Assembly (NCBI GenBank): GCA_003116975.1
Contig: BGKB01000019.1
Location: 582,843-646,842, forward strand
DNA: 64,000 nucleotides
Reading direction: 5' to 3'
Source: Aurantiochytrium sp. KH105
Lineage: Eukaryota; Sar; Bigyra; Thraustochytrida; Thraustochytriidae
Within the stretch, counting starts at the first letter, position 1; every line of letters begins with the position of its first letter. This document shows, piece after piece, positions 1-64,000 of the stretch. A program made the translations under genes and the position numbers. The notes beneath the pieces were generated by a model. The model saw only the letters and a list, made by a program, of their open reading frames with translations, did no database searches and was not told where the DNA came from.

Positions 1-394
1 CTCATTGTCCCGTAGGACCCGAGTGGCCCTCGCGCGCAGTGCAGACAGCGTTCGTGCGAGTGCGGAGATGGGCAGCGCAGCCTATACTTGATTGCATGAC
101 TCGGAGTGTGGTGAGTTCTTTCTTCGAAGTTGGCAGCGGAAAACCTCGACTCGGAGAAGAGCGACTGCAGTTGGCGAGTCAGGGCCGCGCGGAAAGACGC
201 GTCAAGGAGGTAACCTCCCATACACTGGCAGAATAGGACTCGCGCTCGCACCAAAATCACTTGCTCGCTCGTGAACCGTGTGTCCGGGCCGTCTCCGACA
301 GGGCGTCGGAGATCACCTGCAAGCAAGGCTGACCCCAACACGCGCGTGCGCGTGCGTGCTTTGGTGACAGGCATTGAGAGACGCGTGAGCGAGG
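1..394. other. 5' flank of the first ankyrin gene
   Basis: Non-coding sequence before the start codon of the ankyrin gene. Only short overlapping ORFs without recognisable domains are present. It presumably holds the promoter and 5' UTR; no TATA box or other clear motif was seen. Confidence 0.5.
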
Positions 395-2890
395 ATGACA
401 ACGCTGCCATCCTTACAGGGAGGCGCAAGCGTAGGAGCTGCAAGCTCTTCACATGACGTGTTTGCGAGGGGTGAGGATGAGGACGCAGAGACCGCGAGCG
501 ACCTCCGTGCCGTCCTGCTAAGCTGCATTCGAGAGGGCAACGGGGAACAAGCCCTCGCAATTGCACAGTCCGGCAAGGTGCTGCCGCAAAAGCACGCGCG
601 CGTCAAGCCTGGGCAAGCCGGAATCGACTTTCCTCTCGAGGTCGCTGCTGCGTTTGGAAATCAACAAGTCGTGGCTGCCCTTCTCGAGAAGGGCTTTGCG
701 GCAGAGCACACCAAAAGTCTTATTAAAGCTGGTGCCTCCGAGGCTACGACTTCAGCTGATGACCCTTCGAGCAGCAGCGGCAGCGGCGGCGGCGGCCAAT
801 CAGTGGCAAATGACAACGATTCGCGCCTTGGCGGGAGTCCCTCTTCACATTCGATATCGCACAACCACATAGCCACGGCTTCCTCGTCTGCTCTGGGCGC
901 AGCAATGTCGTCATCGACATCATCAAACCGATTTCAGCCTACACGACCTCGATCCATGAGCCGCAAGTCTGTGCAGAGTAGCAGCAGCTACAGTAGCGGC
1001 AAGTCGAGAGGACGGATTTCGCGGGGTATTGGGAGCCAAGGCAACCTTCACAACGGGTTTAGCGGAGGCAGCGGCAACAATCAAAGCGGCCGCGTCTCAA
1101 ATGCAGATGCTCCACGCCATGTGCACTTCTTTCGCACGCAGCCTCGAAGTCGGCCAAAGCCGGGCATCTACAGTCCGCTGCACTGGGCGTGCTACAAGGG
1201 ACATCTCGGCATCGTCTGCCTGCTACTTCGATACGGCTTTGACCCGTCAAGTGTGGACACCGATGGCAACACTGCATTGCATCTCGCTGCCACGGCGTGC
1301 AGCGAAACGTCTGATAAGGACTGTCAGCACGCCGTTATTATCGAGGTTTTACTCAGCGAGAACGTCGACATTTTTGCGCGCAACATGTTTGGCAACCGTG
1401 CGCTGCAGCTTGCAGCAGACGCTCGCGCCAAGCTTCTGCTACAGCGCGCCGAGCAGGATGATCGTACTCGCAGCGGCCTTTTGTCTTTGTCGCGCATCAT
1501 TCAGGCCGAAGAGACGTTGTCCAAATTGCTCAATTCCATCTTTCGAGACAATGCGCACGAGGAGGAAAATGCTGAGAATGGTCACGACATCTTTGCGACG
1601 CGCGTTTCGTCCGATCGAGCCGACGCTGCAGCGCCCTCTTCATCTGTGGCAATGGCCCCCTTACTTGGTCGTATTCCTGCGGACGACGTTGTCGAGCAGA
1701 CCCCAGAGGAAGCTCGCGCCAAATTGGAGATGCAGCGCGCCGCGCAGATTAAAGCGAGCCGCACCGACGCGCTAACGGTTCTCACCATCTCTTTGCGACG
1801 GCGAATCCATGATCTTGCCAAGGCTGTGGACGTGGCCATCGCCTGCAAAGTCAACAAGAATCTCCTTGCTCTCGGTAAGCGCACCTTGCGTGAGCTGACA
1901 CATCGGCAACACTGCGAAACGGCTTCGCTCAAGATGCTAGGCGACCTCGTCGATGAATCAAACGTTGTCTATCTGCGGACGTACGCGGGCATTTTGCGCA
2001 AAGCGCGCGAGGTCAACGTAGCTCGGCATGTCTTTCTGCGCACATCTCGCGTTTACCTTTATATGGAGTCCAAAATGCGTCTGCAGACCCTCTATACTAG
2101 CCTCATTGCTCGCGAAATGGCTTCCGAGGAAATCCCCGTGGATCTTGTGTGGGAGCTCAACGCAAGCCTGCAGGCTTTTGTACAGCGGCGAATTTATTTT
2201 GGCGCAAGGAAGCCCAGCAACCTTTTGCAAGACCCAAGCGAAATGGCGCACGCTGCACTAAGCGGGGACGGACTCCCCGTTTCGAGGAGCGATCCTAGCA
2301 CAGCGTCAGGCAAGAAGGGTCGCGGAGCCAATGGCGGTGGCGGAAAGCGAGGTAAAAAGGGAAATGGGGGGCGAAAGGGTAAAAAGGCAGACGCTTCCGA
2401 TCTTGCAGATGGAGAGCAAAAGTCGGCAGAGGAGTTGGCTGCCGAGGCCGAGGCCGCAGCGGCTCGAGCAGAAGCTGCACGTGCAGAGGCACTTTTCAAC
2501 GAGGACCCGGACGATTTTCTCATGCGCACGGCTGGTGCTCTTCTCCTTCGCTTGCGAATTGAAGTGGAATTTACTGAACTGTCAACCAAGACATTTGCCA
2601 AATCCGACTGGCCTGATTCTGCGGCTCACATTGCTGCTCTCGAAGGTGCTCTGCATCGCCTAGATGAGCTCGCCCTTCAATGCGAAGCCCTCACGCGGGT
2701 CGATTGCGGCGCGACTGTGAGCGAGGACATACTGTTGGCTGGCCTCGCGCGTTCGCGACAGCTACAGCGCGATCTCAAAACTGCCAAGCGTAATCTTGCT
2801 GACAAGGAAGCCCAAACTGAAGCCGGCGAAGACGACCTTGCGCCGAAAGCGAGCAAGGGCAAAAAGCGCGGCGGCAAGGGTAAGAACTAG
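395..2890 (+). CDS. Ankyrin-repeat protein with basic Lys/Gly-rich segments
   Basis: Uninterrupted 831-codon ORF. Residues 30-110 look like a degenerate helical repeat pair (LEVAAAFGNQQVVAALLEKG). Residues 120-250 are Ser/Gly/Asn-rich and probably disordered. Residues 257-345 contain two to three ankyrin repeats (SPLHWACYKGHLGIVCLLL and GNTALHLAATA are typical). The middle third is helical with no recognised family. Near residues 630-670 and at the C-terminus lie Lys/Gly-rich tracts (ending GKKRGGKGKN) that could bind nucleic acid or act as a nuclear signal. No signal peptide or membrane segment is visible. Ankyrin repeats mediate protein binding; the partner is unknown. The gene ends tail to tail with the LRRC56-like gene. 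The reading frame is secure; the function is not. Confidence 0.85.
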   Translation: MTTLPSLQGGASVGAASSSHDVFARGEDEDAETASDLRAVLLSCIREGNGEQALAIAQSGKVLPQKHARVKPGQAGIDFPLEVAAAFGNQQVVAALLEKGFAAEHTKSLIKAGASEATTSADDPSSSSGSGGGGQSVANDNDSRLGGSPSSHSISHNHIATASSSALGAAMSSSTSSNRFQPTRPRSMSRKSVQSSSSYSSGKSRGRISRGIGSQGNLHNGFSGGSGNNQSGRVSNADAPRHVHFFRTQPRSRPKPGIYSPLHWACYKGHLGIVCLLLRYGFDPSSVDTDGNTALHLAATACSETSDKDCQHAVIIEVLLSENVDIFARNMFGNRALQLAADARAKLLLQRAEQDDRTRSGLLSLSRIIQAEETLSKLLNSIFRDNAHEEENAENGHDIFATRVSSDRADAAAPSSSVAMAPLLGRIPADDVVEQTPEEARAKLEMQRAAQIKASRTDALTVLTISLRRRIHDLAKAVDVAIACKVNKNLLALGKRTLRELTHRQHCETASLKMLGDLVDESNVVYLRTYAGILRKAREVNVARHVFLRTSRVYLYMESKMRLQTLYTSLIAREMASEEIPVDLVWELNASLQAFVQRRIYFGARKPSNLLQDPSEMAHAALSGDGLPVSRSDPSTASGKKGRGANGGGGKRGKKGNGGRKGKKADASDLADGEQKSAEELAAEAEAAAARAEAARAEALFNEDPDDFLMRTAGALLLRLRIEVEFTELSTKTFAKSDWPDSAAHIAALEGALHRLDELALQCEALTRVDCGATVSEDILLAGLARSRQLQRDLKTAKRNLADKEAQTEAGEDDLAPKASKGKKRGGKGKN

Positions 2891-3324
2891 AGAATCAAAT
2901 GATCGGAGCCTTTATAGAGAATCGGTCAAGGCTTTTCTTCTTCTTCTTCTTCTTCTTCTTCTTCTTCTTCTTCTTCTTCTTCTTCTTCTTCTGAGCGTGC
3001 ATGCAATATTTTTGAGCCACACGTTGCTTGTCTCCTTTCAGGCGACCCCTCTAATGGAAAAGAAATTCGTTGCGCAGAAACCATCACTTGGCGAAGCCCG
3101 ACAGACAAATCAAAATTTTAGGCTATCCTGAGTGGTCAGTCGATAGAGACTGCAGCGTATGCCAATCTTGTGCCCGACATAAGACTATCTTTCAAAAAAA
3201 TTCTTCGAAACGATTGCAGGACTCCATAGTTACGTTGTTGCGTAGTCAAGAGGTCACCAAAGTTCACGAAAGTGCGATTTGTCACAGGTGGTATAGTATA
3301 CCTAGTCCCTTTGGTGCTGAGTGC
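2891..3324. other. Convergent spacer with TTC microsatellite
   Basis: A 434-base spacer between the 3' ends of two converging genes. Apart from the TTC tract there is nothing recognisable; it must carry both 3' UTRs. Confidence 0.6.
2935..2991. repeat. (TTC)19 microsatellite
   Basis: Nineteen uninterrupted TTC units lie about 45 bases after the ankyrin stop codon, probably within its 3' UTR. The purity suggests a length-variable locus. Confidence 0.95.
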
Positions 3325-5055
3325 TTAGCGCACCTTTTCCTCCTCCATGCCAAGGGGAGACGCGCAGTCAGATAGAAAGTCCGCATGGTCATACAGCTCG
3401 TCGAACTTGTTCATGTCTTGGTTAACGCTGCAGCTTGTCCCAGGGCTCACGATAGAAGAAGCTGACGCCTGACGTTTCTTTGGTGGGTGTGGTCGCGTTG
3501 CGTAGGTGCGTGTGTGTGACAAAGACGGTTTGGCGCTTGGTTTGCGCCGCACAAAGCGAGAGCGCGGAGACTCCGTGTTATTGTTGTTATTGTTGTTGTT
3601 GTTGTTGTTGCTGCTGCTGCTGCTGCTACTGCTACTACTGCTGGTGAGTGAAGCCGACCGAGCAACTGCGGAGGCAGCAGCGCCTGAACCTGCGAAAGCC
3701 GGTGGCACATCGAGCTGTAACTCGCGGAGATCTCGCTCCAAGTCGTCACTAAGCGCCAAGAGCTCGCTGAGCTTGCTGTCGGAGAGAAGAAGGTCCTCCA
3801 CGTCGGCACGGCTTCCAAAGCGTGGCGTGAGATCGTCTTCTGGATTAACCAAGCCCCAATCCTCGCTGGCCAGCGAGGCGGCAACCTGTTTGAGGCGCTG
3901 TTGGTTCGTCTCGAGCTGCGAAGCCTTTTTCCGACGTCGCATCGAAGCAGCAAGATTGCCAGCAAAGACCACATTTGAGCCATGCGTAAGCGCCGAGGCG
4001 CTCTCATTAGAACTGGCGTCCGCAGCATTTTGGGTCTCCCCGCGCGTTTTGTCTGCAGAGCGGTCAGAAAGAGAATTTGCGCCAAAGGATCCTTGTTCCA
4101 ACGGACTCGCAAATCCCCCGCGCGTGGAACCTGAGCGTCCTCGTGGCGTGCTTGGTCGTGCTCGAATCATTTCGAGCTCGTCATTCGCGCCATGACAGGC
4201 GTTTGCCCAGCGCGCTCCCTGTGAATCCATTGTCTCGCAGCCTTGCTCGTGATCCTCCCAGGAAGCATGAATGCGCGTCGGAAGGCTCTCCAAAAATGCC
4301 GCGATCTCGTCCATCGTGGTATCACTGATGGGCTCGCGGTCGTGCATTTCAACCGGCGTTTCGTCAAGGTGTTCAATTCCAGGCACGAGCTGCACAATAA
4401 CACGCCTATAGAGTTCAACGTTTGCAATCGGATTCTCTTGGAGAAACAGGTGACTTAATTCGGGACACGTGCCAAGCTGGTCCACTTCGTTGAGGTCACC
4501 AATGAGATTAGCGCGGGCATCTAAAACCCTGAGCTGCTCATGCATGGCCAAAGGCGTGAGGCAACGGACGTAGTTGCCAGGAATATGAAGCTCCTGGAGC
4601 GCGTCGAGCGCAGAGATGCCGTCCAAGTCACGAACTTGGCTCGCCGCCAAATTCAATACGCGAAGATGCCGAAGACTCGTGCCAAAGTCTCGAAAGCTCG
4701 CAAGAACACTGCGATCGAGAGTCAAGGTGCGAAGGTTAGGCAAAAAGTATCCGATTTGAGCAATCGCTTGGTCTGTGGTGTCAACGCGGAGGGCTAGTGA
4801 GGTCACGGACTCTAGGTCATCACTCTTGGCGATTTCACGAAGTTTGGTGTCCGTGAGCATGTCAATTTCCATAAATTCGCGTTCGATCTCCTCTGCACAG
4901 AGGGCACGTTTGCAGCCTGTCTCGTCCGCTGTAGCACCTGTTTCTTTGCGTGCTGCAGGTGATGGACGAATCATGAAGGACGATGACGCCCGTGCGAGGT
5001 GAATTCTCCGCGCAGACCCACTCTTGGGCGCTGTGGCACCCGAGGTTTGGAGCAT
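3325..5055 (-). CDS. LRRC56-like leucine-rich repeat protein (ODA8 type)
   Basis: 576 residues. After an N-terminal region (to about 70), leucine-rich repeats of the SDS22-like type span roughly residues 80-235. The order of motifs (LPNLRTLTLDRSVLASFRD, GTSLRHLRVLNLA, LDGISALDALQELHIPGNYV) and the cap ending in LVPGIEHLDE match LRRC56, known in Chlamydomonas as ODA8, which is needed for assembly or intraflagellar transport of outer-arm dynein. The C-terminal half is low complexity, with a run of about 12 Ser followed by 11 Asn near residue 475. If correct, the organism builds motile cilia at some stage. The start used is the first Met; a later one such as FMIRPS is possible. Identity is from recognised motif order, not a search. 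Confidence 0.78.
   Translation of the reverse strand: MLQTSGATAPKSGSARRIHLARASSSFMIRPSPAARKETGATADETGCKRALCAEEIEREFMEIDMLTDTKLREIAKSDDLESVTSLALRVDTTDQAIAQIGYFLPNLRTLTLDRSVLASFRDFGTSLRHLRVLNLAASQVRDLDGISALDALQELHIPGNYVRCLTPLAMHEQLRVLDARANLIGDLNEVDQLGTCPELSHLFLQENPIANVELYRRVIVQLVPGIEHLDETPVEMHDREPISDTTMDEIAAFLESLPTRIHASWEDHEQGCETMDSQGARWANACHGANDELEMIRARPSTPRGRSGSTRGGFASPLEQGSFGANSLSDRSADKTRGETQNAADASSNESASALTHGSNVVFAGNLAASMRRRKKASQLETNQQRLKQVAASLASEDWGLVNPEDDLTPRFGSRADVEDLLLSDSKLSELLALSDDLERDLRELQLDVPPAFAGSGAAASAVARSASLTSSSSSSSSSSSNNNNNNNNNNNTESPRSRFVRRKPSAKPSLSHTRTYATRPHPPKKRQASASSIVSPGTSCSVNQDMNKFDELYDHADFLSDCASPLGMEEEKVR
3578..3643. repeat. Coding GTT/GCT trinucleotide tract (poly-Asn/poly-Ser)
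   Basis: Two adjoining trinucleotide runs inside the LRRC56-like gene encode, on the minus strand, poly-Ser then poly-Asn. This is coding microsatellite expansion in a disordered tail. Confidence 0.9.
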
Positions 5056-5528
5056 CTTCTTCGCAATTGGTCGGTCAAACAGCTCAGCTCAGCTCAGCTC
5101 TGGATTCTCTGCACAGCGCGACCTACGCGCAGCGCCAAGAGGGGGGGCAGCGCGCCCGCGTCCTCTATCGCCTGTCTCGTGCGTCTGCGGCGACAAAGTA
5201 AAGGTCTCCACACCGCATCGCTCTAAGAGAGGGAGGGAGAGCCCCTCCCTCTTTCATATAGCCGTTGATAAGGGTACACACCCCCAATAAAAAAAAGAAT
5301 GACTAGGCCTAGAGGTCGATTTCTTTGTACGTGCTGACTGACTGACGCTTCAATCTGCGACAACGTTGGCCGGCTATGGGACTGCAGTTGCTTCTTGCAC
5401 GTGCGGATTGATGCGACGAAAAATTGCAGCGCACAGAGAGAAGTGAACAACGAAAGAGTGAGGAAGTTCTTCCGTCCTCTTCCCCTTGCCCCGCACGAAA
5501 CAAGAGGCCCTGTCAGCGGACTTTTCTG
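5056..5528. other. Spacer upstream of the LRRC56-like gene
   Basis: This 473-base stretch holds the promoter of the LRRC56-like gene and the 3' UTR of the sterol reductase (both minus). A short AGCTC pentamer repeat lies near 5083-5100. No gene is visible. Confidence 0.5.
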
Positions 5529-6728
5529 CTAGTAAAGTCCAGGAACGATGCGAAAAGGGACACGACGCTTGTACGCTTGCCAGGGTGACCCATATTTGGC
5601 GGCGCAAATAGCTTCGTCATCGAGCTGACGAGGAATAAAGAGCGCCACGTAATACAAAGGATAGAGAAAAGGAAGAAGAGAACCGCTCACAAGGAAGCCT
5701 GGCAAACTCAGAGCGACGGACTGCAGAATCTCGCCAAGATAATTGACGTGACGCGAAAGACCCCAAAAGCCAGAGCAAAGAATCCGAGAGTCGGGCACTG
5801 TCTGCTGTCGCACCAGACCTCTGAAGCAGGTCGTCGATGTTGGGTTCTGCTTGAAAAAGAATTTTTGCATGTTAGCGCCACGCGTCAGCACCCAACCAAT
5901 GTAAAAAAGGCAGAGTATAGACAGTACCGCTCCTGGCGATAGGTCAGCACGCTCTGGAGCCGCGACGACTGCCCAAATTCCAACGCAATAAAAATTTGCA
6001 TAAAAGCAAAGACATCCCCAGGTGAGTTTGAAGCCAACCTTTTCGCAGAAAAGATCATATGTGTAAAGATGAATCTCCTCAAAGAACATGTACTCGCAGA
6101 GAAACCAGCCCATCATGACAACGTAGGCGATCATGGCATTCGAGAGACCGTGACGAGGGCTCTGCGCGCGTTGCTGGGCTGCAGCTGAGCATACATTGAG
6201 TGCAAGCATGCAGGCCCCAGCCAAGTACAAGAACATTTTGATGTCAAATTGGTTTCCGAGGCGCGGATTGAATTCGAGGCCAAGGTAAAACCTGGTGGCA
6301 AAGCGTCGTCGGCGTGCAGCATCTAGCTCGGCTTGCGAGGGTTTCGGTGGCTCGGGACGATCATGGGTCGCACAGCGGGCATACTCTTCTTCATGCTTCA
6401 GGCCCATTACATACATTGCCAAGGAGGCGCACAAGCCGACAATGTTGGCCGCAAGCGCATGGTCCCAGGCGCGCTCTGCCATGAATTCGGGGCGAATCAG
6501 ACCGGTGCTGCACACGCTGGCCCAGCCAACAAGGGTCACGAGCAGAACACGCAAGCCATTAAGTCTGTACGTAAGCGGCTTGCCGCGCCGATCGCAAGCA
6601 TAGCCCTGAACCCTTCGAGCTGGCAACAACACGTGCAACACGGCACAGACCGAGTAGACGCCCGCGACAGAGACAAGGCTCTCCACCGAGGGAAGAAGTA
6701 CCACCATCGAAGATCCCTGGCCCTCCAA
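5529..6728 (-). CDS. Sterol reductase, ERG4/ERG24 family (C14/C7 type)
   Basis: 399-residue polytopic membrane protein. Hallmarks of the NADPH-dependent sterol reductase family (ERG24, LBR, TM7SF2, DHCR7, ERG4) are in order: LTRGANMQKFFFKQNP, then LCSGFWGLSRHVNYLGEIL and a C-terminal AAKYGSPWQAYKRRVPFRI ending in IVPGLY. The SGFWG.SRHVNYLG and QNP segments are nearer to delta-14 (ERG24/LBR) and delta-7 (DHCR7) reductases than to ERG4. It should act in the ER membrane on a sterol double bond. The usual HRxxRDE element near the end reads PRQLDDE here, an oddity in an otherwise conserved segment. There is no Tudor domain as in LBR. The substrate cannot be fixed from sequence alone. Confidence 0.85.
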   Translation of the reverse strand: MEGQGSSMVVLLPSVESLVSVAGVYSVCAVLHVLLPARRVQGYACDRRGKPLTYRLNGLRVLLVTLVGWASVCSTGLIRPEFMAERAWDHALAANIVGLCASLAMYVMGLKHEEEYARCATHDRPEPPKPSQAELDAARRRRFATRFYLGLEFNPRLGNQFDIKMFLYLAGACMLALNVCSAAAQQRAQSPRHGLSNAMIAYVVMMGWFLCEYMFFEEIHLYTYDLFCEKVGFKLTWGCLCFYANFYCVGIWAVVAAPERADLSPGAVLSILCLFYIGWVLTRGANMQKFFFKQNPTSTTCFRGLVRQQTVPDSRILCSGFWGLSRHVNYLGEILQSVALSLPGFLVSGSLLPFLYPLYYVALFIPRQLDDEAICAAKYGSPWQAYKRRVPFRIVPGLY

Positions 6729-7382
6729 GCCCTGCTTTACCCCACGTTCTCAGCGCGATAACACAGCACGAACGCGCGAGAGGGCAGACGGAGCTAACCA
6801 AAGCACGCGCGCGTCCGTGCCCTCGAGTCTGTCTGTTTATGCTCCTGCTCTGACGGACTTGCTCCCTTGTTTGCAGGTGAGCGAACTCTTTTCCCCTTCT
6901 TTTTCCCGTGCTCCAGAACTCACTCCCAAGCACAACACCTCGCACAACTTTGTGACAACGCTGGCTGAGGACCCTTGCAAGTTGAGGGCGAAAGAAACGT
7001 TCATGGGTTTCATGCTTGCACGAGAAAGGGCGAAAGAAATGTTCATGGGTTTCATGATTACACGAGAGGCGTCCAGGACGCAAGGAGGTAGGGCAAATGT
7101 GCAAAGGCGTAAATGAAAGGGAAAAGCTGAGAATAAAAGAACGTGTGTGAAGAATACAAACAAGAAGCCACAATAATGACCCATCTTCCCTCCCTCCCTC
7201 CCAAATTTGCCTCTTTCCTGATTGCTGTATGTTTGGTTCAACTTGTGAAGAGAAAGGTTCGTTTTGCGTTTTCTGTTTTTTGGTATTTTTGTGAAAAGCT
7301 TCATTTTCCTCTCCCAGATGCTAGGAAGCTTTGATCTTTGTGATTTGCAAGGATGACGCATTGTGCGAGGCGCCTCGCCTGG
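6729..7382. other. Spacer upstream of the sterol reductase
   Basis: This stretch lies between two minus-strand genes. It holds the 42-base tandem duplication annotated separately and a CCCT-type pyrimidine run near 7190-7203. No coding region is supported. Confidence 0.5.
6986..7069. repeat. 42-base tandem duplication
   Basis: Two head-to-tail copies (6986-7027 and 7028-7069) differ at only a few bases. Each begins GGGCGAAAGAAA and contains TTCATGGGTTTCATG. They lie about 260-340 bases upstream of the sterol reductase start. Confidence 0.85.
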
Positions 7383-7943
7383 TTACCAAACTGATTGTTC
7401 CTGCGTGATGCGATACAGAAGATAGAGCGTGGTAGCCGCGAGAAGATTACTGCAGTAAACAAGGAAAAGACCGCCGCCACTGAGCTCATCAACGCGGTAA
7501 AGTACAGTCGGGAACGCGAAAATTGTGAGCGCCATGCCAGACTCGAGAAAGTCGCCGAGGCCACCAACGAGACCCGTTGACTCGTGCGAGCCAAACATCA
7601 TGGGCAGCACCAGGAGGACGATGAAGAATACTGTTTTCCAGCAAATTCGTGACCCGTTTAAGTTAGTTCATCTTACCAATCCGCTCACGCGTGTACTTGG
7701 GTGCAGTGCCCGCCGCTCCTAGTGCCTCTCTGCTCAACAAAGAAGGCCCCGCAAGGCTGAGCAAGGTGCTGCCCCCTGCAGCAGCAGCAGCAGCAATAGC
7801 AGTCCCAGACGGGCATCTCGTGTATCCTATCTTGTCCACGTACCATTGAAGAGCGGCCACCAAGCGCCACCAAGGCCGCATCCAAGGAGGAGGAAGGTAA
7901 GGCTGGCTACCCCGAGCCCGCCCGCGGTGAGTGTCGCCTGCAT
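7383..7943 (-). CDS. Small four-span membrane protein, three exons
   Basis: No single ORF covers this gene; it is resolved by splicing. Exons on the minus strand are 7943-7844, 7775-7677 and 7630-7383. Intron 1 (7843-7776) runs GTACGT to CTGCAG. Intron 2 (7676-7631) is only 46 bases, with GTAAGA, a CTAAC branch-site match and AACAG. Both introns are phase 1 and the joined frame is open for 148 codons. The product starts MQATLTAGGLG, has a likely first membrane span ending AWWPLFN, a second at VFFIVLLVLPMMFG, a third near MALTIFAFPTVL and a fourth near LFLVYCSNLLAATTLYLL. Family not recognised. The phase agreement and hydrophobic pattern make the model credible; transcript data would settle it. 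Confidence 0.7.
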
Positions 7944-8098
7944 CTTCGGCGGCGCGGTCAAGGTCGCGTCCAGTCGAATCAAGTCTGTTGCGGCCGCTTC
8001 ACGCTCAATCGATCCGGCTCACCATCGCTCAGAATCAAGCCTGACAAATGAACCTAAAACTCACTCGTGTCGATACGTTAGCAGGCAGAAGGACCCAG

Positions 8099-8325
8099 AG
8101 TGCGTGCGCGCATGCGTCGCAGAGAAATTTATATCATGTCAACACATTCTTATCAAGCTATCTATCCGTATTTCTACAGCAACAACGAGGCGTCATTGGA
8201 GCGGGGAACTCACTGTCAGTGAACTCTGAATGCCTCGCTACTTGACACATTTGTCCAGCGTCGTTCCCTTCAGGAGCCGCAACCACGACGTTCTCGATGA
8301 CACTCTGGAGGAACTTGTGCCACCA
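8099..8325 (-). pseudogene. Decayed copy of the USP48-like gene's 3' end
   Basis: This segment is a diverged head-to-tail copy of 8326-8580, which contains the last codons and 3' flank of the USP48-like gene. Read on the minus strand, the copy begins RWHKFLQSVIENV, matching RWYELLQNATENDV of the real C-terminus. It then loses the frame relation and stop. Shared landmarks on the plus strand are GCGCRCATGCGTC, ATCATGTCAACAC, TTGGAGCGGG and CTTGACAC. It has no promoter or start and is best read as a tandem partial duplication that has decayed. Confidence 0.75.
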
Positions 8326-8451
8326 ACGTGCTTGCGCACATGCGTCAAAGAGGACGTCGCATCATGTCAACACCTTTTCATGCCTTTTAATATCAATCAA
8401 TCTGCCTATCCATCCACAACACCACCTACAACAAAAAAAGCAAAGAATTCA

Positions 8452-10562
8452 TCATACGTTGGAGCGGGATAACAGTGAACCCTGAAAGCCTCGCTCCTTG
8501 ACACGCTTGTCAGCGCCACTTCCTTCAGAGACTGCAAACACGTCGTTCTCGGTAGCATTCTGGAGGAGCTCGTACCATCGGGTAGGACCATCAAAGTCCG
8601 GATCGTCCGAAGAAGATTTTGTGATCTTGAGGCAAATTTCGTCATCAGCGTGAACTCCGGCCTGCTCCAGCGTGAGCGAGAGATCCTCGAGCCGCTTGCC
8701 ACGGTGATAGGTGTGCAGCCAATCGGGATCGATTTGGTCGAGCGTTGCCTGAAGGGATTCATGGTAATAGACTTGGACCAAGAGGTTGGCCAGAGTCATG
8801 GAGCTTGAAGCCGAGACAAAAACCTTTTTGGCAGAGTCGTTTGCTCGTTTGGAGCGCCGCACAGGGGCTGTGATCGACTTGTTTGATTTCGCTGGTTTTG
8901 CTTGAGGACCCGAAGCAGATGAAGACGAAGACGAAGACGAAGACGGGGCAAGTTCGGCAGTGATGGTTACCCCATCAGGCGTCTCCGCGACTTCGTCGTC
9001 TTCTTTACTGCTGTTCACTGGCGTTTGTCCGACGGACGGTACCGCGGCGGTTTCCGGCAAAAGCAAAATGCCGAGGCGGCGATCCTTGTAGACCGTAGCC
9101 TCATGTGCCGCGCGCTTGAGTCTTGCGTCCATGCACGATTCGCAAATCGCTGGTTCAAAACTGAAACTCTGCTTGCTCTCATCATCCTCAACGAAAAAGG
9201 TTTCCGTGCAAAAGCCTTCATGCAAAACGAGACGAAGAGCCGTCGCCGAGTCGTTGTCGCTACCATAATAAGTCAATAGGGCTTCCCACTCCGCCTCAGA
9301 CACGATTTCGACGAGATTGCTTGACACGCGTGGGACTTCCATTTCTTCCGGTGTCAGTGGCGACCTCGACGCATAAGTTCCATCACGGCGAAGCCAGTGC
9401 AAGAGACGAGGAGAGACGATCCGCTTGCCATGTTCGCAGGTGACTTCGGGCCCAGACATTGCATCTGCGAGGGGGCTGGCGTTCTGGTCATTGGCGCGGT
9501 TATTGACAAAGAGGCGCCATCTTACGAGCCAGCCTCGTGGAATCACAAAGTAGTCTCCCTTGGTCAGAACGCCTTTGGTCAGAGCCGGGCGCCCGGTTTG
9601 CGTGCGCTTTGCCAAGGCGCGCAAAGCTTTCGCACCGGGTCCATCCTTGAGCTGTGCGGTCTTGCGCGAAGCCAAATCGCTGGCCTGATCCTTGGAAGCA
9701 CGGACGCTCTCGCTACAGATCGCGCACGCAGCATGAGATCCAGCATACACTCGCGTGGAAGCCTTGCACCGGCCGCCCAACGCCTTGCATACAACAAAGT
9801 CCCAGTCCTCTGCAGACAACAGCTGTTTGTCCTTGTTGCCCAACGAGAGTTCCCCATGCTCGCAGGTGATGCTTGCATTGATATCTGTGGATGGTTCGTT
9901 ACCGCCAGTGCTCGAAAGCGCCTCGAGAACGGTTCGTGCTGCGCCCTTCTTCCGCCCCCCCTTTGCTGGGCCACGGCCTCTCCGGCCACGGTGCTGCGAA
10001 TCCTCGCCGTTGGCGCTCGAGCCTAATGTCCCTGTCGCTGCAGCAACCATTTCGTGCACTTCTGCGGCCTGATTCTGCTTCACCTTGTTGTAGTGCAGCC
10101 ACTCTGCTGCCCAGGCTTTGGCAATATAGTAGAACCCGCTGCGATCCCCACTCATGCGTGCTGATGAGATACGCGACGAACGCAGAATGTGGTCAATCCG
10201 TTCGCGCGCATCTCCTGTTTCTTGAATAAGCTCAACCCGCTTGCGTAGCTCCCCAAAGCAGGAGGCACATGCGAGATCTTGCTGCGAAGCCTCATCAACA
10301 ACATAAGGGAGGGCGCGTCGATTCTTAGCCTCGACACGACAAGCGGCTGCCATTTCATCCCATACCGCCGGCCGCACGCGCTTGAGGTGAGCTGCGCCGC
10401 TGGGACCGATTCGAGCGCGGCCGGCGGCCACATCGCTATGACAGCAAAGGTAAGGGGTCACATCTGGCGGGCTCGAAAAGACCACGTCCATGTCTGGAGG
10501 AGATTCCTTTTTGTCGCCAAGCGAATGGGCAGCTGCGGCGTCATTGACATCGTCCTTGCCCT

Positions 10563-10593
<31 letters not shown>

Positions 10594-13554
10594 ATCCTCC
10601 TCCTCCAGATCGTTGTCATCGACCGAGTTTCCATTTGCTTTGTCGTTGTCATCTTCTTTATTTTCAGCACGATGCTGAACGTCGAGATCTCCGCTGAGAT
10701 CCACTGGGTCTTGCTGCGAAACTGGGAGCGTCATGTCGATCATCGCAGGCTCACCCGTCCCGCTTGTTCCGTTGGTAAGAGGGGCCGCGGGTGCACCATT
10801 GGCAGGCACATCTTGCCCTGAAATCCATGCACTCATCCAGTCTGTAGGCACCCATACGCCTTGGCCAACTTCGCCAGCATGAGGCGGGCCGCTTGCTGCA
10901 TCAATGAACAACTTGCGATACAAATTTTTGCGCCCAGATACCCCCTCTTCAAGCTCGCCGCTGCGACGGGTGTATGCTTCGAGTTCATCATCGAGGTGCG
11001 CATTGGCACGTTTCGTAGCGGCGTCAAGCTCGGTCGAGAGGCGAACCAAGTCCTTTTTTTTCGCCCGCAAGCTGCTCTTGAGACGGTAGACAAGCATGTA
11101 GGCGTTCCGGCTGGACGTGGGACGATTTCGAATGACCGACACCTTGTTGTCATCCATTGTGTACCAAACATGTGGGTCTTGTGTCACATCGAGTACGTCT
11201 GCAGTATAATGGCCAGAGTTGGCGCTTGCGCCCTTGTGCGTGAGCACGGCGGTGAGCGAGTACGCAAGATCACTCGCGGCGTACATGTTGGTAGAGATTG
11301 TTTCATGAAGCGACTCGGAAAGCATCGTGCGCAACGTCTCGTTCTTGGCAAAGTCAAGGGACTCGGGGATCTCGATCGTGTCCTTGACCTTTTTCTTCGT
11401 GCCTTGCTTGCCATCCCAGACAAATCGATTAAGAAGAACAATGAGGACATCAGGGAATTTGGCAATCCGTACGAAGCGCTCTGCGTCCTGCTTGGAATTG
11501 CAGTTGCTGCACTCGTACTGGTCATGACCCTCGAGTCTTTCCACCGCAGCATATGCCTCGAGCGCGGATTGCAGCGTGGAGTGACCCTTGATGTTGACCT
11601 GGATTTCCTGAATGTCTTCGGGCCGCTTTGATGCCTTGCGACAATTGAGGCACTTTACCACATTGTCGACACTGCCGAGGAACATGTCGCCAATGCATTT
11701 GACCTCCGGATTCGTCTGCTTTTCTGCAATGCCCGATATGAGATTGAGAAGAAGTTTATGAAATTCCTGAGCATCCTGTTGGTAGCTTGAATCAAGCTCT
11801 AACAGGGACACGAGCTTGCGGAGGTCCTGAGTCTTGGCATTTCCGTTTTGCATGAGTGCAAAGACGAGCTGCAGCTCCTGCATGGGGGCTTCGTGTTTCT
11901 CAATTTCCGTGCTCGGTGACGTTGCGGGCGTCCAGGAGAAGATGAGATGGCGAAAGCTCGGTATCATAAAGAGAGTTTGGATGAGCGCATTCACATAGCA
12001 TGTGGCCCCGAGATTGATGAGTCCCACAGGCATGAGCGACTTTGGCTCGCGAAACCTGGTGCGAGGGTCTGGCCCAAGAAGGCTTGACACGCTAAACTTG
12101 GAAGTCCAGATGCCTGAATTCTCCCCGAGACCGTAGAGACAGTTTGGATTGCTGGCACAGTTTCTTTTCCGCCCCTTTTTTCCGGGGCCGTGCATCGCGG
12201 CGGTGCACGCAGGTTTGCCGCGCATAAGAGGATCCTCTCGAAGCTTTTTGGCCATAACCGCAAGACTTTCGTCCTTGTTCCCCGTCGATGGTGAGGCGCC
12301 AGCCTCGGCAGTAGTTTTAGTCAACGAGCCTCCGTCTTCTCGTCGCCTTGTTCTGCCCAGTTTCAAGACCTTTTCGTTTTCCGATTTCTTGTTCTTTTCG
12401 TTCACTCTTGCATGAGCGGCTTGTTCACTTTGCTTTGATTTCACCGATGGAGCATCGGGTGGAGCAGCAGAAATTTTGGCCTGGAATTCCGGGAGGTCTT
12501 GTTTGGCTTCTACGCGATCAGGTAGGTCAGAGGTTGTCAATTTCCGCGGGCGACCTCGCCGGCGTTTGATCGGCGACGCGTCAGAAGTTTCCTCTGTGAG
12601 AGATTTCCTGGCCCGTTTGGCTTCTACGCGATCAGGTAGGTCAGAGGTTGTCAATGTCCGCGGGCGACCTCGCCGGCGTTTGGTCGGCGTCGCGTCAGAA
12701 GTTTCCTCCGTGAGAGAATTCCTGGCCCGAGAGCGAGCGCGAGGACGCCCTGGCTCGACGGCTGCTGGGGATGAAATCGACTTGGCCCGTGTTAATTTCG
12801 ACGGCGCGACTTCATGCTCGGCCGCGGTGCTATCGCTGACCTGCGTTTTCTTCTTTTTCTTCTTCTTTTTCCGACTTTTTTCACGATCTGGGCTTGCAGC
12901 AGAAGGACCGTCCTTTGTCGTCGTTTTCTCGGAGGACACTTTCTCGCTGCGATGACGACGTTTTTTGGACTTTGAACGAGGCTGTGGCAATTCATCGGGC
13001 GCTTCAACATCGCGAGCGGCCTTTTTCTCGACTTTTGCAGCTTTCGCCTCTTCGGCTTTTAGGTAACGACGTTGGCGTCTGACTTCAGACTCGTGCACGT
13101 TTAGCGTGAACTCGTCATCGACACCATAGGTGCTCTTATGTTTGCGTTTGCGCTGCGGAAATCGCCGACCAATCTGCTTTGCAAACGCCTCATCGTCCTT
13201 TGGACTCTGCTCGCTCTGGTTTTGCGCTTTCTCGTTGTCGTAGTTTGCCTTTTTGGGGGGCGGGTCGACCTCTTGCTCGAGCACGTGCTTTCTCGCTCCA
13301 TCCTTGGTTTGCCTTTGGTCCTCGCTTCGCGGAGACGTTATTGTCGAGCTTGTCAGGGATTTTTGTTGTTTGGCCGGGGCTGGGGTGCGAGCTTCTGGCT
13401 CCTCGGGAGGTTCAGGCTCGGAAGCGATATTCTTCCTTGCGTGCGCCGCGGCATTTTCGCCACCCGTTTCCGCCGCGGCGGTGGCGACAGTGACGGCGGC
13501 AGCGGCAGGGGCTTGCTCCTCGCGCTGTGCGCCAGCATCCTTTGCCATGTCCAC
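8452..13554 (-). CDS. Ubiquitin-specific protease, USP48-like
   Basis: 1700-residue cysteine protease that removes ubiquitin. A long charged N-terminus (1-430) carries AT-hook-like KRRRGRPR motifs in a duplicated 38-residue unit and many basic nuclear-type signals. The USP domain starts at the Cys box GLINLGATCYVNALIQ (catalytic Cys519) and ends with the His box NSGHYTADV (His782) and WYTMDDNKV. A zinc-finger pair is visible (VKCLNC and YECSNC). After it come DUSP-like modules (one near DYFVIPRGWLVRW) and a ubiquitin-like fold near residues 1590-1660 (LVQVYYHESLQATLDQI). This order is that of USP48. A polyQ run interrupts an acidic linker near residue 990. The extended N-terminus with AT-hooks is longer than in animal USP48 and suggests chromatin association (inference). 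Confidence 0.88.
10565..10591. repeat. Coding CTG tract (polyQ)
   Basis: A run of nine CTG units encodes, on the minus strand, the polyglutamine stretch of the USP48-like protein after an acidic EEEDE segment. Confidence 0.9.
12501..12728. repeat. 114-base tandem duplication encoding AT-hook units
   Basis: Two near-identical copies with a 114-base period (12501-12614, 12615-12728) lie in frame in the USP48-like gene. Each encodes 38 residues containing SLTEETSDA, KRRRGRPR and LTTSDLPDRVEAK. The high identity points to a recent duplication. Confidence 0.92.
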
Positions 13555-14077
13555 CTCGCTTGCACAGACGCTGCGTCACGGGCAGGTTTCTTCTGCCTGC
13601 CTATATGAGGTCCTGCTTCCGCTGCTACGCGCTCGCGCTCGAGCCCTTCGTCCAGGTCCGCTGCGCCCCGTGCGCCCCGTGCGCGCAGGATGCCGCTCGC
13701 TCGGATTTTGCCCTCGAGCTCTCTCTCTCTTGTGGTCAAGCCTCTTAACCATCAGCAGAGACAAACAGAGACAGCCTTCCACGAGGATGGCGCTTCTGCG
13801 AGGATGGCACTTCTGAAAAGGTTGGCACTTTCGCGAGGATGGCGGCTGTTTCGCGAGGATGGGCCATTGGAAAAAGGAGCATTTGCGCTTTGTACATCTT
13901 GACAACATCGCAATGCGGCTCGAGGTTATAGACCTAGGAAGGTTTGGACGGTATTTACTTTTGTCGAGCATGGACACGAAGGCCACTCATTCACTTCCAG
14001 CATCAAGAAAAAGCAAAAAAACAACGAAAACAAGCGAGATGATCTTTCAACGATTGATTTTGCCAAAGATTCTTCTA
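13555..14077. other. Spacer with short CGAGGATGG repeats
   Basis: This stretch holds the promoter side of the USP48-like gene and the 3' flank of the protease gene. Between about 13780 and 13862, GAGGATGG recurs four times, spaced by CTTCTG-type segments, an irregular array of about 20-30-base units. No gene is supported. Confidence 0.6.
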
Positions 14078-17000
14078 TCATGCAATAGCTAGGAATTCGC
14101 AATATTGGTCCGCCGAAGACGTGAAGCTTCCCGGAAAGCTTTGCGTCGAGCACTCGAGCTCGTCAGCATCATTGCGAACAATGTAGGACCAAATGTTGCC
14201 TTGACCGAATCGTACGAGGCCAGAGCCAGGAACATCAACCACTTCACCCCGCTTTCCAAGACGCTGGAAATCATCGGCGAGATCACCAGAGCTCGCCATT
14301 GCGGAAAGCTGTGCAAAGGAACAAACACGTTCGCCGCGAGGAGTGGAAGGCGCAGGGTCGTAGCCAATCACGCCAGGGCTGCAGACAAAGGTGGTTGTTT
14401 CGGAGAAAATGGTAAAACCATAGTCTTCTCCGCTGCCAAAACGAAGAACGCCCGCCCCATCAGTGGTGCAAGCCTCGCCTTCGTTGCACAAGACAGAGCC
14501 AAAGTCAGTTACGTCGTGCGTCGGCGGCTGCGTGGGGAAGGGTGTCGGCGCATCGGTAGCGAGCTCACACTGGAGAGCAATGGTTTCGGAGGATCCGCAA
14601 TTATGTGTACTGAAGAAGGAGCACTGGCTGAGCGCTGACTCTGAGCCAGTGCAATCAACGTTATCCATGAAGAAACTGTTGGTACCAGTCACGCTGGTGT
14701 AGGTTCCGCCAGCGAGACCCATGCTACGGCATGCGACGGCAGCGGCATTGTCATCAAAGTAATCGTCGCACACTTGACCAAAGGTCGCGCCCCCGTCAAA
14801 AGAGACGAGCAACGTTCCGCTAAGAGCGCCCTCGGCAGCATCGGCGAATTTAGCAACAAAGCGAATTGCTTCCTCTTCGCAGGAGAGCATTGCATGTCCA
14901 GAAGCAGTGTCGGGGCTGTAGCTCGCCGAACCGCATGAGGTGCCGGAGACAAGGGTGCACTCCGCCAAAGAGGCTTCATCTCCATTGCATTGGATGCTTT
15001 GCGTTGATAGGGCAAGGCCGTCGGGAACATAGGCAAAGTAGTTGCTCAAATCCATGAGACTGCTCGAGGCAAAGCCCATTGACTTGCACGCAACGTCTCG
15101 CGATTTGTAGTCAAGACCAGCGGCGCAGACCGTGCCCCACTCGCGATTGTCGTCTAGGACCTCGAGCACACCAGGATTGGCGTACACCAACCGCGCGCTC
15201 GGCCCCGAGGCGATCACCGTGCGCGGAGTTTCCGTGGGTTGCGGTGTCGGAGGCGGCGCTGTGGGCGACGCCGTAGGGTTTGGCGTATCGTTGGTGCACT
15301 CAAGATACGCATACCTGGCGCACTGGACATGAACACTGAAGGCGCATTCGAGCAAATTTGTGGCTAACCCGTCGCAGGAGGGGTTGCCAAATCCGTACGT
15401 CGACGAGGAAGCACTTGAGCTCAATGGTGGGTCATACTCTCTCGAAACGCCGGTAAATCCCATGCTCGCGCAGGCCACCTTTCTCGCTGTCTCGCCCAGA
15501 GCACTGTATGAGCTTAAGCAGATTGGGCTCCATTCTCCGCCGCGGTACATGACCTCGAGGCGGCCGACGTTTTTGTCGAAACCAGAGACCCAGTGAAGAC
15601 GCGTGCGGAGTCCAGAGGCAATGATATTGCCCGCACCAGAGGGATCGGAAGGCGCCGTGACAGGAGCCCGCGTTGGAGTTTTCGTATCAAAGCACTCCAC
15701 GACCGCAGGCCGGGACGGTTCTCCATAGTAGTAGTTACCGTAGGCGCTATGCTGGTCGTCGTACTCACAGTCGTGAAGCGCCGATTCGCCTCCGCGGCAA
15801 TAAAAAATGGGCGAGTAGCGTTCAAACTTTTTCGGAACGTCCGGCATTTCTGTCTGCAGATCCCAGCGCAGTGCGCCGTCAGCATATCCGACCTCACGGC
15901 AGGCCACGGCAGCTTCGACGTCACCAAAGTCCGCGTTCACGCGGAGAACCTTGAACTTGCGCGAATTGGGTGGCTTGACAAAGATAAAGCCCGGGTTCGA
16001 GTAAATCAGTCTGGCCGTGCTCGATTTTTTGATGACCTTATTGGCAAACTTGGGCTTTCGCGTGGGTTTTGGTGTTGGTGCAATTTGCAAAAGCGACGTG
16101 GGAACCTCGTTGCTGTCGACACCATCGAGAACGTAGGACTCGATCCAGTCAACAAAGGTGGAAACGCGCGTGTAGACGCCGTAGGCTTTGGGCGCGGCGC
16201 ACCCGTAGCCCCAGGACACGATGCCAGCGAGATATTGGTTGCCGACACCGCCGTCACGAAAGAGTGGGCCGCCGCTGTCGCCCTGGCAAGAGTCCTTGCC
16301 GCCCTTTTCGTAGCCGGCGCAGATCATGGTCTTTTTATCAATCTCACTCTTCTCGTAAATGCCCTTGACGCAGTCCTTGTAAGGAACAAAGGGGACGTCT
16401 ACTTTACGCAGAAGGATTGATTCAGAGTAGTACGTAATGTAGTTAATTCCGTAGCCGTAGAGATCACGCTCCCCGTCGACGTCTAAGAGATCTCCACCCT
16501 TGGCGTTGCCCTTGTTATTTGTTGCGACTGCATTTTCATCGTTGGAGCCTTCGGCGGCGCGTCGAAGATTGCGGTTGTCCTTTGAGGAGGCGGTGTCCGT
16601 GGTGTTCTCGGACATTTTTTTGCCAAAGTAGCCGTCGGTGCTTCCGTAACCAGCAACGGTGAGGAGCATGCCCTTTTCCTCGAGCTTGGCCGCCTCACGG
16701 AAGTTGACCGGCTGGACGTCCACAATGTCGCGACTGAGACGAAGGAGAGCAAGATCATTCACGTTGGTGTTGGAGTCGTACTCTGGGTGCACGATGATGT
16801 CGACTACATCGCGTACCTGACGGGTCTCTTCGACAGAGGCGTCAAGGTCGGTCTCGCCGAGGATGATGCGCACTCCCGCACGCGTTTGGCCAGCCGCAAG
16901 TGGCCCGGGAAGAACAATCGAGTCGACGCAGTGCGCCGCGGTGAGGACCCAGCCCGGTGCGATAAGGTTCCCGCCACAAATATGACCGTACTCAAGGTCG

Positions 17001-17206
17001 GGCCCGGATCCGGTTTGAAGACTCACGATCCAGGGAATGGTGTCCGTTTCGGTCTCTTGGCCGCCCACGATGTTCAAGACTCCGCTGCCGAAGTCTTCGA
17101 CTTGGTCGGGCGTCGCGAGGTCGGCCTCGTCCGCATTCGCGGGCGCAACCGCCAGCACCATTGCCAGGACCGCCAGGCCCTTGACCACCTTGTTCATCTT
17201 GGCCAT
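14078..17206 (-). CDS. Secreted trypsin-like protease with four SRCR domains
   Basis: 1042 residues from the chosen Met at 17206, which begins a clear signal peptide (MAKMNKVV, hydrophobic core, cut near APANA). The ORF runs open further upstream, but that part is GC-rich and signal-less. A peptidase S1 domain starts at IVGGQ; the triad is in LTAAHC, NDLALL and CQGDSGGP, with Asp in DSCQGDSGGP giving trypsin-like Arg/Lys preference. The domain carries a charged insertion of about 70 residues. Four scavenger-receptor Cys-rich modules follow (examples VACREVGY, VACASMGF, VACKSMGF, VACRSMGL), joined by Pro/Thr linkers such as TPTRAPVTAP. The C-terminus has two related short repeats (GVLRFGSG and GLVRFGQG). 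Likely role: extracellular or surface proteolysis and ligand binding. The residue before IVGG is Asn, so activation by a tryptic enzyme is not expected. Confidence 0.87.
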   Translation of the reverse strand: MAKMNKVVKGLAVLAMVLAVAPANADEADLATPDQVEDFGSGVLNIVGGQETETDTIPWIVSLQTGSGPDLEYGHICGGNLIAPGWVLTAAHCVDSIVLPGPLAAGQTRAGVRIILGETDLDASVEETRQVRDVVDIIVHPEYDSNTNVNDLALLRLSRDIVDVQPVNFREAAKLEEKGMLLTVAGYGSTDGYFGKKMSENTTDTASSKDNRNLRRAAEGSNDENAVATNNKGNAKGGDLLDVDGERDLYGYGINYITYYSESILLRKVDVPFVPYKDCVKGIYEKSEIDKKTMICAGYEKGGKDSCQGDSGGPLFRDGGVGNQYLAGIVSWGYGCAAPKAYGVYTRVSTFVDWIESYVLDGVDSNEVPTSLLQIAPTPKPTRKPKFANKVIKKSSTARLIYSNPGFIFVKPPNSRKFKVLRVNADFGDVEAAVACREVGYADGALRWDLQTEMPDVPKKFERYSPIFYCRGGESALHDCEYDDQHSAYGNYYYGEPSRPAVVECFDTKTPTRAPVTAPSDPSGAGNIIASGLRTRLHWVSGFDKNVGRLEVMYRGGEWSPICLSSYSALGETARKVACASMGFTGVSREYDPPLSSSASSSTYGFGNPSCDGLATNLLECAFSVHVQCARYAYLECTNDTPNPTASPTAPPPTPQPTETPRTVIASGPSARLVYANPGVLEVLDDNREWGTVCAAGLDYKSRDVACKSMGFASSSLMDLSNYFAYVPDGLALSTQSIQCNGDEASLAECTLVSGTSCGSASYSPDTASGHAMLSCEEEAIRFVAKFADAAEGALSGTLLVSFDGGATFGQVCDDYFDDNAAAVACRSMGLAGGTYTSVTGTNSFFMDNVDCTGSESALSQCSFFSTHNCGSSETIALQCELATDAPTPFPTQPPTHDVTDFGSVLCNEGEACTTDGAGVLRFGSGEDYGFTIFSETTTFVCSPGVIGYDPAPSTPRGERVCSFAQLSAMASSGDLADDFQRLGKRGEVVDVPGSGLVRFGQGNIWSYIVRNDADELECSTQSFPGSFTSSADQYCEFLAIA

Positions 17207-17922
17207 CTTCTTCACCGCCTGCGCCCGCGTTTTGCTCTCCGCTGCGCACGGCCGAGCTCGAGTCTGCTGGGCTTTCGCGAGCCCTGGACGGTTTCCAGGC
17301 ACTCCCAGTTCCGGTTTTGCTTTTGCTCTTGCTTTCGCTGCCTCGCTCAGCTGTCTCGCCGCGAGGCCCCTCAGCGCCTGGCTCGGCCCGAGCAGCCTCT
17401 TGCCCAAGCCGGTCTGGCTGCCCTTCGAGTTCCGCCTTTGCCGGCCGCGCTCGCCGTCGCGTTGATCACGACTCGGATGCGACTCCGTCTCGGCCTCTTC
17501 GCCTTGGAGCTGGCACTTTCGCAGACTCCCGCGACACCCCCCGCAGGTCGGGCCCGAAGCCGCCGGGCCGGCCTGCGGGGGGGGGGCACCCCAGGCACGC
17601 CCGCGCCGCCGGGCCGTTCCCAGCGGCACGCGACCCCCCCTCGATCACGAGCCTGGCCGCAAGACGCGAGCCAAACCCGAGCCGTGGGCGCGGCTCGAGC
17701 TGCGCGAGCTGCGCAGCGGCGGAGGCCGCCGCCCGTGCCAGCGCTCGGCAGGCGGCCGCGCTGCCGGCCGAGCGGCCGGCAGCGTGCACGCGCTGCTTTT
17801 ATTCTCACAGCCAGGCCAGCCAGCCAGGCCTACAACGAGGAGAACGCGAGGGGGGGGGGGGAACGTGTCGTACGTTGGCAGTGCCGGTAAAAGGGACTCC
17901 AGTGGACGAAGGAGTAGTATAC

Positions 17923-17924
<2 letters not shown>

Positions 17925-17969
<45 letters not shown>
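17925..17969. repeat. (GCTT)n microsatellite
   Basis: About eleven GCTT units in the protease promoter region. Confidence 0.95.
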
Positions 17970-17970
<1 letters not shown>

Positions 17971-18661
17971 TCTTGCCTTCCTTGCTTCGAGACCTGGCGC
18001 GGAGGCGCGGCCGGTTTCGCGCTTTTCTCCGCCGGCGGCCAGTGGCAGCTGCAGATTGCGGTAGTTGAGGGAGGGAGGGAGGGACGTGCAGGCGGGGGAC
18101 GCTGTCTTCGCGACTGGCTTGTCCAGTGGTTGGTAGTACACACGTCCAGCACCCGCAAAAATTCGGCTCCGAGCCTCTCTTTCTTTTGATGAGCACGGGG
18201 AAGGAGTCGCTCGCGTGGCCGAGCGGAATACTTGGCGAGCGCGTGACGGAAGACGTTCGCCGGGTTGGTGATCTCGGCAGCAGGAGCAAATGGGTGTCCG
18301 GTCTGGTCTAATTTCTAGTCTAACCGCTCCAGAGGCCTCGCCTGGCGTGCGAATTTGGAGGGCAAAATGGCGAGCAGCGTGAGATGTTGAGCAGCAGCAG
18401 CAGCATAGCAACGCGCAGCGCAAGGCAGGTCTCTTCGTTACATCCTTTCCCACCCTCGAAAGAGAATTCTGAGGGGGGGAGGGAAGAGGACTTGCTTTTG
18501 AGGATCATTCATGGTGGAAGGCTTGAATAAAAAGCAGCAACAGCTACAGGACCTGAGCTCAGCGGTCACGATGGTAGATGGCCCGCTTCGACCGGAATAT
18601 TCCTCCAGCGTAGAATTGGTTTCTTGGAAATGGTCGAGCTTTATTTATTTTTCGTAGAGTC

Positions 18662-18688
18662 GCAGCAGCAGCAGCAGCAGCAGCAGCT
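18662..18688. repeat. (CAG)9 microsatellite
   Basis: Nine CAG/GCA units in non-coding sequence. Confidence 0.93.
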
Positions 18689-20191
18689 ATTTGTAGCGCC
18701 TCTTAAGCCCTAGCTTCAAGTCGATTTTCCTGTCTGTGAATGGTCATCGAGAAATCGATCGGTTGGACACGATTTTTCGAGCCCAAACATTTGATATTCA
18801 AAGGTTGTCGGCTGGCGAATTTTATGATCTTGATCTTCGTCTCTAGGCCTCAAGAAACTGATCAGGTGACGCACCTCAATTTACCCCCGTTTGTGGATGG
18901 ATGGATGGAATATAGAAAAAGCCTCGATAAAATTGCAAAAAGGGATCTTGTAAAGGGATCGCGCTGACAAGTGTCTCGAGACTAGAAGCTACACATGATT
19001 GTTTCGAACATTTTTGTTTTGACTGTGCTCTCACGCTCGAGACTCATGCGATTTCTTTACACCGCACTGATACGAGTACCGTGGCGGTTATGAAACGACA
19101 ACGTCTTGATCGGTTACTCCGCGCTGGTGGCTTCGGCCAAAGAAACCTGACACCGAGCCATCAAGGGTCATCCTCGCGCTCTGCTGGGCGCATTCGCCTC
19201 TCGTTCCCTCGTTGGCCCGCCGCCCGCCAGCCGGCCTGTCCTCCGCCGGCGCATATTTCCGCGCAACGTGCGTCGATTTCCCGCCAGCAGCGGTGAACGT
19301 GCGGGCCGTCAGTCGTCGCGTCCGGGTCCCATCGTCGGGCTCGGTGGGCAGCTGTTTGTTATGAGGAGTGCATGTCATGCCATGGCGAGAAGGTACCACG
19401 ATCCATCCACCTTGGATGCGAAGCATCTGCTTTGCTCTGCACTGACTGTGAGCGGCCGCACACGACTTCTCTATCCGCCCCCAAGCGCCACTTCGCTTTG
19501 CCCACGGTTCACTGGCCACCGGTCGCAGCGCAGCGCGCGATGCCGGCCAGCCTGAGTGAGAGCCAGGTAGGTAGGTATTCGTATTCCTCATAGATTCCAC
19601 GCCATACAATGCAGCATTTCATTCCACTCCACGCCATGACCCCGTGCCATGCCGTTTCCAGCCCCGGCCAGCGCGGCCGCCCGCGGGGCCCGAGGAGAGG
19701 TGAAGTACATGCGTGCCGCACAACTCATGAAGGCGCGCGGCGAGGCAAGGCGCAGTACGAGGCGCACACGTGCGCCAAGTACAAGTATACACGCCGTGCA
19801 CGTGCCTCGCAAAGAAAGAAAGAAGCGACGGAAAGAAGGGAGAAAGGAGGAAAGGAGGCGAAGGGCGGCAGGCGGGCACCGAGCAGACCGACAGCGCGTG
19901 TCGAGGCGGCACGTGCAGAGCGAGCGCAGCGCGAGAGCAGGCGTGGCGCGGCGCGGCGCAGCGCAGGCGAGAGGAGAGGAAGAGGCTCGGAGCGGGCGGG
20001 AGACCGACCGGCCGGCGGGGTGAGCGGCAAGCAGACTGGCGAAGCAGGCGGGCTGGGCCAAGGAAGGTGCACGCGCGCGCTCACTCGCGACAACAAAGCG
20101 CAAAAGCGGCGGCAACAACCACACCCGGAGCAGAGTGAGCGAGGCCGCGGGCGTACTGCTCGCGCAGACACGCGGGCTCGCAGGCACGCAG

Positions 20192-20231
<40 letters not shown>

Positions 20232-20240
20232 TCGAGCACG
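20192..20240. repeat. (GAGCAC)n hexamer repeat just before a start codon
   Basis: About eight GAGCAC units (one altered to GAGCTC) end six bases before the ATG at 20247, so the tract is almost certainly in the 5' UTR of the acyltransferase-like gene. Confidence 0.92.
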
Positions 20241-20246
20241 AGGAGG

Positions 20247-22139
20247 ATGGCGGACTCCGACTCGGATTATGACTCGGAGCTGGAGCACAGGATGCCCGGA
20301 GAAGGCACAGGGTTGTCGCCACAGGAGCTGTTCGACGCCAAGATGAAGACGCTGGCGCGGTCGGTGATCAAGTCTGGCCAGCTCAAGACGCGGCGACGCG
20401 TGGGCCTGCGACAGCGCAAGCGCGACAAGATCTTTCACAAGGTGATCGGCGAGTGGTCGCCCAACACCGTCTTTATCGACAACGAAAAGGTGATTGTGCA
20501 GAATCTCGAGGTCACCTCGCAGCGCACCGAAATTATGCTCTCGGCGATCAAACACGTCCTCCCCCAGGACGATGAGCCCGAGTTCGCCATCACTTGGACG
20601 ACGCGTGAAAAAGAGGAGTCCACCACGCGGTCCCCGCTGCGGCAGCGCGAAGCCGAAGATGGCGAGTTCTCCTTTGGCTTTGGCGCCGACAGCGACGAGG
20701 AGGACGAGGACGAATCCACTGTCCGGTACAAGGACGAGGTGCTCGTCTTTCGCGCCGCAAGCGGCGAGGAGGCGCGCGCATGGATCAACTCCATCAACAA
20801 GGCCATCCAGGTGAGCCAGTCCACCCACCTCAAGTCGTCCTTCACCCAGCTGCGTGAGTACAATACAGCTGTCGATGACGACGGGCAGACCCTGCAACGA
20901 CAGCGCCGGCTCACGAACGCTCTTCGCGTCGGCCGCAAGAAGAAGTCGCGCCTCAATGTCCAGGCCGAAGAAATCTGGGCGCGCGCCAACAAGGAGGCCA
21001 AGGCTCTCCCTCGGCCCATGCAGACGGTCGGTCGCACGGTGGGCGCCGTGGCCGCTGGACTCTCCATCACCATGGTGGGCGGCTTTGCCAAGTCCTTTTT
21101 CAAGGCTCTCGCCGCGCCCTCGACGCTCCGACGCACTGCGGCAAGCAAACTCCAGACCATCTGGATCGACGCCATCGCCTGGCTCTTGCCGCCGCAGCTT
21201 TTTCACCTGAGCGGGGATGTCCCGAAACCCATCAATCTGCGCCGATCGCTGAGCCGTCGCTCGTCCTCTTCGCGTCGCCGAAGCCGCCGTCGCTCGGGCC
21301 GCCATGGTTCCTCGCAGGCTGACGTGACGCGCATCTTTCTCGCCAACAGCGCCTGCCAGGCTGACGTGCTCTTTCTCATGTTTGTGGCCAAGGCCCTCGA
21401 AGACACGCACGGCAACGTCAAGGCCTTTCTCGGCCTGCGCGAGCGTCTCGAGCTTCTCGGCCTCGGCCCGCTTTTTGAGCTGTTCGGCTTTGTCTTTCTC
21501 TCGCGCCGCTCCAAGGACGATCGTCAGGCCAAGGATCGCAAGCAAATTGCCCGCCACTTTCGAAGTCTCCTGGCGGACCACGCCTACGAGTGGTCGGTCA
21601 TCTTTCCCGAGCGGGGCTGGCCCACACGAGCCTCCATTGAAGCGGAGCGTGAGGCCGATCCTGCTCGCCCAGAGCTCCGTACCCTTCTCCTTCCCGATGC
21701 AAATGAGCTAACGGCAACGCTCGAGACGCTCGAGGGCCAGAATGTCGAAATTTACGACGTGACCATTGCCTACGAGGGCTACACGGACGATCTCGCGGAA
21801 AACGAAAAGGCGCTCAACAAGAACACCGTCATTCCCTCGTACCGTAATCTGCTCAGCGGATCGGCGGCCTCGGACATCCACATGAATCTTGTCCGCTTTG
21901 ATCCGGAGGATATTCTTGATCACGAAGACGGCGTCGCCGGCTGGCTCGACGAGCGCTGGGTGCGCAAGGACCAGAAACTGAAACACTTTGCGCTCTACAC
22001 GGCATTCCCTCCGGAGAACGACGAGGAGCCCATCGCGCGCGACGCCTTTAGCGTTGAAGGAGACATTGTACCCATGATTGGCGTCTGGGCCTTGAACATT
22101 GCTGCTCTCATCTTCGTTGTCATCTACCTGCTTCTCTAA
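20247..22139 (+). CDS. PH-domain protein with degenerate acyltransferase domain and C-terminal anchor
   Basis: 630 residues. Residues about 60-190 resemble a pleckstrin-homology domain with an acidic insert, ending in DEVLVFRAASGEEARAWINS. A hydrophobic stretch near residues 270-290 (SITMVGGFAKSFFKALA) precedes a region laid out like LPAAT/AGPAT acyltransferases. NSACQAD (367-373) sits where NHxxxxD is expected, then LGLGPLFELFGFVFLSRR, then IFPERGW (452-458) in place of FPEGTR. The C-terminal AGPAT signature follows: EIYDVTIAYEGY, then IHMNLVRFDPEDI and WLDERWVRKDQKLKHF. The protein ends in one membrane span (VWALNIAALIFVVIYLLL). The catalytic His of NHxxxxD is Ser368, so it may not be an active enzyme. 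The family call is from motif order. Function unknown; possibly a lipid-binding membrane scaffold (inference). Confidence 0.8.
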   Translation: MADSDSDYDSELEHRMPGEGTGLSPQELFDAKMKTLARSVIKSGQLKTRRRVGLRQRKRDKIFHKVIGEWSPNTVFIDNEKVIVQNLEVTSQRTEIMLSAIKHVLPQDDEPEFAITWTTREKEESTTRSPLRQREAEDGEFSFGFGADSDEEDEDESTVRYKDEVLVFRAASGEEARAWINSINKAIQVSQSTHLKSSFTQLREYNTAVDDDGQTLQRQRRLTNALRVGRKKKSRLNVQAEEIWARANKEAKALPRPMQTVGRTVGAVAAGLSITMVGGFAKSFFKALAAPSTLRRTAASKLQTIWIDAIAWLLPPQLFHLSGDVPKPINLRRSLSRRSSSSRRRSRRRSGRHGSSQADVTRIFLANSACQADVLFLMFVAKALEDTHGNVKAFLGLRERLELLGLGPLFELFGFVFLSRRSKDDRQAKDRKQIARHFRSLLADHAYEWSVIFPERGWPTRASIEAEREADPARPELRTLLLPDANELTATLETLEGQNVEIYDVTIAYEGYTDDLAENEKALNKNTVIPSYRNLLSGSAASDIHMNLVRFDPEDILDHEDGVAGWLDERWVRKDQKLKHFALYTAFPPENDEEPIARDAFSVEGDIVPMIGVWALNIAALIFVVIYLLL

Positions 22140-22561
22140 TTTCTGACTCGTTCTCTCGGTCTCAACGGTACCGGTCTCTGACCTTGGGATCAAAGCTTGA
22201 ACACAAACACAGAACCCCAATACACAGAAAGATGGGAAAGAAAGTCTCCTTGTTTCCTCGCAAGGACCGTCTCGTTACACCTTTATTTTCTTTTCTTTTT
22301 TTAGTGCTTTGATCATTTTCTTTTCTACTTTATCATGAGTCAATCAAATAATCAGCGATTGAACTTCGTTTGCTTGACAGGCATGCTGGCTCGTGGAAAG
22401 GAGGAATGCCGTCATACTTTGTTTGAGAAATCCAAGCCCAACAGAACACTGTTTACTTTGCTTTGCCAACGTGAAGTGGTTTTGTTTTCTCCCACTTTTG
22501 AAAAAAGGAGGGCGTGGTCAGCGTATTAGTTGTCTGTCAATGATATACATACACAAAAGGT
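22140..22561. other. Convergent spacer
   Basis: This AT-richer 420-base stretch holds the two 3' UTRs of converging genes. A T-rich run lies near 22281-22303. No gene is supported. Confidence 0.5.
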
Positions 22562-23191
22562 TCACGCGGTCTTTGCTTGCTGATACGCTTCGTATGAAAG
22601 TCGTGCTTTCGAACTCTGGTACCGCACGAGCTTGATGGACGCGATGAGCGACTCCGAAAGCGATCCGCGATAGCCAGCCTTGCGCACGAGTGCGGTCAGC
22701 GTCTCATCCACTGTCCAGCCTTGCTCCTTGGCCACCTCGGGCAAGAAGGTTGCCCCGCATGTGCGACCGTTGCTTGGGTTGCTAAAGGAGATACGGATCC
22801 CATGCTTGCCAATCTCCCAGTCGCGAGCATCGCGGCCATTCTCAAAATTGACGAGAAGAGACACGCCCACTGAAAGTCCTGGCACCTCGGAAAGCGACAC
22901 GGGCTGGAACCTGCTGTCCTCAAGCGCAGCTACCAAGGCGTAGTCGCGGATGCCGCTGCCCAGCTCGAGGTCCGAGAAGTTTCCAATACAGCCGCGCAGG
23001 GCGTCCTCGCGCGTCGTCGTCCACGTCACAAAGAGCGGCGCCTTGAGGGAACGGTTTGCAAAGGTTGCTTCCGGTAGAGCGCGGCCCTGAAGTTTGGCCA
23101 CGAGCACGTCAAAGCAGAACTTGCAGTGATCCTCGCTCGCCGTCAGCGACGGAGGAGGAGACCCCGCTGCCGCAGCTGCGAGCCCCGCCAT
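22562..23191 (-). CDS. AMMECR1: AMMECR1-domain protein
   Basis: 209 residues covering a single AMMECR1 domain. The family's signature LRGCIG is at residues 65-70, followed by the conserved pattern LGSGIRDYALVAALEDSRF and, near the C-terminus, FLPEVAKEQGWTVDETL and KAGYRG. These match the widely conserved AMMECR1 proteins of eukaryotes, archaea and bacteria. The biochemical role is not established; the fold suggests nucleotide or small-ligand handling. There is no targeting signal, so it is probably cytosolic or nuclear. It is transcribed divergently from the FKBP gene. Confidence 0.93.
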   Translation of the reverse strand: MAGLAAAAAGSPPPSLTASEDHCKFCFDVLVAKLQGRALPEATFANRSLKAPLFVTWTTTREDALRGCIGNFSDLELGSGIRDYALVAALEDSRFQPVSLSEVPGLSVGVSLLVNFENGRDARDWEIGKHGIRISFSNPSNGRTCGATFLPEVAKEQGWTVDETLTALVRKAGYRGSLSESLIASIKLVRYQSSKARLSYEAYQQAKTA

Positions 23192-23656
23192 CGCAGCGAA
23201 ACCGAGCCCCCACTTCGAAAGAGTTGAGAGAAGAAGAAAGCAAGATCAGTAACCCACGGGCGATGCGCTCACGGCGACCGCGCGAGCTCTAGCCGCGCCC
23301 CGATCCGCTGCCTGTCTTGCTGTCCTCGTATACGCGGTCTGGGCGTCTTTGGACCTCGAAAAGCTTGCGAAAAATCTAAGGTAAAAAGAACGAACAAGAA
23401 GTCCTTCTTTCCCAAATATAGAGGACAAATACATGTCCGTTGGCGCCGGCCAAAAAAATAACCTTGAAATCGAACTTATTGAACTTGAATTTGGAGACTT
23501 TCCTTTTCTTATTGGTATTTATCGCGTCAAGTGACAAAAGTAGAGCGAGCGTCTTTGCGAAAGCAAGCTGTTGTAATCGAGATTTGACCACCAGACAATA
23601 TCGTAAAGGGCATCGCGTGCAGCACGAGACCGTGCGTGGTTGGGTGAACGTGCGCC
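23192..23656. other. Divergent promoter region (AMMECR1 / FKBP)
   Basis: A 465-base region between two divergent starts must contain both promoters. It is AT-richer in the middle (about 23430-23560), with CAAAAAAAT-like runs. No clear TATA box was assigned. Confidence 0.5.
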
Positions 23657-24134
23657 ATGACCAAGAAAAAGAGCGCCGTCACGGTGGAGATCTTCTCCGC
23701 GTAAGTTGATTCCTTCTCTCTTGCTTGCTTGCGCTCTTTAGTTTGCGTTTCGTGACGGCGTCACAGCACGTGCTCGCAGAACGCGCGCTTCAGCAAACAT
23801 GCGAAGACTGACACACATACACACAAATGGTCGCAGCGGCGATGGCGTCAACTATCCAAAGCGTGCGCAGACGGTGACAATTCACTATACAGGCTATCTT
23901 GCGGATGGTACGCGCTTCGATAGCTCCCGAGACCGCGGTAAGCCTTTCAAATTCAAACTTGGTGCTGGACAGGTCATTACGGGTCTCGACGAGGGCGTTT
24001 CGCAGCTTTCGGTTGGCGAGCGAGCCAAGCTCGTCATTCCCGCTGACCTCGCATATGGAGAGCGCGGTTTTCCCGGTCTCATTCCAAGCAGTAGCACGCT
24101 CATCTTCGACGTGGAGCTCATCACCTTTACCTGA
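23657..24134 (+). CDS. FKBP-type peptidyl-prolyl isomerase, two exons
   Basis: The spliced gene joins exon 1 (23657-23700, 14 codons plus two bases) to exon 2 (23837-24134). The 136-base intron begins GTAAGT and ends TCGCAG. The junction gives [11 protein letters not shown], restoring the conserved FKBP start that no unspliced frame provides. The 113-residue product is a single FKBP12-like domain with [18 protein letters not shown], the loop [16 protein letters not shown] and the C-terminal [10 protein letters not shown]. It catalyses cis/trans isomerisation of prolyl bonds and should bind FK506-like ligands. Trp59 of FKBP12 (in the VIxGWxxG motif) is replaced: the motif reads VITGLDEG. It is probably cytosolic. 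Confidence 0.93.
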
Positions 24135-24482
24135 CCATTTCCAAACCTATCTTTTGAAATTATAGCTCTAAACAAAGACTTTTGTCCCTGAATGTAGGCA
24201 CATGCAGCATGATCGACATGGGCGTTCCTCTTTCGACTTTCATTGCATGAGCATGCTCGTGTTCCTGAACCCTCGTCTCAACTTTTTATGCTCGTCGAAG
24301 TTCGTAACTCCTCGCATCGCTTGTCGTTTCTCTGCCTTGCAAAAAAATGACAATGCGGAATACTGCAGAGGTCTTGTTCGTCTGTTTGGCAATCACGTTC
24401 TCGTCCTTGAACACCTCTTTTTTCCTTGGCGTCGTTGCCACTTTCAAGGCGCATCGATTGAGCAAGGTCACGCACGCACACA
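24135..24482. other. Spacer between FKBP and presenilin
   Basis: A 348-base stretch holds the FKBP 3' UTR and the presenilin promoter. No motif or further gene was recognised. Confidence 0.5.
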
Positions 24483-25697
24483 TTGCTGCGCAAGCAAAAG
24501 CAAGAGGGTCAATCTTTCAACCTTGCATGTGCACACATGCTCGGGACGCACGCGGTAGCGTCAGACGCGACGCTCGCAGAGGCGCCAGCAGGGGCAGCAG
24601 TAGGCATCGCAAGCGGCGATGAAAACACGCGCGCGGCAGAATGCGCTGACGAGGGTTCGCACGAGCAAAGTTCTCAGGGCCACCATCATGGCGGCGCCAT
24701 GACGACGCTTGCGGCTCGGGCCGTCCGTGCCTTGCTCGGGCCGTCAGGGGAAGGAAGAGACCCGCGCGCGCAGGCAATCTTTGACAAAGCAAATTGCCTG
24801 ACCGCGCCGCTCGCCTTTGTGCTGGTTCTGGTGTGCGCGTACGTCTGGGGCCTGGACTTGGACCCAGCAGGAAGCGGGCCCTTTGCGCCGGAGCGCTTTC
24901 GGCCTGCAGATGGCGATGACGCAAGAGCTCGTACTGCCAAGGGAGCTGCTTATGCCGCAATCATTATGGGGGTAATCATTGTGCTTACTTTTGCCTTCGT
25001 GGCCATGCTGCACTTTCGTCTCGAAAAAATGGTGCACGGCCTCGTACTTGCAACCTTTACAGGCTTTTTGGGCGGTCTGCCTGCGTACATTATGGTGCGC
25101 GCGAGCGCCTGGCACGAGTTTCCCGTTGATGCAGTGACACTATGCATAGTGTGCTGGAACCTTGGTGCGCTCGGGGCCTTGGCGATTCTATGGGAAGGCG
25201 CACCGCAACGCCTTTCGCGTCTGAGCTTACTGCTCGCTAGTGTGGCGCTAACGTGGCCGTTTTGTAGCTTGCCAGAGCTCACGCTCTGGTTTCTGGTCCT
25301 TTTTATGGTTCTTTGGGATCTATTTGCAGTCTTGACGCCCTGTGGGCCATTTCGCTACGCCATGGAACTCGAGCAGGAACGCAAGTATATGGCAGAAGAT
25401 TTTCAGATGCCCCAAGGAATGGTTTACCAGGGCTCCCTCTACGAGCTTGGACTCATGGACTTGGTCTTTTACGGCGTCATTGTCGGTCGAGGCGCCATGG
25501 TGGATGCCTGCACCACGGCTGCCTGTTTTTGCGCCGTCATGGCAGGCCTGCTCATCACCATTGCCGTGACTCCAGACAATGTGACCATCCCCGCGCTGCC
25601 GATCGCGCTCACGGTGGGCGTCATTGTCTACTTTGGCAGTCGATACTCGCTGCAAGCCTTTTGCTCTGCGATGTCCGCGGAATTGCTCTCGATCTGA
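24483..25697 (+). CDS. Presenilin-like intramembrane aspartyl protease
   Basis: 404 residues from the first Met; a start at the Met at 24700 (MTTLAARAV) is also possible because the first 70 residues are unlike the family. Several membrane spans follow. The three presenilin landmarks are present in order: WDLFAVLTPCGPFRY (catalytic Asp279, family YDLxAVL), LGLMDLVFYGVIVG (Asp326, family GxGDFxFYS) and IPALPIALTVG with the PAL motif at 370-372. Presenilin is the catalytic subunit of gamma-secretase, cutting type I membrane proteins within the bilayer. Two active-site neighbours differ: Tyr of YD is Trp, and the second Gly of GxGD is Met325. The large loop between spans 6 and 7 is short (around residues 290-315). 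Both Asp residues are kept, so activity is plausible but uncertain. Confidence 0.87.
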   Translation: MLRKQKQEGQSFNLACAHMLGTHAVASDATLAEAPAGAAVGIASGDENTRAAECADEGSHEQSSQGHHHGGAMTTLAARAVRALLGPSGEGRDPRAQAIFDKANCLTAPLAFVLVLVCAYVWGLDLDPAGSGPFAPERFRPADGDDARARTAKGAAYAAIIMGVIIVLTFAFVAMLHFRLEKMVHGLVLATFTGFLGGLPAYIMVRASAWHEFPVDAVTLCIVCWNLGALGALAILWEGAPQRLSRLSLLLASVALTWPFCSLPELTLWFLVLFMVLWDLFAVLTPCGPFRYAMELEQERKYMAEDFQMPQGMVYQGSLYELGLMDLVFYGVIVGRGAMVDACTTAACFCAVMAGLLITIAVTPDNVTIPALPIALTVGVIVYFGSRYSLQAFCSAMSAELLSI

Positions 25698-26070
25698 TCC
25701 TCAACATGTTTTGCCCGAGGCTTGCTGCTCTGTTCTGCTCTGCTCTTTGCGCGACGGCAGAAAAAAAGAAGGGAAAAGGGGACGAAATGAGCGTGTCCCC
25801 GTTTTTTGCCGTTTCGACCCAACTAACGCAGGGGCTCAGGCTTTTCGGCAAGGCCTTGGCGGATGAGGAAGGGGTCCCAAGAAAGAGTGCACGTGCCCGC
25901 TTGTACAAGGAGGGCTTTTGGCCTGGACGCGCAGTACTCATTCTCCGGGCTGCGGCGCGGCCCTTGGGGATGAAAAGACGGGCGGCCCAGCCTGGGTGGT
26001 GCTGTGCTCGCTTGCTCGCTGGCTGGCTGGCTGACGGACCACGCAAACGAAGTGCCCTGCTCACGCACTC
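25698..26070. other. Spacer between presenilin and the NACHT-ankyrin gene
   Basis: 373 bases holding the presenilin 3' end and the short upstream region of the next gene. No TATA box or gene was recognised. Confidence 0.5.
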
Positions 26071-29000
26071 ATGGAGACAGCCGCGAGGGATGATCTGCGC
26101 GGGTCCAGGGCGCTCACGCAGCGTCTGAACCGCGCGGGAGCCAATGCGCTCCTTCGCTCGCTGCTCATCGACTTGCGTCTTTACGCCCGTCCAGGAGAAG
26201 ACCTTGTGCGCTTCATGTGGACGTGGTTTGCCAAGGGCAGGACCGTCGCCTTGCAGGGCCGAGAGCGTCGTAGCGCTGCCGCCGCTGCGCTCGACGAGGG
26301 CCTCCGGGAAACCACGGCTCCCATCCTGCAGGATCTCTTGGCTGCTCTTCTTCGCACGGATCCTGAAGACGCAGCTGCCTTTGTCGCTGACCTCCTGTAC
26401 AAGCGACTCTGCGCAGCAGGCGTCGGGGGTGTTACAGTCGTACAATGCAAAGAATGCCGAGTTGTATCGCATCTGAGCCTGCGACGTGGCGTTTTCGAGA
26501 GCTCGAGTGCGTTTCCGAGCTCTGAGAGCGAGTACAGACATTTGCTGCAGACCTTGCTCGCAAGCTATGATGATGCTGAGGACCTTGCAGAGAACCTCGT
26601 GCAGCAGGTAATCCGGGGCGTTCCGGCCGTTGACATTCCTTCGCCCAGCAACGACGACGCGCAAGCGTGCTCAGGCCCTTTTGTTGTGGCTTGTGACACG
26701 TGTGCACACATTTGCAGCTGGAAGCCTCTTGCAAACGCGAGTGCATTCGCATCAAAAACTCTTGAAAATGGCGAGGATAAAGACGCACAATTTCAAATTG
26801 AGGTCGAATGGACGAGTGTACCTGCTGTGCTACGGGATCAAAGAAAGGAGATCGAAGGCATGATACCACATCTGTTTTCAAGTGCCGCGCGCGTCGAGCT
26901 CGAGGTGCTTGCGGGCGGTTACTCTTCCGCCTTTGTGTTCAAGTGTCGGTCGTGGTGCTCCGAAGGTCGAGAGGAGGAGCAGAGCGTGGTGAAAATTGAC
27001 GATGAAGAAAAACTGCATAGCGAGGTGGCGCGCATGGAAACTGCTGCGCCCTATCTGGGCGATAGCGCGCCAACTGTGCTGGCTTATACGCGTCGAAAGA
27101 CAACCGCGGGTGTGCGCATCCAGCTGTGCGGGGCTTGCTGGACCTTGCCGCGCTTCATCAAGGAGAACTCGACCCTTATTCTTACCCTCAAGTCGCTCTA
27201 TGCGATGCAGTACAAGGACCAGCGCGTCTTGCAATCAAAGTCTGCTTATCCCTCGCGGGAGTCCATGATGCGAATCATGCAGCCACCTCGAAGCGACGAA
27301 CGGTCGCCAAGGCGCGATGAAGGCTTTAAAGATCGCAGCCGAGGGACACGAGTTGACACCACGCAAGAGACAGCCTTGCTGTCTCGTCGGCCCTCTTCAG
27401 GTCGACACTTTGTGACAGATTTTGAGGATCTCTTGTCTATGGTTTTTGGCGAAGTCATGGCCAAATGCTATGAAGATTCGAAGCGCAAAGCGCACGTCGA
27501 CCTGGTGGAATTGTACGATTTGCGTTCCAAGATGCAGCGTGGTATCTTTGATCAATTGGACCTTTTGCGAGCACTGGAGCTGGATCGACTTGGTTTGGAT
27601 CGCGCTCGCCTGGGTACGGCAGAGGACATTGCTCGATTTTTCGCGGGCTTTTTGCGCCAGGTCGATGGGCGCGACATGGTCAACCTTGCGCTTCAGCACA
27701 ATGATCTGAATGGAAACAACGTTCTTGTGGATGCCATGGGCATGGCTTGGGTGATTGATTTTGCGGACTTTGAAGAAAGTCACATCGTTCGGGATTTGGC
27801 CAAGCTTGAAACCTGCCTCATGTTTGAGTATACGCCTCTGGTCGACTCGGTGAGCGTGTCCCGCGCTTTGCAGTTTTGGCGTGCGCGACTGCCCCTGCAA
27901 GGCCTGGAGCCGCTCTTTGTGGCCGTGGGTAGGTTGCGTCAGTTTGTGGCAGATCTCACGGAAAACGCGGGTCGTTCTTCGCAGCATGCTTTTGCCTTGC
28001 TCGCGTACACGCTGGATGTCTTGCGCTACCCGGATGTGAGCGTCGCAAGCAAGCTGTGGGCGCTGCAATCATGCATTCTTCGCGCGCAGGAAATCCTTGC
28101 GGACCAATCGCCAGCGCCCGCGGCGCTCTACGCAGAGCTACATTCAACGCAGGGGCTCGATCTCGAGGGCGTGGAGACCCGTTATCTAGCGGGCTGTCGT
28201 CTCAAACACGCCTACTACACGGACGCTGTAACGTGCGAGCGTCTGCCCATCTCACCGAGGCTGGCTCTGGCATACAATGCGACAGTGTGCATGCCAGAGA
28301 ATGTTGTTTCGGAGCGACTGGAAGAGGACTTTGATCGCGTTTTTCTTTTACGCGAAGATGTAGAGGATGGCAGTTTGTGCGGCCGCTTGGCCATCTTTGG
28401 CAACAGTGGCATGGGCAAGACCTTGCTCGTCTCACTGCTGGTGACTCGCCTCGTCGCGCTTACCAATCTAGTTCCTTATGTGGTGAATGCCGTGGAGTTG
28501 GCACAAACTTGCACTCGACTCGCGAGTCCCGGTGAACAAGGCGAGGAGGATCTGCTTGACGCCTTTTGGTCGGCAAAGTATGGAAGCCGCGCGCTGCGCA
28601 CTGCAATGCTTCGTCGTGCGCGAGCACAGGGTCGGCTTGTGATCGTCTGTGATGGACTTAGCCAGGCTGCTGGATCGTGGGAGGTGTTACTGCGCCGTCT
28701 CGTGGCGCTCTCGCGACCTTTGCTCGAGGAGACAGAGTCAGAGGCGCCAGCTTCGACGGACGGGACGGACTCGACGGACTCAACGGACGATGGGATGTCT
28801 TCTGGCATGGAGGCAGATGAAACGAAGCCCCGGTCAGCTGCTACACGACAAGGTATGACCGAAGTCCTTGATGAGGGCGGAGAGATGTCCTCAAATGGCT
28901 CGCGAGAGCACGAAAGACTTGGGGAAGTGCGGCTTGTGCTTGCGACGCGTCCTTTGAACGACCAAATTCAGCAAGCTGTGGAAGGCGCGGGATTTATTCG

Positions 29001-31848
29001 ATGCCACTTGCAACCCCTCGAGGAGAAGCACATTTTGGCCTTTGCGGAAACATACATGCATCGTGCACCACCACGACTTGTTGCAGACGCGCTGCGACGA
29101 GATCATCGTCTATGCCAGGACACGCTTCAAGTGTCTTTGCTGCTGACGTCGATTTTGGAGACGACGGCCCAGGTCAAAGGCCAAGAAGAGAAGACTGGGG
29201 AAAGGGACGAAGAGGAGGAAGAAAAGATGGCCGATTCCCCGGACGAAGCCGATGAGGAAGGTAAGATAGCCGATCGGTGGAAAAAGGTGCACAGATCGCG
29301 AAGCTCCATTGAGCAACTCTTCTCGGCGCTGATTGACCATAATCTCGCGCCACTGCGGCTCCCGCTGCTCGAGCAGACTTCATTGAAACGGATTCTTGCA
29401 AAGGTGAGCTTTGACGTGCAAGTATCGGGCCAAGCGGGGTCCTTTTTCTCGATGAAGTCGCTCTTGGATGCTACGGGATCAGAGCTGGATTTCGAGGGCG
29501 GAAAATACTGGATCGGCGCAGCTCGTAGTGACGTAGGGGAGGGTGCGGGTGCTGGAACGGCACGATTGTTGTCCACGAGTACGTTTGCACGTGCGTTGAA
29601 TGCTCTCTTTGAGTCCGTGCATATGGATGCACATCCATTGCTGCGCTGCAGAGACCGAGCGCAGCCCGTGCTGGTGCGGGAGTACGCCATTGAAAGCGCG
29701 AATGCACAGGCGTACCTTGCGGCCTCGTACGCTGTTGCCTCTTGCAGAGGGCGGGAAGACTTGGAGCAATTAATGCGAAGGCTGTTGCAACAGCCGAATT
29801 GTGTGGGCGATCGGGTGGCCAAGGCTCTTGATGCCGCACTGCGGGACGTGACACGGTTTCTCGTCAGCGATCGCGTCCGAGAAGACGTCGAAGCATTGGA
29901 GACAGAGGTGCAGAGACGACTCGGGGGTGGCGAACGTTTTCAGCGAGTGGGTCTGCTCGTTGAAAGTCTGCTCGCGCGGGTCAAGAATCCTCGCAACAGG
30001 GCCAATCTGCGGCGAGTCTCTGATCTCTATGAGCAGTGGGAGATCTCGGCTTTGCTGAGCGTGGTGGAGAGCAATTTGGCCTTTTTGGCATTTCTGGTGG
30101 AAATGTTGCCGATTGATTTACGCGAAGTTCTCGTCAACGAGGTAATGGCTCCCGAAGTACGGGATGAGCTGCTCTGCATGAGCGCTGGATCGACTCAATT
30201 CGCGGCAAGCGTGGTACCGGCTCTTGTGTGCGGGAGAAGTGGGCCTGTGGCCAAGGGCCTTGCCGTGTCTGCTTGCACGCAAAGTCCACGAACGGGCTGG
30301 AGTGTGCTCATGCACTGCGCGGCCTCGTGCCAGGAAGCTGATGTGCTTCGGATGCTGCTGGCATGTGGCGCAAATGTGGACGATAGTCCGGAGCGAGCGC
30401 GAGGTCTCACGGCGCTGCACGAGGCGTGTCGGTCGGGAACAGTCGAGACCGTGCGCGTGCTTGTGGACGAAGGTGGCGCGCGCGTGAACCAAGCGACTCG
30501 TACGGGATTAACGCCGCTATTGGTGGCATGCAATGCGCGACGCGCGGATATTGCGGCATTCCTGATCTCTCGTGGAGCCCTTTTAGATGCGACGACAGAG
30601 TCTGGGCTCACGGCCGGATACTATGCTGCTAAACGGGGTTGCATACAGGTGCTCACTGTGCTGGCCGAGGCAGAGGTGGACTCTGGCAAGGCAGAAAATG
30701 TGTCGACGTATTTGCGTGAGCATCGCGTGCACGTGCGCTATGGATCGCGAGAAGAGCATTTGACGTTGCTGGGCACGGCTGTGAAATGGGGACGCCCCGG
30801 GCTAACGCAGTGGCTGTTGGCGCACGGCGCGGATCCGGACGTGCCGATTGAGATATGCAAGCATGAGATCTTGCCGGTGTGGCTGGCGGCCAAAATGAAC
30901 GGGCTTCGCTCGGTACGATATCTATCGGAGGCTGGGTGTCGATTCGATGTGTGTGACTCGCGGACTGGGTGTACGCCGCTGTTGGTAGCATGTCTGTACG
31001 GTCGCAGTCGCGTGGTGGATTTTCTATTGAGCCTTTCTGAGGAGCACGGCGTGGACGTGTGCGCGCGCTCGACGCATGGCGAGTCGTGTCTCGAACTGGC
31101 GCTGCGACGTCCCTTTGTGAATGTCACACGCGTATTGGTGGAGCGTGCAGATCTTTGTGGCCGGGCCTTTCTCGACGCCGTGGGCCCAGCGCTGACAAAG
31201 CTGTCCCAGAGCGCGCAGCAGGCGAGTAAGGCATTGAGCGTGCTGCGTTTGGTCTTTGAGAGCCGCGTCTTGGGTCCTCGCGCGCGGGATTCGAAGGATG
31301 TCCTTGCCCTTTGCGTGCGCAACTTTGCCGCGCATGATAATGTTCCGGCCCTCGAATTTCTGGTGACGAGAGTGCCCCAATTGCGTGAGGACGGACGACT
31401 TGTGAGCGTGATGCTTCCCGTCGTGTTGCGGGCGCGAAACTTGGGTCTGGCGCGACGACTCGTGGAGGGGGTTGCAGAGGAAGAGATTCAGGAGGATGCA
31501 ACAACAGCCCAGCTCCGCAGTGCGTTGATGAAGGATGGTATCGATGACGACACTGAAGAAGGACTTTCTCTTCGTGTGGACTGTGGTACTGGGGAGCTTG
31601 AGAATGCCATCGATGGCTACCTTGCCGCGCATGCCGTGGCTTCGCCCTTTGTGCTCTCGGATGGAGGAAGCGGCGAAAAGAAGAGTAGCAGGACGCGCAA
31701 GAAGAAGATGAAGACAAAGACGAAGACGAAGACGTTTTCGAAAGGGCCGTTGCCTATAGACGACGACCTTGACGACCGCGACAACGCCACGTCAACAGCG
31801 GCGTTCGAGGACGATGGTGGTAGTGGTCAGCAGTCACGAAAGAAGTAA
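26071..31848 (+). CDS. Kinase-like / NACHT / ankyrin-repeat NLR-like protein
   Basis: 1925 residues in one frame. Residues 20-215 are an uncharacterised N-terminal module with two CxxC pairs (Cys126/129, Cys208/211) suggesting zinc. Residues about 260-680 look like an aminoglycoside-phosphotransferase/kinase-like fold: catalytic loop QHNDLNGNNV (Asp545) and metal Asp563 in WVIDFADFEE. A STAND-type NTPase follows, with P-loop FGNSGMGKT (Lys783) and Walker B LVIVCDG (Asp861), then acidic linkers and a long helical region. Ankyrin repeats span about 1408-1700 (GLTALHEACRSGTVETV, GLTPLLVACNARRADI, GCTPLLVACLYGRSRV). The tail is Lys-rich. This is the effector-NTPase-sensor order of NLR proteins. 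By analogy, ligand binding to the repeats would drive NTP-dependent assembly and signal through the N-terminal module (inference). No membrane segment is visible. Confidence 0.83.
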   Translation: METAARDDLRGSRALTQRLNRAGANALLRSLLIDLRLYARPGEDLVRFMWTWFAKGRTVALQGRERRSAAAAALDEGLRETTAPILQDLLAALLRTDPEDAAAFVADLLYKRLCAAGVGGVTVVQCKECRVVSHLSLRRGVFESSSAFPSSESEYRHLLQTLLASYDDAEDLAENLVQQVIRGVPAVDIPSPSNDDAQACSGPFVVACDTCAHICSWKPLANASAFASKTLENGEDKDAQFQIEVEWTSVPAVLRDQRKEIEGMIPHLFSSAARVELEVLAGGYSSAFVFKCRSWCSEGREEEQSVVKIDDEEKLHSEVARMETAAPYLGDSAPTVLAYTRRKTTAGVRIQLCGACWTLPRFIKENSTLILTLKSLYAMQYKDQRVLQSKSAYPSRESMMRIMQPPRSDERSPRRDEGFKDRSRGTRVDTTQETALLSRRPSSGRHFVTDFEDLLSMVFGEVMAKCYEDSKRKAHVDLVELYDLRSKMQRGIFDQLDLLRALELDRLGLDRARLGTAEDIARFFAGFLRQVDGRDMVNLALQHNDLNGNNVLVDAMGMAWVIDFADFEESHIVRDLAKLETCLMFEYTPLVDSVSVSRALQFWRARLPLQGLEPLFVAVGRLRQFVADLTENAGRSSQHAFALLAYTLDVLRYPDVSVASKLWALQSCILRAQEILADQSPAPAALYAELHSTQGLDLEGVETRYLAGCRLKHAYYTDAVTCERLPISPRLALAYNATVCMPENVVSERLEEDFDRVFLLREDVEDGSLCGRLAIFGNSGMGKTLLVSLLVTRLVALTNLVPYVVNAVELAQTCTRLASPGEQGEEDLLDAFWSAKYGSRALRTAMLRRARAQGRLVIVCDGLSQAAGSWEVLLRRLVALSRPLLEETESEAPASTDGTDSTDSTDDGMSSGMEADETKPRSAATRQGMTEVLDEGGEMSSNGSREHERLGEVRLVLATRPLNDQIQQAVEGAGFIRCHLQPLEEKHILAFAETYMHRAPPRLVADALRRDHRLCQDTLQVSLLLTSILETTAQVKGQEEKTGERDEEEEEKMADSPDEADEEGKIADRWKKVHRSRSSIEQLFSALIDHNLAPLRLPLLEQTSLKRILAKVSFDVQVSGQAGSFFSMKSLLDATGSELDFEGGKYWIGAARSDVGEGAGAGTARLLSTSTFARALNALFESVHMDAHPLLRCRDRAQPVLVREYAIESANAQAYLAASYAVASCRGREDLEQLMRRLLQQPNCVGDRVAKALDAALRDVTRFLVSDRVREDVEALETEVQRRLGGGERFQRVGLLVESLLARVKNPRNRANLRRVSDLYEQWEISALLSVVESNLAFLAFLVEMLPIDLREVLVNEVMAPEVRDELLCMSAGSTQFAASVVPALVCGRSGPVAKGLAVSACTQSPRTGWSVLMHCAASCQEADVLRMLLACGANVDDSPERARGLTALHEACRSGTVETVRVLVDEGGARVNQATRTGLTPLLVACNARRADIAAFLISRGALLDATTESGLTAGYYAAKRGCIQVLTVLAEAEVDSGKAENVSTYLREHRVHVRYGSREEHLTLLGTAVKWGRPGLTQWLLAHGADPDVPIEICKHEILPVWLAAKMNGLRSVRYLSEAGCRFDVCDSRTGCTPLLVACLYGRSRVVDFLLSLSEEHGVDVCARSTHGESCLELALRRPFVNVTRVLVERADLCGRAFLDAVGPALTKLSQSAQQASKALSVLRLVFESRVLGPRARDSKDVLALCVRNFAAHDNVPALEFLVTRVPQLREDGRLVSVMLPVVLRARNLGLARRLVEGVAEEEIQEDATTAQLRSALMKDGIDDDTEEGLSLRVDCGTGELENAIDGYLAAHAVASPFVLSDGGSGEKKSSRTRKKKMKTKTKTKTFSKGPLPIDDDLDDRDNATSTAAFEDDGGSGQQSRKK

Positions 31849-31928
31849 GGATGGTGATAAAGATGATGGTTGTGCATGCATAACTGTTGCACGATTTGGT
31901 GTCATATCCCTAGCTACTGCTCTGAATC

Positions 31929-31934
31929 AATAAA
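31929..31934 (+). promoter_or_regulatory. AATAAA polyadenylation-type signal
   Basis: AATAAA lies about 80 bases after the stop of the NACHT-ankyrin gene, the expected position for 3'-end processing. It is a short motif, so support is positional only. Confidence 0.5.
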
Positions 31935-32041
31935 AAGCCAAAAATTGTTGTGTTGAACCCTCTATACCAATCTATGCTGGCCAAAGGGGGGCCGCGCAGG
32001 TTTGTCAATAGGAAACTTCAAGTTACGTACGTGCCAAAAAT

Positions 32042-32533
32042 TTACGCGGAAGAGGCGAGCTTGTTGGACTTGCAGAACTCCTGAAGCTTGGACTCGGCCT
32101 CGTCGGGCATGGACTTTTCGCTGGAGAGCTTCTTGAGCTCCTCGTTGAAGGTCTTCTCGTCGACGTTGCGGTCCTTGACGAGGGCGTTGGCGAGCTCGGT
32201 GTAGCCCTGGCGGATGGCGGCGAAGACGAGACGGGCGGTCTGGGTGGCGTGGAGCGGGTTGGTGCTGGAGATGGTCTGGTGGAAGATGTTGTCGTAGTCA
32301 AAGACGTCATCCTTGCGGTAGAGCTTGTCGAGAACCGGGACGAGGGCGTCGGCCTGCTCCGGGGTGATGGAGGAGATCATCTCTCCGAGCTTGGCGACAT
32401 CCTTTTCGGCGGCGCGGAGGGAGAAGTCCTGGAGGAAGGTGGCGGTCTGCGTCGGGTCCGGCTCGTTGTTGATCTGGCGCGAGGCCTGGGGGGGCACCTC
32501 TTCCTTGTGCTCGGGGGTCTGGAGGGAGGCCAT
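32042..32533 (-). CDS. Small acidic helical protein, highly codon-biased
   Basis: 163 residues from the Met at 32533 (MASLQTPEHKEEV). The frame is open further upstream, but that part has a different, basic composition typical of non-coding GC-rich sequence. The protein is predicted mostly helical (for example ITPEQADALVPVLDKLYR and ATQTARLVFAAIRQGYTEL) with no signal peptide or membrane span. Codon choice is extreme, with almost every third position C or G, unlike neighbouring genes. That is a usual sign of high expression. The length and helical layout recall small Arp2/3 subunits such as ARPC5, but diagnostic C-terminal residues are missing, so I do not assign it. Function unknown. Confidence 0.75.
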   Translation of the reverse strand: MASLQTPEHKEEVPPQASRQINNEPDPTQTATFLQDFSLRAAEKDVAKLGEMISSITPEQADALVPVLDKLYRKDDVFDYDNIFHQTISSTNPLHATQTARLVFAAIRQGYTELANALVKDRNVDEKTFNEELKKLSSEKSMPDEAESKLQEFCKSNKLASSA

Positions 32534-32949
32534 CTTTCTTGCTCTTGGGTTGTTTGTTTGTTGCTCGAGTGCTTGCTTTCTGTTTGCTCTTGGCTTGGTT
32601 GATCTGTTTCGGCTTTGCTGGCCGTCCGGGCGGCCTTTGCTCCTCGCGGCGCCAGGCCCGCGGGTTCCTGAGCTTCTTCCCGCGCCTTTGCCTCTTTTCT
32701 CGAAGGAAGGCAAGATTGGACGAACGTCTGCGGACCGCACGCGGCGGCCAGTGCGGGTCGAGATCGCCCCGCGCTGCAGCTGCTTCTTGCTACTTGCGCC
32801 TCTCGAGTCCGAATACCTCACCGCACGGCATCAAGGCCAGGCATGTGGCAAGGCAAGGCATGGCCAGCGTGCATGGCCAGGCATGGATGGCATCGCGCTG
32901 CTCGGCATCTAGACCCGGGCCTGGCGGGGCCCGAATTCCCTCACTCGCA

Positions 32950-33010
32950 TGCACGCACGCACGCACGCACGCGGCCGCGAGGGAGAGGAGAGGAGAGGAG
33001 AGGAGAGGAG
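32950..33010. repeat. (GCAC)n and (GAGAG)n tracts
   Basis: About five to six GCAC units (32950-32972) followed by a GAGAG pentamer run (about 32984-33010). A matching CTCTC run on the other side (about 33098-33115) makes the pair an inverted repeat around 33.05 kb. Confidence 0.85.
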
Positions 33011-33309
33011 AAGCGGGCGCGGTGTTCCGCTGCGCTTCGCAACCCCGGCTGAGTCTCAGCGCCGGCCGCTCGTGGCTTCGCCTTTTGCATCTCCCATCTC
33101 CTCTCCTCTCCTCTCATCCCATCGCGTCCCGTCCCGTCTCGTCTCGTGTCGGCGCCGGGCCAGGCCCCTGCACGCGTGCCCCGCGAACGCGCCCCCGCCT
33201 GCATCTGGCGACAGCGCGCGTGCACGTCGCGACGCCCGCCCATACCTGCCTGCCTCGCGCGGCGCGTCCCAGTCCCCGGCGGGAGCTTCTTCTCCTCCGC
33301 TGCTGCTGG

Positions 33310-33317
33310 TATAAAAA
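33310..33317 (+). promoter_or_regulatory. TATA-box-like sequence
   Basis: TATAAAAA stands alone in very GC-rich DNA. Downstream, an open frame without ATG continues to about 33643 (containing AKDFAYYVAAEAA). It may be a promoter of an uncalled transcript. Support is motif only. Confidence 0.3.
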
Positions 33318-36300
33318 GAGCAAGCGAGCAGTGCGCCGGGACGCGTGAGCCTCGCGTGCGCGCGGGGACCCCCCGGCGCGCACACCCCGAGAGCCTCAAG
33401 ACGGCAACGCGTGAGGCCAAGGACTTCGCGTACTACGTTGCAGCAGAGGCAGCAGTCGACGCAAAGGGCAGGCCATCGTCGGAGGCAGAGCTGCAGCTGC
33501 TTTCGCGTGGCGACCGGCTTTTGCATCTCGCGTCGCGAGCGCGCGGCGAGGAACGCGAAGTGCACGCAGCAGGGATCAAAAGCGGAGCAGTGAGAAAGAA
33601 AGCGCGACGGCGAGGGCGATCAGGAGCGCTAGCATCACCATAATCGTCGTCATGGGAGCGTGCGTGGAGATAGCAGTCAGCGCAAAGCGTGCTGCAGAAG
33701 CATTGTATACAGGCAGACTGCAGCTATTTTTAATGCCTAGGAAAGAACCGTTTGTGCCGCGAAGCTGGGACCAAATTCGACTGAGAGCGGTCGAGATGGC
33801 CGTCCGCCAATGAAGCGATGGCTCCCATGGCCTCGATGATGGATGTCGAAGCCTACTAGCTATAAGGCCGACCGAGGCACGACCAACAGTCAAATTGAAT
33901 AGACGGAGTCAGGAGGAAAGGAAAGGACCCTCCAAGTCATGAAGGCAGCTTGACACGATGGGATTCTCCTCTCCTCTCCTCTTTTCTTATCGTCCACGTT
34001 TACGTCCACGTCCGGACGGTGGCGTTTGGACCGCGCCGCGACCGTTGTGGCGACCGCCCGTCTGCCCAGCCTGCAGCTGCTGCCGGTTCGTTGCGGGACT
34101 ATTGGCTGGTCCAAGCACGGCATTTTGGCATGCTGCGCTCGTTCGTTCATTCGTTTGTGGCGAACAAGACACGGGCGCTGGCGGCGCGAGTTTGGAAAGA
34201 AGAGGTGAGGTGACCTGACTCGGCCGGACCCCCGCGGAGATTTCCTCGTCCCCGATGGATTTGAGCCCTGCAGCAACAACGACACCAACTACGACACCAA
34301 CGGCGAACGAGGCCAGGCTCTGGCGGGGAACTTGAAGGCGCGCAAACGCCGCCGCTTGGACGTTTCTTCTAATCCAGCCATGGCCAACCGCGTCTCGAGC
34401 ACAAGACCGCGCGTTTTGACGGTGCGATTCGCGCTTCAAAACTGTAGAAGGAAACTTTCGTTCGAGATGGAATGGAGAGCAGCGACGAACTGCTTCTCCC
34501 GGGGAGCCAGAAGAGAGGGCCTGACGATGATACGATCTCAGAGAGCGAGCGTCCACGCGCTAATCATTTGGATGTTCGTTTTCATTCGGTCCGCCGAGGG
34601 GCTAAGCAAGGCAAGGCAAGGCAAAGCCGTTCTCGTTGAGATTTCTTTTGACCGGCGGCTGCAAGCATGCCTTGCTTGCTGTTGCTGGACGACGTGGGGA
34701 CGAAACTTGCGCTCGCGGGGTGCTCGCCATGTGATCAGTTGGCCGTTGCCAGAGCCCCGGCTCCTCCCTCCCTCTCTCCGCTGCCGTCCGCGCAGAGGTA
34801 GGTCCTTGATGGGCCTCGATTTATCGCGCGCTGATGGAGCTCCGGGACCTCACTCTCTCTCCGCTACCGCCGCCAGGACTGGCCTCGTCTGCCTCCACTC
34901 TCTCTCCGCTACCGCCGCCAGGACTGGCCTCGTCTGCCTCGCCGCGGCCTTTGCGCCATCGCCACGAGCGCCGTAGCGCCGCGCTTCGACTGATCCTGCG
35001 CTCGTTCAAACGATCGATCGTTCGATCGATCTTTTGATCGCTTGCTTGTGCATGGGTTGATCGATCGCTTGCTTGATTTTGCCTGGTTGTGTTGGTTGAT
35101 TTCGGGGACGACCTGGCTGAAAGACCTGGAAAGAAGCCCCGCAAGGCACGTCAAGAGCCAGGCGAAAGACTTGAAAGACGCGGCAGGCGCAGAGCCAGCC
35201 GGCGCAAGAGAGTGCGAGAGAGTAGGCACGAGTCCGTCAGCTGCCGGCTGATGCTGCAGTTGCCATGGTTGCAGGCAGCGGTCTCTGCAAGCAAGAGCAA
35301 CGGTCGCGAGGCATCTCGCATCGCTGCTTGGCGAGGGAGGGAGGGAGGGAGCCTGGAGGCCGCCGTGTGCATGCGTACGGCAGCGCATCGCGTAGCACAC
35401 ATCGCGTCGGCGGGATGTCAAGGATTTCACTTGCCTTGCCTTTTCGCCTCTTACTTTTTCTTGAAATCATTCCTTCTCCCAGGCAGGCAAAGCCGGCCGC
35501 GCCGCTCGTTGACTGTGCCGAGGCGGGAGGAGGGAGACTGAGGGAGGGAGCTAGAGAGCCAGGAGGGAGCTAGGGAGCCAGGGAGAGTCTCGTGCGGACG
35601 CCTGGACGCGTCTCCGCCCACGAAGCGTGCCGCCACGGCGACGCAGGCGACCGTTGGTGTCTCGCTCGCTCGCAGTCGCTCGCTTGGCCGCTTGCACTTG
35701 CTTTCCTCGGCTCCGGCGCCGCGGCTGTGTGGCCGGCCACTTGCCCAGGCGCCGCCCCACCTCCTGTGGGAAGGTAGCTTTGCCTGCCTTCGGTGGGCCA
35801 GACCTGTATCCCAACAGCTTCCCCGCAGCCTACTGCTGACGTCCTCTATCTCCCTGTTGCTGGCCTTTTCAATTTTTTGTTTCGGAAGCAGGTGTGCGCT
35901 GCAGTGGCCGCTGCTGCAGCTGCTGCTGCAGGCCTGCCGTTTGTTTCTTCCACCTCTGCCGGCGACACTACACGCAACCTGCGCTGGCGGTGCATGCGTG
36001 AACGAGATTCGCTGCCGATGTTTTCCTCGTTCGGTCTCAGCGCTCGACTGATCGATCGCCCATCGATCGATCGCATCGTCGACGTAAAAAACGGTTGGCC
36101 TCGAGAAGCGCCGGGGGCTTGGCTCGGCTTTTGGCTGCTATGCTATACTTACTTGTCGCTCTTTGAACATTTGGCTTTTTGTTCCCCTGGCCACTGGCCG
36201 CGTGGCTGGCGGCGGTCTTTCACTCTGCAGCTGCCTGGCCTGCGTCCTTGGCGTTCTCGCGGCCGGTCCAGCGCTTCTCCGCGCCGCCGCTCAGCTTGAT

Positions 36301-36330
36301 GGCCGCAACGGCCGGCCGGCCGGCCCGGAC

Positions 36331-36358
36331 GAGGCGAGGCGAGGCGAGGCGAGGCGAG
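36331..36358. repeat. (GAGGC)n pentamer repeat
   Basis: Five to six GAGGC units in non-coding DNA, the same pentamer class as at 40364. Confidence 0.9.
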
Positions 36359-37330
36359 CCCGAATGACGCGGCGGAGGCGCGGCTTTGTGGCCAGGCAGA
36401 CTGGGAGGGAGGGAGGGAGGTGGGCAGAGGAGGCCGGCCGGCGGTCGACACATGCAGCTCAGCTGCCGCGAGTTGGGATCGCCCGGGTTTTCTTTTCGCT
36501 CCTTGGAATCGAATCGACCTGGCTTGGCGCGGCTTGGCGCGGCGTGGATTGGCGTGGCTTGGGTGGCGCGCCGCTGCTGCGTCTGCGGCGAGGAAGAAAG
36601 GGACTTGAAGGAACTTGGAAGGGAGGGAGGGAGTGAGGAAGGAAGGAAGGAAGGAAGGGCAAGATGGATACCGCGATGCAGATTGGCGGCAAGGGCGCGC
36701 TCAAGAACGGAGAAAGCGGCGGCGGGCTGATATACTGGGGGCTTCTGCGCTCGAGGGCGCTTCGATCGGAGATCGATCGAGCAGGTTGGTCGAAGAATCG
36801 ATCGACAGTGACGGATTGAACGGACGAACGATCGAACGGTTCAATTCAAACAAACGCCATGACCGCGCGGCAGGCAGCAGCAGAGGGCGTATCAGGCGGG
36901 CAGGCGCGGGCGAACAAAAGGCGCTCCCGGAAGACCCCGGAGAGTGAGCTTCGGTCCCGGGGAGGTGCGGTGCGGAGAGGTCGGGTGAGAAAAGCGAGCA
37001 AAGGTGGCCTGACGGCGCAGCGAGCTCGTAGATGACACGAGAGCAGACGCAGGCGAGCAAACAAGCCTCATTAGCAAGCAAACAGGGGCCTGACGCGATC
37101 CGCCGCTGTTCTCCCCTCCTCCCTCCGTCCCCCCAACTCTCGTCTGCATCTGCGGCGGCGGTGCGGCAGAGGAGAATGAATGCATGAATGAATCCATGCC
37201 TAATCACACGCTCGGACCTGTGCTCGCAGTCGGAGGCGGAGCGGGACCTGCCGCTGCCGCGCACGATGCCAGGACCAGCAGCGATCCGCACCGCATCGGC
37301 GGCAGGCTTCATTCACTGTCAAGATGATTT

Positions 37331-37368
37331 GAAATGAAATGAAATGAAATGAAATGAAATGAAATGAA
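37331..37368. repeat. (GAAAT)n pentamer repeat
   Basis: About seven GAAAT units in non-coding DNA. Confidence 0.95.
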
Positions 37369-37426
37369 AGACCCGTCGCACTCGAACCGCCAGGGGGTTG
37401 GCCAGCGGTGGTGGCTGCAGTTCCTT

Positions 37427-37456
37427 CGATCGATCGATCGATCGATCGATCGATCG
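37427..37456. repeat. (GATC)n self-complementary repeat
   Basis: Seven CGAT/GATC units, fully palindromic and able to form a hairpin. It is part of a wider cluster of CGATCG sites at 35.0-37.5 kb. Confidence 0.95.
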
Positions 37457-39108
37457 TCCGTCAATCCTTCATTGGGTTGGGAGGGTTTTGGCGGGGCGGC
37501 GCGTCTTTCGCCCGCGAGACTTGATCCAGCGAGGGGCGCGTCGGAGGTCTTTCGTGTCTTTCGGGCGCCCCTCTGGCGTGGCACGCTCTCTCCGCGTGCT
37601 GCCCTTGCTTCCTTTCTCTCTCCCTGGGGCCGTGGTGAGGTGAGGCGAGTCCCTCACTCACTCCCTTCCTCGTTCACTCCCTTTCTCCCTCCCTTCCCTC
37701 TCTGGGCCAGCCAGCCTCGCTCGCCCACGCCTATAGGCCTACAGAGAATACCGCGGCCTGGAAGCTGGGTAGCTTGCGCGTGCCCCCACAGCGAAGGCAG
37801 GGCGGCGCCCGTCCCGGCGAAAGAGCCATGCAGCCCGCCCCACACCCGCCCAGGGGCAAAGAGAGCGAGCCCGTGGTGACTGCGGGCCTGCTGCTCGAGC
37901 AGACAACCGACTGCGGGGGCGTTCGCAGGCTCGGGGGGCACGCCGAGAGTGTCTGCCGGCGCGGTTCCCGACCCCCTTTGCTAATAAAGTATGTAAGCCC
38001 ATGTCAAGGCAAGGTAGCAAGTAGTAAGGGGAAACAGGGCCCCGGAGGTAGCTGGGGGGGGGGCGCCGGCGAAGGCGCATTTGGCGCGGGGAATTGCTAC
38101 ATTTGCGCACACGAGAGTTTCACTTGCGCAGGCGCGGCGCAAGTCCGGAACCGGGCGGGCGCGCGGCGACGTGTGGGGCGGGGCTTTAGCAGGCGCGTCG
38201 GAGCAGGGGTACCGCGCTTAGCGTGACTCGCAGCGAGCAGCTTGTGCCGCCACTGCCGCATGCCGTGCCACCTGAGTTCCTCGCTCACTCTGCCTGCGTG
38301 ACCGGCCTCGGGCTCGTCTCGATCACGACGACACCTCGAGGCAGCTCCGGCTGTTTGCAGCGACGGCGACGGCGACGGCGACAGCGACTGCGACTTCAAG
38401 GTCGCGAGGCCTACGAGAGACTCGTATCGATGTCGGTGCGATGCGATCGGCCAATTTGATGCAATGGAATGCAGCGCAGGGTGCAATGCAGAATGTAATA
38501 CAATGCCATGCAGTCCAGCGCCCTCCGTCAGGGCGTGATGCCGTCGCCGCGCGCGCAAGACAAGCCAAGAAAAAGGCTACACAAAACATCATAACACGCG
38601 CGGCACGGCCGCCATGAGCCCTCAATTTGAGAAATTGCGCCGATCGAGCGGAGCGGCCGTGTGACGCACCCAACCAACCTTGGTTTCGCCATCAGTGGCA
38701 GGCAGCTGCAGATTGCACATCACATTGTTGACGATGAATGCAATCGCTGTCGCGGGCGCGGATCTCGATCTTTCCTTTTCTGGGCGCGCGCTCGGCCTTG
38801 GAGACCCGCCGGGGAAAGAAAGGAAAGCAAGGAAAGCAAGCGAACTTGAAGTTTGCTTGGGCCAAGGAGGATCGGGAGGAAGGAGTGACAGGTCGCCGCT
38901 CGCTGTCTCGGCTGACTCGGACGCGCGGCACGGAGCCGCGGGCGCAGTCTCCTCGCGGCACCGGGAACTCGGGTGGATGGATGGCCATTGAATGCAAGTG
39001 AGAGCGCGACTGCGTCGTCGCGGAGTCAGGCCATTTCAATTCACCCCGCCCGCGCGAACACAGGCAGGCCTCGCCCGCCGCGTTTCGTTTGAGTCTCTCT
39101 GCTTGGCT

Positions 39109-39158
39109 AGGCAAGGCAAGGCAAGGCAAGGCAAGGCAAGGCAAGGCAAGGCAAGGCG
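39109..39158. repeat. (AAGGC)n pentamer repeat
   Basis: About ten GGCAA units. The same pentamer occurs in shorter runs near 32845 and 34606. Confidence 0.95.
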
Positions 39159-39384
39159 AGCAGCGGCATCTCACAGCGCGACATTGTGCGTGCAGCAGAA
39201 CTCCGCGAACCTCAAGAGAGAGAGAGCTAGCTATCTATTGCGAGCTGCACTGCGGCGCCGATCGCAAGATCGAGACACGGGCGCAGAACTAGAGCAGCAC
39301 ACAACTGCCTCGCCGCCACGACCAGCCACGAGGAGGCCTCGAGCCCGGTACGTACCAGCGTTGTTGTCGTGCTTGGAAAGCGAG

Positions 39385-39466
39385 CAAGCAAGTGCAAGTT
39401 GGAGTAAGCAACAGCAATAGCAAGCAAGTGCAAGTTGGAGCAAGCAACAGCAACAGCAAGCAAGCG
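39385..39466. repeat. 36-base tandem repeat
   Basis: Two complete units (39385-39420, 39421-39456) and a partial third, each beginning CAAGCAAGTGCAAGTTGGAG and differing by two transitions. Confidence 0.9.
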
Positions 39467-39561
39467 ACTCATTCGCTCACAGTGACGCATCGCCGCTTTC
39501 ATGCTGTGCTGGCAGCAGGAAGGCGGCATTGCGAGCGTGCACCTCGCCGTCGCTGGCCATG

Positions 39562-39606
39562 GTGGCTGGCTGGCTGGCTGGCTGGCTGGCAGGCTGGCTG
39601 GCTGGC
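39562..39606. repeat. (GGCT)n tetramer repeat
   Basis: About ten GGCT units with one slip; related GGCT runs occur at 39690-39705 and 53139-53158. Confidence 0.92.
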
Positions 39607-40363
39607 GGAATGGCTGCGTGGCTGAATGGCACGCTGCGCCGGCCGCACTGCAGCCCGTGCCGCGAGGCTGGCTCCGGGGCATGCTGGCTGCCTGGCTGGC
39701 TGGCCATGGTGGCTGGCATGCTGCAAAGATAGATACTAAATGGATGGATAGAAAGCAGCAAGCAGTCAGGTAAAAGAAGGAAAGAAGGACAACGGCGGCG
39801 CAGCGTGCCCCCCTTCTCTTCCGCCCCGCCCCCGCAGACGTCCAGAGGGTCGCTCGTAGCGCGGTGCCCTGGCGCTTTGGCTCACCCTCCCCACACACGC
39901 GTCCGCCTCTCGCAGAACCCGCCGCAGCTGGCGGGCCTTGGCCCTGGCCGAGCCGCGCCCGCGCAGAGACGAAGGCCGCCCGGCGTCCCCCGCCTTTCCT
40001 TCCCCCCCTGGCTCCCTGTCCGTGACTGCGGGGATGAATGCAGAGGCCTCTCGTGTGGGCAGTGACGCCGGCCTCTGCCAGCGCGAGGTCGGCTGTGGGA
40101 GAGGGGGAGGCGTCGCCCTGGTTCCTCCTTCTAGGCATGGAGAGGAGGAAGCAGGGGGAGGAAGCAGCGAGAGGGAAAGGGGGATAGGGGGCGCCTGTCC
40201 CCCACTGGGCCGAGCCAGGCGGGCTGCCGAGCGAGCGGAGCAGAGCAGAGAGAGGCAGAGGGAGGCGGCGGTGCAGACGGAGACAGACGGGCAGACCCGA
40301 TTCCTTGCCGCCGCCGCCGCCGCCGCGAGCAGAGGCAGAGCGGACGCGGCAGCGCAGGCGGCG

Positions 40364-40407
40364 AAGGCGAGGCGAGGCGAGGCGAGGCGAGGCGAGGCCA
40401 GGCCAGG
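40364..40407. repeat. (GGCGA)n pentamer repeat
   Basis: About eight GGCGA/GGCCA units immediately upstream of the ATG chosen at 40421. Confidence 0.92.
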
Positions 40408-40420
40408 CGCGGACGGCGCG

Positions 40421-41701
40421 ATGGAGCCGCGCGCGGAGCAGGAGCGCGGCGGGTGCGCGCGCGGCGCGAAGGAGGAGGAGGAGGAGGAGGACGCGGAGAA
40501 CCCGGCGGCGGGATGCGCGGCGGCGGCGGCCGCGCAGGAAGAGCAGAAGGAGGAGGCCGGCGAAGAGGGCTTCGGCCAGTTCTGCAACCTCGCCGCGGCC
40601 GCGACCTGGAGCTCCGGCGAGGGAGAGCGCGGGGGCGCGGGCGGGCGGAGGAGGAGACCCGCGGAGACAGACGCGAACGCGAGGCCCGCCAAGGGCGAGG
40701 CCTGGGCGAGGGCGCTCGCGAGGGCGAGAGGCCAGGCCGCGATGACAGCGGCCCAGAACCGCCTGCGAACCCCAACGACATTGAGAGGAACCGCGCACAC
40801 GACCGCCTCGGCTGCGGCTCCCGTGGCCGCCGCCGCGGACCCGGAGGCGGACGCGGACGTCGACGCGCGCCGCCGCAGTGGCGCTGCCCCCGAGTCCTGC
40901 AGCGAGCAGAGCTGGGGACCTGTGTCTGTGTCTGTATCCGTGTCCGTGTCCGAGCGCGAGCACAGCGGCAACAGTCCCCTCGGTGAGAACCAGGACGGTC
41001 ACAACGTCCACCGCGACCAAGACGACGACGACGACGACGACGACCAAGAAGTCGACGACATGCCCGGCCAGCTCAAGTTTCGCCGCGCCTCCATCGCCTC
41101 CGACAGCGAGTCGGAGTCAGACGAGAACGAGGACGGCGACGAAGAGGACGACGACAGCGACTTTGACAAAGAACGCAGCGCGAGCCCCGCCGCCGATACA
41201 GAACGGTTCCGGGACCGACCGCGGAAACGGTCGACCTCATCGCGCAAGCGTAGCGGTCTCTTTCGCGTGCTGAGCACTTCGCAAAAGAAGGCGGGCGTCC
41301 ACGACGACGAGGACGACGACTTTCTCGCGCAAAACCCCGCGCAGCAGCTCCCACATGGCCTCACCTTGGCCTCCCCAGAGCGTGTGCGTCCTCGCGTCGG
41401 CTCGCGTTGCGCAGCCTCGCCCTTGCATTTGGCCCGCTCTCCCACGAGCACATCGGCCCCGGAACTCACCCGCTCCTACAGTCGGTCTGTCCTCGACGAC
41501 ATGACCTGCGACGTGTCGGGAGAGTTTCGCAATTGCCGCCACTGCCGCACCATCTTCCCCTTTGTACAGCCACCTGGGGCAGATCCGGCGGGTCGCGAAG
41601 CCATCCGCCTTTCTTTTTGCTCCGGAGAGTGCCATCTCTCCTTTGTCACATTATATCAGATCCAAAGACTGCGTCGTCGCAGCGCGCGCCGCATGCGTTA
41701 A
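40421..41701 (+). CDS. Acidic disordered protein with Cys-rich C-terminal motif
   Basis: 426 residues from the Met at 40421. The frame is open back to 39938, but that part runs through GC microsatellite and is probably 5' UTR; later Mets at 40742 and 41060 are alternatives. The N-terminal half is Ala/Glu/Arg low complexity, followed by an Asp run and acidic Ser-rich blocks (SDSESESDENEDGDEEDD) and basic patches (RKRSTSSRKRS). The last 70 residues are the most ordered: CRHCRTIF, then about 30 residues later FCSGECHLSF, a CxxC/CxxxC arrangement that could bind zinc. Family not recognised. Nuclear localisation is likely given the charge pattern (inference). The C-terminal part is well supported as coding, the start is not. 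Confidence 0.6.
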   Translation: MEPRAEQERGGCARGAKEEEEEEDAENPAAGCAAAAAAQEEQKEEAGEEGFGQFCNLAAAATWSSGEGERGGAGGRRRRPAETDANARPAKGEAWARALARARGQAAMTAAQNRLRTPTTLRGTAHTTASAAAPVAAAADPEADADVDARRRSGAAPESCSEQSWGPVSVSVSVSVSEREHSGNSPLGENQDGHNVHRDQDDDDDDDDQEVDDMPGQLKFRRASIASDSESESDENEDGDEEDDDSDFDKERSASPAADTERFRDRPRKRSTSSRKRSGLFRVLSTSQKKAGVHDDEDDDFLAQNPAQQLPHGLTLASPERVRPRVGSRCAASPLHLARSPTSTSAPELTRSYSRSVLDDMTCDVSGEFRNCRHCRTIFPFVQPPGADPAGREAIRLSFCSGECHLSFVTLYQIQRLRRRSARRMR

Positions 41702-42865
41702 ATCGAGCCGAGCCGACGTCACCGAGTTTTCAAAATATTTCACATTGATCACGACACGCGGGTCGACAAAAGAAGCTGCCCGCCTTCCTGACCACATTTA
41801 TATACATACTTTCTTTTCGCATCGCGCGCGCGCACCTCTCAACACAACACAACACTCAACACAACACAACACAACACAGTACGCACAAAAGTCGAACGAG
41901 AACCGGGAGTCGAGAGTCGAGAGAGCAGAGCTCACGCAGGGCCTGTACGTGTCATGGCTTGCGCTTTCTCTCTTGATGATCTCCTTCTTCGTATGTCCTT
42001 TACTTTCTTTCTGGTTTTCAGATGCGTCGTTGTTTGTTTGGTGTGGCGCGCGTTGCACGGGCTTTCGTCTTCTCTCGACCACCCTTTTATCTTCCTCCCT
42101 TTTTCTCAGAAAAGGGGATCGATTTATCCAAAACCTGCCAGCTGGCCGCCGGAACCCACATCTTCGGCTCGCCCTTTGACTGGTTGTGTTTACCCTCCCT
42201 CCCGATATTCACCACTGCGCACATTTACATTGAGAGCACGGAAAAGCGCACGTTCACAAGATGTTTTGACGCGCCTTTTCCCCACGCTCTCCTCACGTTC
42301 ATTGTTCACATTTCTTTTCTTCTATTGTATGCGTAGTCTCGTCCCGTCCCTCGCGATGCAACAAATTACTCGCCTGACGGGCAAGTATCATATTTTCTCC
42401 AGTCTTTTTCTTCCCTGTTCACTTCTGCTTGATTGCCAATGCTTGGCTGGCTAACTCGCCACAACTTTCACCCAGAGCATTGATCTACAAAGACGCTGCT
42501 CATTTTATTTTTTTGGCGCGCGAGCCGAGGAGATCCCTTCTGGGCTCTCTCTTTCTCTCTTTCGTGCTTTGTTGGTGCACAGTCGCATCGACGATTCGGT
42601 CGGACATAGACTTCCACGTTTTGTAGAATATCACGGTCTCCAACGGCCATTTTTTGGGGGTAAGGCAGCATATTCACGCTGCCTGCCTGCCCCAAGCAAT
42701 CAGTTCCCGACGACCTGGAGTTGTGGTGGGCGCGGGGCGCGGGGAGAAGGAAGCGCGCGAGAGACGCGCTTCATCGCGCGCTCCGTCTCACGCGACGTGC
42801 ACGAGAGAAGCGCGCGAGAGACGCGCGCGCGCGCGCGAGCGAGCTCTCAAGTGCACGAACCAAAC
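41702..42865. other. Spacer upstream of the armadillo/coiled-coil gene
   Basis: About 1.16 kb, AT-richer than its surroundings. It contains a CACAA run and pyrimidine-rich stretches and must hold a 3' UTR and a promoter. An open frame extends from 42569 into the next gene, but its composition changes at 42866, where the start is placed. Confidence 0.5.
41840..41877. repeat. (CACAA)n pentamer repeat
   Basis: Seven or so ACACA/CACAA units in non-coding DNA, interrupted once by CACTCAA. Confidence 0.9.
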
Positions 42866-45800
42866 ATGATGGAAGCTAGTGCCGACTTTGAGGACCTCAG
42901 CGACTTTAGCGACTCCGGACACTCCACAGAGGCAGACTTTGCGCTCACGCCCTTGGCGGGCCGAACGCATACGCGAAAGACTGTGCGCAGGCACCGCACG
43001 CAAACGGCACGAAAGGCGCCTCTCAGCCCCGAGTCGAACGCCTCGCAAAACAACTACGAAGACGACGAATTCGACACTGACGACGAAAAGAAAATCGACC
43101 ACGATTACGATCACGACAACAATCTGAAACACATTAAAACGAGAAACCGCGATGCGTGTGACCGTCGTCTTTGCCTCGACGACCTTCACGACGGCGTCTT
43201 GAGGAGGGAAGACCTCGACCTCAAGGTTCGCGTTGACACCCGACGGAACGCAGCTCAACCGGGCACGCACGAAACCGGATTCTCCAGGGCGAACCAAAAG
43301 GCCGGCAGTCGTAAAACCAAGACCTCTGGAGCATGCGCAGCAAACAACAATCAGTCCGCCGACGGGAATGACTTTGACAATGACACGCTTGCCACGTGCA
43401 AAGGCATTTCAAACGAGTTCGACGAAGACGACGAAGAGACCGAGGAGGACCACAAGGTGCCTAAAGTAAGTCTCGAGAGCGTCGTGCAGACGCAGGGAGC
43501 AAACGGAGTCGTCGAACACCTGGCTCAACTTCCTATTGCCCGCGCCCGAGATGTCGCACAAGATGCTCTTGCCCTTTTGAGCGGGAACGGGCTCAGTCTT
43601 ATTTCTGTCGACGTAGAACGGTGCCTGGACGTCTTGCTTCCTCTGATTGATCTCGGAGACTCTCGCATCGCTGCGCAGCTTTGCGCGCTCGCACAGGCGC
43701 TCGGGTATTGCGACGAGAACAAAACCAGACTCGTCGAGGCAAATCTCGGAAAGCTCGTCGCCACCTTTCTCAGTGATGCCCTCGATCACCCCCATCAAGA
43801 GCATCTCATTGTTGACGCCCTCGACCTGCTCGCAAGTTTGGCAAGCGCACCCGCGGGCAGGGCGCGACTCGGCGAGGACGGGATTGTTGCGACCACAGCG
43901 CGTGCCTTGGAGGCGCAGCGCGCACATCCACGCGCAGCCCTCGCAGCGTGCAAAGTGTTGCAGGCTTTGGCGCTTGAGGATGCCAACAAAAATCTCATGA
44001 TGGACCACGGAGCTATTGCTGCAATGGTCAAGGCTCTCGAGCAAGACACTTGCGCTGCTGCTCTTATTGCCGCCGTATGCACCGCCCTTTATTTTGTCAC
44101 CTTTGAGATTGAAGGTCTCGTCGACGAAGGAAACGAGGATGCCCTCTTGAAGCAATTGACACGCGCATTGTGCACTGCCATTGCAAAACCCGGCCTTGAT
44201 GAAGGCGCTCGCGCTCGAGGACTTGCTGTGCTTGCGGCCATGGTTTCTGCTGCGCCTGCTTCAGCTCCAAACGGACTGCGCATCGAAGCTGTACGTGCAG
44301 GGGCCACTTCGGTTGCATGTGCCGCGCTCGTGGATCTGGAGCACGACGCCGAGGCCCTCGCTGACGCTGTTCAGCTCCTTCACAGCATCATGGACCAGGA
44401 AGACCTCGCGCAAGCGCCAGATCTTGAGCGCAAATCAGCAGCCACACTTCGTGGCGTTCTCAAGGCCAAGACTGTCGAATGGGAGCCCACAGACTCGATT
44501 CGCGTGTGCGCAGAGCTTGCGCTCGAGCGCATGGAGGCCTTTCTCAATAGCAACGAGAGGAAAAAGAAGACCGCGTCACCACCGCTTCCCACTGCGCCCG
44601 CGCCGATCATGGCTGCAACATCCCCTCAAGCGATCTCGCCGTCGCCACACGCAATGCTCGCCAAGACCAAGATTGATGCGCACACGCTGGACCATGTCAA
44701 TCGAGACCTTATTGACCAGATGACGACACGTAGTGCGCGGAATCAAGGGATTCCATCAACACCACCACCACAACAACAACAACAACAACTAGAGCAAGAG
44801 CAAGGGCAACAGCAAGCTGACGCTCGTTTCGCCCGAGCGGGCAAGTTGATCCTTTCCTCGTTCTTTGCTCGAGCGACGCGACCAGATACGAGGCTCGCTT
44901 TTGCACTGTGGCGAGGAGCCAGCGAGCGTGCGCGTACCGAAGGCTTGAGAAAGTCGCTCAAGACATTATGTAATGAGGGCGAAAGCTTGCGTGGCGAGCT
45001 CATGCGCATGCACTTGGCGCTCGACAAGGCCCACCAAGACTTGGAGGAGTTTCGATCCGGCGCGACGTCTGATCTTGCCGCACGAGAAGAAGAAGTTTGC
45101 GAACGTCAGCAAGAGTTGGTGTCCTGGGAAGGACGACTCGAAGATCAAGAGAAGGCTCTCAAAGCTCGCGAAAGGGCAGCTGCAGAGGGAGCGAGTGACG
45201 AGCTCAAGGAAACGTTGGCCGCTATGGAACGCGCGACCCAAGCGAAATTGGACGACCAAGCGCAAGACTTTGAAGCGCGTATTCGGACCCTTGAAGAAAA
45301 AGTTCACGAGCGAGAAGAGGAACTCAAGGCGTCAGCTTTAAGAATTGAGTCCCTACAGCGCGACGTTGTCGAGACCGATGCCAGAAGCAAAGCCCGCGAT
45401 GACTTGCAAGACTCATTTCAGGAGATCAAGGAGCAAATGGCCGATCAGGAGCGCCAGAATGATGACTTGCAGCGCCTGAATGAAAGTTTCCGCAGCCAAA
45501 TTGAGGATTTGCAGCGAGAAAAGCAGGACTTGCAGCGCGAAAAGGAAACGGCGCAGCGCCTCCAGGACGAAGTCAATGAAGCACTTCAGCAAAAGAGCGA
45601 AGACTTGCAACTTGAAAAGGAGAATCTCAAGCGGGAAATGAAATCACTTCAAGAAGATCTAGAGCGAGAAAATGCGAAACTTTTGCGAGACAATGAAGAT
45701 CTGAAACGCCAAAATAATGAGTTGTCGCGCGCAGCGACCGAGTCTGAGGCCCATGTAGCCAGCTTGGAGAACCAGATGCAGCAGCTCGAAGAAATTCAAG

Positions 45801-47596
45801 CCCAGCGTCTCGGAAGTGTCGTGGACGGCCCGCACGAGGTCGAAGAGTTGCGCCGCGCTCTTGGAAAAGAGCGTAACGAGCGTGCCCAGCTCGAGGGCGA
45901 GCTCGCGTCTCTGCGATTTGACAAGGAGCACGCCGATGGAACGTTTGCAGAGCTGGAGCAGGCCATTCAACGTGTGCAGAATCTTGAGCGCGAGGTGGAG
46001 GTGGCCCGTACGAGTTTGGCGCAGTCTCGCGCGGAAAGTCAGGCCCTTCGCGACGAGATTGTCAATATGGAGGCGCGCACGCACACGCGCGAGCTCGACG
46101 CGCAAAGCTCTGCGCAGCGATTCGACAACCTCTCGCGTGAATACGAGGACGTGTGTGCCCTTGTCCAGGAACAAGAGGAGATGATTCAGGACCTGAAGCG
46201 GGACCGCGAAGATGCTGTGGGGCGCGATGGTCTGGAGGCCATGCAGGCCGAAGTGGAACGTCTCAAGCGCACCCTTGAGGACGAGCGGCGCGCCGCAGCG
46301 CGCGATCAGACGCATCGAACAGAGATGATCAAGGCGCAATTGGAGACAGAGTACCGCATGGTGATCAAGGCGCTCACGGCGTCGCGATCGCGCCTCGAGG
46401 AGCGTCTCGAACGATCGGAAAGCGAGCGGCTGCAGCTCATGGGTCAAGTGGGTCGTCTCTCGAGCGGTTCTATGGGACCTGTGGGCTCGTTTTCTTCCAA
46501 CGTCAAGACGTCCTCGCCCGTTCCTTCTCCGCTGCGGCAGCAGCGCAAGAGCGAAAGGCCTTCAACAGCGGTTTCCACACCCAAGACGCGTCGACGGGCT
46601 TCAGGACCGCACACGTGGCGTCCCAGCAGTGCAGGAAGCCTCGGAAATCCTGCTCGTGCCGAGGTCGGTGTTGCGCAGCCATGGAAGAAAATTTTTGCTG
46701 CCTTGCGTCCAGACGCCGGCGCGCCGCCTGCCATCTCGTTCACGAGCATGTACAACTTTGTGCGCAAGGCCGGGGTGTTGCCGCACAGGTTCACGCGCGG
46801 AAACTGTGACGTCATCTTTGCAAGCTTTGCGGACCAGTCGCGACGTCGCGGCAGGCTCGATGCGCGGGCCTTTGTCGAGGTCCTGGAGCACTTGGCCGCT
46901 CCTCATGGGGCAGAGCTTTTTCTCTCTCACGAAACCTTTTGTCACTATGTCAAGACGCAGCTCGAGGTCTCCTTGCAGGAGGTAGTTCCCGCAGCAGAAA
47001 GCCCGAACGAAGATGCTTGCGAACGCGGCGAAGAAGACAGCGAGGCAAGTGAGACCGAGGAGGGCGTGCGTGAAGGCGAGCGTCCGCAGACGGCGCCTGC
47101 GGAGCGTTTGCTGTCCAAAGTATGGCGCCGCGAGCGCAAGCCTCTTGGCGAAATCTTCTCTCAGTATGCTCGACGCGAGCGGGACCCGCGTGCGCAACAG
47201 CGATCGAGCTTGGATCAGCGTACCATGGTGCATCAACTTCGGGAGGTAATGGACTGGGACGCCCTCGTGCAAATGTGCAGCGACTTTGATGTGATGCCCT
47301 CGCTTGTGGGTCGTGGCCAGCTTCGCGAAACGTATCAGGAGGTTCTTGCGGAGTCAAGCATCGAGGGTCTCTTGGACGTGACAGCGTGGTTGTGCGTGCT
47401 TGAAAGAGTAGCCATGCTTAAGTTCCCGCCGCGTGGTGGTGGCGACCACGTAGCCGATGGGCCTGCGGTGTCGATGTTGCAGTGGATGGATGCTTCGAAC
47501 GGCAAGATCAAGTTGCACAATCGTCGACGCAGCGGAACTGTGGTGCGCAAATTCAATGTTTCCTCGTACGCGCTACAGGGAGGGCCCGCAAGTTAG
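42866..47596 (+). CDS. Armadillo-like / long coiled-coil protein with EF-hand-like C-terminus
   Basis: 1576 residues from MMEASADFEDLSDF. Residues 1-210 are acidic and disordered. Residues about 220-580 are alpha-solenoid, armadillo-like repeats (VVEHLAQLPIARA, HLIVDALDLLASLASAPAG, AALAACKVLQALALEDANK). A polyQ/P spacer near 630-650 precedes a coiled coil from about 690 to 1200, very rich in Glu, Gln, Arg and Lys, with repeats of LQREK. The C-terminal part (about 1270-1570) has helical domains with an EF-hand-like layout (FTSMYNFVRKAGVLPHRF). No membrane segment or signal is visible. The architecture suggests a cytoskeletal, centrosomal or ciliary scaffold (inference). A GTAAG at 43466 is in frame and need not be used, since the ORF runs on. 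Confidence 0.82.
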   Translation: MMEASADFEDLSDFSDSGHSTEADFALTPLAGRTHTRKTVRRHRTQTARKAPLSPESNASQNNYEDDEFDTDDEKKIDHDYDHDNNLKHIKTRNRDACDRRLCLDDLHDGVLRREDLDLKVRVDTRRNAAQPGTHETGFSRANQKAGSRKTKTSGACAANNNQSADGNDFDNDTLATCKGISNEFDEDDEETEEDHKVPKVSLESVVQTQGANGVVEHLAQLPIARARDVAQDALALLSGNGLSLISVDVERCLDVLLPLIDLGDSRIAAQLCALAQALGYCDENKTRLVEANLGKLVATFLSDALDHPHQEHLIVDALDLLASLASAPAGRARLGEDGIVATTARALEAQRAHPRAALAACKVLQALALEDANKNLMMDHGAIAAMVKALEQDTCAAALIAAVCTALYFVTFEIEGLVDEGNEDALLKQLTRALCTAIAKPGLDEGARARGLAVLAAMVSAAPASAPNGLRIEAVRAGATSVACAALVDLEHDAEALADAVQLLHSIMDQEDLAQAPDLERKSAATLRGVLKAKTVEWEPTDSIRVCAELALERMEAFLNSNERKKKTASPPLPTAPAPIMAATSPQAISPSPHAMLAKTKIDAHTLDHVNRDLIDQMTTRSARNQGIPSTPPPQQQQQQLEQEQGQQQADARFARAGKLILSSFFARATRPDTRLAFALWRGASERARTEGLRKSLKTLCNEGESLRGELMRMHLALDKAHQDLEEFRSGATSDLAAREEEVCERQQELVSWEGRLEDQEKALKARERAAAEGASDELKETLAAMERATQAKLDDQAQDFEARIRTLEEKVHEREEELKASALRIESLQRDVVETDARSKARDDLQDSFQEIKEQMADQERQNDDLQRLNESFRSQIEDLQREKQDLQREKETAQRLQDEVNEALQQKSEDLQLEKENLKREMKSLQEDLERENAKLLRDNEDLKRQNNELSRAATESEAHVASLENQMQQLEEIQAQRLGSVVDGPHEVEELRRALGKERNERAQLEGELASLRFDKEHADGTFAELEQAIQRVQNLEREVEVARTSLAQSRAESQALRDEIVNMEARTHTRELDAQSSAQRFDNLSREYEDVCALVQEQEEMIQDLKRDREDAVGRDGLEAMQAEVERLKRTLEDERRAAARDQTHRTEMIKAQLETEYRMVIKALTASRSRLEERLERSESERLQLMGQVGRLSSGSMGPVGSFSSNVKTSSPVPSPLRQQRKSERPSTAVSTPKTRRRASGPHTWRPSSAGSLGNPARAEVGVAQPWKKIFAALRPDAGAPPAISFTSMYNFVRKAGVLPHRFTRGNCDVIFASFADQSRRRGRLDARAFVEVLEHLAAPHGAELFLSHETFCHYVKTQLEVSLQEVVPAAESPNEDACERGEEDSEASETEEGVREGERPQTAPAERLLSKVWRRERKPLGEIFSQYARRERDPRAQQRSSLDQRTMVHQLREVMDWDALVQMCSDFDVMPSLVGRGQLRETYQEVLAESSIEGLLDVTAWLCVLERVAMLKFPPRGGGDHVADGPAVSMLQWMDASNGKIKLHNRRRSGTVVRKFNVSSYALQGGPAS

Positions 47597-47976
47597 ATTT
47601 TTTCCACATTGTCACAGCCAAAAATTCCCCCAAAAAGAGGCGTGTGAGGGGGGGGGGGAGGGGGAGGCCATTTGTGACGGATCAAATCCATATTTTTTTT
47701 AAAGGAGAATCAATTCTCTTGCAAGTTTGAAACCGTCTCGAGTCGCTGGACTTTTCGTTCCCAAAGATAAAGATGATGACCAGGTAATAAAATATAATTT
47801 GACGATTCCTTCTTGAGGAGTGTATTGTAAGCTCGAAAGCATCTCGAGCCTTTGCCTTCGTCAGACAAATTCTTCTTGATTGATCCCCTATATGTACACA
47901 AGCAAGCACCGGTGCAAACGCGCGAGGTCTCTCTGGCCCATACGCGTTTTCATTCTCGTATTGGGGAAGGGCAAAA
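47597..47976. other. Convergent spacer
   Basis: 380 bases of AT-richer sequence with a G-run near 47649 and a T-run near 47692. It must hold the two 3' UTRs of converging genes. Confidence 0.5.
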
Positions 47977-49185
47977 TCAGGTGAGTTCGACGCGACCTCC
48001 ATCAGCGCGCTCGGTGGCAAAGCGGAGGTGGTGATTGTGATGCTCGAAACTCGCTTTGAGCGCGCGAAGAAGGTCTTCTTGCTCGGATTTCTCGTCGGGG
48101 GCGTCCGAGTCGGAAATGACGCGCTCGAGCGCACAGCTAATGTGAGCTGACATGGCTGCGAGAGCGACTTCGTCCTTGACTTTGAAGCGTTTGCCTTCGT
48201 TTTTATTTTGCACCTGAACGACACCAATAATGTCGCCAGTGCGGCCAAAAATGGGCGTGCAGAGAACGTTTCCTGCAGGCTGGATGGCCTGGTTGACCAC
48301 GTCACCCGTGGTTGCGCAATATCCGACCAGGCTCTTTTCAATGGGGACGCGGATGCGGCGTGTGTCGCGACGGATGCCAGAGGCGGTGTCGGTGCTGACG
48401 GAGGTCTGCGTCCAGAGCTCTTTGCGGTCGGCGTCAACAATGTAGAGCGTCGCAGATTCTGCCTGTAAGGCCTCATTGACGTACTTCATGACGGCTTCGA
48501 AGAGCTCGTCGAGCTTGGACTGGCGCTTGCGGCGTGCAATGACATCAAAGTCCATAAACAAGAGCGGAAACATGCCAATGAGGCAGCCCACGGAGACCCC
48601 TATGGCGTTGCCGAGGAGACGCGCCCTCCGCACAACTGGCATTGACTCTTGTGCGCGTGTGAGGTTGGGATTGCGGATGAGCCCAAGCTTTTCAAAGCGC
48701 TCTTCGACCATGCCGCCAACACCGAGGCCGAGCACGTCGCTGACGAGGTTACCGAGGCCAGCAGCGGCCATGGTAGAGATACCAAAGGCTACGCCGAGGG
48801 TAGCATCAAAGTACTCGCCCGCAACGATCATGACGGCGTTGTCGATGATGCCAAAGACTGTGAAGAGAGGCATGGGTGCAAGTGCAACGAGCAAGAGCTG
48901 CTCTCGAGAAGGGCGCAGGGGCTCGAGGCGCTCAATGACGCCAGCCTCGGTCTGCACGGCAGATTCGAGTTTGGCGAGCGTTCGGCGGGTGAGCGACCTC
49001 CCGACGCGCGCGAGGGCGCGCGGGTCCGAGTCGGCGAGCGCAGAGAGGTTCTTGAGCGCGTCGTCCTTGCCCGCCGCCGGGTCTACTGCGTCTGTGGCGT
49101 TGCCCCGCGCCTGGGGTCCTCGCCGCCAGCGCGGGGCGGTCCTCGAGCCCAGCCTCCATGCCGCGCGGACGCCGCCCGTGAGCAT
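47977..49185 (-). CDS. TMEM65-domain protein fused to a GAF domain (mitochondrial)
   Basis: 402 residues. The first 30 are Arg-rich without acidic residues (MLTGGVRAAWRLGSRTAPRW), a typical mitochondrial presequence. Residues about 90-215 match TMEM65: FGIIDNAVMIVAGEYFD, FGISTMAAAGLGNLVSD, then CLIGMFPLLFMDFD, giving three membrane spans. TMEM65 is an inner-mitochondrial-membrane protein linked to ion exchange. Residues about 225-355 form a GAF domain with GVVQVQNKNEGKRFKVKDE, which fits the NKXnFX3DE motif (Asn327, Lys328, Phe334, Asp338, Glu339) of cyclic-nucleotide-binding GAF domains. I know no such fusion from memory. Predicted: cyclic nucleotide or another ligand tunes mitochondrial ion transport (inference). 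It is divergent from the dolichyl-diphosphatase gene, sharing a short promoter. Confidence 0.85.
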   Translation of the reverse strand: MLTGGVRAAWRLGSRTAPRWRRGPQARGNATDAVDPAAGKDDALKNLSALADSDPRALARVGRSLTRRTLAKLESAVQTEAGVIERLEPLRPSREQLLLVALAPMPLFTVFGIIDNAVMIVAGEYFDATLGVAFGISTMAAAGLGNLVSDVLGLGVGGMVEERFEKLGLIRNPNLTRAQESMPVVRRARLLGNAIGVSVGCLIGMFPLLFMDFDVIARRKRQSKLDELFEAVMKYVNEALQAESATLYIVDADRKELWTQTSVSTDTASGIRRDTRRIRVPIEKSLVGYCATTGDVVNQAIQPAGNVLCTPIFGRTGDIIGVVQVQNKNEGKRFKVKDEVALAAMSAHISCALERVISDSDAPDEKSEQEDLLRALKASFEHHNHHLRFATERADGGRVELT

Positions 49186-49510
49186 CCCACGCCGCGTCTG
49201 CGCGGCCTCTTCGCTCGCTCGCTCGCTCGCCCGCCCGCCCGCCCGCCAGGGGATGGATCCTCGCGAGGGTCTCGGGGCTCCGCGTTTGCGTTACTAAATC
49301 TAAGTGCCTTATCAACAACGTGTCTCCAACGTAGACTGTAATGTAGACCTGGCAGACCAAGCAAGGAAGAGCCCCCAAAAGCGCAAGCCGCGCCGCCGCG
49401 CAGACGGAGCCGGGCCCGGGATACGCCCGAGCGAGGCCCGCGCGGGAGGAGGAGAAGGACCGCATCGCTCGGAGAGAGCTCCGACGAGGGAAGGAGGCCG
49501 GACCGGCGCG
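49186..49510. other. Divergent promoter region (TMEM65-GAF / DOLPP1)
   Basis: 325 bases between two divergent starts, with GCTC/GCCC short repeats near 49213-49245. An in-frame extension of the downstream gene to 49304 is judged untranslated because its composition is unlike coding sequence. Confidence 0.55.
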
Positions 49511-50104
49511 ATGGACGCCGTCGACGCCGCGGTGCGGGCGTCGCACAAGGTGCCGTTCTCGCTGACGCTCGTCCACTATGACGAGGGGGACCTCGTGGGC
49601 CACGTGCTCGCGCTGTGCACGCTGGCGCCCATCTTTGCCGTGGTAGCCTATGTGTCGATCGGACTTGCGCTGGGATTCCCGCGCAAGCTAGTGTTTATGT
49701 TTGTCGGCCAAATGGGCAATGTCGCCGTGAACCTGGTGCTCAAGCACGTGCTTCGCATGCCGCGCCCCGCAGATAAAGCGCATCTCGTCTACTTTGGCAG
49801 GTACGGTATGCCCAGCAACCACTCGCAGTTTATGGCCTTCTTAGCAGGCTTTGCCGTTTTGGCGTCTATGCGCGAGCGTTCACATCTCGTTCGGTATCCG
49901 CGGCTCGTGGCGATTGTCCTCGTGGTAGGCAGTTTGGTCGTGGCGTGGAGCCGCGTCTACTTGGAGTATCACAGTGTGGACCAGGTTTTGGTTGGCTTGG
50001 CTGCTGGATTCAGTGTTGCCGCGGGATGGTTTTTCGTATGGACGCGTCTCGCTGCCTATGGCTTTGTCGAAACCGGCGCAGACGCCAAGGAAAAAACGGG
50101 TTGA
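49511..50104 (+). CDS. DOLPP1: Dolichyldiphosphatase (PAP2 family)
   Basis: 197 residues, close to DOLPP1/CWH8 length. Four to five membrane spans carry the three PAP2 phosphatase motifs in order: KHVLRMPRP, GMPSNHSQF and SRVYLEYHSVDQ. Their Arg, His and second His are the catalytic residues of the family. The enzyme removes a phosphate from dolichyl diphosphate on the ER lumenal side, recycling the lipid carrier for N-glycosylation. The opening FSLTLVHYDEGDLVGH is characteristic of dolichyldiphosphatase rather than of lipid phosphate phosphatases. An upstream in-frame extension exists; the Met at 49511 starts the conserved part. Confidence 0.9.
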   Translation: MDAVDAAVRASHKVPFSLTLVHYDEGDLVGHVLALCTLAPIFAVVAYVSIGLALGFPRKLVFMFVGQMGNVAVNLVLKHVLRMPRPADKAHLVYFGRYGMPSNHSQFMAFLAGFAVLASMRERSHLVRYPRLVAIVLVVGSLVVAWSRVYLEYHSVDQVLVGLAAGFSVAAGWFFVWTRLAAYGFVETGADAKEKTG

Positions 50105-50391
50105 CTGTTCTTCTTAGATTTTATTAGACCTTGCGGAGCCACGTATACTTTTCATTATTACTGGAATTGAAGAACGTTGATTGGAAAGAGGTTTTTTTTA
50201 GCATTCTTTTGACGTGCAACTTCTTTTGCACATAGATGGAGAGACGTTGATGAAGGAACACAATAATAATTATGATAATAATAATAAAAGGTCTGGCTGG
50301 CCGGATGGATCCTGCAAAACTTTGCAGGCGATTTTGGTCAAATGTATGTACGGTGCTCTGAAGCAGCCGAATGATTATACCATGCGGGCCA

Positions 50392-53049
50392 TTAGTCAGA
50401 AGCTTGAATGAGCTGGCGATGATCCGAAGGAACCAACTCAAAGCGGATCTCATCCACGGGCGCAGGGGGACCGGTACGCTCGATGGAGTTGATGATGATC
50501 TCGTTAGCGGTCGCGGTGGCCCGCACGCAAACACGGGCAACATCAGAAGCATTGCGCATGACGCCTTCCTGGCCCGGCGTGGGATCCTCGTACCACTCTA
50601 CAACGATGTCCTGCGACGCCTGCGCTGGGTGTGCGGCAAGAATGACGTTTCGCACGCGCGCATCCTCGAAGTCGGCGAGAACGAGACCTCCGCCATTGCG
50701 CAGGAAAACAGGTGCGCCAAAGGCTCGGCCTTGAAGCGGGGCATGCACATGCGCCTCGGTACCAGCGCTGTACCAGATGCCAGAATCGAGGTCGCACCAG
50801 AACTCGCCAACAGCGTCACCAGGAAAGTAAACGGAACGAGTGGTTTGATCGGCATCAAGAACCGCAGCCACGAGAAGATTCGGTCCAAGGGTGAACTCGA
50901 AGGATTCGGTGCGCGAACGCTCGTTGGCATCCGTCACGTACTGGTACGCGAGCGGGCGCATGACGGGCGCGCTCGTGCGCCACGCCTCAATGTGGAGACT
51001 AAGCAAAAGAGGACGCAGACGAACGCGAAGCTGCAAAAGACTACGCACGGTGTCGGTCATTTCGGGGAACATCCAAGGCTCGTTGGTGCAATCGAGATTG
51101 TAGCCATCGACGTTGGCGACCTCAGTCTCGGCAGCAGTATCGTCTGCGTTGCTGGTTGCATTTGCAGTGCTGGCGGCAGAAGCTTTCCAGCTCGAGGAGT
51201 GGATGCTGAAGCGCGCCATGTAAATGCCGAGCTGGATCCAGCGCACAAAGAGCTCCGGGGTAACTGCATTGCCGACGAAGCCGCCAATGTCAGGTCCGCA
51301 GCCGACCCAACCGCAGAGCGAAAGCCCAAGGCTCATGGGAATGTTCCACTTGAGCGTGTGAAAGGACGTGCTGTTGTCGCCGGACCAGGTCTGCGCAGCG
51401 TACTTGGCAATGCCAAGACATCCCGAGCGAGAGACGACGAGGGGTCTCTTTTCCGGACGCGTTTCGCAAAGCGCCTCGTAGGATGCGCGGGCCATGAGAA
51501 AGGGCTGAAGCGTGCGCCCGAGCGAGGCGATGGGAGCGTCATTAAGGTAGCATACGGCGCCATCGTCGTCGACCTCGTACTCGTTGTTGTCGTTCCAGAC
51601 GGCATCGACGCCGGGAGCCAGAACCTGCTCCTTTAGCTTGGCCTTCCACCAATCAAAGGCTACAGGGTTGGTAAAGTCGAGGTAGGAACCCGAAGCAAAG
51701 GTGCCGGGTCCACCCTTCCAGAACCAGCCCTTGACATAGGGACTGGCGTCGCTGGCGTTGTCGAGATGGTGGTGCTGGTACGCGTGGTGCAATTCGTCGT
51801 CGTTGTCGTTGTTTGTGCGGAAAAATCCACCGAGGGCCTCCATATCGGCATACTCGGGATGCGCCTCGAGCAGCCAGGGCTTGACGTTTGCGATGACGCC
51901 CATGTTGTGCTGATGAAATGCACCAAGCATGTTTTCAGGGTCCGGGACGCGGTCCTTGTTCCACGTAAAGACGTTGCGGTTGCCGTCGGCGTCCATGGTG
52001 TAGCCGGAGCTGAGGTAAAAACCGTCGCAGGGCATTTCGTTGCGCTTGCAGAGGGCCGGAAAGGCCTCGAGACGCTGCTGCGCGTCTGGAGCGTCGGCAT
52101 ACGTCATGGTGGAAGCCACGTAGCCCAGAGCCCAGGCGGGCGGAACAGCGGGACGGCCCACGAGGCGACCGAGTTTTTCTACGACCTCGGCGACAGTGGG
52201 GCCGAAAATGAGATAGTAGTCGACAAAGCCGGCGACACTCGCGTAGGTGCGAAAGTTGCCGCGAAAGGCGGAGATCTCGCGACCGAGGTCGAGGTAGCCG
52301 CCGCAGAGTTGGTCGTAGAGGATGCCGTAGGCAATGCCGACCTCCTTGTTGTAGGTAATGTAAAAGGGAAAGTGTTTGTAGAGAGCGTCGCTCGTTTCGG
52401 CGTCGTAGCCCATGGCGTCGCGGCAGGCGAGCTCGAAGCGGCGGCCGGCGCGATTGAGGTTTCCAGTGACCTCGCCGACGCCGTAATAGTACTCGACGTC
52501 GGGCTTGCGCTCCATGCGATGGGTGGCCTTGCCATGGGGCAGCTCGTAGGCGTATGCGCTGAGGACGGCGTCCTCGGCAAATGGTTTGGCGGAAGCCGCA
52601 GAAGTTGCTGCCCCTGTCGTTGCGGCGGTGGTGGTGGTGGTGGCGGCGGCAGTGGCGTCAGCAGACTCGTCGGTGTTGTTGGCGAACCATTGGAGGCGAA
52701 AGGGGCGGTCGCCTCCGAGCTTGTTGGCGCCGACGACGACGCGGAGGGCGTCGGTTCTAAGCTCTACGGCGCCATCGTCGCTGACGGAGGTTTGCACGAC
52801 GGTACTGTCTTCCGGTCCGTTGAGTGTCTCGTGGTCGTCTCTCCTTCGTTCGGGGCACCCTTCGTCGCCGACGACGACCCAGGACTTTTCCACGGGCGCG
52901 CAGACGCCGCCCTCGGGCAAGTGGGTCACGTGCACGATGTCCTTGCGCAACGCGAGCACCTTGAGCAGCTCGCCGCGCTTGCCGTGGACCGCGAGGCCTT
53001 CCTCGACGGGCTCCACGTGCGCCACCAGGGGCTCGCACCTGCGCTGCAT
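50392..53049 (-). CDS. Glycoside hydrolase family 31 enzyme (alpha-glucosidase type)
   Basis: 885 residues. An N-terminal beta-sandwich begins at once (DIVHVTHLPEGG), with no signal peptide, so the enzyme looks cytosolic. The catalytic barrel includes PPAWALGYVASTMTYADA, the nucleophile motif VWNDNNEYE (Asp487), the acid/base in TWSGDNSTSF (Asp558) and CGPDIGGFVGN. C-terminal sandwiches close the protein. GH31 enzymes hydrolyse alpha-glucosidic bonds by a retaining mechanism; the WNDNNEYE form occurs in alpha-glucosidases and some glucan-processing members. The exact substrate is uncertain; a starch or glucan reserve is plausible. A low-complexity Ala/Thr run interrupts residues 130-150. Confidence 0.9.
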   Translation of the reverse strand: MQRRCEPLVAHVEPVEEGLAVHGKRGELLKVLALRKDIVHVTHLPEGGVCAPVEKSWVVVGDEGCPERRRDDHETLNGPEDSTVVQTSVSDDGAVELRTDALRVVVGANKLGGDRPFRLQWFANNTDESADATAAATTTTTAATTGAATSAASAKPFAEDAVLSAYAYELPHGKATHRMERKPDVEYYYGVGEVTGNLNRAGRRFELACRDAMGYDAETSDALYKHFPFYITYNKEVGIAYGILYDQLCGGYLDLGREISAFRGNFRTYASVAGFVDYYLIFGPTVAEVVEKLGRLVGRPAVPPAWALGYVASTMTYADAPDAQQRLEAFPALCKRNEMPCDGFYLSSGYTMDADGNRNVFTWNKDRVPDPENMLGAFHQHNMGVIANVKPWLLEAHPEYADMEALGGFFRTNNDNDDELHHAYQHHHLDNASDASPYVKGWFWKGGPGTFASGSYLDFTNPVAFDWWKAKLKEQVLAPGVDAVWNDNNEYEVDDDGAVCYLNDAPIASLGRTLQPFLMARASYEALCETRPEKRPLVVSRSGCLGIAKYAAQTWSGDNSTSFHTLKWNIPMSLGLSLCGWVGCGPDIGGFVGNAVTPELFVRWIQLGIYMARFSIHSSSWKASAASTANATSNADDTAAETEVANVDGYNLDCTNEPWMFPEMTDTVRSLLQLRVRLRPLLLSLHIEAWRTSAPVMRPLAYQYVTDANERSRTESFEFTLGPNLLVAAVLDADQTTRSVYFPGDAVGEFWCDLDSGIWYSAGTEAHVHAPLQGRAFGAPVFLRNGGGLVLADFEDARVRNVILAAHPAQASQDIVVEWYEDPTPGQEGVMRNASDVARVCVRATATANEIIINSIERTGPPAPVDEIRFELVPSDHRQLIQASD

Positions 53050-53280
53050 GGCTGGCTTGCTGGTGGCCTCTGTCTGACTGCCTGCCTGCCTGCCTGTCTC
53101 GCGCTCGCTCGCCTGCTGCAGCAGCTGGCAGTCGCTGGCTGGCTGGCTGGCTGGCTCGTTGCGGGTCTGCTACGGCCGTGGCTGGCCTGTGATCAGCAGC
53201 GGCAGCTTTCTCCTCCTTTTTCACAGAATCAACTCTTGCTGGCTGCAGCTGTGTAGCATACGTATAGTATAGTGTAGTGG

Positions 53281-53310
53281 GTGGGGGTGGGTGTGTGTGT
53301 GTGTGGGTGG
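53281..53310. repeat. GT-rich microsatellite
   Basis: A GGGT and GT run about 230 bases upstream of the GH31 start. Confidence 0.88.
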
Positions 53311-53841
53311 CCACTGCTAGTAGTGGCAAGGAGAATGGACGACTTGCGCCTTCCCACCGCACCGCGCCGCAACGTGCCGCACCGCATTGCACCGCCCCGC
53401 CCCGCATGGCCGCCCTGCGCTGCATCCCTCGCACCGCAACGCTCCGCACCGCACCTTCTCCGCATCGCATCTCCGCAGGGCGGGTCAGCGGCGCGTGATG
53501 GGCGTCGCGCAGGGCGGCGCAGGGCGGCGCAGGCGCAGGCGCAGACGCAGCAGCAGCAGCAGCTGCAGCGCGCGTGCGAGCGTTCGTTCGTTCGCTCACA
53601 GCCGGGTCGCGGGGGACGAGCGGGAGGCAGAGGCAGGCGGGAGAGAGCACGGCTTGGACGCTGCTGCGAGCAGCGCAGTGAGCGTAGTAGAAAGCCGAGC
53701 AGCGCCGCCCCACGGGAGCCAGCCAGCCTGCACCTGCCTGCCTGCTGCGCGCGTGTGCGGGTCCGTTGGACGGGTGGATGAACTCGAGCTCACATCGGGA
53801 TGGGCTGATGGAGGGAGGGATGAATGGGTGGATGGACGGAG

Positions 53842-53868
53842 GGATGGATGGATGGATGGATGGATGGA
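53842..53868. repeat. (GGAT)n tetramer repeat
   Basis: Six GGAT units, with looser GATG repeats on either side. Confidence 0.93.
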
Positions 53869-54519
53869 GGAGAGCGGGAGAGAGGAGCCGGAGGGAGACG
53901 AGCCGAGCTGAGCGGGGCTGAGCTGAGCTGAGCCGGTGAGCGGAGCGAGCGAGCGGGGGAAAGGCATTTCAGGGGCGGCGGCTTGGCACGGGACGTGAAG
54001 GTGAGGGAGAAGAGGCGGCGGCGGCGTCATCAGGGGCGACGAAGCGCGACCGACGCCAGCCACAGTGTGCAGCTACGCCGACGGCACTGCTGGCTGCAGA
54101 AGCAGCAGCGCAGAAGAGCGGCGCGTGCGAGCGGAGTCTGCCGCGGACTTGTCCTCGGCCGCCGCGGAATTGTCGCCGGACACTGGGTCGGCTGGGCCTT
54201 GGCTTGCCTTGCTTGCCTTTGCCTGCCTCGCCTTGCCTCGCCTCGCACGACATGACATGACAAGACAAGACATGACATGATGATGCGAGCAGGCAGGCAG
54301 CTCCGGCTGGGCTCGGCAGCCTCTCCTCGCGCGGGCGGCCGTCGTGATGCGCGCGTCGCCGCCGCCGCAGCAGGAGCAGCAGCAGCTGCTGCAGCCCAGG
54401 AGCAGGAGGAGGACTAGCGAGAATGGACCAGCAGCAGCAGCAGCAGCAGCACAGGCAAGAAGAGCGGCGACAGGCGAGGCAGGCCGACAAGGAGGCAGGC
54501 GCGCGACCCGCGAGGAGAG

Positions 54520-55707
54520 ATGGAGGCGGCGGCGCGCGAGGCGTGCCGCGCGGGGGCCCTGGCGCGCGCGCGAGAGGCGCTGCGAGACGCAGACGCGAGC
54601 TTCGACCGGCAGGCCTGTCTGCGCGAGGCGGCAGCGCATGGACATGCCGAGGTCGTCGCATGGCTGCTCGCGAGGCCCGAGGTGGACCCCGGCGCGGGCC
54701 GCAACGAGGCGGTCCGCCGCGCCGCAGAAAAGGGCCACGTCGACGTGCTCAAGGCGCTTCGCAAGGACTACCGCGTAGACCCGAGCGACTTGTACAACTG
54801 GGCCGTCGTCGGCGCCGCCATGAACGGCCACCTGGAATGCGTGCAAATCTTGCTGGCGTGGACCTGCAGCGTCGACCCGAGCGCGGAGAGCTCGGCGGCC
54901 ATCGGGCTCGCGGCCAAGGGCGGCCACCTTGATGTGGTTCGCTGTCTTCTCAGCGACGCCCGCGTCGACGTCTGCGCCGACGACAGCTACGCGCTCCGCA
55001 TCGCAGCGCGCAATGGCCACGAGCCCGTCGTCCAAGCCCTGCTCGAGCTCCCGCAAACCTGCCCCGTCGCGCCTTCACCCTCGGCGCTCGAGTGGGCCTG
55101 CGAGGGCGGCCACGAGCGCATCGTGGCGAGACTCTTGCAAGCCTCGCCGCGTGTCGCACGCGAAAATGGCCCAGCCGCTTTGCGTGTTGCGCTCGCTCGC
55201 GGCAACCTCATGTGCGCTCGCCAGATTTTGCGCGCATCCGAAAACGGTGACACCATGATCGATGCATCCTGCCTCGAAGCGGCGCTTCGCTACGAGCACG
55301 ACGACGCCGTCGCCTTTTGCCTTCGACAAGCCGATCCGAGACTGTCACACTGCCTCCCCAAAGTCTTTATCCAAAACATGCTTCGGCAGCCTGACACGCG
55401 CGAAAACGCGCTCGCTGCAATTGCGCGGAGCAAAACCCTTCACCAGCGCCTTCTTTGCTTGCCTATCCTGTCCACCATCAGTACCAGTGTCCTGCTCGAA
55501 GCCGAAGGCGTTCGCCGCGAGCTCGAGGCTCGTGCTCGCGAGCAACTTTGCGTCGCACTTCAAAGTTTGCCTGCAACAAGTGCAACGCCGCACAGCGCCG
55601 CGAAAATACTCGCTCTCGCGTACGGCGTAGGACTGTCACCTGTCGCCACAAGCTCTTTGGCGGCATTTTCAAATGCGCAGAGTATGCTTGCTCGCTGCAT
55701 TGCGTAA
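54520..55707 (+). CDS. Ankyrin-repeat protein
   Basis: 395 residues. Ankyrin-type repeats start almost at the N-terminus and run to about residue 230: LREAAAHGHAEVVAWLLARP, AVRRAAEKGHVDVLKAL, IGLAAKGGHLDVVRCLLS, RIAARNGHEPVVQALLEL and ALEWACEGGHERIVARLL. The repeat style lacks the TPLH start and resembles the GH/VV-type ankyrins frequent in protists and giant viruses. The rest is helical and unassigned. There is no signal peptide or membrane span. Protein-protein binding is the likely role; the partner is unknown. Confidence 0.85.
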   Translation: MEAAAREACRAGALARAREALRDADASFDRQACLREAAAHGHAEVVAWLLARPEVDPGAGRNEAVRRAAEKGHVDVLKALRKDYRVDPSDLYNWAVVGAAMNGHLECVQILLAWTCSVDPSAESSAAIGLAAKGGHLDVVRCLLSDARVDVCADDSYALRIAARNGHEPVVQALLELPQTCPVAPSPSALEWACEGGHERIVARLLQASPRVARENGPAALRVALARGNLMCARQILRASENGDTMIDASCLEAALRYEHDDAVAFCLRQADPRLSHCLPKVFIQNMLRQPDTRENALAAIARSKTLHQRLLCLPILSTISTSVLLEAEGVRRELEARAREQLCVALQSLPATSATPHSAAKILALAYGVGLSPVATSSLAAFSNAQSMLARCIA

Positions 55708-58398
55708 CCTGAAAAGAAGCAACCTAACCACCTGGATGCTGATTTTCCCTGTTTGTACAAGAGAATGTCGCGTAAGTTGATCTTGCAAAAGAACGACGCA
55801 TAAGATCTTGCCCTGAAGAGGACAGTCGCCATCTTGTCGCCATCCAAAGTAAATTATCTTAGCTCGGTCTATTCTAATTTCTTTGTTGTTGTTGTTTTGG
55901 CACATTGTATGTTTGGATGGAAGTGATAATTTGCATGGATACATGGAATGAATTGGAAAATGCTGTCATGGCGATCGGTTCTCTTTTACGTCATTTCTTT
56001 GAATTTGATGACCATCAGACATGTCAGCTCTACCTCCCAACAAAACGAGACATAAGTATCAGCTCCTTTACCGACGGTCACAGACGATGATGCTCGGCGC
56101 TACGCTAGGTCGCTATAACGCAGTCTGGAGGCTTGACGCTAAGCCAAGTAGGCGCGCGCGCTCGCTCTTGACTCGAACTGACCCAACAATGAGATCAAGC
56201 GAGAATGGTAAGCGCAGAGAGGCGACGTTGCAAAGGCGCAAAGGCGGACGCGGCGCGAGCAAGACGCACGAGGAGGGGAAATCCTGGGTCTGGCGAGCTG
56301 CAGCGGAGACGAGCGAGTCGAACCGATCCCTTCACGTTGCACCACGACTCGACCTCGGGTGCAGCAGGAAGCCAGACGAAGAGAAGGCTGCCAGAGCGTC
56401 CCAGGCCCTGGCGGACGCTTGTGATCGGAGAATCCTTGATCGACGCAGCGAAAGTGTGCTGTACACAACGCTGCTCATGCGCGTGGCGGTCTTGTAGCAA
56501 ATTTTGATGCAGCGTTGTACTTTTTTCTAAATATCATTGCGGCTGCTGGCACTGACCTTTCTGTTGATGCTATCGAAGACGGTAGTGCGGGGCAATGAAA
56601 CCCCAAATTGTAGGGGTCACGATCGTTCGCGCAGATATCGAAATTTTGAATTGTGCTTGTATCGAATATGCAGCTTGCTTTTGGTCTTCAGGCACGCAAA
56701 GAGCTCGACGGCTAAAATGACCTCATTCGGCGAGACAGTCCGTGCGTGCAAATGCTGTTTCGCGTTGCAAGCTGGAGGTGGAAGGGCAACGAAATCATCT
56801 GCGCGAGAAGATTTGGTTGGTGCTGTGCGGCGGGATAATTCATCGTTGGCAATGGGTCACTTGCTGATGAACTTGAACGCCGAGCGCTAGAGGCATGCTG
56901 TCGCCGGTGTCGCGTGAGCCTGTTCGCGCTGCAAACTAGACAATGAAGCATCTCCTCGTATTGCAAAGTTTCTGACTGCACATCATGCATGGAGTGGCTT
57001 GGAGCCGACCGACGAAAAGGAGGCGGCGGAGGCGCGAAGACGCGCGCGGCTGTCGCTAGCGCGAGCGTGTCACGAGAGGGGCGGAGATTAAGATTGCGGG
57101 TGAGTCTGACAAGCTGCGGTGAATGGAGGCGCGCGAGTTGAAAAGGTGGTCCCGCGCTGACCAACGACGCGACCTCGTGTACAGCAGCAAGCAAGCAAGG
57201 CGAAGAAAAGATTCACGCAGCGTCCAGAGGCCAAGACGAATGCTAACAGTCGAAGAAGGCACAAACGAGGTAGCGTTGATGCGCTATGCAAAATGTCACG
57301 CATGCGCGTCGCGTCAAGCCGCGTCAAGCCCGCAGTCATGCTGTCTGCAACTTGAAACTTTGTGAAAGTCGATGTTTGAGCCGACGCTGGCGGCCAAGCA
57401 GGGTTCAGGTCAATGAGTCGATGTGGCCACGACCGCTCGCTTTGCAATCATGGTGTCAAACGCGCAGCAAGCGAAAGACCTACGCACAGCGAGGAAGCAT
57501 TGCAAGGAGGACCGCCGTCATGCGCTGGGTCATGCATACTGTGCCCTTTGAGGCGTGCGTGCTCGGCCAATGCCACATCGTCAAGCCTGTTGTCGCCTGC
57601 AATGTTGCTCTGCCTTTTTTGGCATACTTAAAAGATAAATCAGTAGCGCCAAGGCGAAGTAGCTTCTTGCAATAGGTATGTAGCAGACGAGCGCCGGCCT
57701 CGGTGTCGACTCTGGGAAACTGTTTAGGCCAGCGCCGAAGTGTCATTGAGCCATATCACGCTTACGGGTACGATCAGGCAAGGGCACTTTTTGTAGCAAT
57801 TCCTGCGATTGAATGAGGGCCACAGTCGCCGCAGGGACGGAACTCGAGGCTGGCCGTGGCTAGATGGGTCAAATTCAGTCGAGAATTCGAGGCGCTCAGA
57901 GCAAGTCGGTCCCAATTAGCCTCTTCGCGCGCGTCGTATCCAGATTTGTATTTTGAGTTATGATGCCGCAGAAATTCTTGCGCGCCTCTTTCATGCCAGC
58001 CAAAACTTCTTTGCGGCCCATTTTTTGAAGAAAAGGAAGGATCGCCGATTTGATGACGAAGCACACTTGAAGATGACACTTGAAAAGGTCGGCAGACGGA
58101 GGATTGAGTTGCTACTGTTGTCATGCCAAGGTAAGTGTCGGCAGTCTTTCTAAAAGAACCCTCGAAACAGTACCAATTGGAAGAGCTTCTCATCAGCAAA
58201 AGAGTGCTTGAGGTGCGCTCTCCTCGCAATTGTAGGAGTTTCGGCGGCGGCGTCACGAATCTCCGAGGTCATAACAGAACAGAAAAAGCAAAAGTTTATA
58301 AGTGAGATATTACTATTGCATCGCAGTAAGTGAGCACAAGCAGTTAAAGTCGATCGCCCACCCACGCAGGCGTGGCACGGTAACGCAAAGCCGCACGA
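55708..58398. other. 2.7-kb spacer with a decayed repeat pair
   Basis: Several short ORFs on both strands have no domains and shifting frames. Two related segments (annotated separately) suggest an old duplicated element. A small ORF at 57953-58153 (KKRKDRRFDDEAHLKMTLEK) has a coding-like composition but no recognised match. No gene is called. Confidence 0.5.
56270..57235. repeat. Diverged duplicated segment (two copies)
   Basis: Segments near 56270-56410 and 57070-57235 share ordered blocks: GAGGGG, AGCTGC, CGCGACCTCG-like (CTCGACCTCGGGTGCAGCAG against GCGACCTCGTGTACAGCAGC), CGAAGA and GCGTCC. Minus-strand translations also agree (CCTRGRVV in both). The pair is consistent with an old repeat or dead transposon fragment. 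Confidence 0.45.
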
Positions 58399-61300
58399 TT
58401 AGGTCCCAGGTTCGATTCCTTGGATATGCAAGATATGAACCCTCCCGCTAACGTCGCCAATAACGTAAACACCTCCCTCGCGAGCTGTTACCTTACTATA
58501 GATTGCGTGATCCGTCGTGAAGCCTATGCCTTCGCTAAGCTCCACATGCGTTCCGTTCTCAACGTTCACCAACGTGTTTCTTCCAGGTGTCGTCGATGCC
58601 TCCGCTTCATCCGCGTCGAGTGCCTCGCCCGTTCGAGCGTTCCAGTAAAGAGTTTCATTGGGTGACTGTGATACAATGGTATCGCCCTGTATCACCACGC
58701 TTGTGACATAACTAGTGTGCCCCTTCAACACGTGCTGCTCCTCGCCCGACGTCGCGTTCCAGATGCGCACCGTCTCGTCCGAGGACCCACTGACGATGGT
58801 GTCGCCCTGTATCGTCACGCTGCTGACCTGACCAGAGTGGCCCTTCAACACGTGCTGCTCCTCGCCCGACGTAGCGTCCCAAATGCGCACCGTCTTGTTC
58901 GAGGACCCACTGACGATGGTGTCGCCCTGTATCGCCACGCTGCTGACCGGCCCAGAGTGCCCCTTCACCACGAGCTTCAACACGAGCTGCTCCTCGCCCG
59001 ACGTAGCGTTCCAGATGTGCACCGTCTTGTCATAGGATCCACTGACGATGGTGTCGCCCTGGATCGTCACGCTATAGACTGAACCAGAGTGCTCCTTCAA
59101 CAAGTGCTGCCCCTCGCCCGACGTAGCGTTCCAGATGCGCACCGTGTTGTCAATGGACCCGCTGACGATGGCGTCGCCCTGTAGCGCCACGCTCCAGACC
59201 GCCTCAGAGTGCCCCTTCAGCACGTGCTGCTCCTCGCCCGACGTCGCGTTCCAGATGCGCACCGTCTTGTCCGAGGACCCACTGACGATGGTGTCGCCCT
59301 GTATCGCCACGCTGTAGACGTTAGCAGAGTGCCCCATCAACACGTGCTGCTCCTCGCCCGACGTCGCGTTCCAGATGCGCACCGTCTTGTCCAAGGACCC
59401 ACTGACGATGGTGTCGCCATCGATCGCCACGCCCATGACCGGAAAAGGATGCCCCTTCAACACGTGCTGCTCCTCGCCCGACGTAGCGTTCCAGATGCGC
59501 ACCGTCTTGTCCAAGGACCCACTGACGATGGTGTCGCCCTGTATCGCCACGCCCATGACCGAACTAGTGTGCCCGTGCAACAATTGCTGCTCCTCGCCCG
59601 ACGTAGCGTTCCAGATGCGCACCGTCTTGTCCGAGGACCCACTGACGATGGTGTCGCCCTGTATCGCCACGCTGTTGACCACATCAGAGTGCCCCTCCAA
59701 CACGTGCTGCTCCTCGCCCGACGTAGCGTTCCAGATGCGCACCGTGTCGTCTTTAGACCCACTGACGATGGTGTCGCCCTGTATCGCCACGCTGGTGACC
59801 CAACGAGAGTGCCCCTTCAACACGTGCAGCAAAAAGTCGCGGGGATGAGCAAGAGTGACGCAAGTAGGCTCCAGCCATGGCTGATCAGGTGTTTGTAGAC
59901 TGAGCGCCAGGGGATCTTTTGAGTCATGACCAAGACGCGCCAGAACCTGCGACGCAAGTTCTCCGGGATCGTAGCTGAGGGCATGCACTGCTTTGCTTAG
60001 GAAGCGGGGCGTATCACTTTCGGGCGCAAAGTAGAGGCCGAGTTCGACGCAGTCGCGGATGAGGTTTCCGATTGTGGCACGTCTTTGCGCTTCATCGTCA
60101 CCGGCAGAGATGGCGCTCTTTACCCATGCAAAGTCATTCAGGAGCTCGAAAGCCTCCGCGTGCCTGCCGCTCTTGACGAGGTGAAAGACGGCGTGACGGA
60201 GCGAAAACACGCCGTCGTGCGAGCTACTGCAGTAGTTGGCCAATTGCTTATGCCCGTCTTTTTTCTTCACGAAGAGCTTTTTTCCGCTCTGCTTCTTATC
60301 TGAGAGCCAATCTGCCATCCGCTTGTGGATAAGTGCCACACGTCCATCGCCGCCTCGATATAAGAGATTGCTCGCGTCGTCGACAATATCATCCATTTCA
60401 TCTTGGTCTAATTGCAGAACTGCGCTTAGTTGCTCGACACTCAGCGGTTCACGAGCAGCTACGATCGGCGCCAGGAGCATGTTGTACCTCCACTCCCCGC
60501 CAACTTTTTCTTGCAGGCGCTCAAAGTACTCTTTGAACATGCCGCCAAGCCCATCGGGAATGGCGTCTTCCTTGGAGATGTCCTGTAGGGTCAGCACTCC
60601 ACCTCGCTTCTTCTCGTGCATCCGCTTCAGTGTCTCGGGAAGGAAGCTCGCCCAGAGAAAGAGACCTTCGGATCGCTCGGAAAGAATCTTGGCGCAAGAA
60701 GCAACGTCCTTTTGGTCCACGGTATCTCTCATGTCGCACAGCAAATGCTCGATGTGCTTTTCGATGTCGCGAAAGTTCTCTTCGTCCTTGAGCTCCAGCA
60801 CTTTAGAATCAAGGCTATTGTTAGTGATACCGCGCTGGATCTCGCCTTCGGGACGTGTGCTCACGACCAAGCTGAGCCATGCCGGCATCGCATCCTTCCA
60901 CGCACGAATGACTTTCCGCAGAACATCGTCGCTTTTGCTGCACTCGTCGAGAGCGTCGAGCACGACCACATGTCGCATCTGGTCTGGGCCGAGCTTGGTT
61001 GCAGGATTGACGATAATGGTCTTGAAAAGATCCGCCAGTGTCTTTTCGCGAAGACCCTCAAAGCGTACTTGGTCGAGTGCTTCAGGGTAATTCGGCACGG
61101 TCAGGCACAGTTGCCAAGCAATGCTTAAAATTGCTTCAGCAGGTGAAGCCGCGGTCCCATCATCATGTCGAAAGAAATGGTACGCTGCCACCGAGATAGG
61201 CCGGCGCTCGATTTTGCTATGACGCCACAGGCTACGTACACGTGACGACTTTCGGCGTAGCTCGGCGTGTTCATCCGCCTTGCTCTTTTTGACATCTTCA

Positions 61301-62517
61301 GCAGTTTTCAGAGCGCCTCCACGGTGGCAAAGCTCGGCCATGATGACGCTTTTGCCGACGCCGCCGTCACCCACAAGAATGAAGACGGCACTCTGTTTCT
61401 TGTTGTACCAGTCGCAAAGCTCGTCGATGATCCAGCTTCGCGTGCCGAGGGTAAACTTTTCCGCCTTGCCCTTGGCCCATGCCTCTGAGCTGCACGGGTT
61501 CAGGCGAGGATAAATGTCACGCATCAGAGGGGTCAGGTCCGATGAAGCCTCGGGGGTCGCGATGCGCATGCGAATGGCATTGGCGAGGCGTTCGATCGCC
61601 TCGTCCGAAAAAGTCCCATTGCGTGAACTCTCGGAAAGATCCACCGGTGCTTGTCTTGTGAGCGCGAGCTGAAATCGCCCAGTCCACCCCGTTGCGGGCT
61701 TGGTCATGCCCTCTTCCAGCGCGGCGACCACGATGCGGTCAAATCGTTTGTTGCTGGCGTATTGGAACTCCTTGAGACAGTTGTCTGACCGGTCACCTTT
61801 GTTGATCTTTTCCATGTACCCCTTGGTCGCTAGGACAAGGAATACGGTTGACGAGTCGATGCCATCAGCCATACTTCCATAAATACTGCCAGACACTTGC
61901 TGAGCATCGAGCCAGACGTCGATGCCGTGGTCGCGGAGTCGCAACGCGAGTTCAATGGTCATCTTGTGTACCCATTTGTCTTTGCCCCACTCGTGCGAGA
62001 GGAAGACGTGAAAGCTCCGGCGCCCTGGCATACCTACGACACGGCCTTTTGCGGCAAGGGCTTCGGCCATCACCCAATCAGCGGCGTCCTTTATGGGCTT
62101 GCAAAAGTTGATGAACAAGTCGTCGGAGATGTACCAGGCAAGCGCGCCCATCCAGTCCTTTGTATTAGCCATGGCTTCGTCGATGAGGATGGGGACAAGA
62201 GAGTTGGGGAGGACCTTTGCCACTGCCTCGATGAGATCCCAATTGTCTTCGAGTTTTTTGCTCACGAGCAGCAGAGCGACCTCGGCATTTTTGGCCTCCT
62301 GTTCGGCCTCTGCGACGTGGCTGCCGGTGCGCACGGGCAGGCTGAGGCGGGGCTGAATCGCGTCGACCAGCTGCTCGGCCACGGTCTCGTCTGCGGGATC
62401 GTGTACGATGAGGATGGCAATGCTGACAGGAGGTTCGTCTCTCGGCTCGTCCTCGGCGCGTGCTCCATCGTCGCGGCCTCCCTTGAAGAGCGCGAGCAAG
62501 CGCGTCGCCCGTCTCAT
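58399..62517 (-). CDS. TIR-TIR-NACHT-WD40 NLR-like protein
   Basis: 1372 residues in one frame. Two TIR-like domains come first: about 30-140 (SIAILIVHDPADETVAEQL) and 165-310 (RSFHVFLSHEWGKDKW). In the second, NCLKEFQYA places Glu250 where TIR NADases keep the catalytic Glu; Glu97 is in a similar place in the first. A NACHT/STAND NTPase follows: P-loop GDGGVGKS (Lys389), Walker B VVLDALDEC (Asp521), then a winged-helix segment (AAREPLSVEQLSAVL, LIHKRMADWL) of the kind seen in fungal NLRs. Ten WD40 repeats from about residue 902 form the sensor. This is a complete intracellular receptor architecture. By family analogy, ligand binding to the propeller would oligomerise the NTPase and bring TIRs together for NAD+ cleavage or signalling (inference). 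No signal peptide or membrane span. Confidence 0.9.
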   Translation of the reverse strand: MRRATRLLALFKGGRDDGARAEDEPRDEPPVSIAILIVHDPADETVAEQLVDAIQPRLSLPVRTGSHVAEAEQEAKNAEVALLLVSKKLEDNWDLIEAVAKVLPNSLVPILIDEAMANTKDWMGALAWYISDDLFINFCKPIKDAADWVMAEALAAKGRVVGMPGRRSFHVFLSHEWGKDKWVHKMTIELALRLRDHGIDVWLDAQQVSGSIYGSMADGIDSSTVFLVLATKGYMEKINKGDRSDNCLKEFQYASNKRFDRIVVAALEEGMTKPATGWTGRFQLALTRQAPVDLSESSRNGTFSDEAIERLANAIRMRIATPEASSDLTPLMRDIYPRLNPCSSEAWAKGKAEKFTLGTRSWIIDELCDWYNKKQSAVFILVGDGGVGKSVIMAELCHRGGALKTAEDVKKSKADEHAELRRKSSRVRSLWRHSKIERRPISVAAYHFFRHDDGTAASPAEAILSIAWQLCLTVPNYPEALDQVRFEGLREKTLADLFKTIIVNPATKLGPDQMRHVVVLDALDECSKSDDVLRKVIRAWKDAMPAWLSLVVSTRPEGEIQRGITNNSLDSKVLELKDEENFRDIEKHIEHLLCDMRDTVDQKDVASCAKILSERSEGLFLWASFLPETLKRMHEKKRGGVLTLQDISKEDAIPDGLGGMFKEYFERLQEKVGGEWRYNMLLAPIVAAREPLSVEQLSAVLQLDQDEMDDIVDDASNLLYRGGDGRVALIHKRMADWLSDKKQSGKKLFVKKKDGHKQLANYCSSSHDGVFSLRHAVFHLVKSGRHAEAFELLNDFAWVKSAISAGDDEAQRRATIGNLIRDCVELGLYFAPESDTPRFLSKAVHALSYDPGELASQVLARLGHDSKDPLALSLQTPDQPWLEPTCVTLAHPRDFLLHVLKGHSRWVTSVAIQGDTIVSGSKDDTVRIWNATSGEEQHVLEGHSDVVNSVAIQGDTIVSGSSDKTVRIWNATSGEEQQLLHGHTSSVMGVAIQGDTIVSGSLDKTVRIWNATSGEEQHVLKGHPFPVMGVAIDGDTIVSGSLDKTVRIWNATSGEEQHVLMGHSANVYSVAIQGDTIVSGSSDKTVRIWNATSGEEQHVLKGHSEAVWSVALQGDAIVSGSIDNTVRIWNATSGEGQHLLKEHSGSVYSVTIQGDTIVSGSYDKTVHIWNATSGEEQLVLKLVVKGHSGPVSSVAIQGDTIVSGSSNKTVRIWDATSGEEQHVLKGHSGQVSSVTIQGDTIVSGSSDETVRIWNATSGEEQHVLKGHTSYVTSVVIQGDTIVSQSPNETLYWNARTGEALDADEAEASTTPGRNTLVNVENGTHVELSEGIGFTTDHAIYSKVTAREGGVYVIGDVSGRVHILHIQGIEPGT
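58620..59814. repeat. Coding tandem array of near-identical WD40 units
   Basis: Ten units of about 120 bases encode WD40 repeats with the core SVAIQGDTIVSGS and TVRIWNATSGEEQ. One unit has a short insertion (LVLKLVVK). Most differences between units fall in a few codons, so the array looks recently amplified or homogenised. Confidence 0.95.
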
Positions 62518-62956
62518 GCTGATCTCGCCTTAATGGCGCGAAGAAGAGGAGGACGAGGTCGAGGAGGAGGAGGAGGGAGAGCGCGCGCGCGCGCGCCTCG
62601 CAAGTTCACTTTCAGTCACAGCCGCGAGCCGGTCAGGCGCGGTGTCGAAGCGCGTTTGGATTCTGCGCTGCGTGCTTTCTTGCTTCGATGATCGATTGAG
62701 TGATTTCCGGCTGCGGTTCCCCTCGGCGCGCACACCCCCTTTTTCGTAAAAGTATACACCGCTTGGATCAAGGAGGGTGCAAGTGTTCGCTGGCGAGGAG
62801 AACCGGAAAAAAATCCTTGACGGCTCACTGTCGGTCGAGAGTCGATCACAGCGAAGTTCAAGTTGCGATGGGATGACTGTGAATGCGAATGAATGGAGTG
62901 ATTTTATTTCTCGTCGCGGCGCCGGGCTGACAGATTCTCGCTGAGGCAGCCAGTGG

Positions 62957-63033
62957 GAGGGAGAAAGAGAGAGAGAGAGAGAGGGAGAGAGAGAGAGAGG
63001 GAGAGAGAGAGAGAAGGGGGAGAGAGAGGGAGG
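62957..63033. repeat. (GA)n microsatellite
   Basis: About 75 bases of GAGA with GGGA interruptions, about 450 bases upstream of the TIR-NACHT-WD40 start. Confidence 0.95.
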
Positions 63034-63624
63034 GAAGAGCCTGGTCGGTGGCTTTATCCATCCTTCTCGTGTGCGCGTGTGTGTGATTTGGCCAGCCAGC
63101 CAGCCAGCCTGCCTACCTGCGGCTCCCTAGCTCGCACCGACCTGCGCTCGCTCGCCCGATCGTTCGCGTGCAAGTCTCGCCCCTAGCTCTTGTTGGCTCG
63201 GGCGCAAGCCCTGTGCCACGGGGCCGAGATGGCTGCTGCCACTCGCGCGCCTTCTCTCGCCAGACCAGGCCAGCCCGGAGCCGACAGCTGGCTGGCTGGC
63301 CCAGGGCGCGATGAGGAGACTGGCCACTGCGCTGACTGCTGCGATGCTCGAGAGATGGTAGAGCAGGCTCCGCGGGAGGAGGTCACAACTTGATGACAGT
63401 CTGTGTGGGATCATCATCATCATGGTTCCACTCGATCGGCGAATTCAGTGTCTGAAGTGCGTTTTTAGCACTGATTTATTACCCGGGCAAACTTGTGCAG
63501 AATTTGGACAATTGCGGCGTCTTTCGCACGGTCGCGGCTCCACGAACTCTCGGTTCAACCGCTTGTCAAATAGGGCTGTTTTCCTCTTCCAAGTGTCTAT
63601 TCAGCAAGTCGAGCAATTCGGCTT

Positions 63625-63985
63625 GCAAGTGGCAGCCAGTCATTTGCTCTACTATTATCCAGTCATTCCAGCAGTGAGCAGCCGCACCCCGCCTTACTGT
63701 CAATATTGAGCGGGGCATTGGCACCACACACAGCTGCAGATTGCAAGTGCTGCTCGACACATTTGCAAGTGCAGAACCGCCCATCGCAAGTGCAGAATCA
63801 CTGCTTGGACTTGCTGTTTGGCCTGCCAGGCTGCCAGAGGCTGAGTGAAGAGGGCGCCTAGTCGACAAGTGAATCTGTAATGCTTGCAAGTGTAGAATTA
63901 GCCATGTAAATGAAGAATTCTTTACAAGTCAATGGTAGATAAAGAGTAACCATGGTAGTAAGTGGAGCTCGACTTGATGCAAGTG
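63625..63985. repeat. Cluster of GCAAGTG(CAGAAT) motifs
   Basis: GCAAGTG occurs at 63625, 63743, 63765, 63786, 63886 and 63979, in four of these followed by CAGAA or TAGAA, all in the same orientation. The spacing is irregular, so this looks like dispersed sites rather than a simple tandem repeat. Confidence 0.7.
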
Positions 63986-64000
63986 CAGAATTTTTCCTCG

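Follow-up and report, generated by a model that had tools for sequence, protein, structure and literature searches.

The gene at 58399..62517 on the minus strand of the window (the whole 64,000-nucleotide stretch of DNA that was analysed) probably belongs to a large and fast-diversifying family of intracellular NLR-type receptors whose copies are mostly intact; a mechanism for it is proposed below. The preliminary description had put forward an NLR-like receptor for recognition or cell death; judged from the sequences of the gene and its many paralogues, a diversifying TIR-NLR repertoire with non-self recognition and an NAD-consuming output would be the best reading. The putative sensor repeats are almost constant apart from five residues, which change in nearly every repeat. 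The self/non-self recognition genes of moulds show much the same pattern, and this suggests a repertoire for recognition that evolves fast.

Domain architecture of the window gene

The gene is a single intact open reading frame of 1372 amino acids counted from the ATG, with no internal stops, and the window copy bears no sign of pseudogenisation. The order of its parts is TIR-TIR-NACHT-WHD-WD40, so that an N-terminal effector, a NACHT domain with Walker A and Walker B motifs and C-terminal repeats, the layout of STAND/NLR receptors, are present in one protein. The NTPase (residues 358-554, 60856..61446; all coordinates within the gene refer to the minus strand) matches Pfam NPHP3_N with an E of 1.4e-18, and a Pfam search of residues 330-890 also returned the NACHT family (E 3.4e-5) at 24.2 bits, under its own cut-off of 26.7. 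As described earlier, the P-loop GDGGVGKS (residues 383-390, 61348..61371) and Walker B LDALDE (residues 520-525, 60943..60960) are intact, and none of the 30 copies compared departs from the ATP-binding residues D384, K389, S390 and D524. The winged helix claimed for the protein is likewise present (residues 680-766, 60220..60480), matching HTH_TANC1 at E 8e-8 in the search of residues 330-890, while its "fungal-type" label is better replaced by TANC1-like. The one-gene architecture with ten WD40 repeats also holds: ten WD40 stretches stand among the Pfam matches listed for the protein (25 of 40 families), and together with the unit analysis they delimit residues 902-1305 (58603..59814) with a period of mostly 120 bp. 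The HET domain (PF06985) is absent among the same listed matches, the N-terminus being TIR; a search of the genome with PF06985 gave no match, and neither did its control. Searching the window against Rfam yielded nothing reaching the gathering scores.

TIR2 (residues 168-322, 61552..62016) is recognised by both profile and structure matches, with TIR_2 found at E 8.1e-15 (best stretch 171-297) in the window copy and in all 30 copies, and TIR/SEFIR structures retrieved at a best E of 5.9e-4. Glu250 (61768..61770), previously named as a candidate catalytic residue, is kept in 29 of 30 copies and replaced by Asp in one; assigned by position, it would be the putative catalytic Glu in helix C, and it keeps its candidate status.

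TIR1 (residues about 29-150, 62068..62433) had no Pfam match in the window copy. Across the family, TIR_2 matched it in 3 of 29 copies (best E 3.4e-4), and two unrelated Pfam families, with weaker E than TIR_2, matched it in 7 and 4 copies. An HMM built from 30 further TIRs that this genome encodes detected TIR1 at E 4.6e-5 in the window copy and at E of 0.001 or below in 27 of 30 copies, the best E among 2000 shuffled and 30 reversed control sequences being 2.1; a second HMM from 26 of these TIRs detected it in 26 of 30 copies (best control E 0.79). Recognition was obtained only with other TIRs of the same genome as the query profile. Counting against it, the family TIR1 profile did not match the family TIR2 profile (probability 1.2%) and retrieved no TIR from the PDB. 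TIR1 looks like a degenerate TIR on these comparisons, and the earlier claim of a tandem TIR stands for TIR2 and, in degenerate form, for TIR1, while that of two catalytic TIRs finds no support. Glu97, once suggested as the TIR1 active site, is probably displaced as well: the HMM alignment places residue 94 (Asp in the window copy, 62236..62238) in the column of the catalytic Glu of other TIRs, which is probably the right one, and this residue varies across copies (E13 K5 P5 A3 M2 D1 T1). Structure prediction of residues 1-330, run with no alignment, was uninformative (pLDDT 47) and neither backs nor contradicts TIR folds; Foldseek matches of that model, mostly sugar isomerases, were judged meaningless.

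The gene family in its genome

Querying the genome with residues 1-900 gave 55 rows, four of them second pieces of one gene, so that paralogues are present in large number: at least 51 places (both haplotypes counted) encode the family, a lower bound because only 51 of 162 candidates were scored, and 42 are nearly full length. NPHP3_N matches at all 51 places and at 29 more elsewhere in the genome. Pattern matches to the NACHT part were confirmed as relatives in none of 34 cases in viral contigs and none of 39 in genome contigs. The 3' flank of the window gene (57320..58231) is common, in whole or in part, to many other family loci at mostly 75-91% identity, and the 5' flank (62533..63452) is likewise common to other family loci, with 81% identity to L010 and 83% to L011. 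The best flanking repeat pair was a 21-nt inverted repeat (57118-57138 / 63241-63261) with 81% complementarity. TTAGGG doubles are absent from the window, and no telomere repeats were seen by eye at seven contig ends.

The N-terminal and central parts of the copies have different histories, since TIR distances between copies do not follow NACHT or WHD distances: correlation with the latter was -0.06 to 0.11 for TIR1 plus the first half of TIR2 and 0.04 to 0.27 for the second half of TIR2.

The host was approached through its PUFA-synthase genes. A PfaD-type ER domain was found in two subunits (711 and 682 bits), within open frames of 2081/2152 and 1845/1857 amino acids, each of the two genes appearing twice; a match above the cut-off of the PfaD-type family was also obtained in one of the 14 genomes used as controls. 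The ER domain has been placed in PfaB and PfaC of PUFA synthase (PMC13311796), and a haptophyte is described as having a related enzyme. The sequences of these genes point to a thraustochytrid (Stramenopiles) host.

Two rival explanations bear on the family as a whole, and we regard both as very improbable. If the copies were mostly alternative haplotypes or assembly artefacts, the family would be small. The assembly does seem to contain both haplotypes, given the duplicated PfaD genes; the window gene and L010 form a syntenic pair with 92% flank identity, L024/L027 (C88/C59, core identity 96.5%) seem to be a second one, L013/L014, L035/L037 and L033/L035 (93-95%) may be haplotype pairs, and C123/C51 and C262/C2 score alike. 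At least 26 of the 51 places are no more than 15 kb away from the end of a contig, making assembly breaks possible, and N occurs in 4 of the 30 fetched copies. Halving 51 nevertheless leaves about 25 genes per haplotype, and for many of the 30 copies retrieved, at least one part diverges by 10-40%. The gene might instead encode a STAND scaffold for development or cilia, like nephrocystin-3, TEP1 or TANC, as the best NTPase score for NPHP3_N and the TANC1-like winged helix would fit. However, DUF4062-NACHT proteins resembling nephrocystin-3 and NWD1/TEP1 exist separately in this genome, as 97% identical pairs (L001/L002 and L003/L004), and a hypervariable family of 51 places would be unlike housekeeping scaffolds.

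Hypervariable positions of the WD40 repeats

From 202 WD40 units, 11 were removed to leave 191 and then 22 more to leave 169 clean units of 40 amino acids from 29 genes. These are near-constant save at positions 4, 5, 7, 21 and 23, although the second filter favours constancy at the non-variable positions because it used those positions. Over the 191 units, entropy was 2.3-3.7 bits at the five positions and at most 1.73 at all others, and the 169 units carry 153 distinct five-residue strings. Positions 5 and 7 flank V6 and positions 21 and 23 flank D22, codons 6 and 22 staying nearly constant, so that high unit conservation is combined with variable sites paired around two conserved residues, a trait of HNWD-type repeats. 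Our model predicts positions 4-5 to fall within the d-a loop, 7 to begin strand a, and 21 and 23 to belong to the b-c turn. In the Podospora NWD family, codons 7, 9, 25 and 27, which flank conserved 8 and 26 and sit in the d-a loop and b-c turn at the propeller top, are under positive selection (PMC1805685). Four of our five positions appear to be these four sites, matched by pattern and place in the fold rather than by alignment.

Within genes, pN at the five sites was 0.553 and pS at other codons 0.173, a ratio of 3.2 (bootstrap over genes 2.3-4.4) that rose to 5.1 when the 19 genes whose units exceed 0.9 identity were taken alone; the units are not independent, being related and recombining. 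At the variable codons themselves pN/pS was 1.22 (1.08-1.36), which counts against selection, and pairs sharing a residue at one of the five sites use different codons for it at roughly double the rate observed at other positions; together these values imply that part of the excess could reflect local mutability or age. Comparing the window gene with L010, 25 of 50 variable-site residues differ versus 34 of 349 others (Fisher p 1e-10), while in the last three repeats only 1 of 15 variable sites differs, which counts against the trend. Of the 260 pairs of units that match at every other position, 256 differ at the five sites and 244 join different genes, and the nearest unit lay in the same gene for 8.1% of units versus 3.7% when permuted (largest 7.9%), patterns that do not separate exchange from recent duplication.

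Recent amplification without recognition, in which blades are re-amplified singly, as often in WD40 propellers, and the five positions are merely those least constrained by the fold, is unlikely in our estimation. Every major lineage has given rise to highly repetitive propellers (PMC9218822), and the shared flanks indicate segmental duplication. Against this, relaxed constraint predicts pN near pS, whereas pN was 3.2 times the pS of other codons (yet 1.22 at the variable codons themselves); the five sites appear to include the selected Podospora sites; and nearly all unit pairs identical elsewhere differ there. Somewhat less probable still is that a mutator, such as a diversity-generating retroelement or a deaminase, acts on the variable codons, which would then not be shaped by selection alone. 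In its favour, synonymous turnover is roughly doubled at the five codons relative to the others, but all four bases vary without the adenine bias of such retroelements, the intervening codons 6 and 22 hardly vary, and the non-synonymous excess (0.553 at variable versus 0.060 at other codons) is larger than the synonymous one (0.453 versus 0.173).

Proposed mechanism and relation to known receptors

Returning to the diversifying receptor repertoire, we propose that the WD40 propeller is the sensor, the five residues of each blade making up a variable binding face. Binding of a ligand would free the NACHT ATPase, the NACHT domains would oligomerise, and the oligomer would gather TIR2 domains so that NAD+ is cleaved or processed via Glu250, upon which the cell would be killed or an alarm signal begun. 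TIR1 may act as a non-catalytic partner surface aiding assembly. New specificities would come from exchange of WD40 units across the family, with selection at the five positions, and also from swapping of TIR and NACHT parts; the recognised targets may be non-self cells, viruses or bacteria.

Plant TIR-NB-LRR receptors also combine a TIR output, an NTPase switch and a variable repeat sensor in large shuffled families, with NB-ARC and LRR in place of the NACHT/NPHP3_N and WD40 found here. The Podospora anserina NWD/HNWD genes (het-d, het-e, het-r) share NACHT and near-identical WD40 units with our family, and the HNWD N-terminus is a HET domain, described as TIR-related, where ours has a tandem TIR pair (PMC1805685, PMC12881547, PMC9815663). 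The two families also differ in the spacing between the conserved sites (16 residues here, 18 in Podospora), in the fifth variable position here against four, in size (at least 51 places over two haplotypes against 10 members) and in host, stramenopile-type against fungal. NLRs of Chytridiomycota and Pezizomycotina likewise carry a TIR-clan effector before the NTPase (PMC9815663); compared by description only, the available text of that source mentions neither tandem TIR nor hypervariable WD40. Amphioxus TIR-[NB-ARC]-WD40 and TIR-NACHT proteins are similar fusions of TIR, STAND NTPase and WD40, but the WD40 form uses NB-ARC, and tandem TIR and hypervariable repeats do not figure in the available text (PMC2575513). 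The cyanobacterial WRAP STAND / TIR-STAND pair brings together STAND and TIR with WD40 repeats that are highly repetitive and turn over rapidly, in two coupled bacterial genes rather than one eukaryotic gene family (PMC9218822).

Two fungal phyla account for 84% of the eukaryotic highly repetitive propellers in one survey (PMC9218822), and enrichment of such repeats in NLRs has been called fungus-specific among the plants, animals and fungi compared (PMC4986451). A search of one literature library found no report joining thraustochytrids with a TIR domain, and none on a thraustochytrid or labyrinthulomycete NLR, NACHT or TIR among the matches listed.

A bolder reading, which we offer tentatively and with more doubt than confidence, is that a single-celled stramenopile has antibody-like combinatorial receptors: dozens of TIR-NLR loci would have in common a stock of hundreds of interchangeable WD40 blades, and exchange of units, selection and perhaps mutation at these sites would keep renewing the five-residue binding patch of each blade, with allogeneic or viral non-self recognition leading to NAD+-dependent cell death and the same four sites as in moulds reached independently. 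If a stramenopile-type protist shares this mode of diversification, at apparently the same surface sites but with a TIR output, either deep ancestry or convergence would follow, and the family gives a unicellular system for asking what such receptors see.

The window gene and its paralogues

The gene at 58399-62517 (-) is a single open reading frame of 1372 aa without interruption. Pfam searches with the encoded protein returned TIR_2 (8.1e-15), NPHP3_N (1.4e-18) and ten stretches of WD40, and residues 330-890 searched on their own additionally matched HTH_TANC1 (8e-8) and NACHT (3.4e-5, slightly below its cut-off). The domains and motifs of the TIR1-TIR2-NACHT-winged helix (WHD)-WD40 protein named in the preliminary description are therefore real. 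Upstream of the gene, GCAAGTG[C/T]AGAA occurs four times at 63763-63990. No other site in the window matches it even when one mismatch is allowed, and four matches were also attained in 6 of 100 shuffles.

Searching the genome (367 contigs, 76 Mb) with residues 1-900 gave 55 rows, four of which were second pieces of genes already counted, leaving at least 51 places including the window gene (58-100% identity; a lower bound, as 51 of 162 candidates were scored). Counted from the search table, 42 of these begin no later than residue 33 and reach 899 or 900, among them two split over two rows and one carrying an in-frame TGA; the other nine are without part of the query, some of them at contig ends. 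An NPHP3_N match overlaps all 51 family places, and 29 further NPHP3_N places lie outside the family.

Sequence comparisons were made with 30 places. In 13 of these the open frame ran to the limit of the retrieved sequence, and 4 contained N. Residues 330-890 had an average column identity of 87%, compared with 70% in TIR1 and 69% in TIR2. Across the 435 pairs, nucleotide distances of TIR1 followed those of TIR2, closely in its first half (r = 0.85) and less so in its second (0.56), and NACHT_N distances followed those of NACHT_C (0.83). TIR1 distances were uncorrelated with those of NACHT_N (0.11), NACHT_C (0.04) and WHD (0.02), and thus the TIR and NACHT parts have had separate histories among the family copies.

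Many family loci also have flanking sequence in common, about 0.9 kb to either side of the gene. The 3' flank was also observed on contigs C175, C115, C23, C213, C41 and C113 with no listed family gene beside it, where either genes were lost or members were left unscored; the flank copy on C213 is about 3.4 kb away from an NPHP3_N match. The window itself ends at the end of its contig, C19. Among the 37 family places on contigs of known length, 23 lie within 15 kb of a contig end, and three further places begin within 15 kb of base 1 of their contig, so that at least 26 of 51 are near a contig end against at most 14.5% expected; the figure for other TIR loci of the genome is 6 of 30. This excess may reflect subtelomeric position or assembly breakage.

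About 6.5 kb 3' of the window gene has a syntenic partner on contig C185 (92% identity), adjoining the family copy L010. Identity is higher, 97-98%, in four further pairs that look like haplotypes, so the C185 region is either a divergent allele or a homoeologue of the window region. Elsewhere in the genome, PfaD (PUFA-synthase enoyl reductase; one of the 14 control genomes also exceeded its cut-off) was found in long open frames at 711 bits in two places and 682 bits in two, and haplotype doubling would explain the two copies of each gene. PfaD-type domains are reported in both PfaB and PfaC of thraustochytrids by a source that also cites a haptophyte whose PUFA synthase differs (PMC13311796). 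By these genes the host is probably a thraustochytrid or a near relative.

The two TIR domains and other TIR genes

TIR2 obtained a TIR_2 score in all 30 copies, and a PDB search with its profile retrieved TIR and SEFIR structures (best 3h16, E 5.9e-4). Residue 250 is Glu in 29 copies and Asp in one; judging by its position and by TIR biology, we take Glu250 to be the putative catalytic glutamate.

TIR1 of the window copy had no Pfam match. Among 29 copies, TIR1 matched TIR_2 in three (best 3.4e-4), and two unrelated Pfam families were matched by 7 and 4 copies with weaker E-values. When a profile was built from 30 TIRs that belong to other genes in this genome, it detected TIR1 at E<=0.001 in 27 of the 30 copies (window copy, 4.6e-5; copy L038, 4.6), against controls of 2000 shuffled and 30 reversed sequences that reached E 2.1. 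With the same profile, hhalign gave a probability of 94%, covering the second half of the domain; on the other side, profile comparison of TIR1 with TIR2 of the family yielded no match, and the PDB search with TIR1 found no TIR. Glu97, proposed as the candidate NADase glutamate of TIR1, is probably not the catalytic residue: in the alignment the catalytic column falls on residue 94, seen as E, K, P, A, M, D or T, and Glu97 (Glu in 24 of 30 copies) lies one helix turn past it. TIR1 is probably a degenerate, non-catalytic TIR.

At least 150 places in the genome match TIR_2, counting those of the family; of 258 candidates, 150 were scored. Other TIR architectures comprise COR-A then TIR (L040), Roc and COR-A then TIR (L056), ankyrin repeats then TIR (L061 and, similarly, L065), and a 639-aa open frame that ends in a C-terminal TIR and whose N-terminal part has no Pfam match at 1e-4 (L039). 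The locus pairs L001/L002 and L003/L004 encode DUF4062-NACHT proteins, with an HTH_NWD1 helix present in L001 and nephrocystin-3-like TPR in L003; a 2026 preprint describes DUF4062 as a TIR-like NADase (PMC13174449). Within the window, a 1937-aa open frame at 26035-31845 (+) with TCAD9 (2.2e-22), AAA_16 (under cut-off) and ankyrin repeats is a second STAND-like architecture near the window gene, and a 1188-aa frame at 14081-17644 (-) combines Trypsin and SRCR domains.

Variation in the WD40 repeats

The WD40 set comprised 202 units from 29 genes, reduced to 191 by removal of 11 with poor match or X/N, and to 169 by a second, stricter filter on the non-variable positions. In the 191 units, entropy at positions 4, 5, 7, 21 and 23 of the approximately 40-aa unit was 2.9, 3.7, 3.4, 3.5 and 2.3 bits, against 1.73 or less elsewhere. 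G, N, D, K, S, W, R and Y are frequent at these five sites, which form 153 distinct strings among the 169 units. Outside them, 260 pairs of units were identical; 256 of these pairs diverge at the five sites, and 244 link units of different genes.

Within genes, pN at the five sites was 3.2 times pS at other codons (0.553 versus 0.173; gene bootstrap of the ratio 2.3-4.4), and 5.1 times in the 19 homogeneous genes. With pS taken from the five codons as well, pN/pS was 1.22 (1.08-1.36). Since codon differences in same-residue pairs are about twice as common there as elsewhere, local mutability or greater age possibly contributes in part. Between the window gene and L010, nucleotide identity is 94-96% in TIR, NACHT and WHD and 91% in the WD40 part, in which the five sites show 25 differences in 50 residues, against 34 in 349 elsewhere (p 1e-10); in the final three repeats, 1 of 15 five-site residues differs.

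A single-sequence model of residues 890-1295 (pLDDT 89, pTM 0.69) gave the designed propeller Tako8 as top Foldseek hit by E-value and the WD40 domain 5yzv as closest fit (TM 0.91 on target, rmsd 1.2). By the strand list of the first two repeats, positions 4 and 5 of the modelled propeller lie in the loop preceding strand a, and 7 at the start of strand a; the turn joining strands b and c holds 21 and 23.

Comparison with known receptors

The Podospora NWD family has 10 members sharing NACHT-WD40, with units in concerted evolution and codons 7, 9, 25 and 27 under positive selection; these flank conserved 8 and 26 and lie on the propeller top, 7 and 9 in the d-a loop and 25 and 27 in the b-c turn (PMC1805685). 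Likewise, our positions 5 and 7 surround V6 and 21 and 23 surround D22, in corresponding parts of the propeller, and are apparently the four Podospora sites, equated by pattern and place in the fold; the additional variable position 4 is a difference. Recognition specificity in Podospora is reported to reside in the WD40 part (PMC12881547), and its output domain HET is described as a remote TIR relative with a conserved glutamate (PMC9815663). By analogy, the window protein would work like an HNWD receptor. We do not count it as a member of the HNWD family, because HET was not found among the Pfam matches listed and the host does not resemble a fungus. The combination of TIR, NTPase and WD40 is not new by itself, since amphioxus has TIR-[NB-ARC]-WD40 proteins (PMC2575513) and some fungi have TIR NLRs (PMC9815663).

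The window gene thus belongs to a hypervariable TIR-NLR repertoire of a protist, which confirms the preliminary description and is larger than it had claimed. Judging from the sequences, this family may function in immunity or allorecognition, with NAD+ cleavage and cell death as predicted activities.
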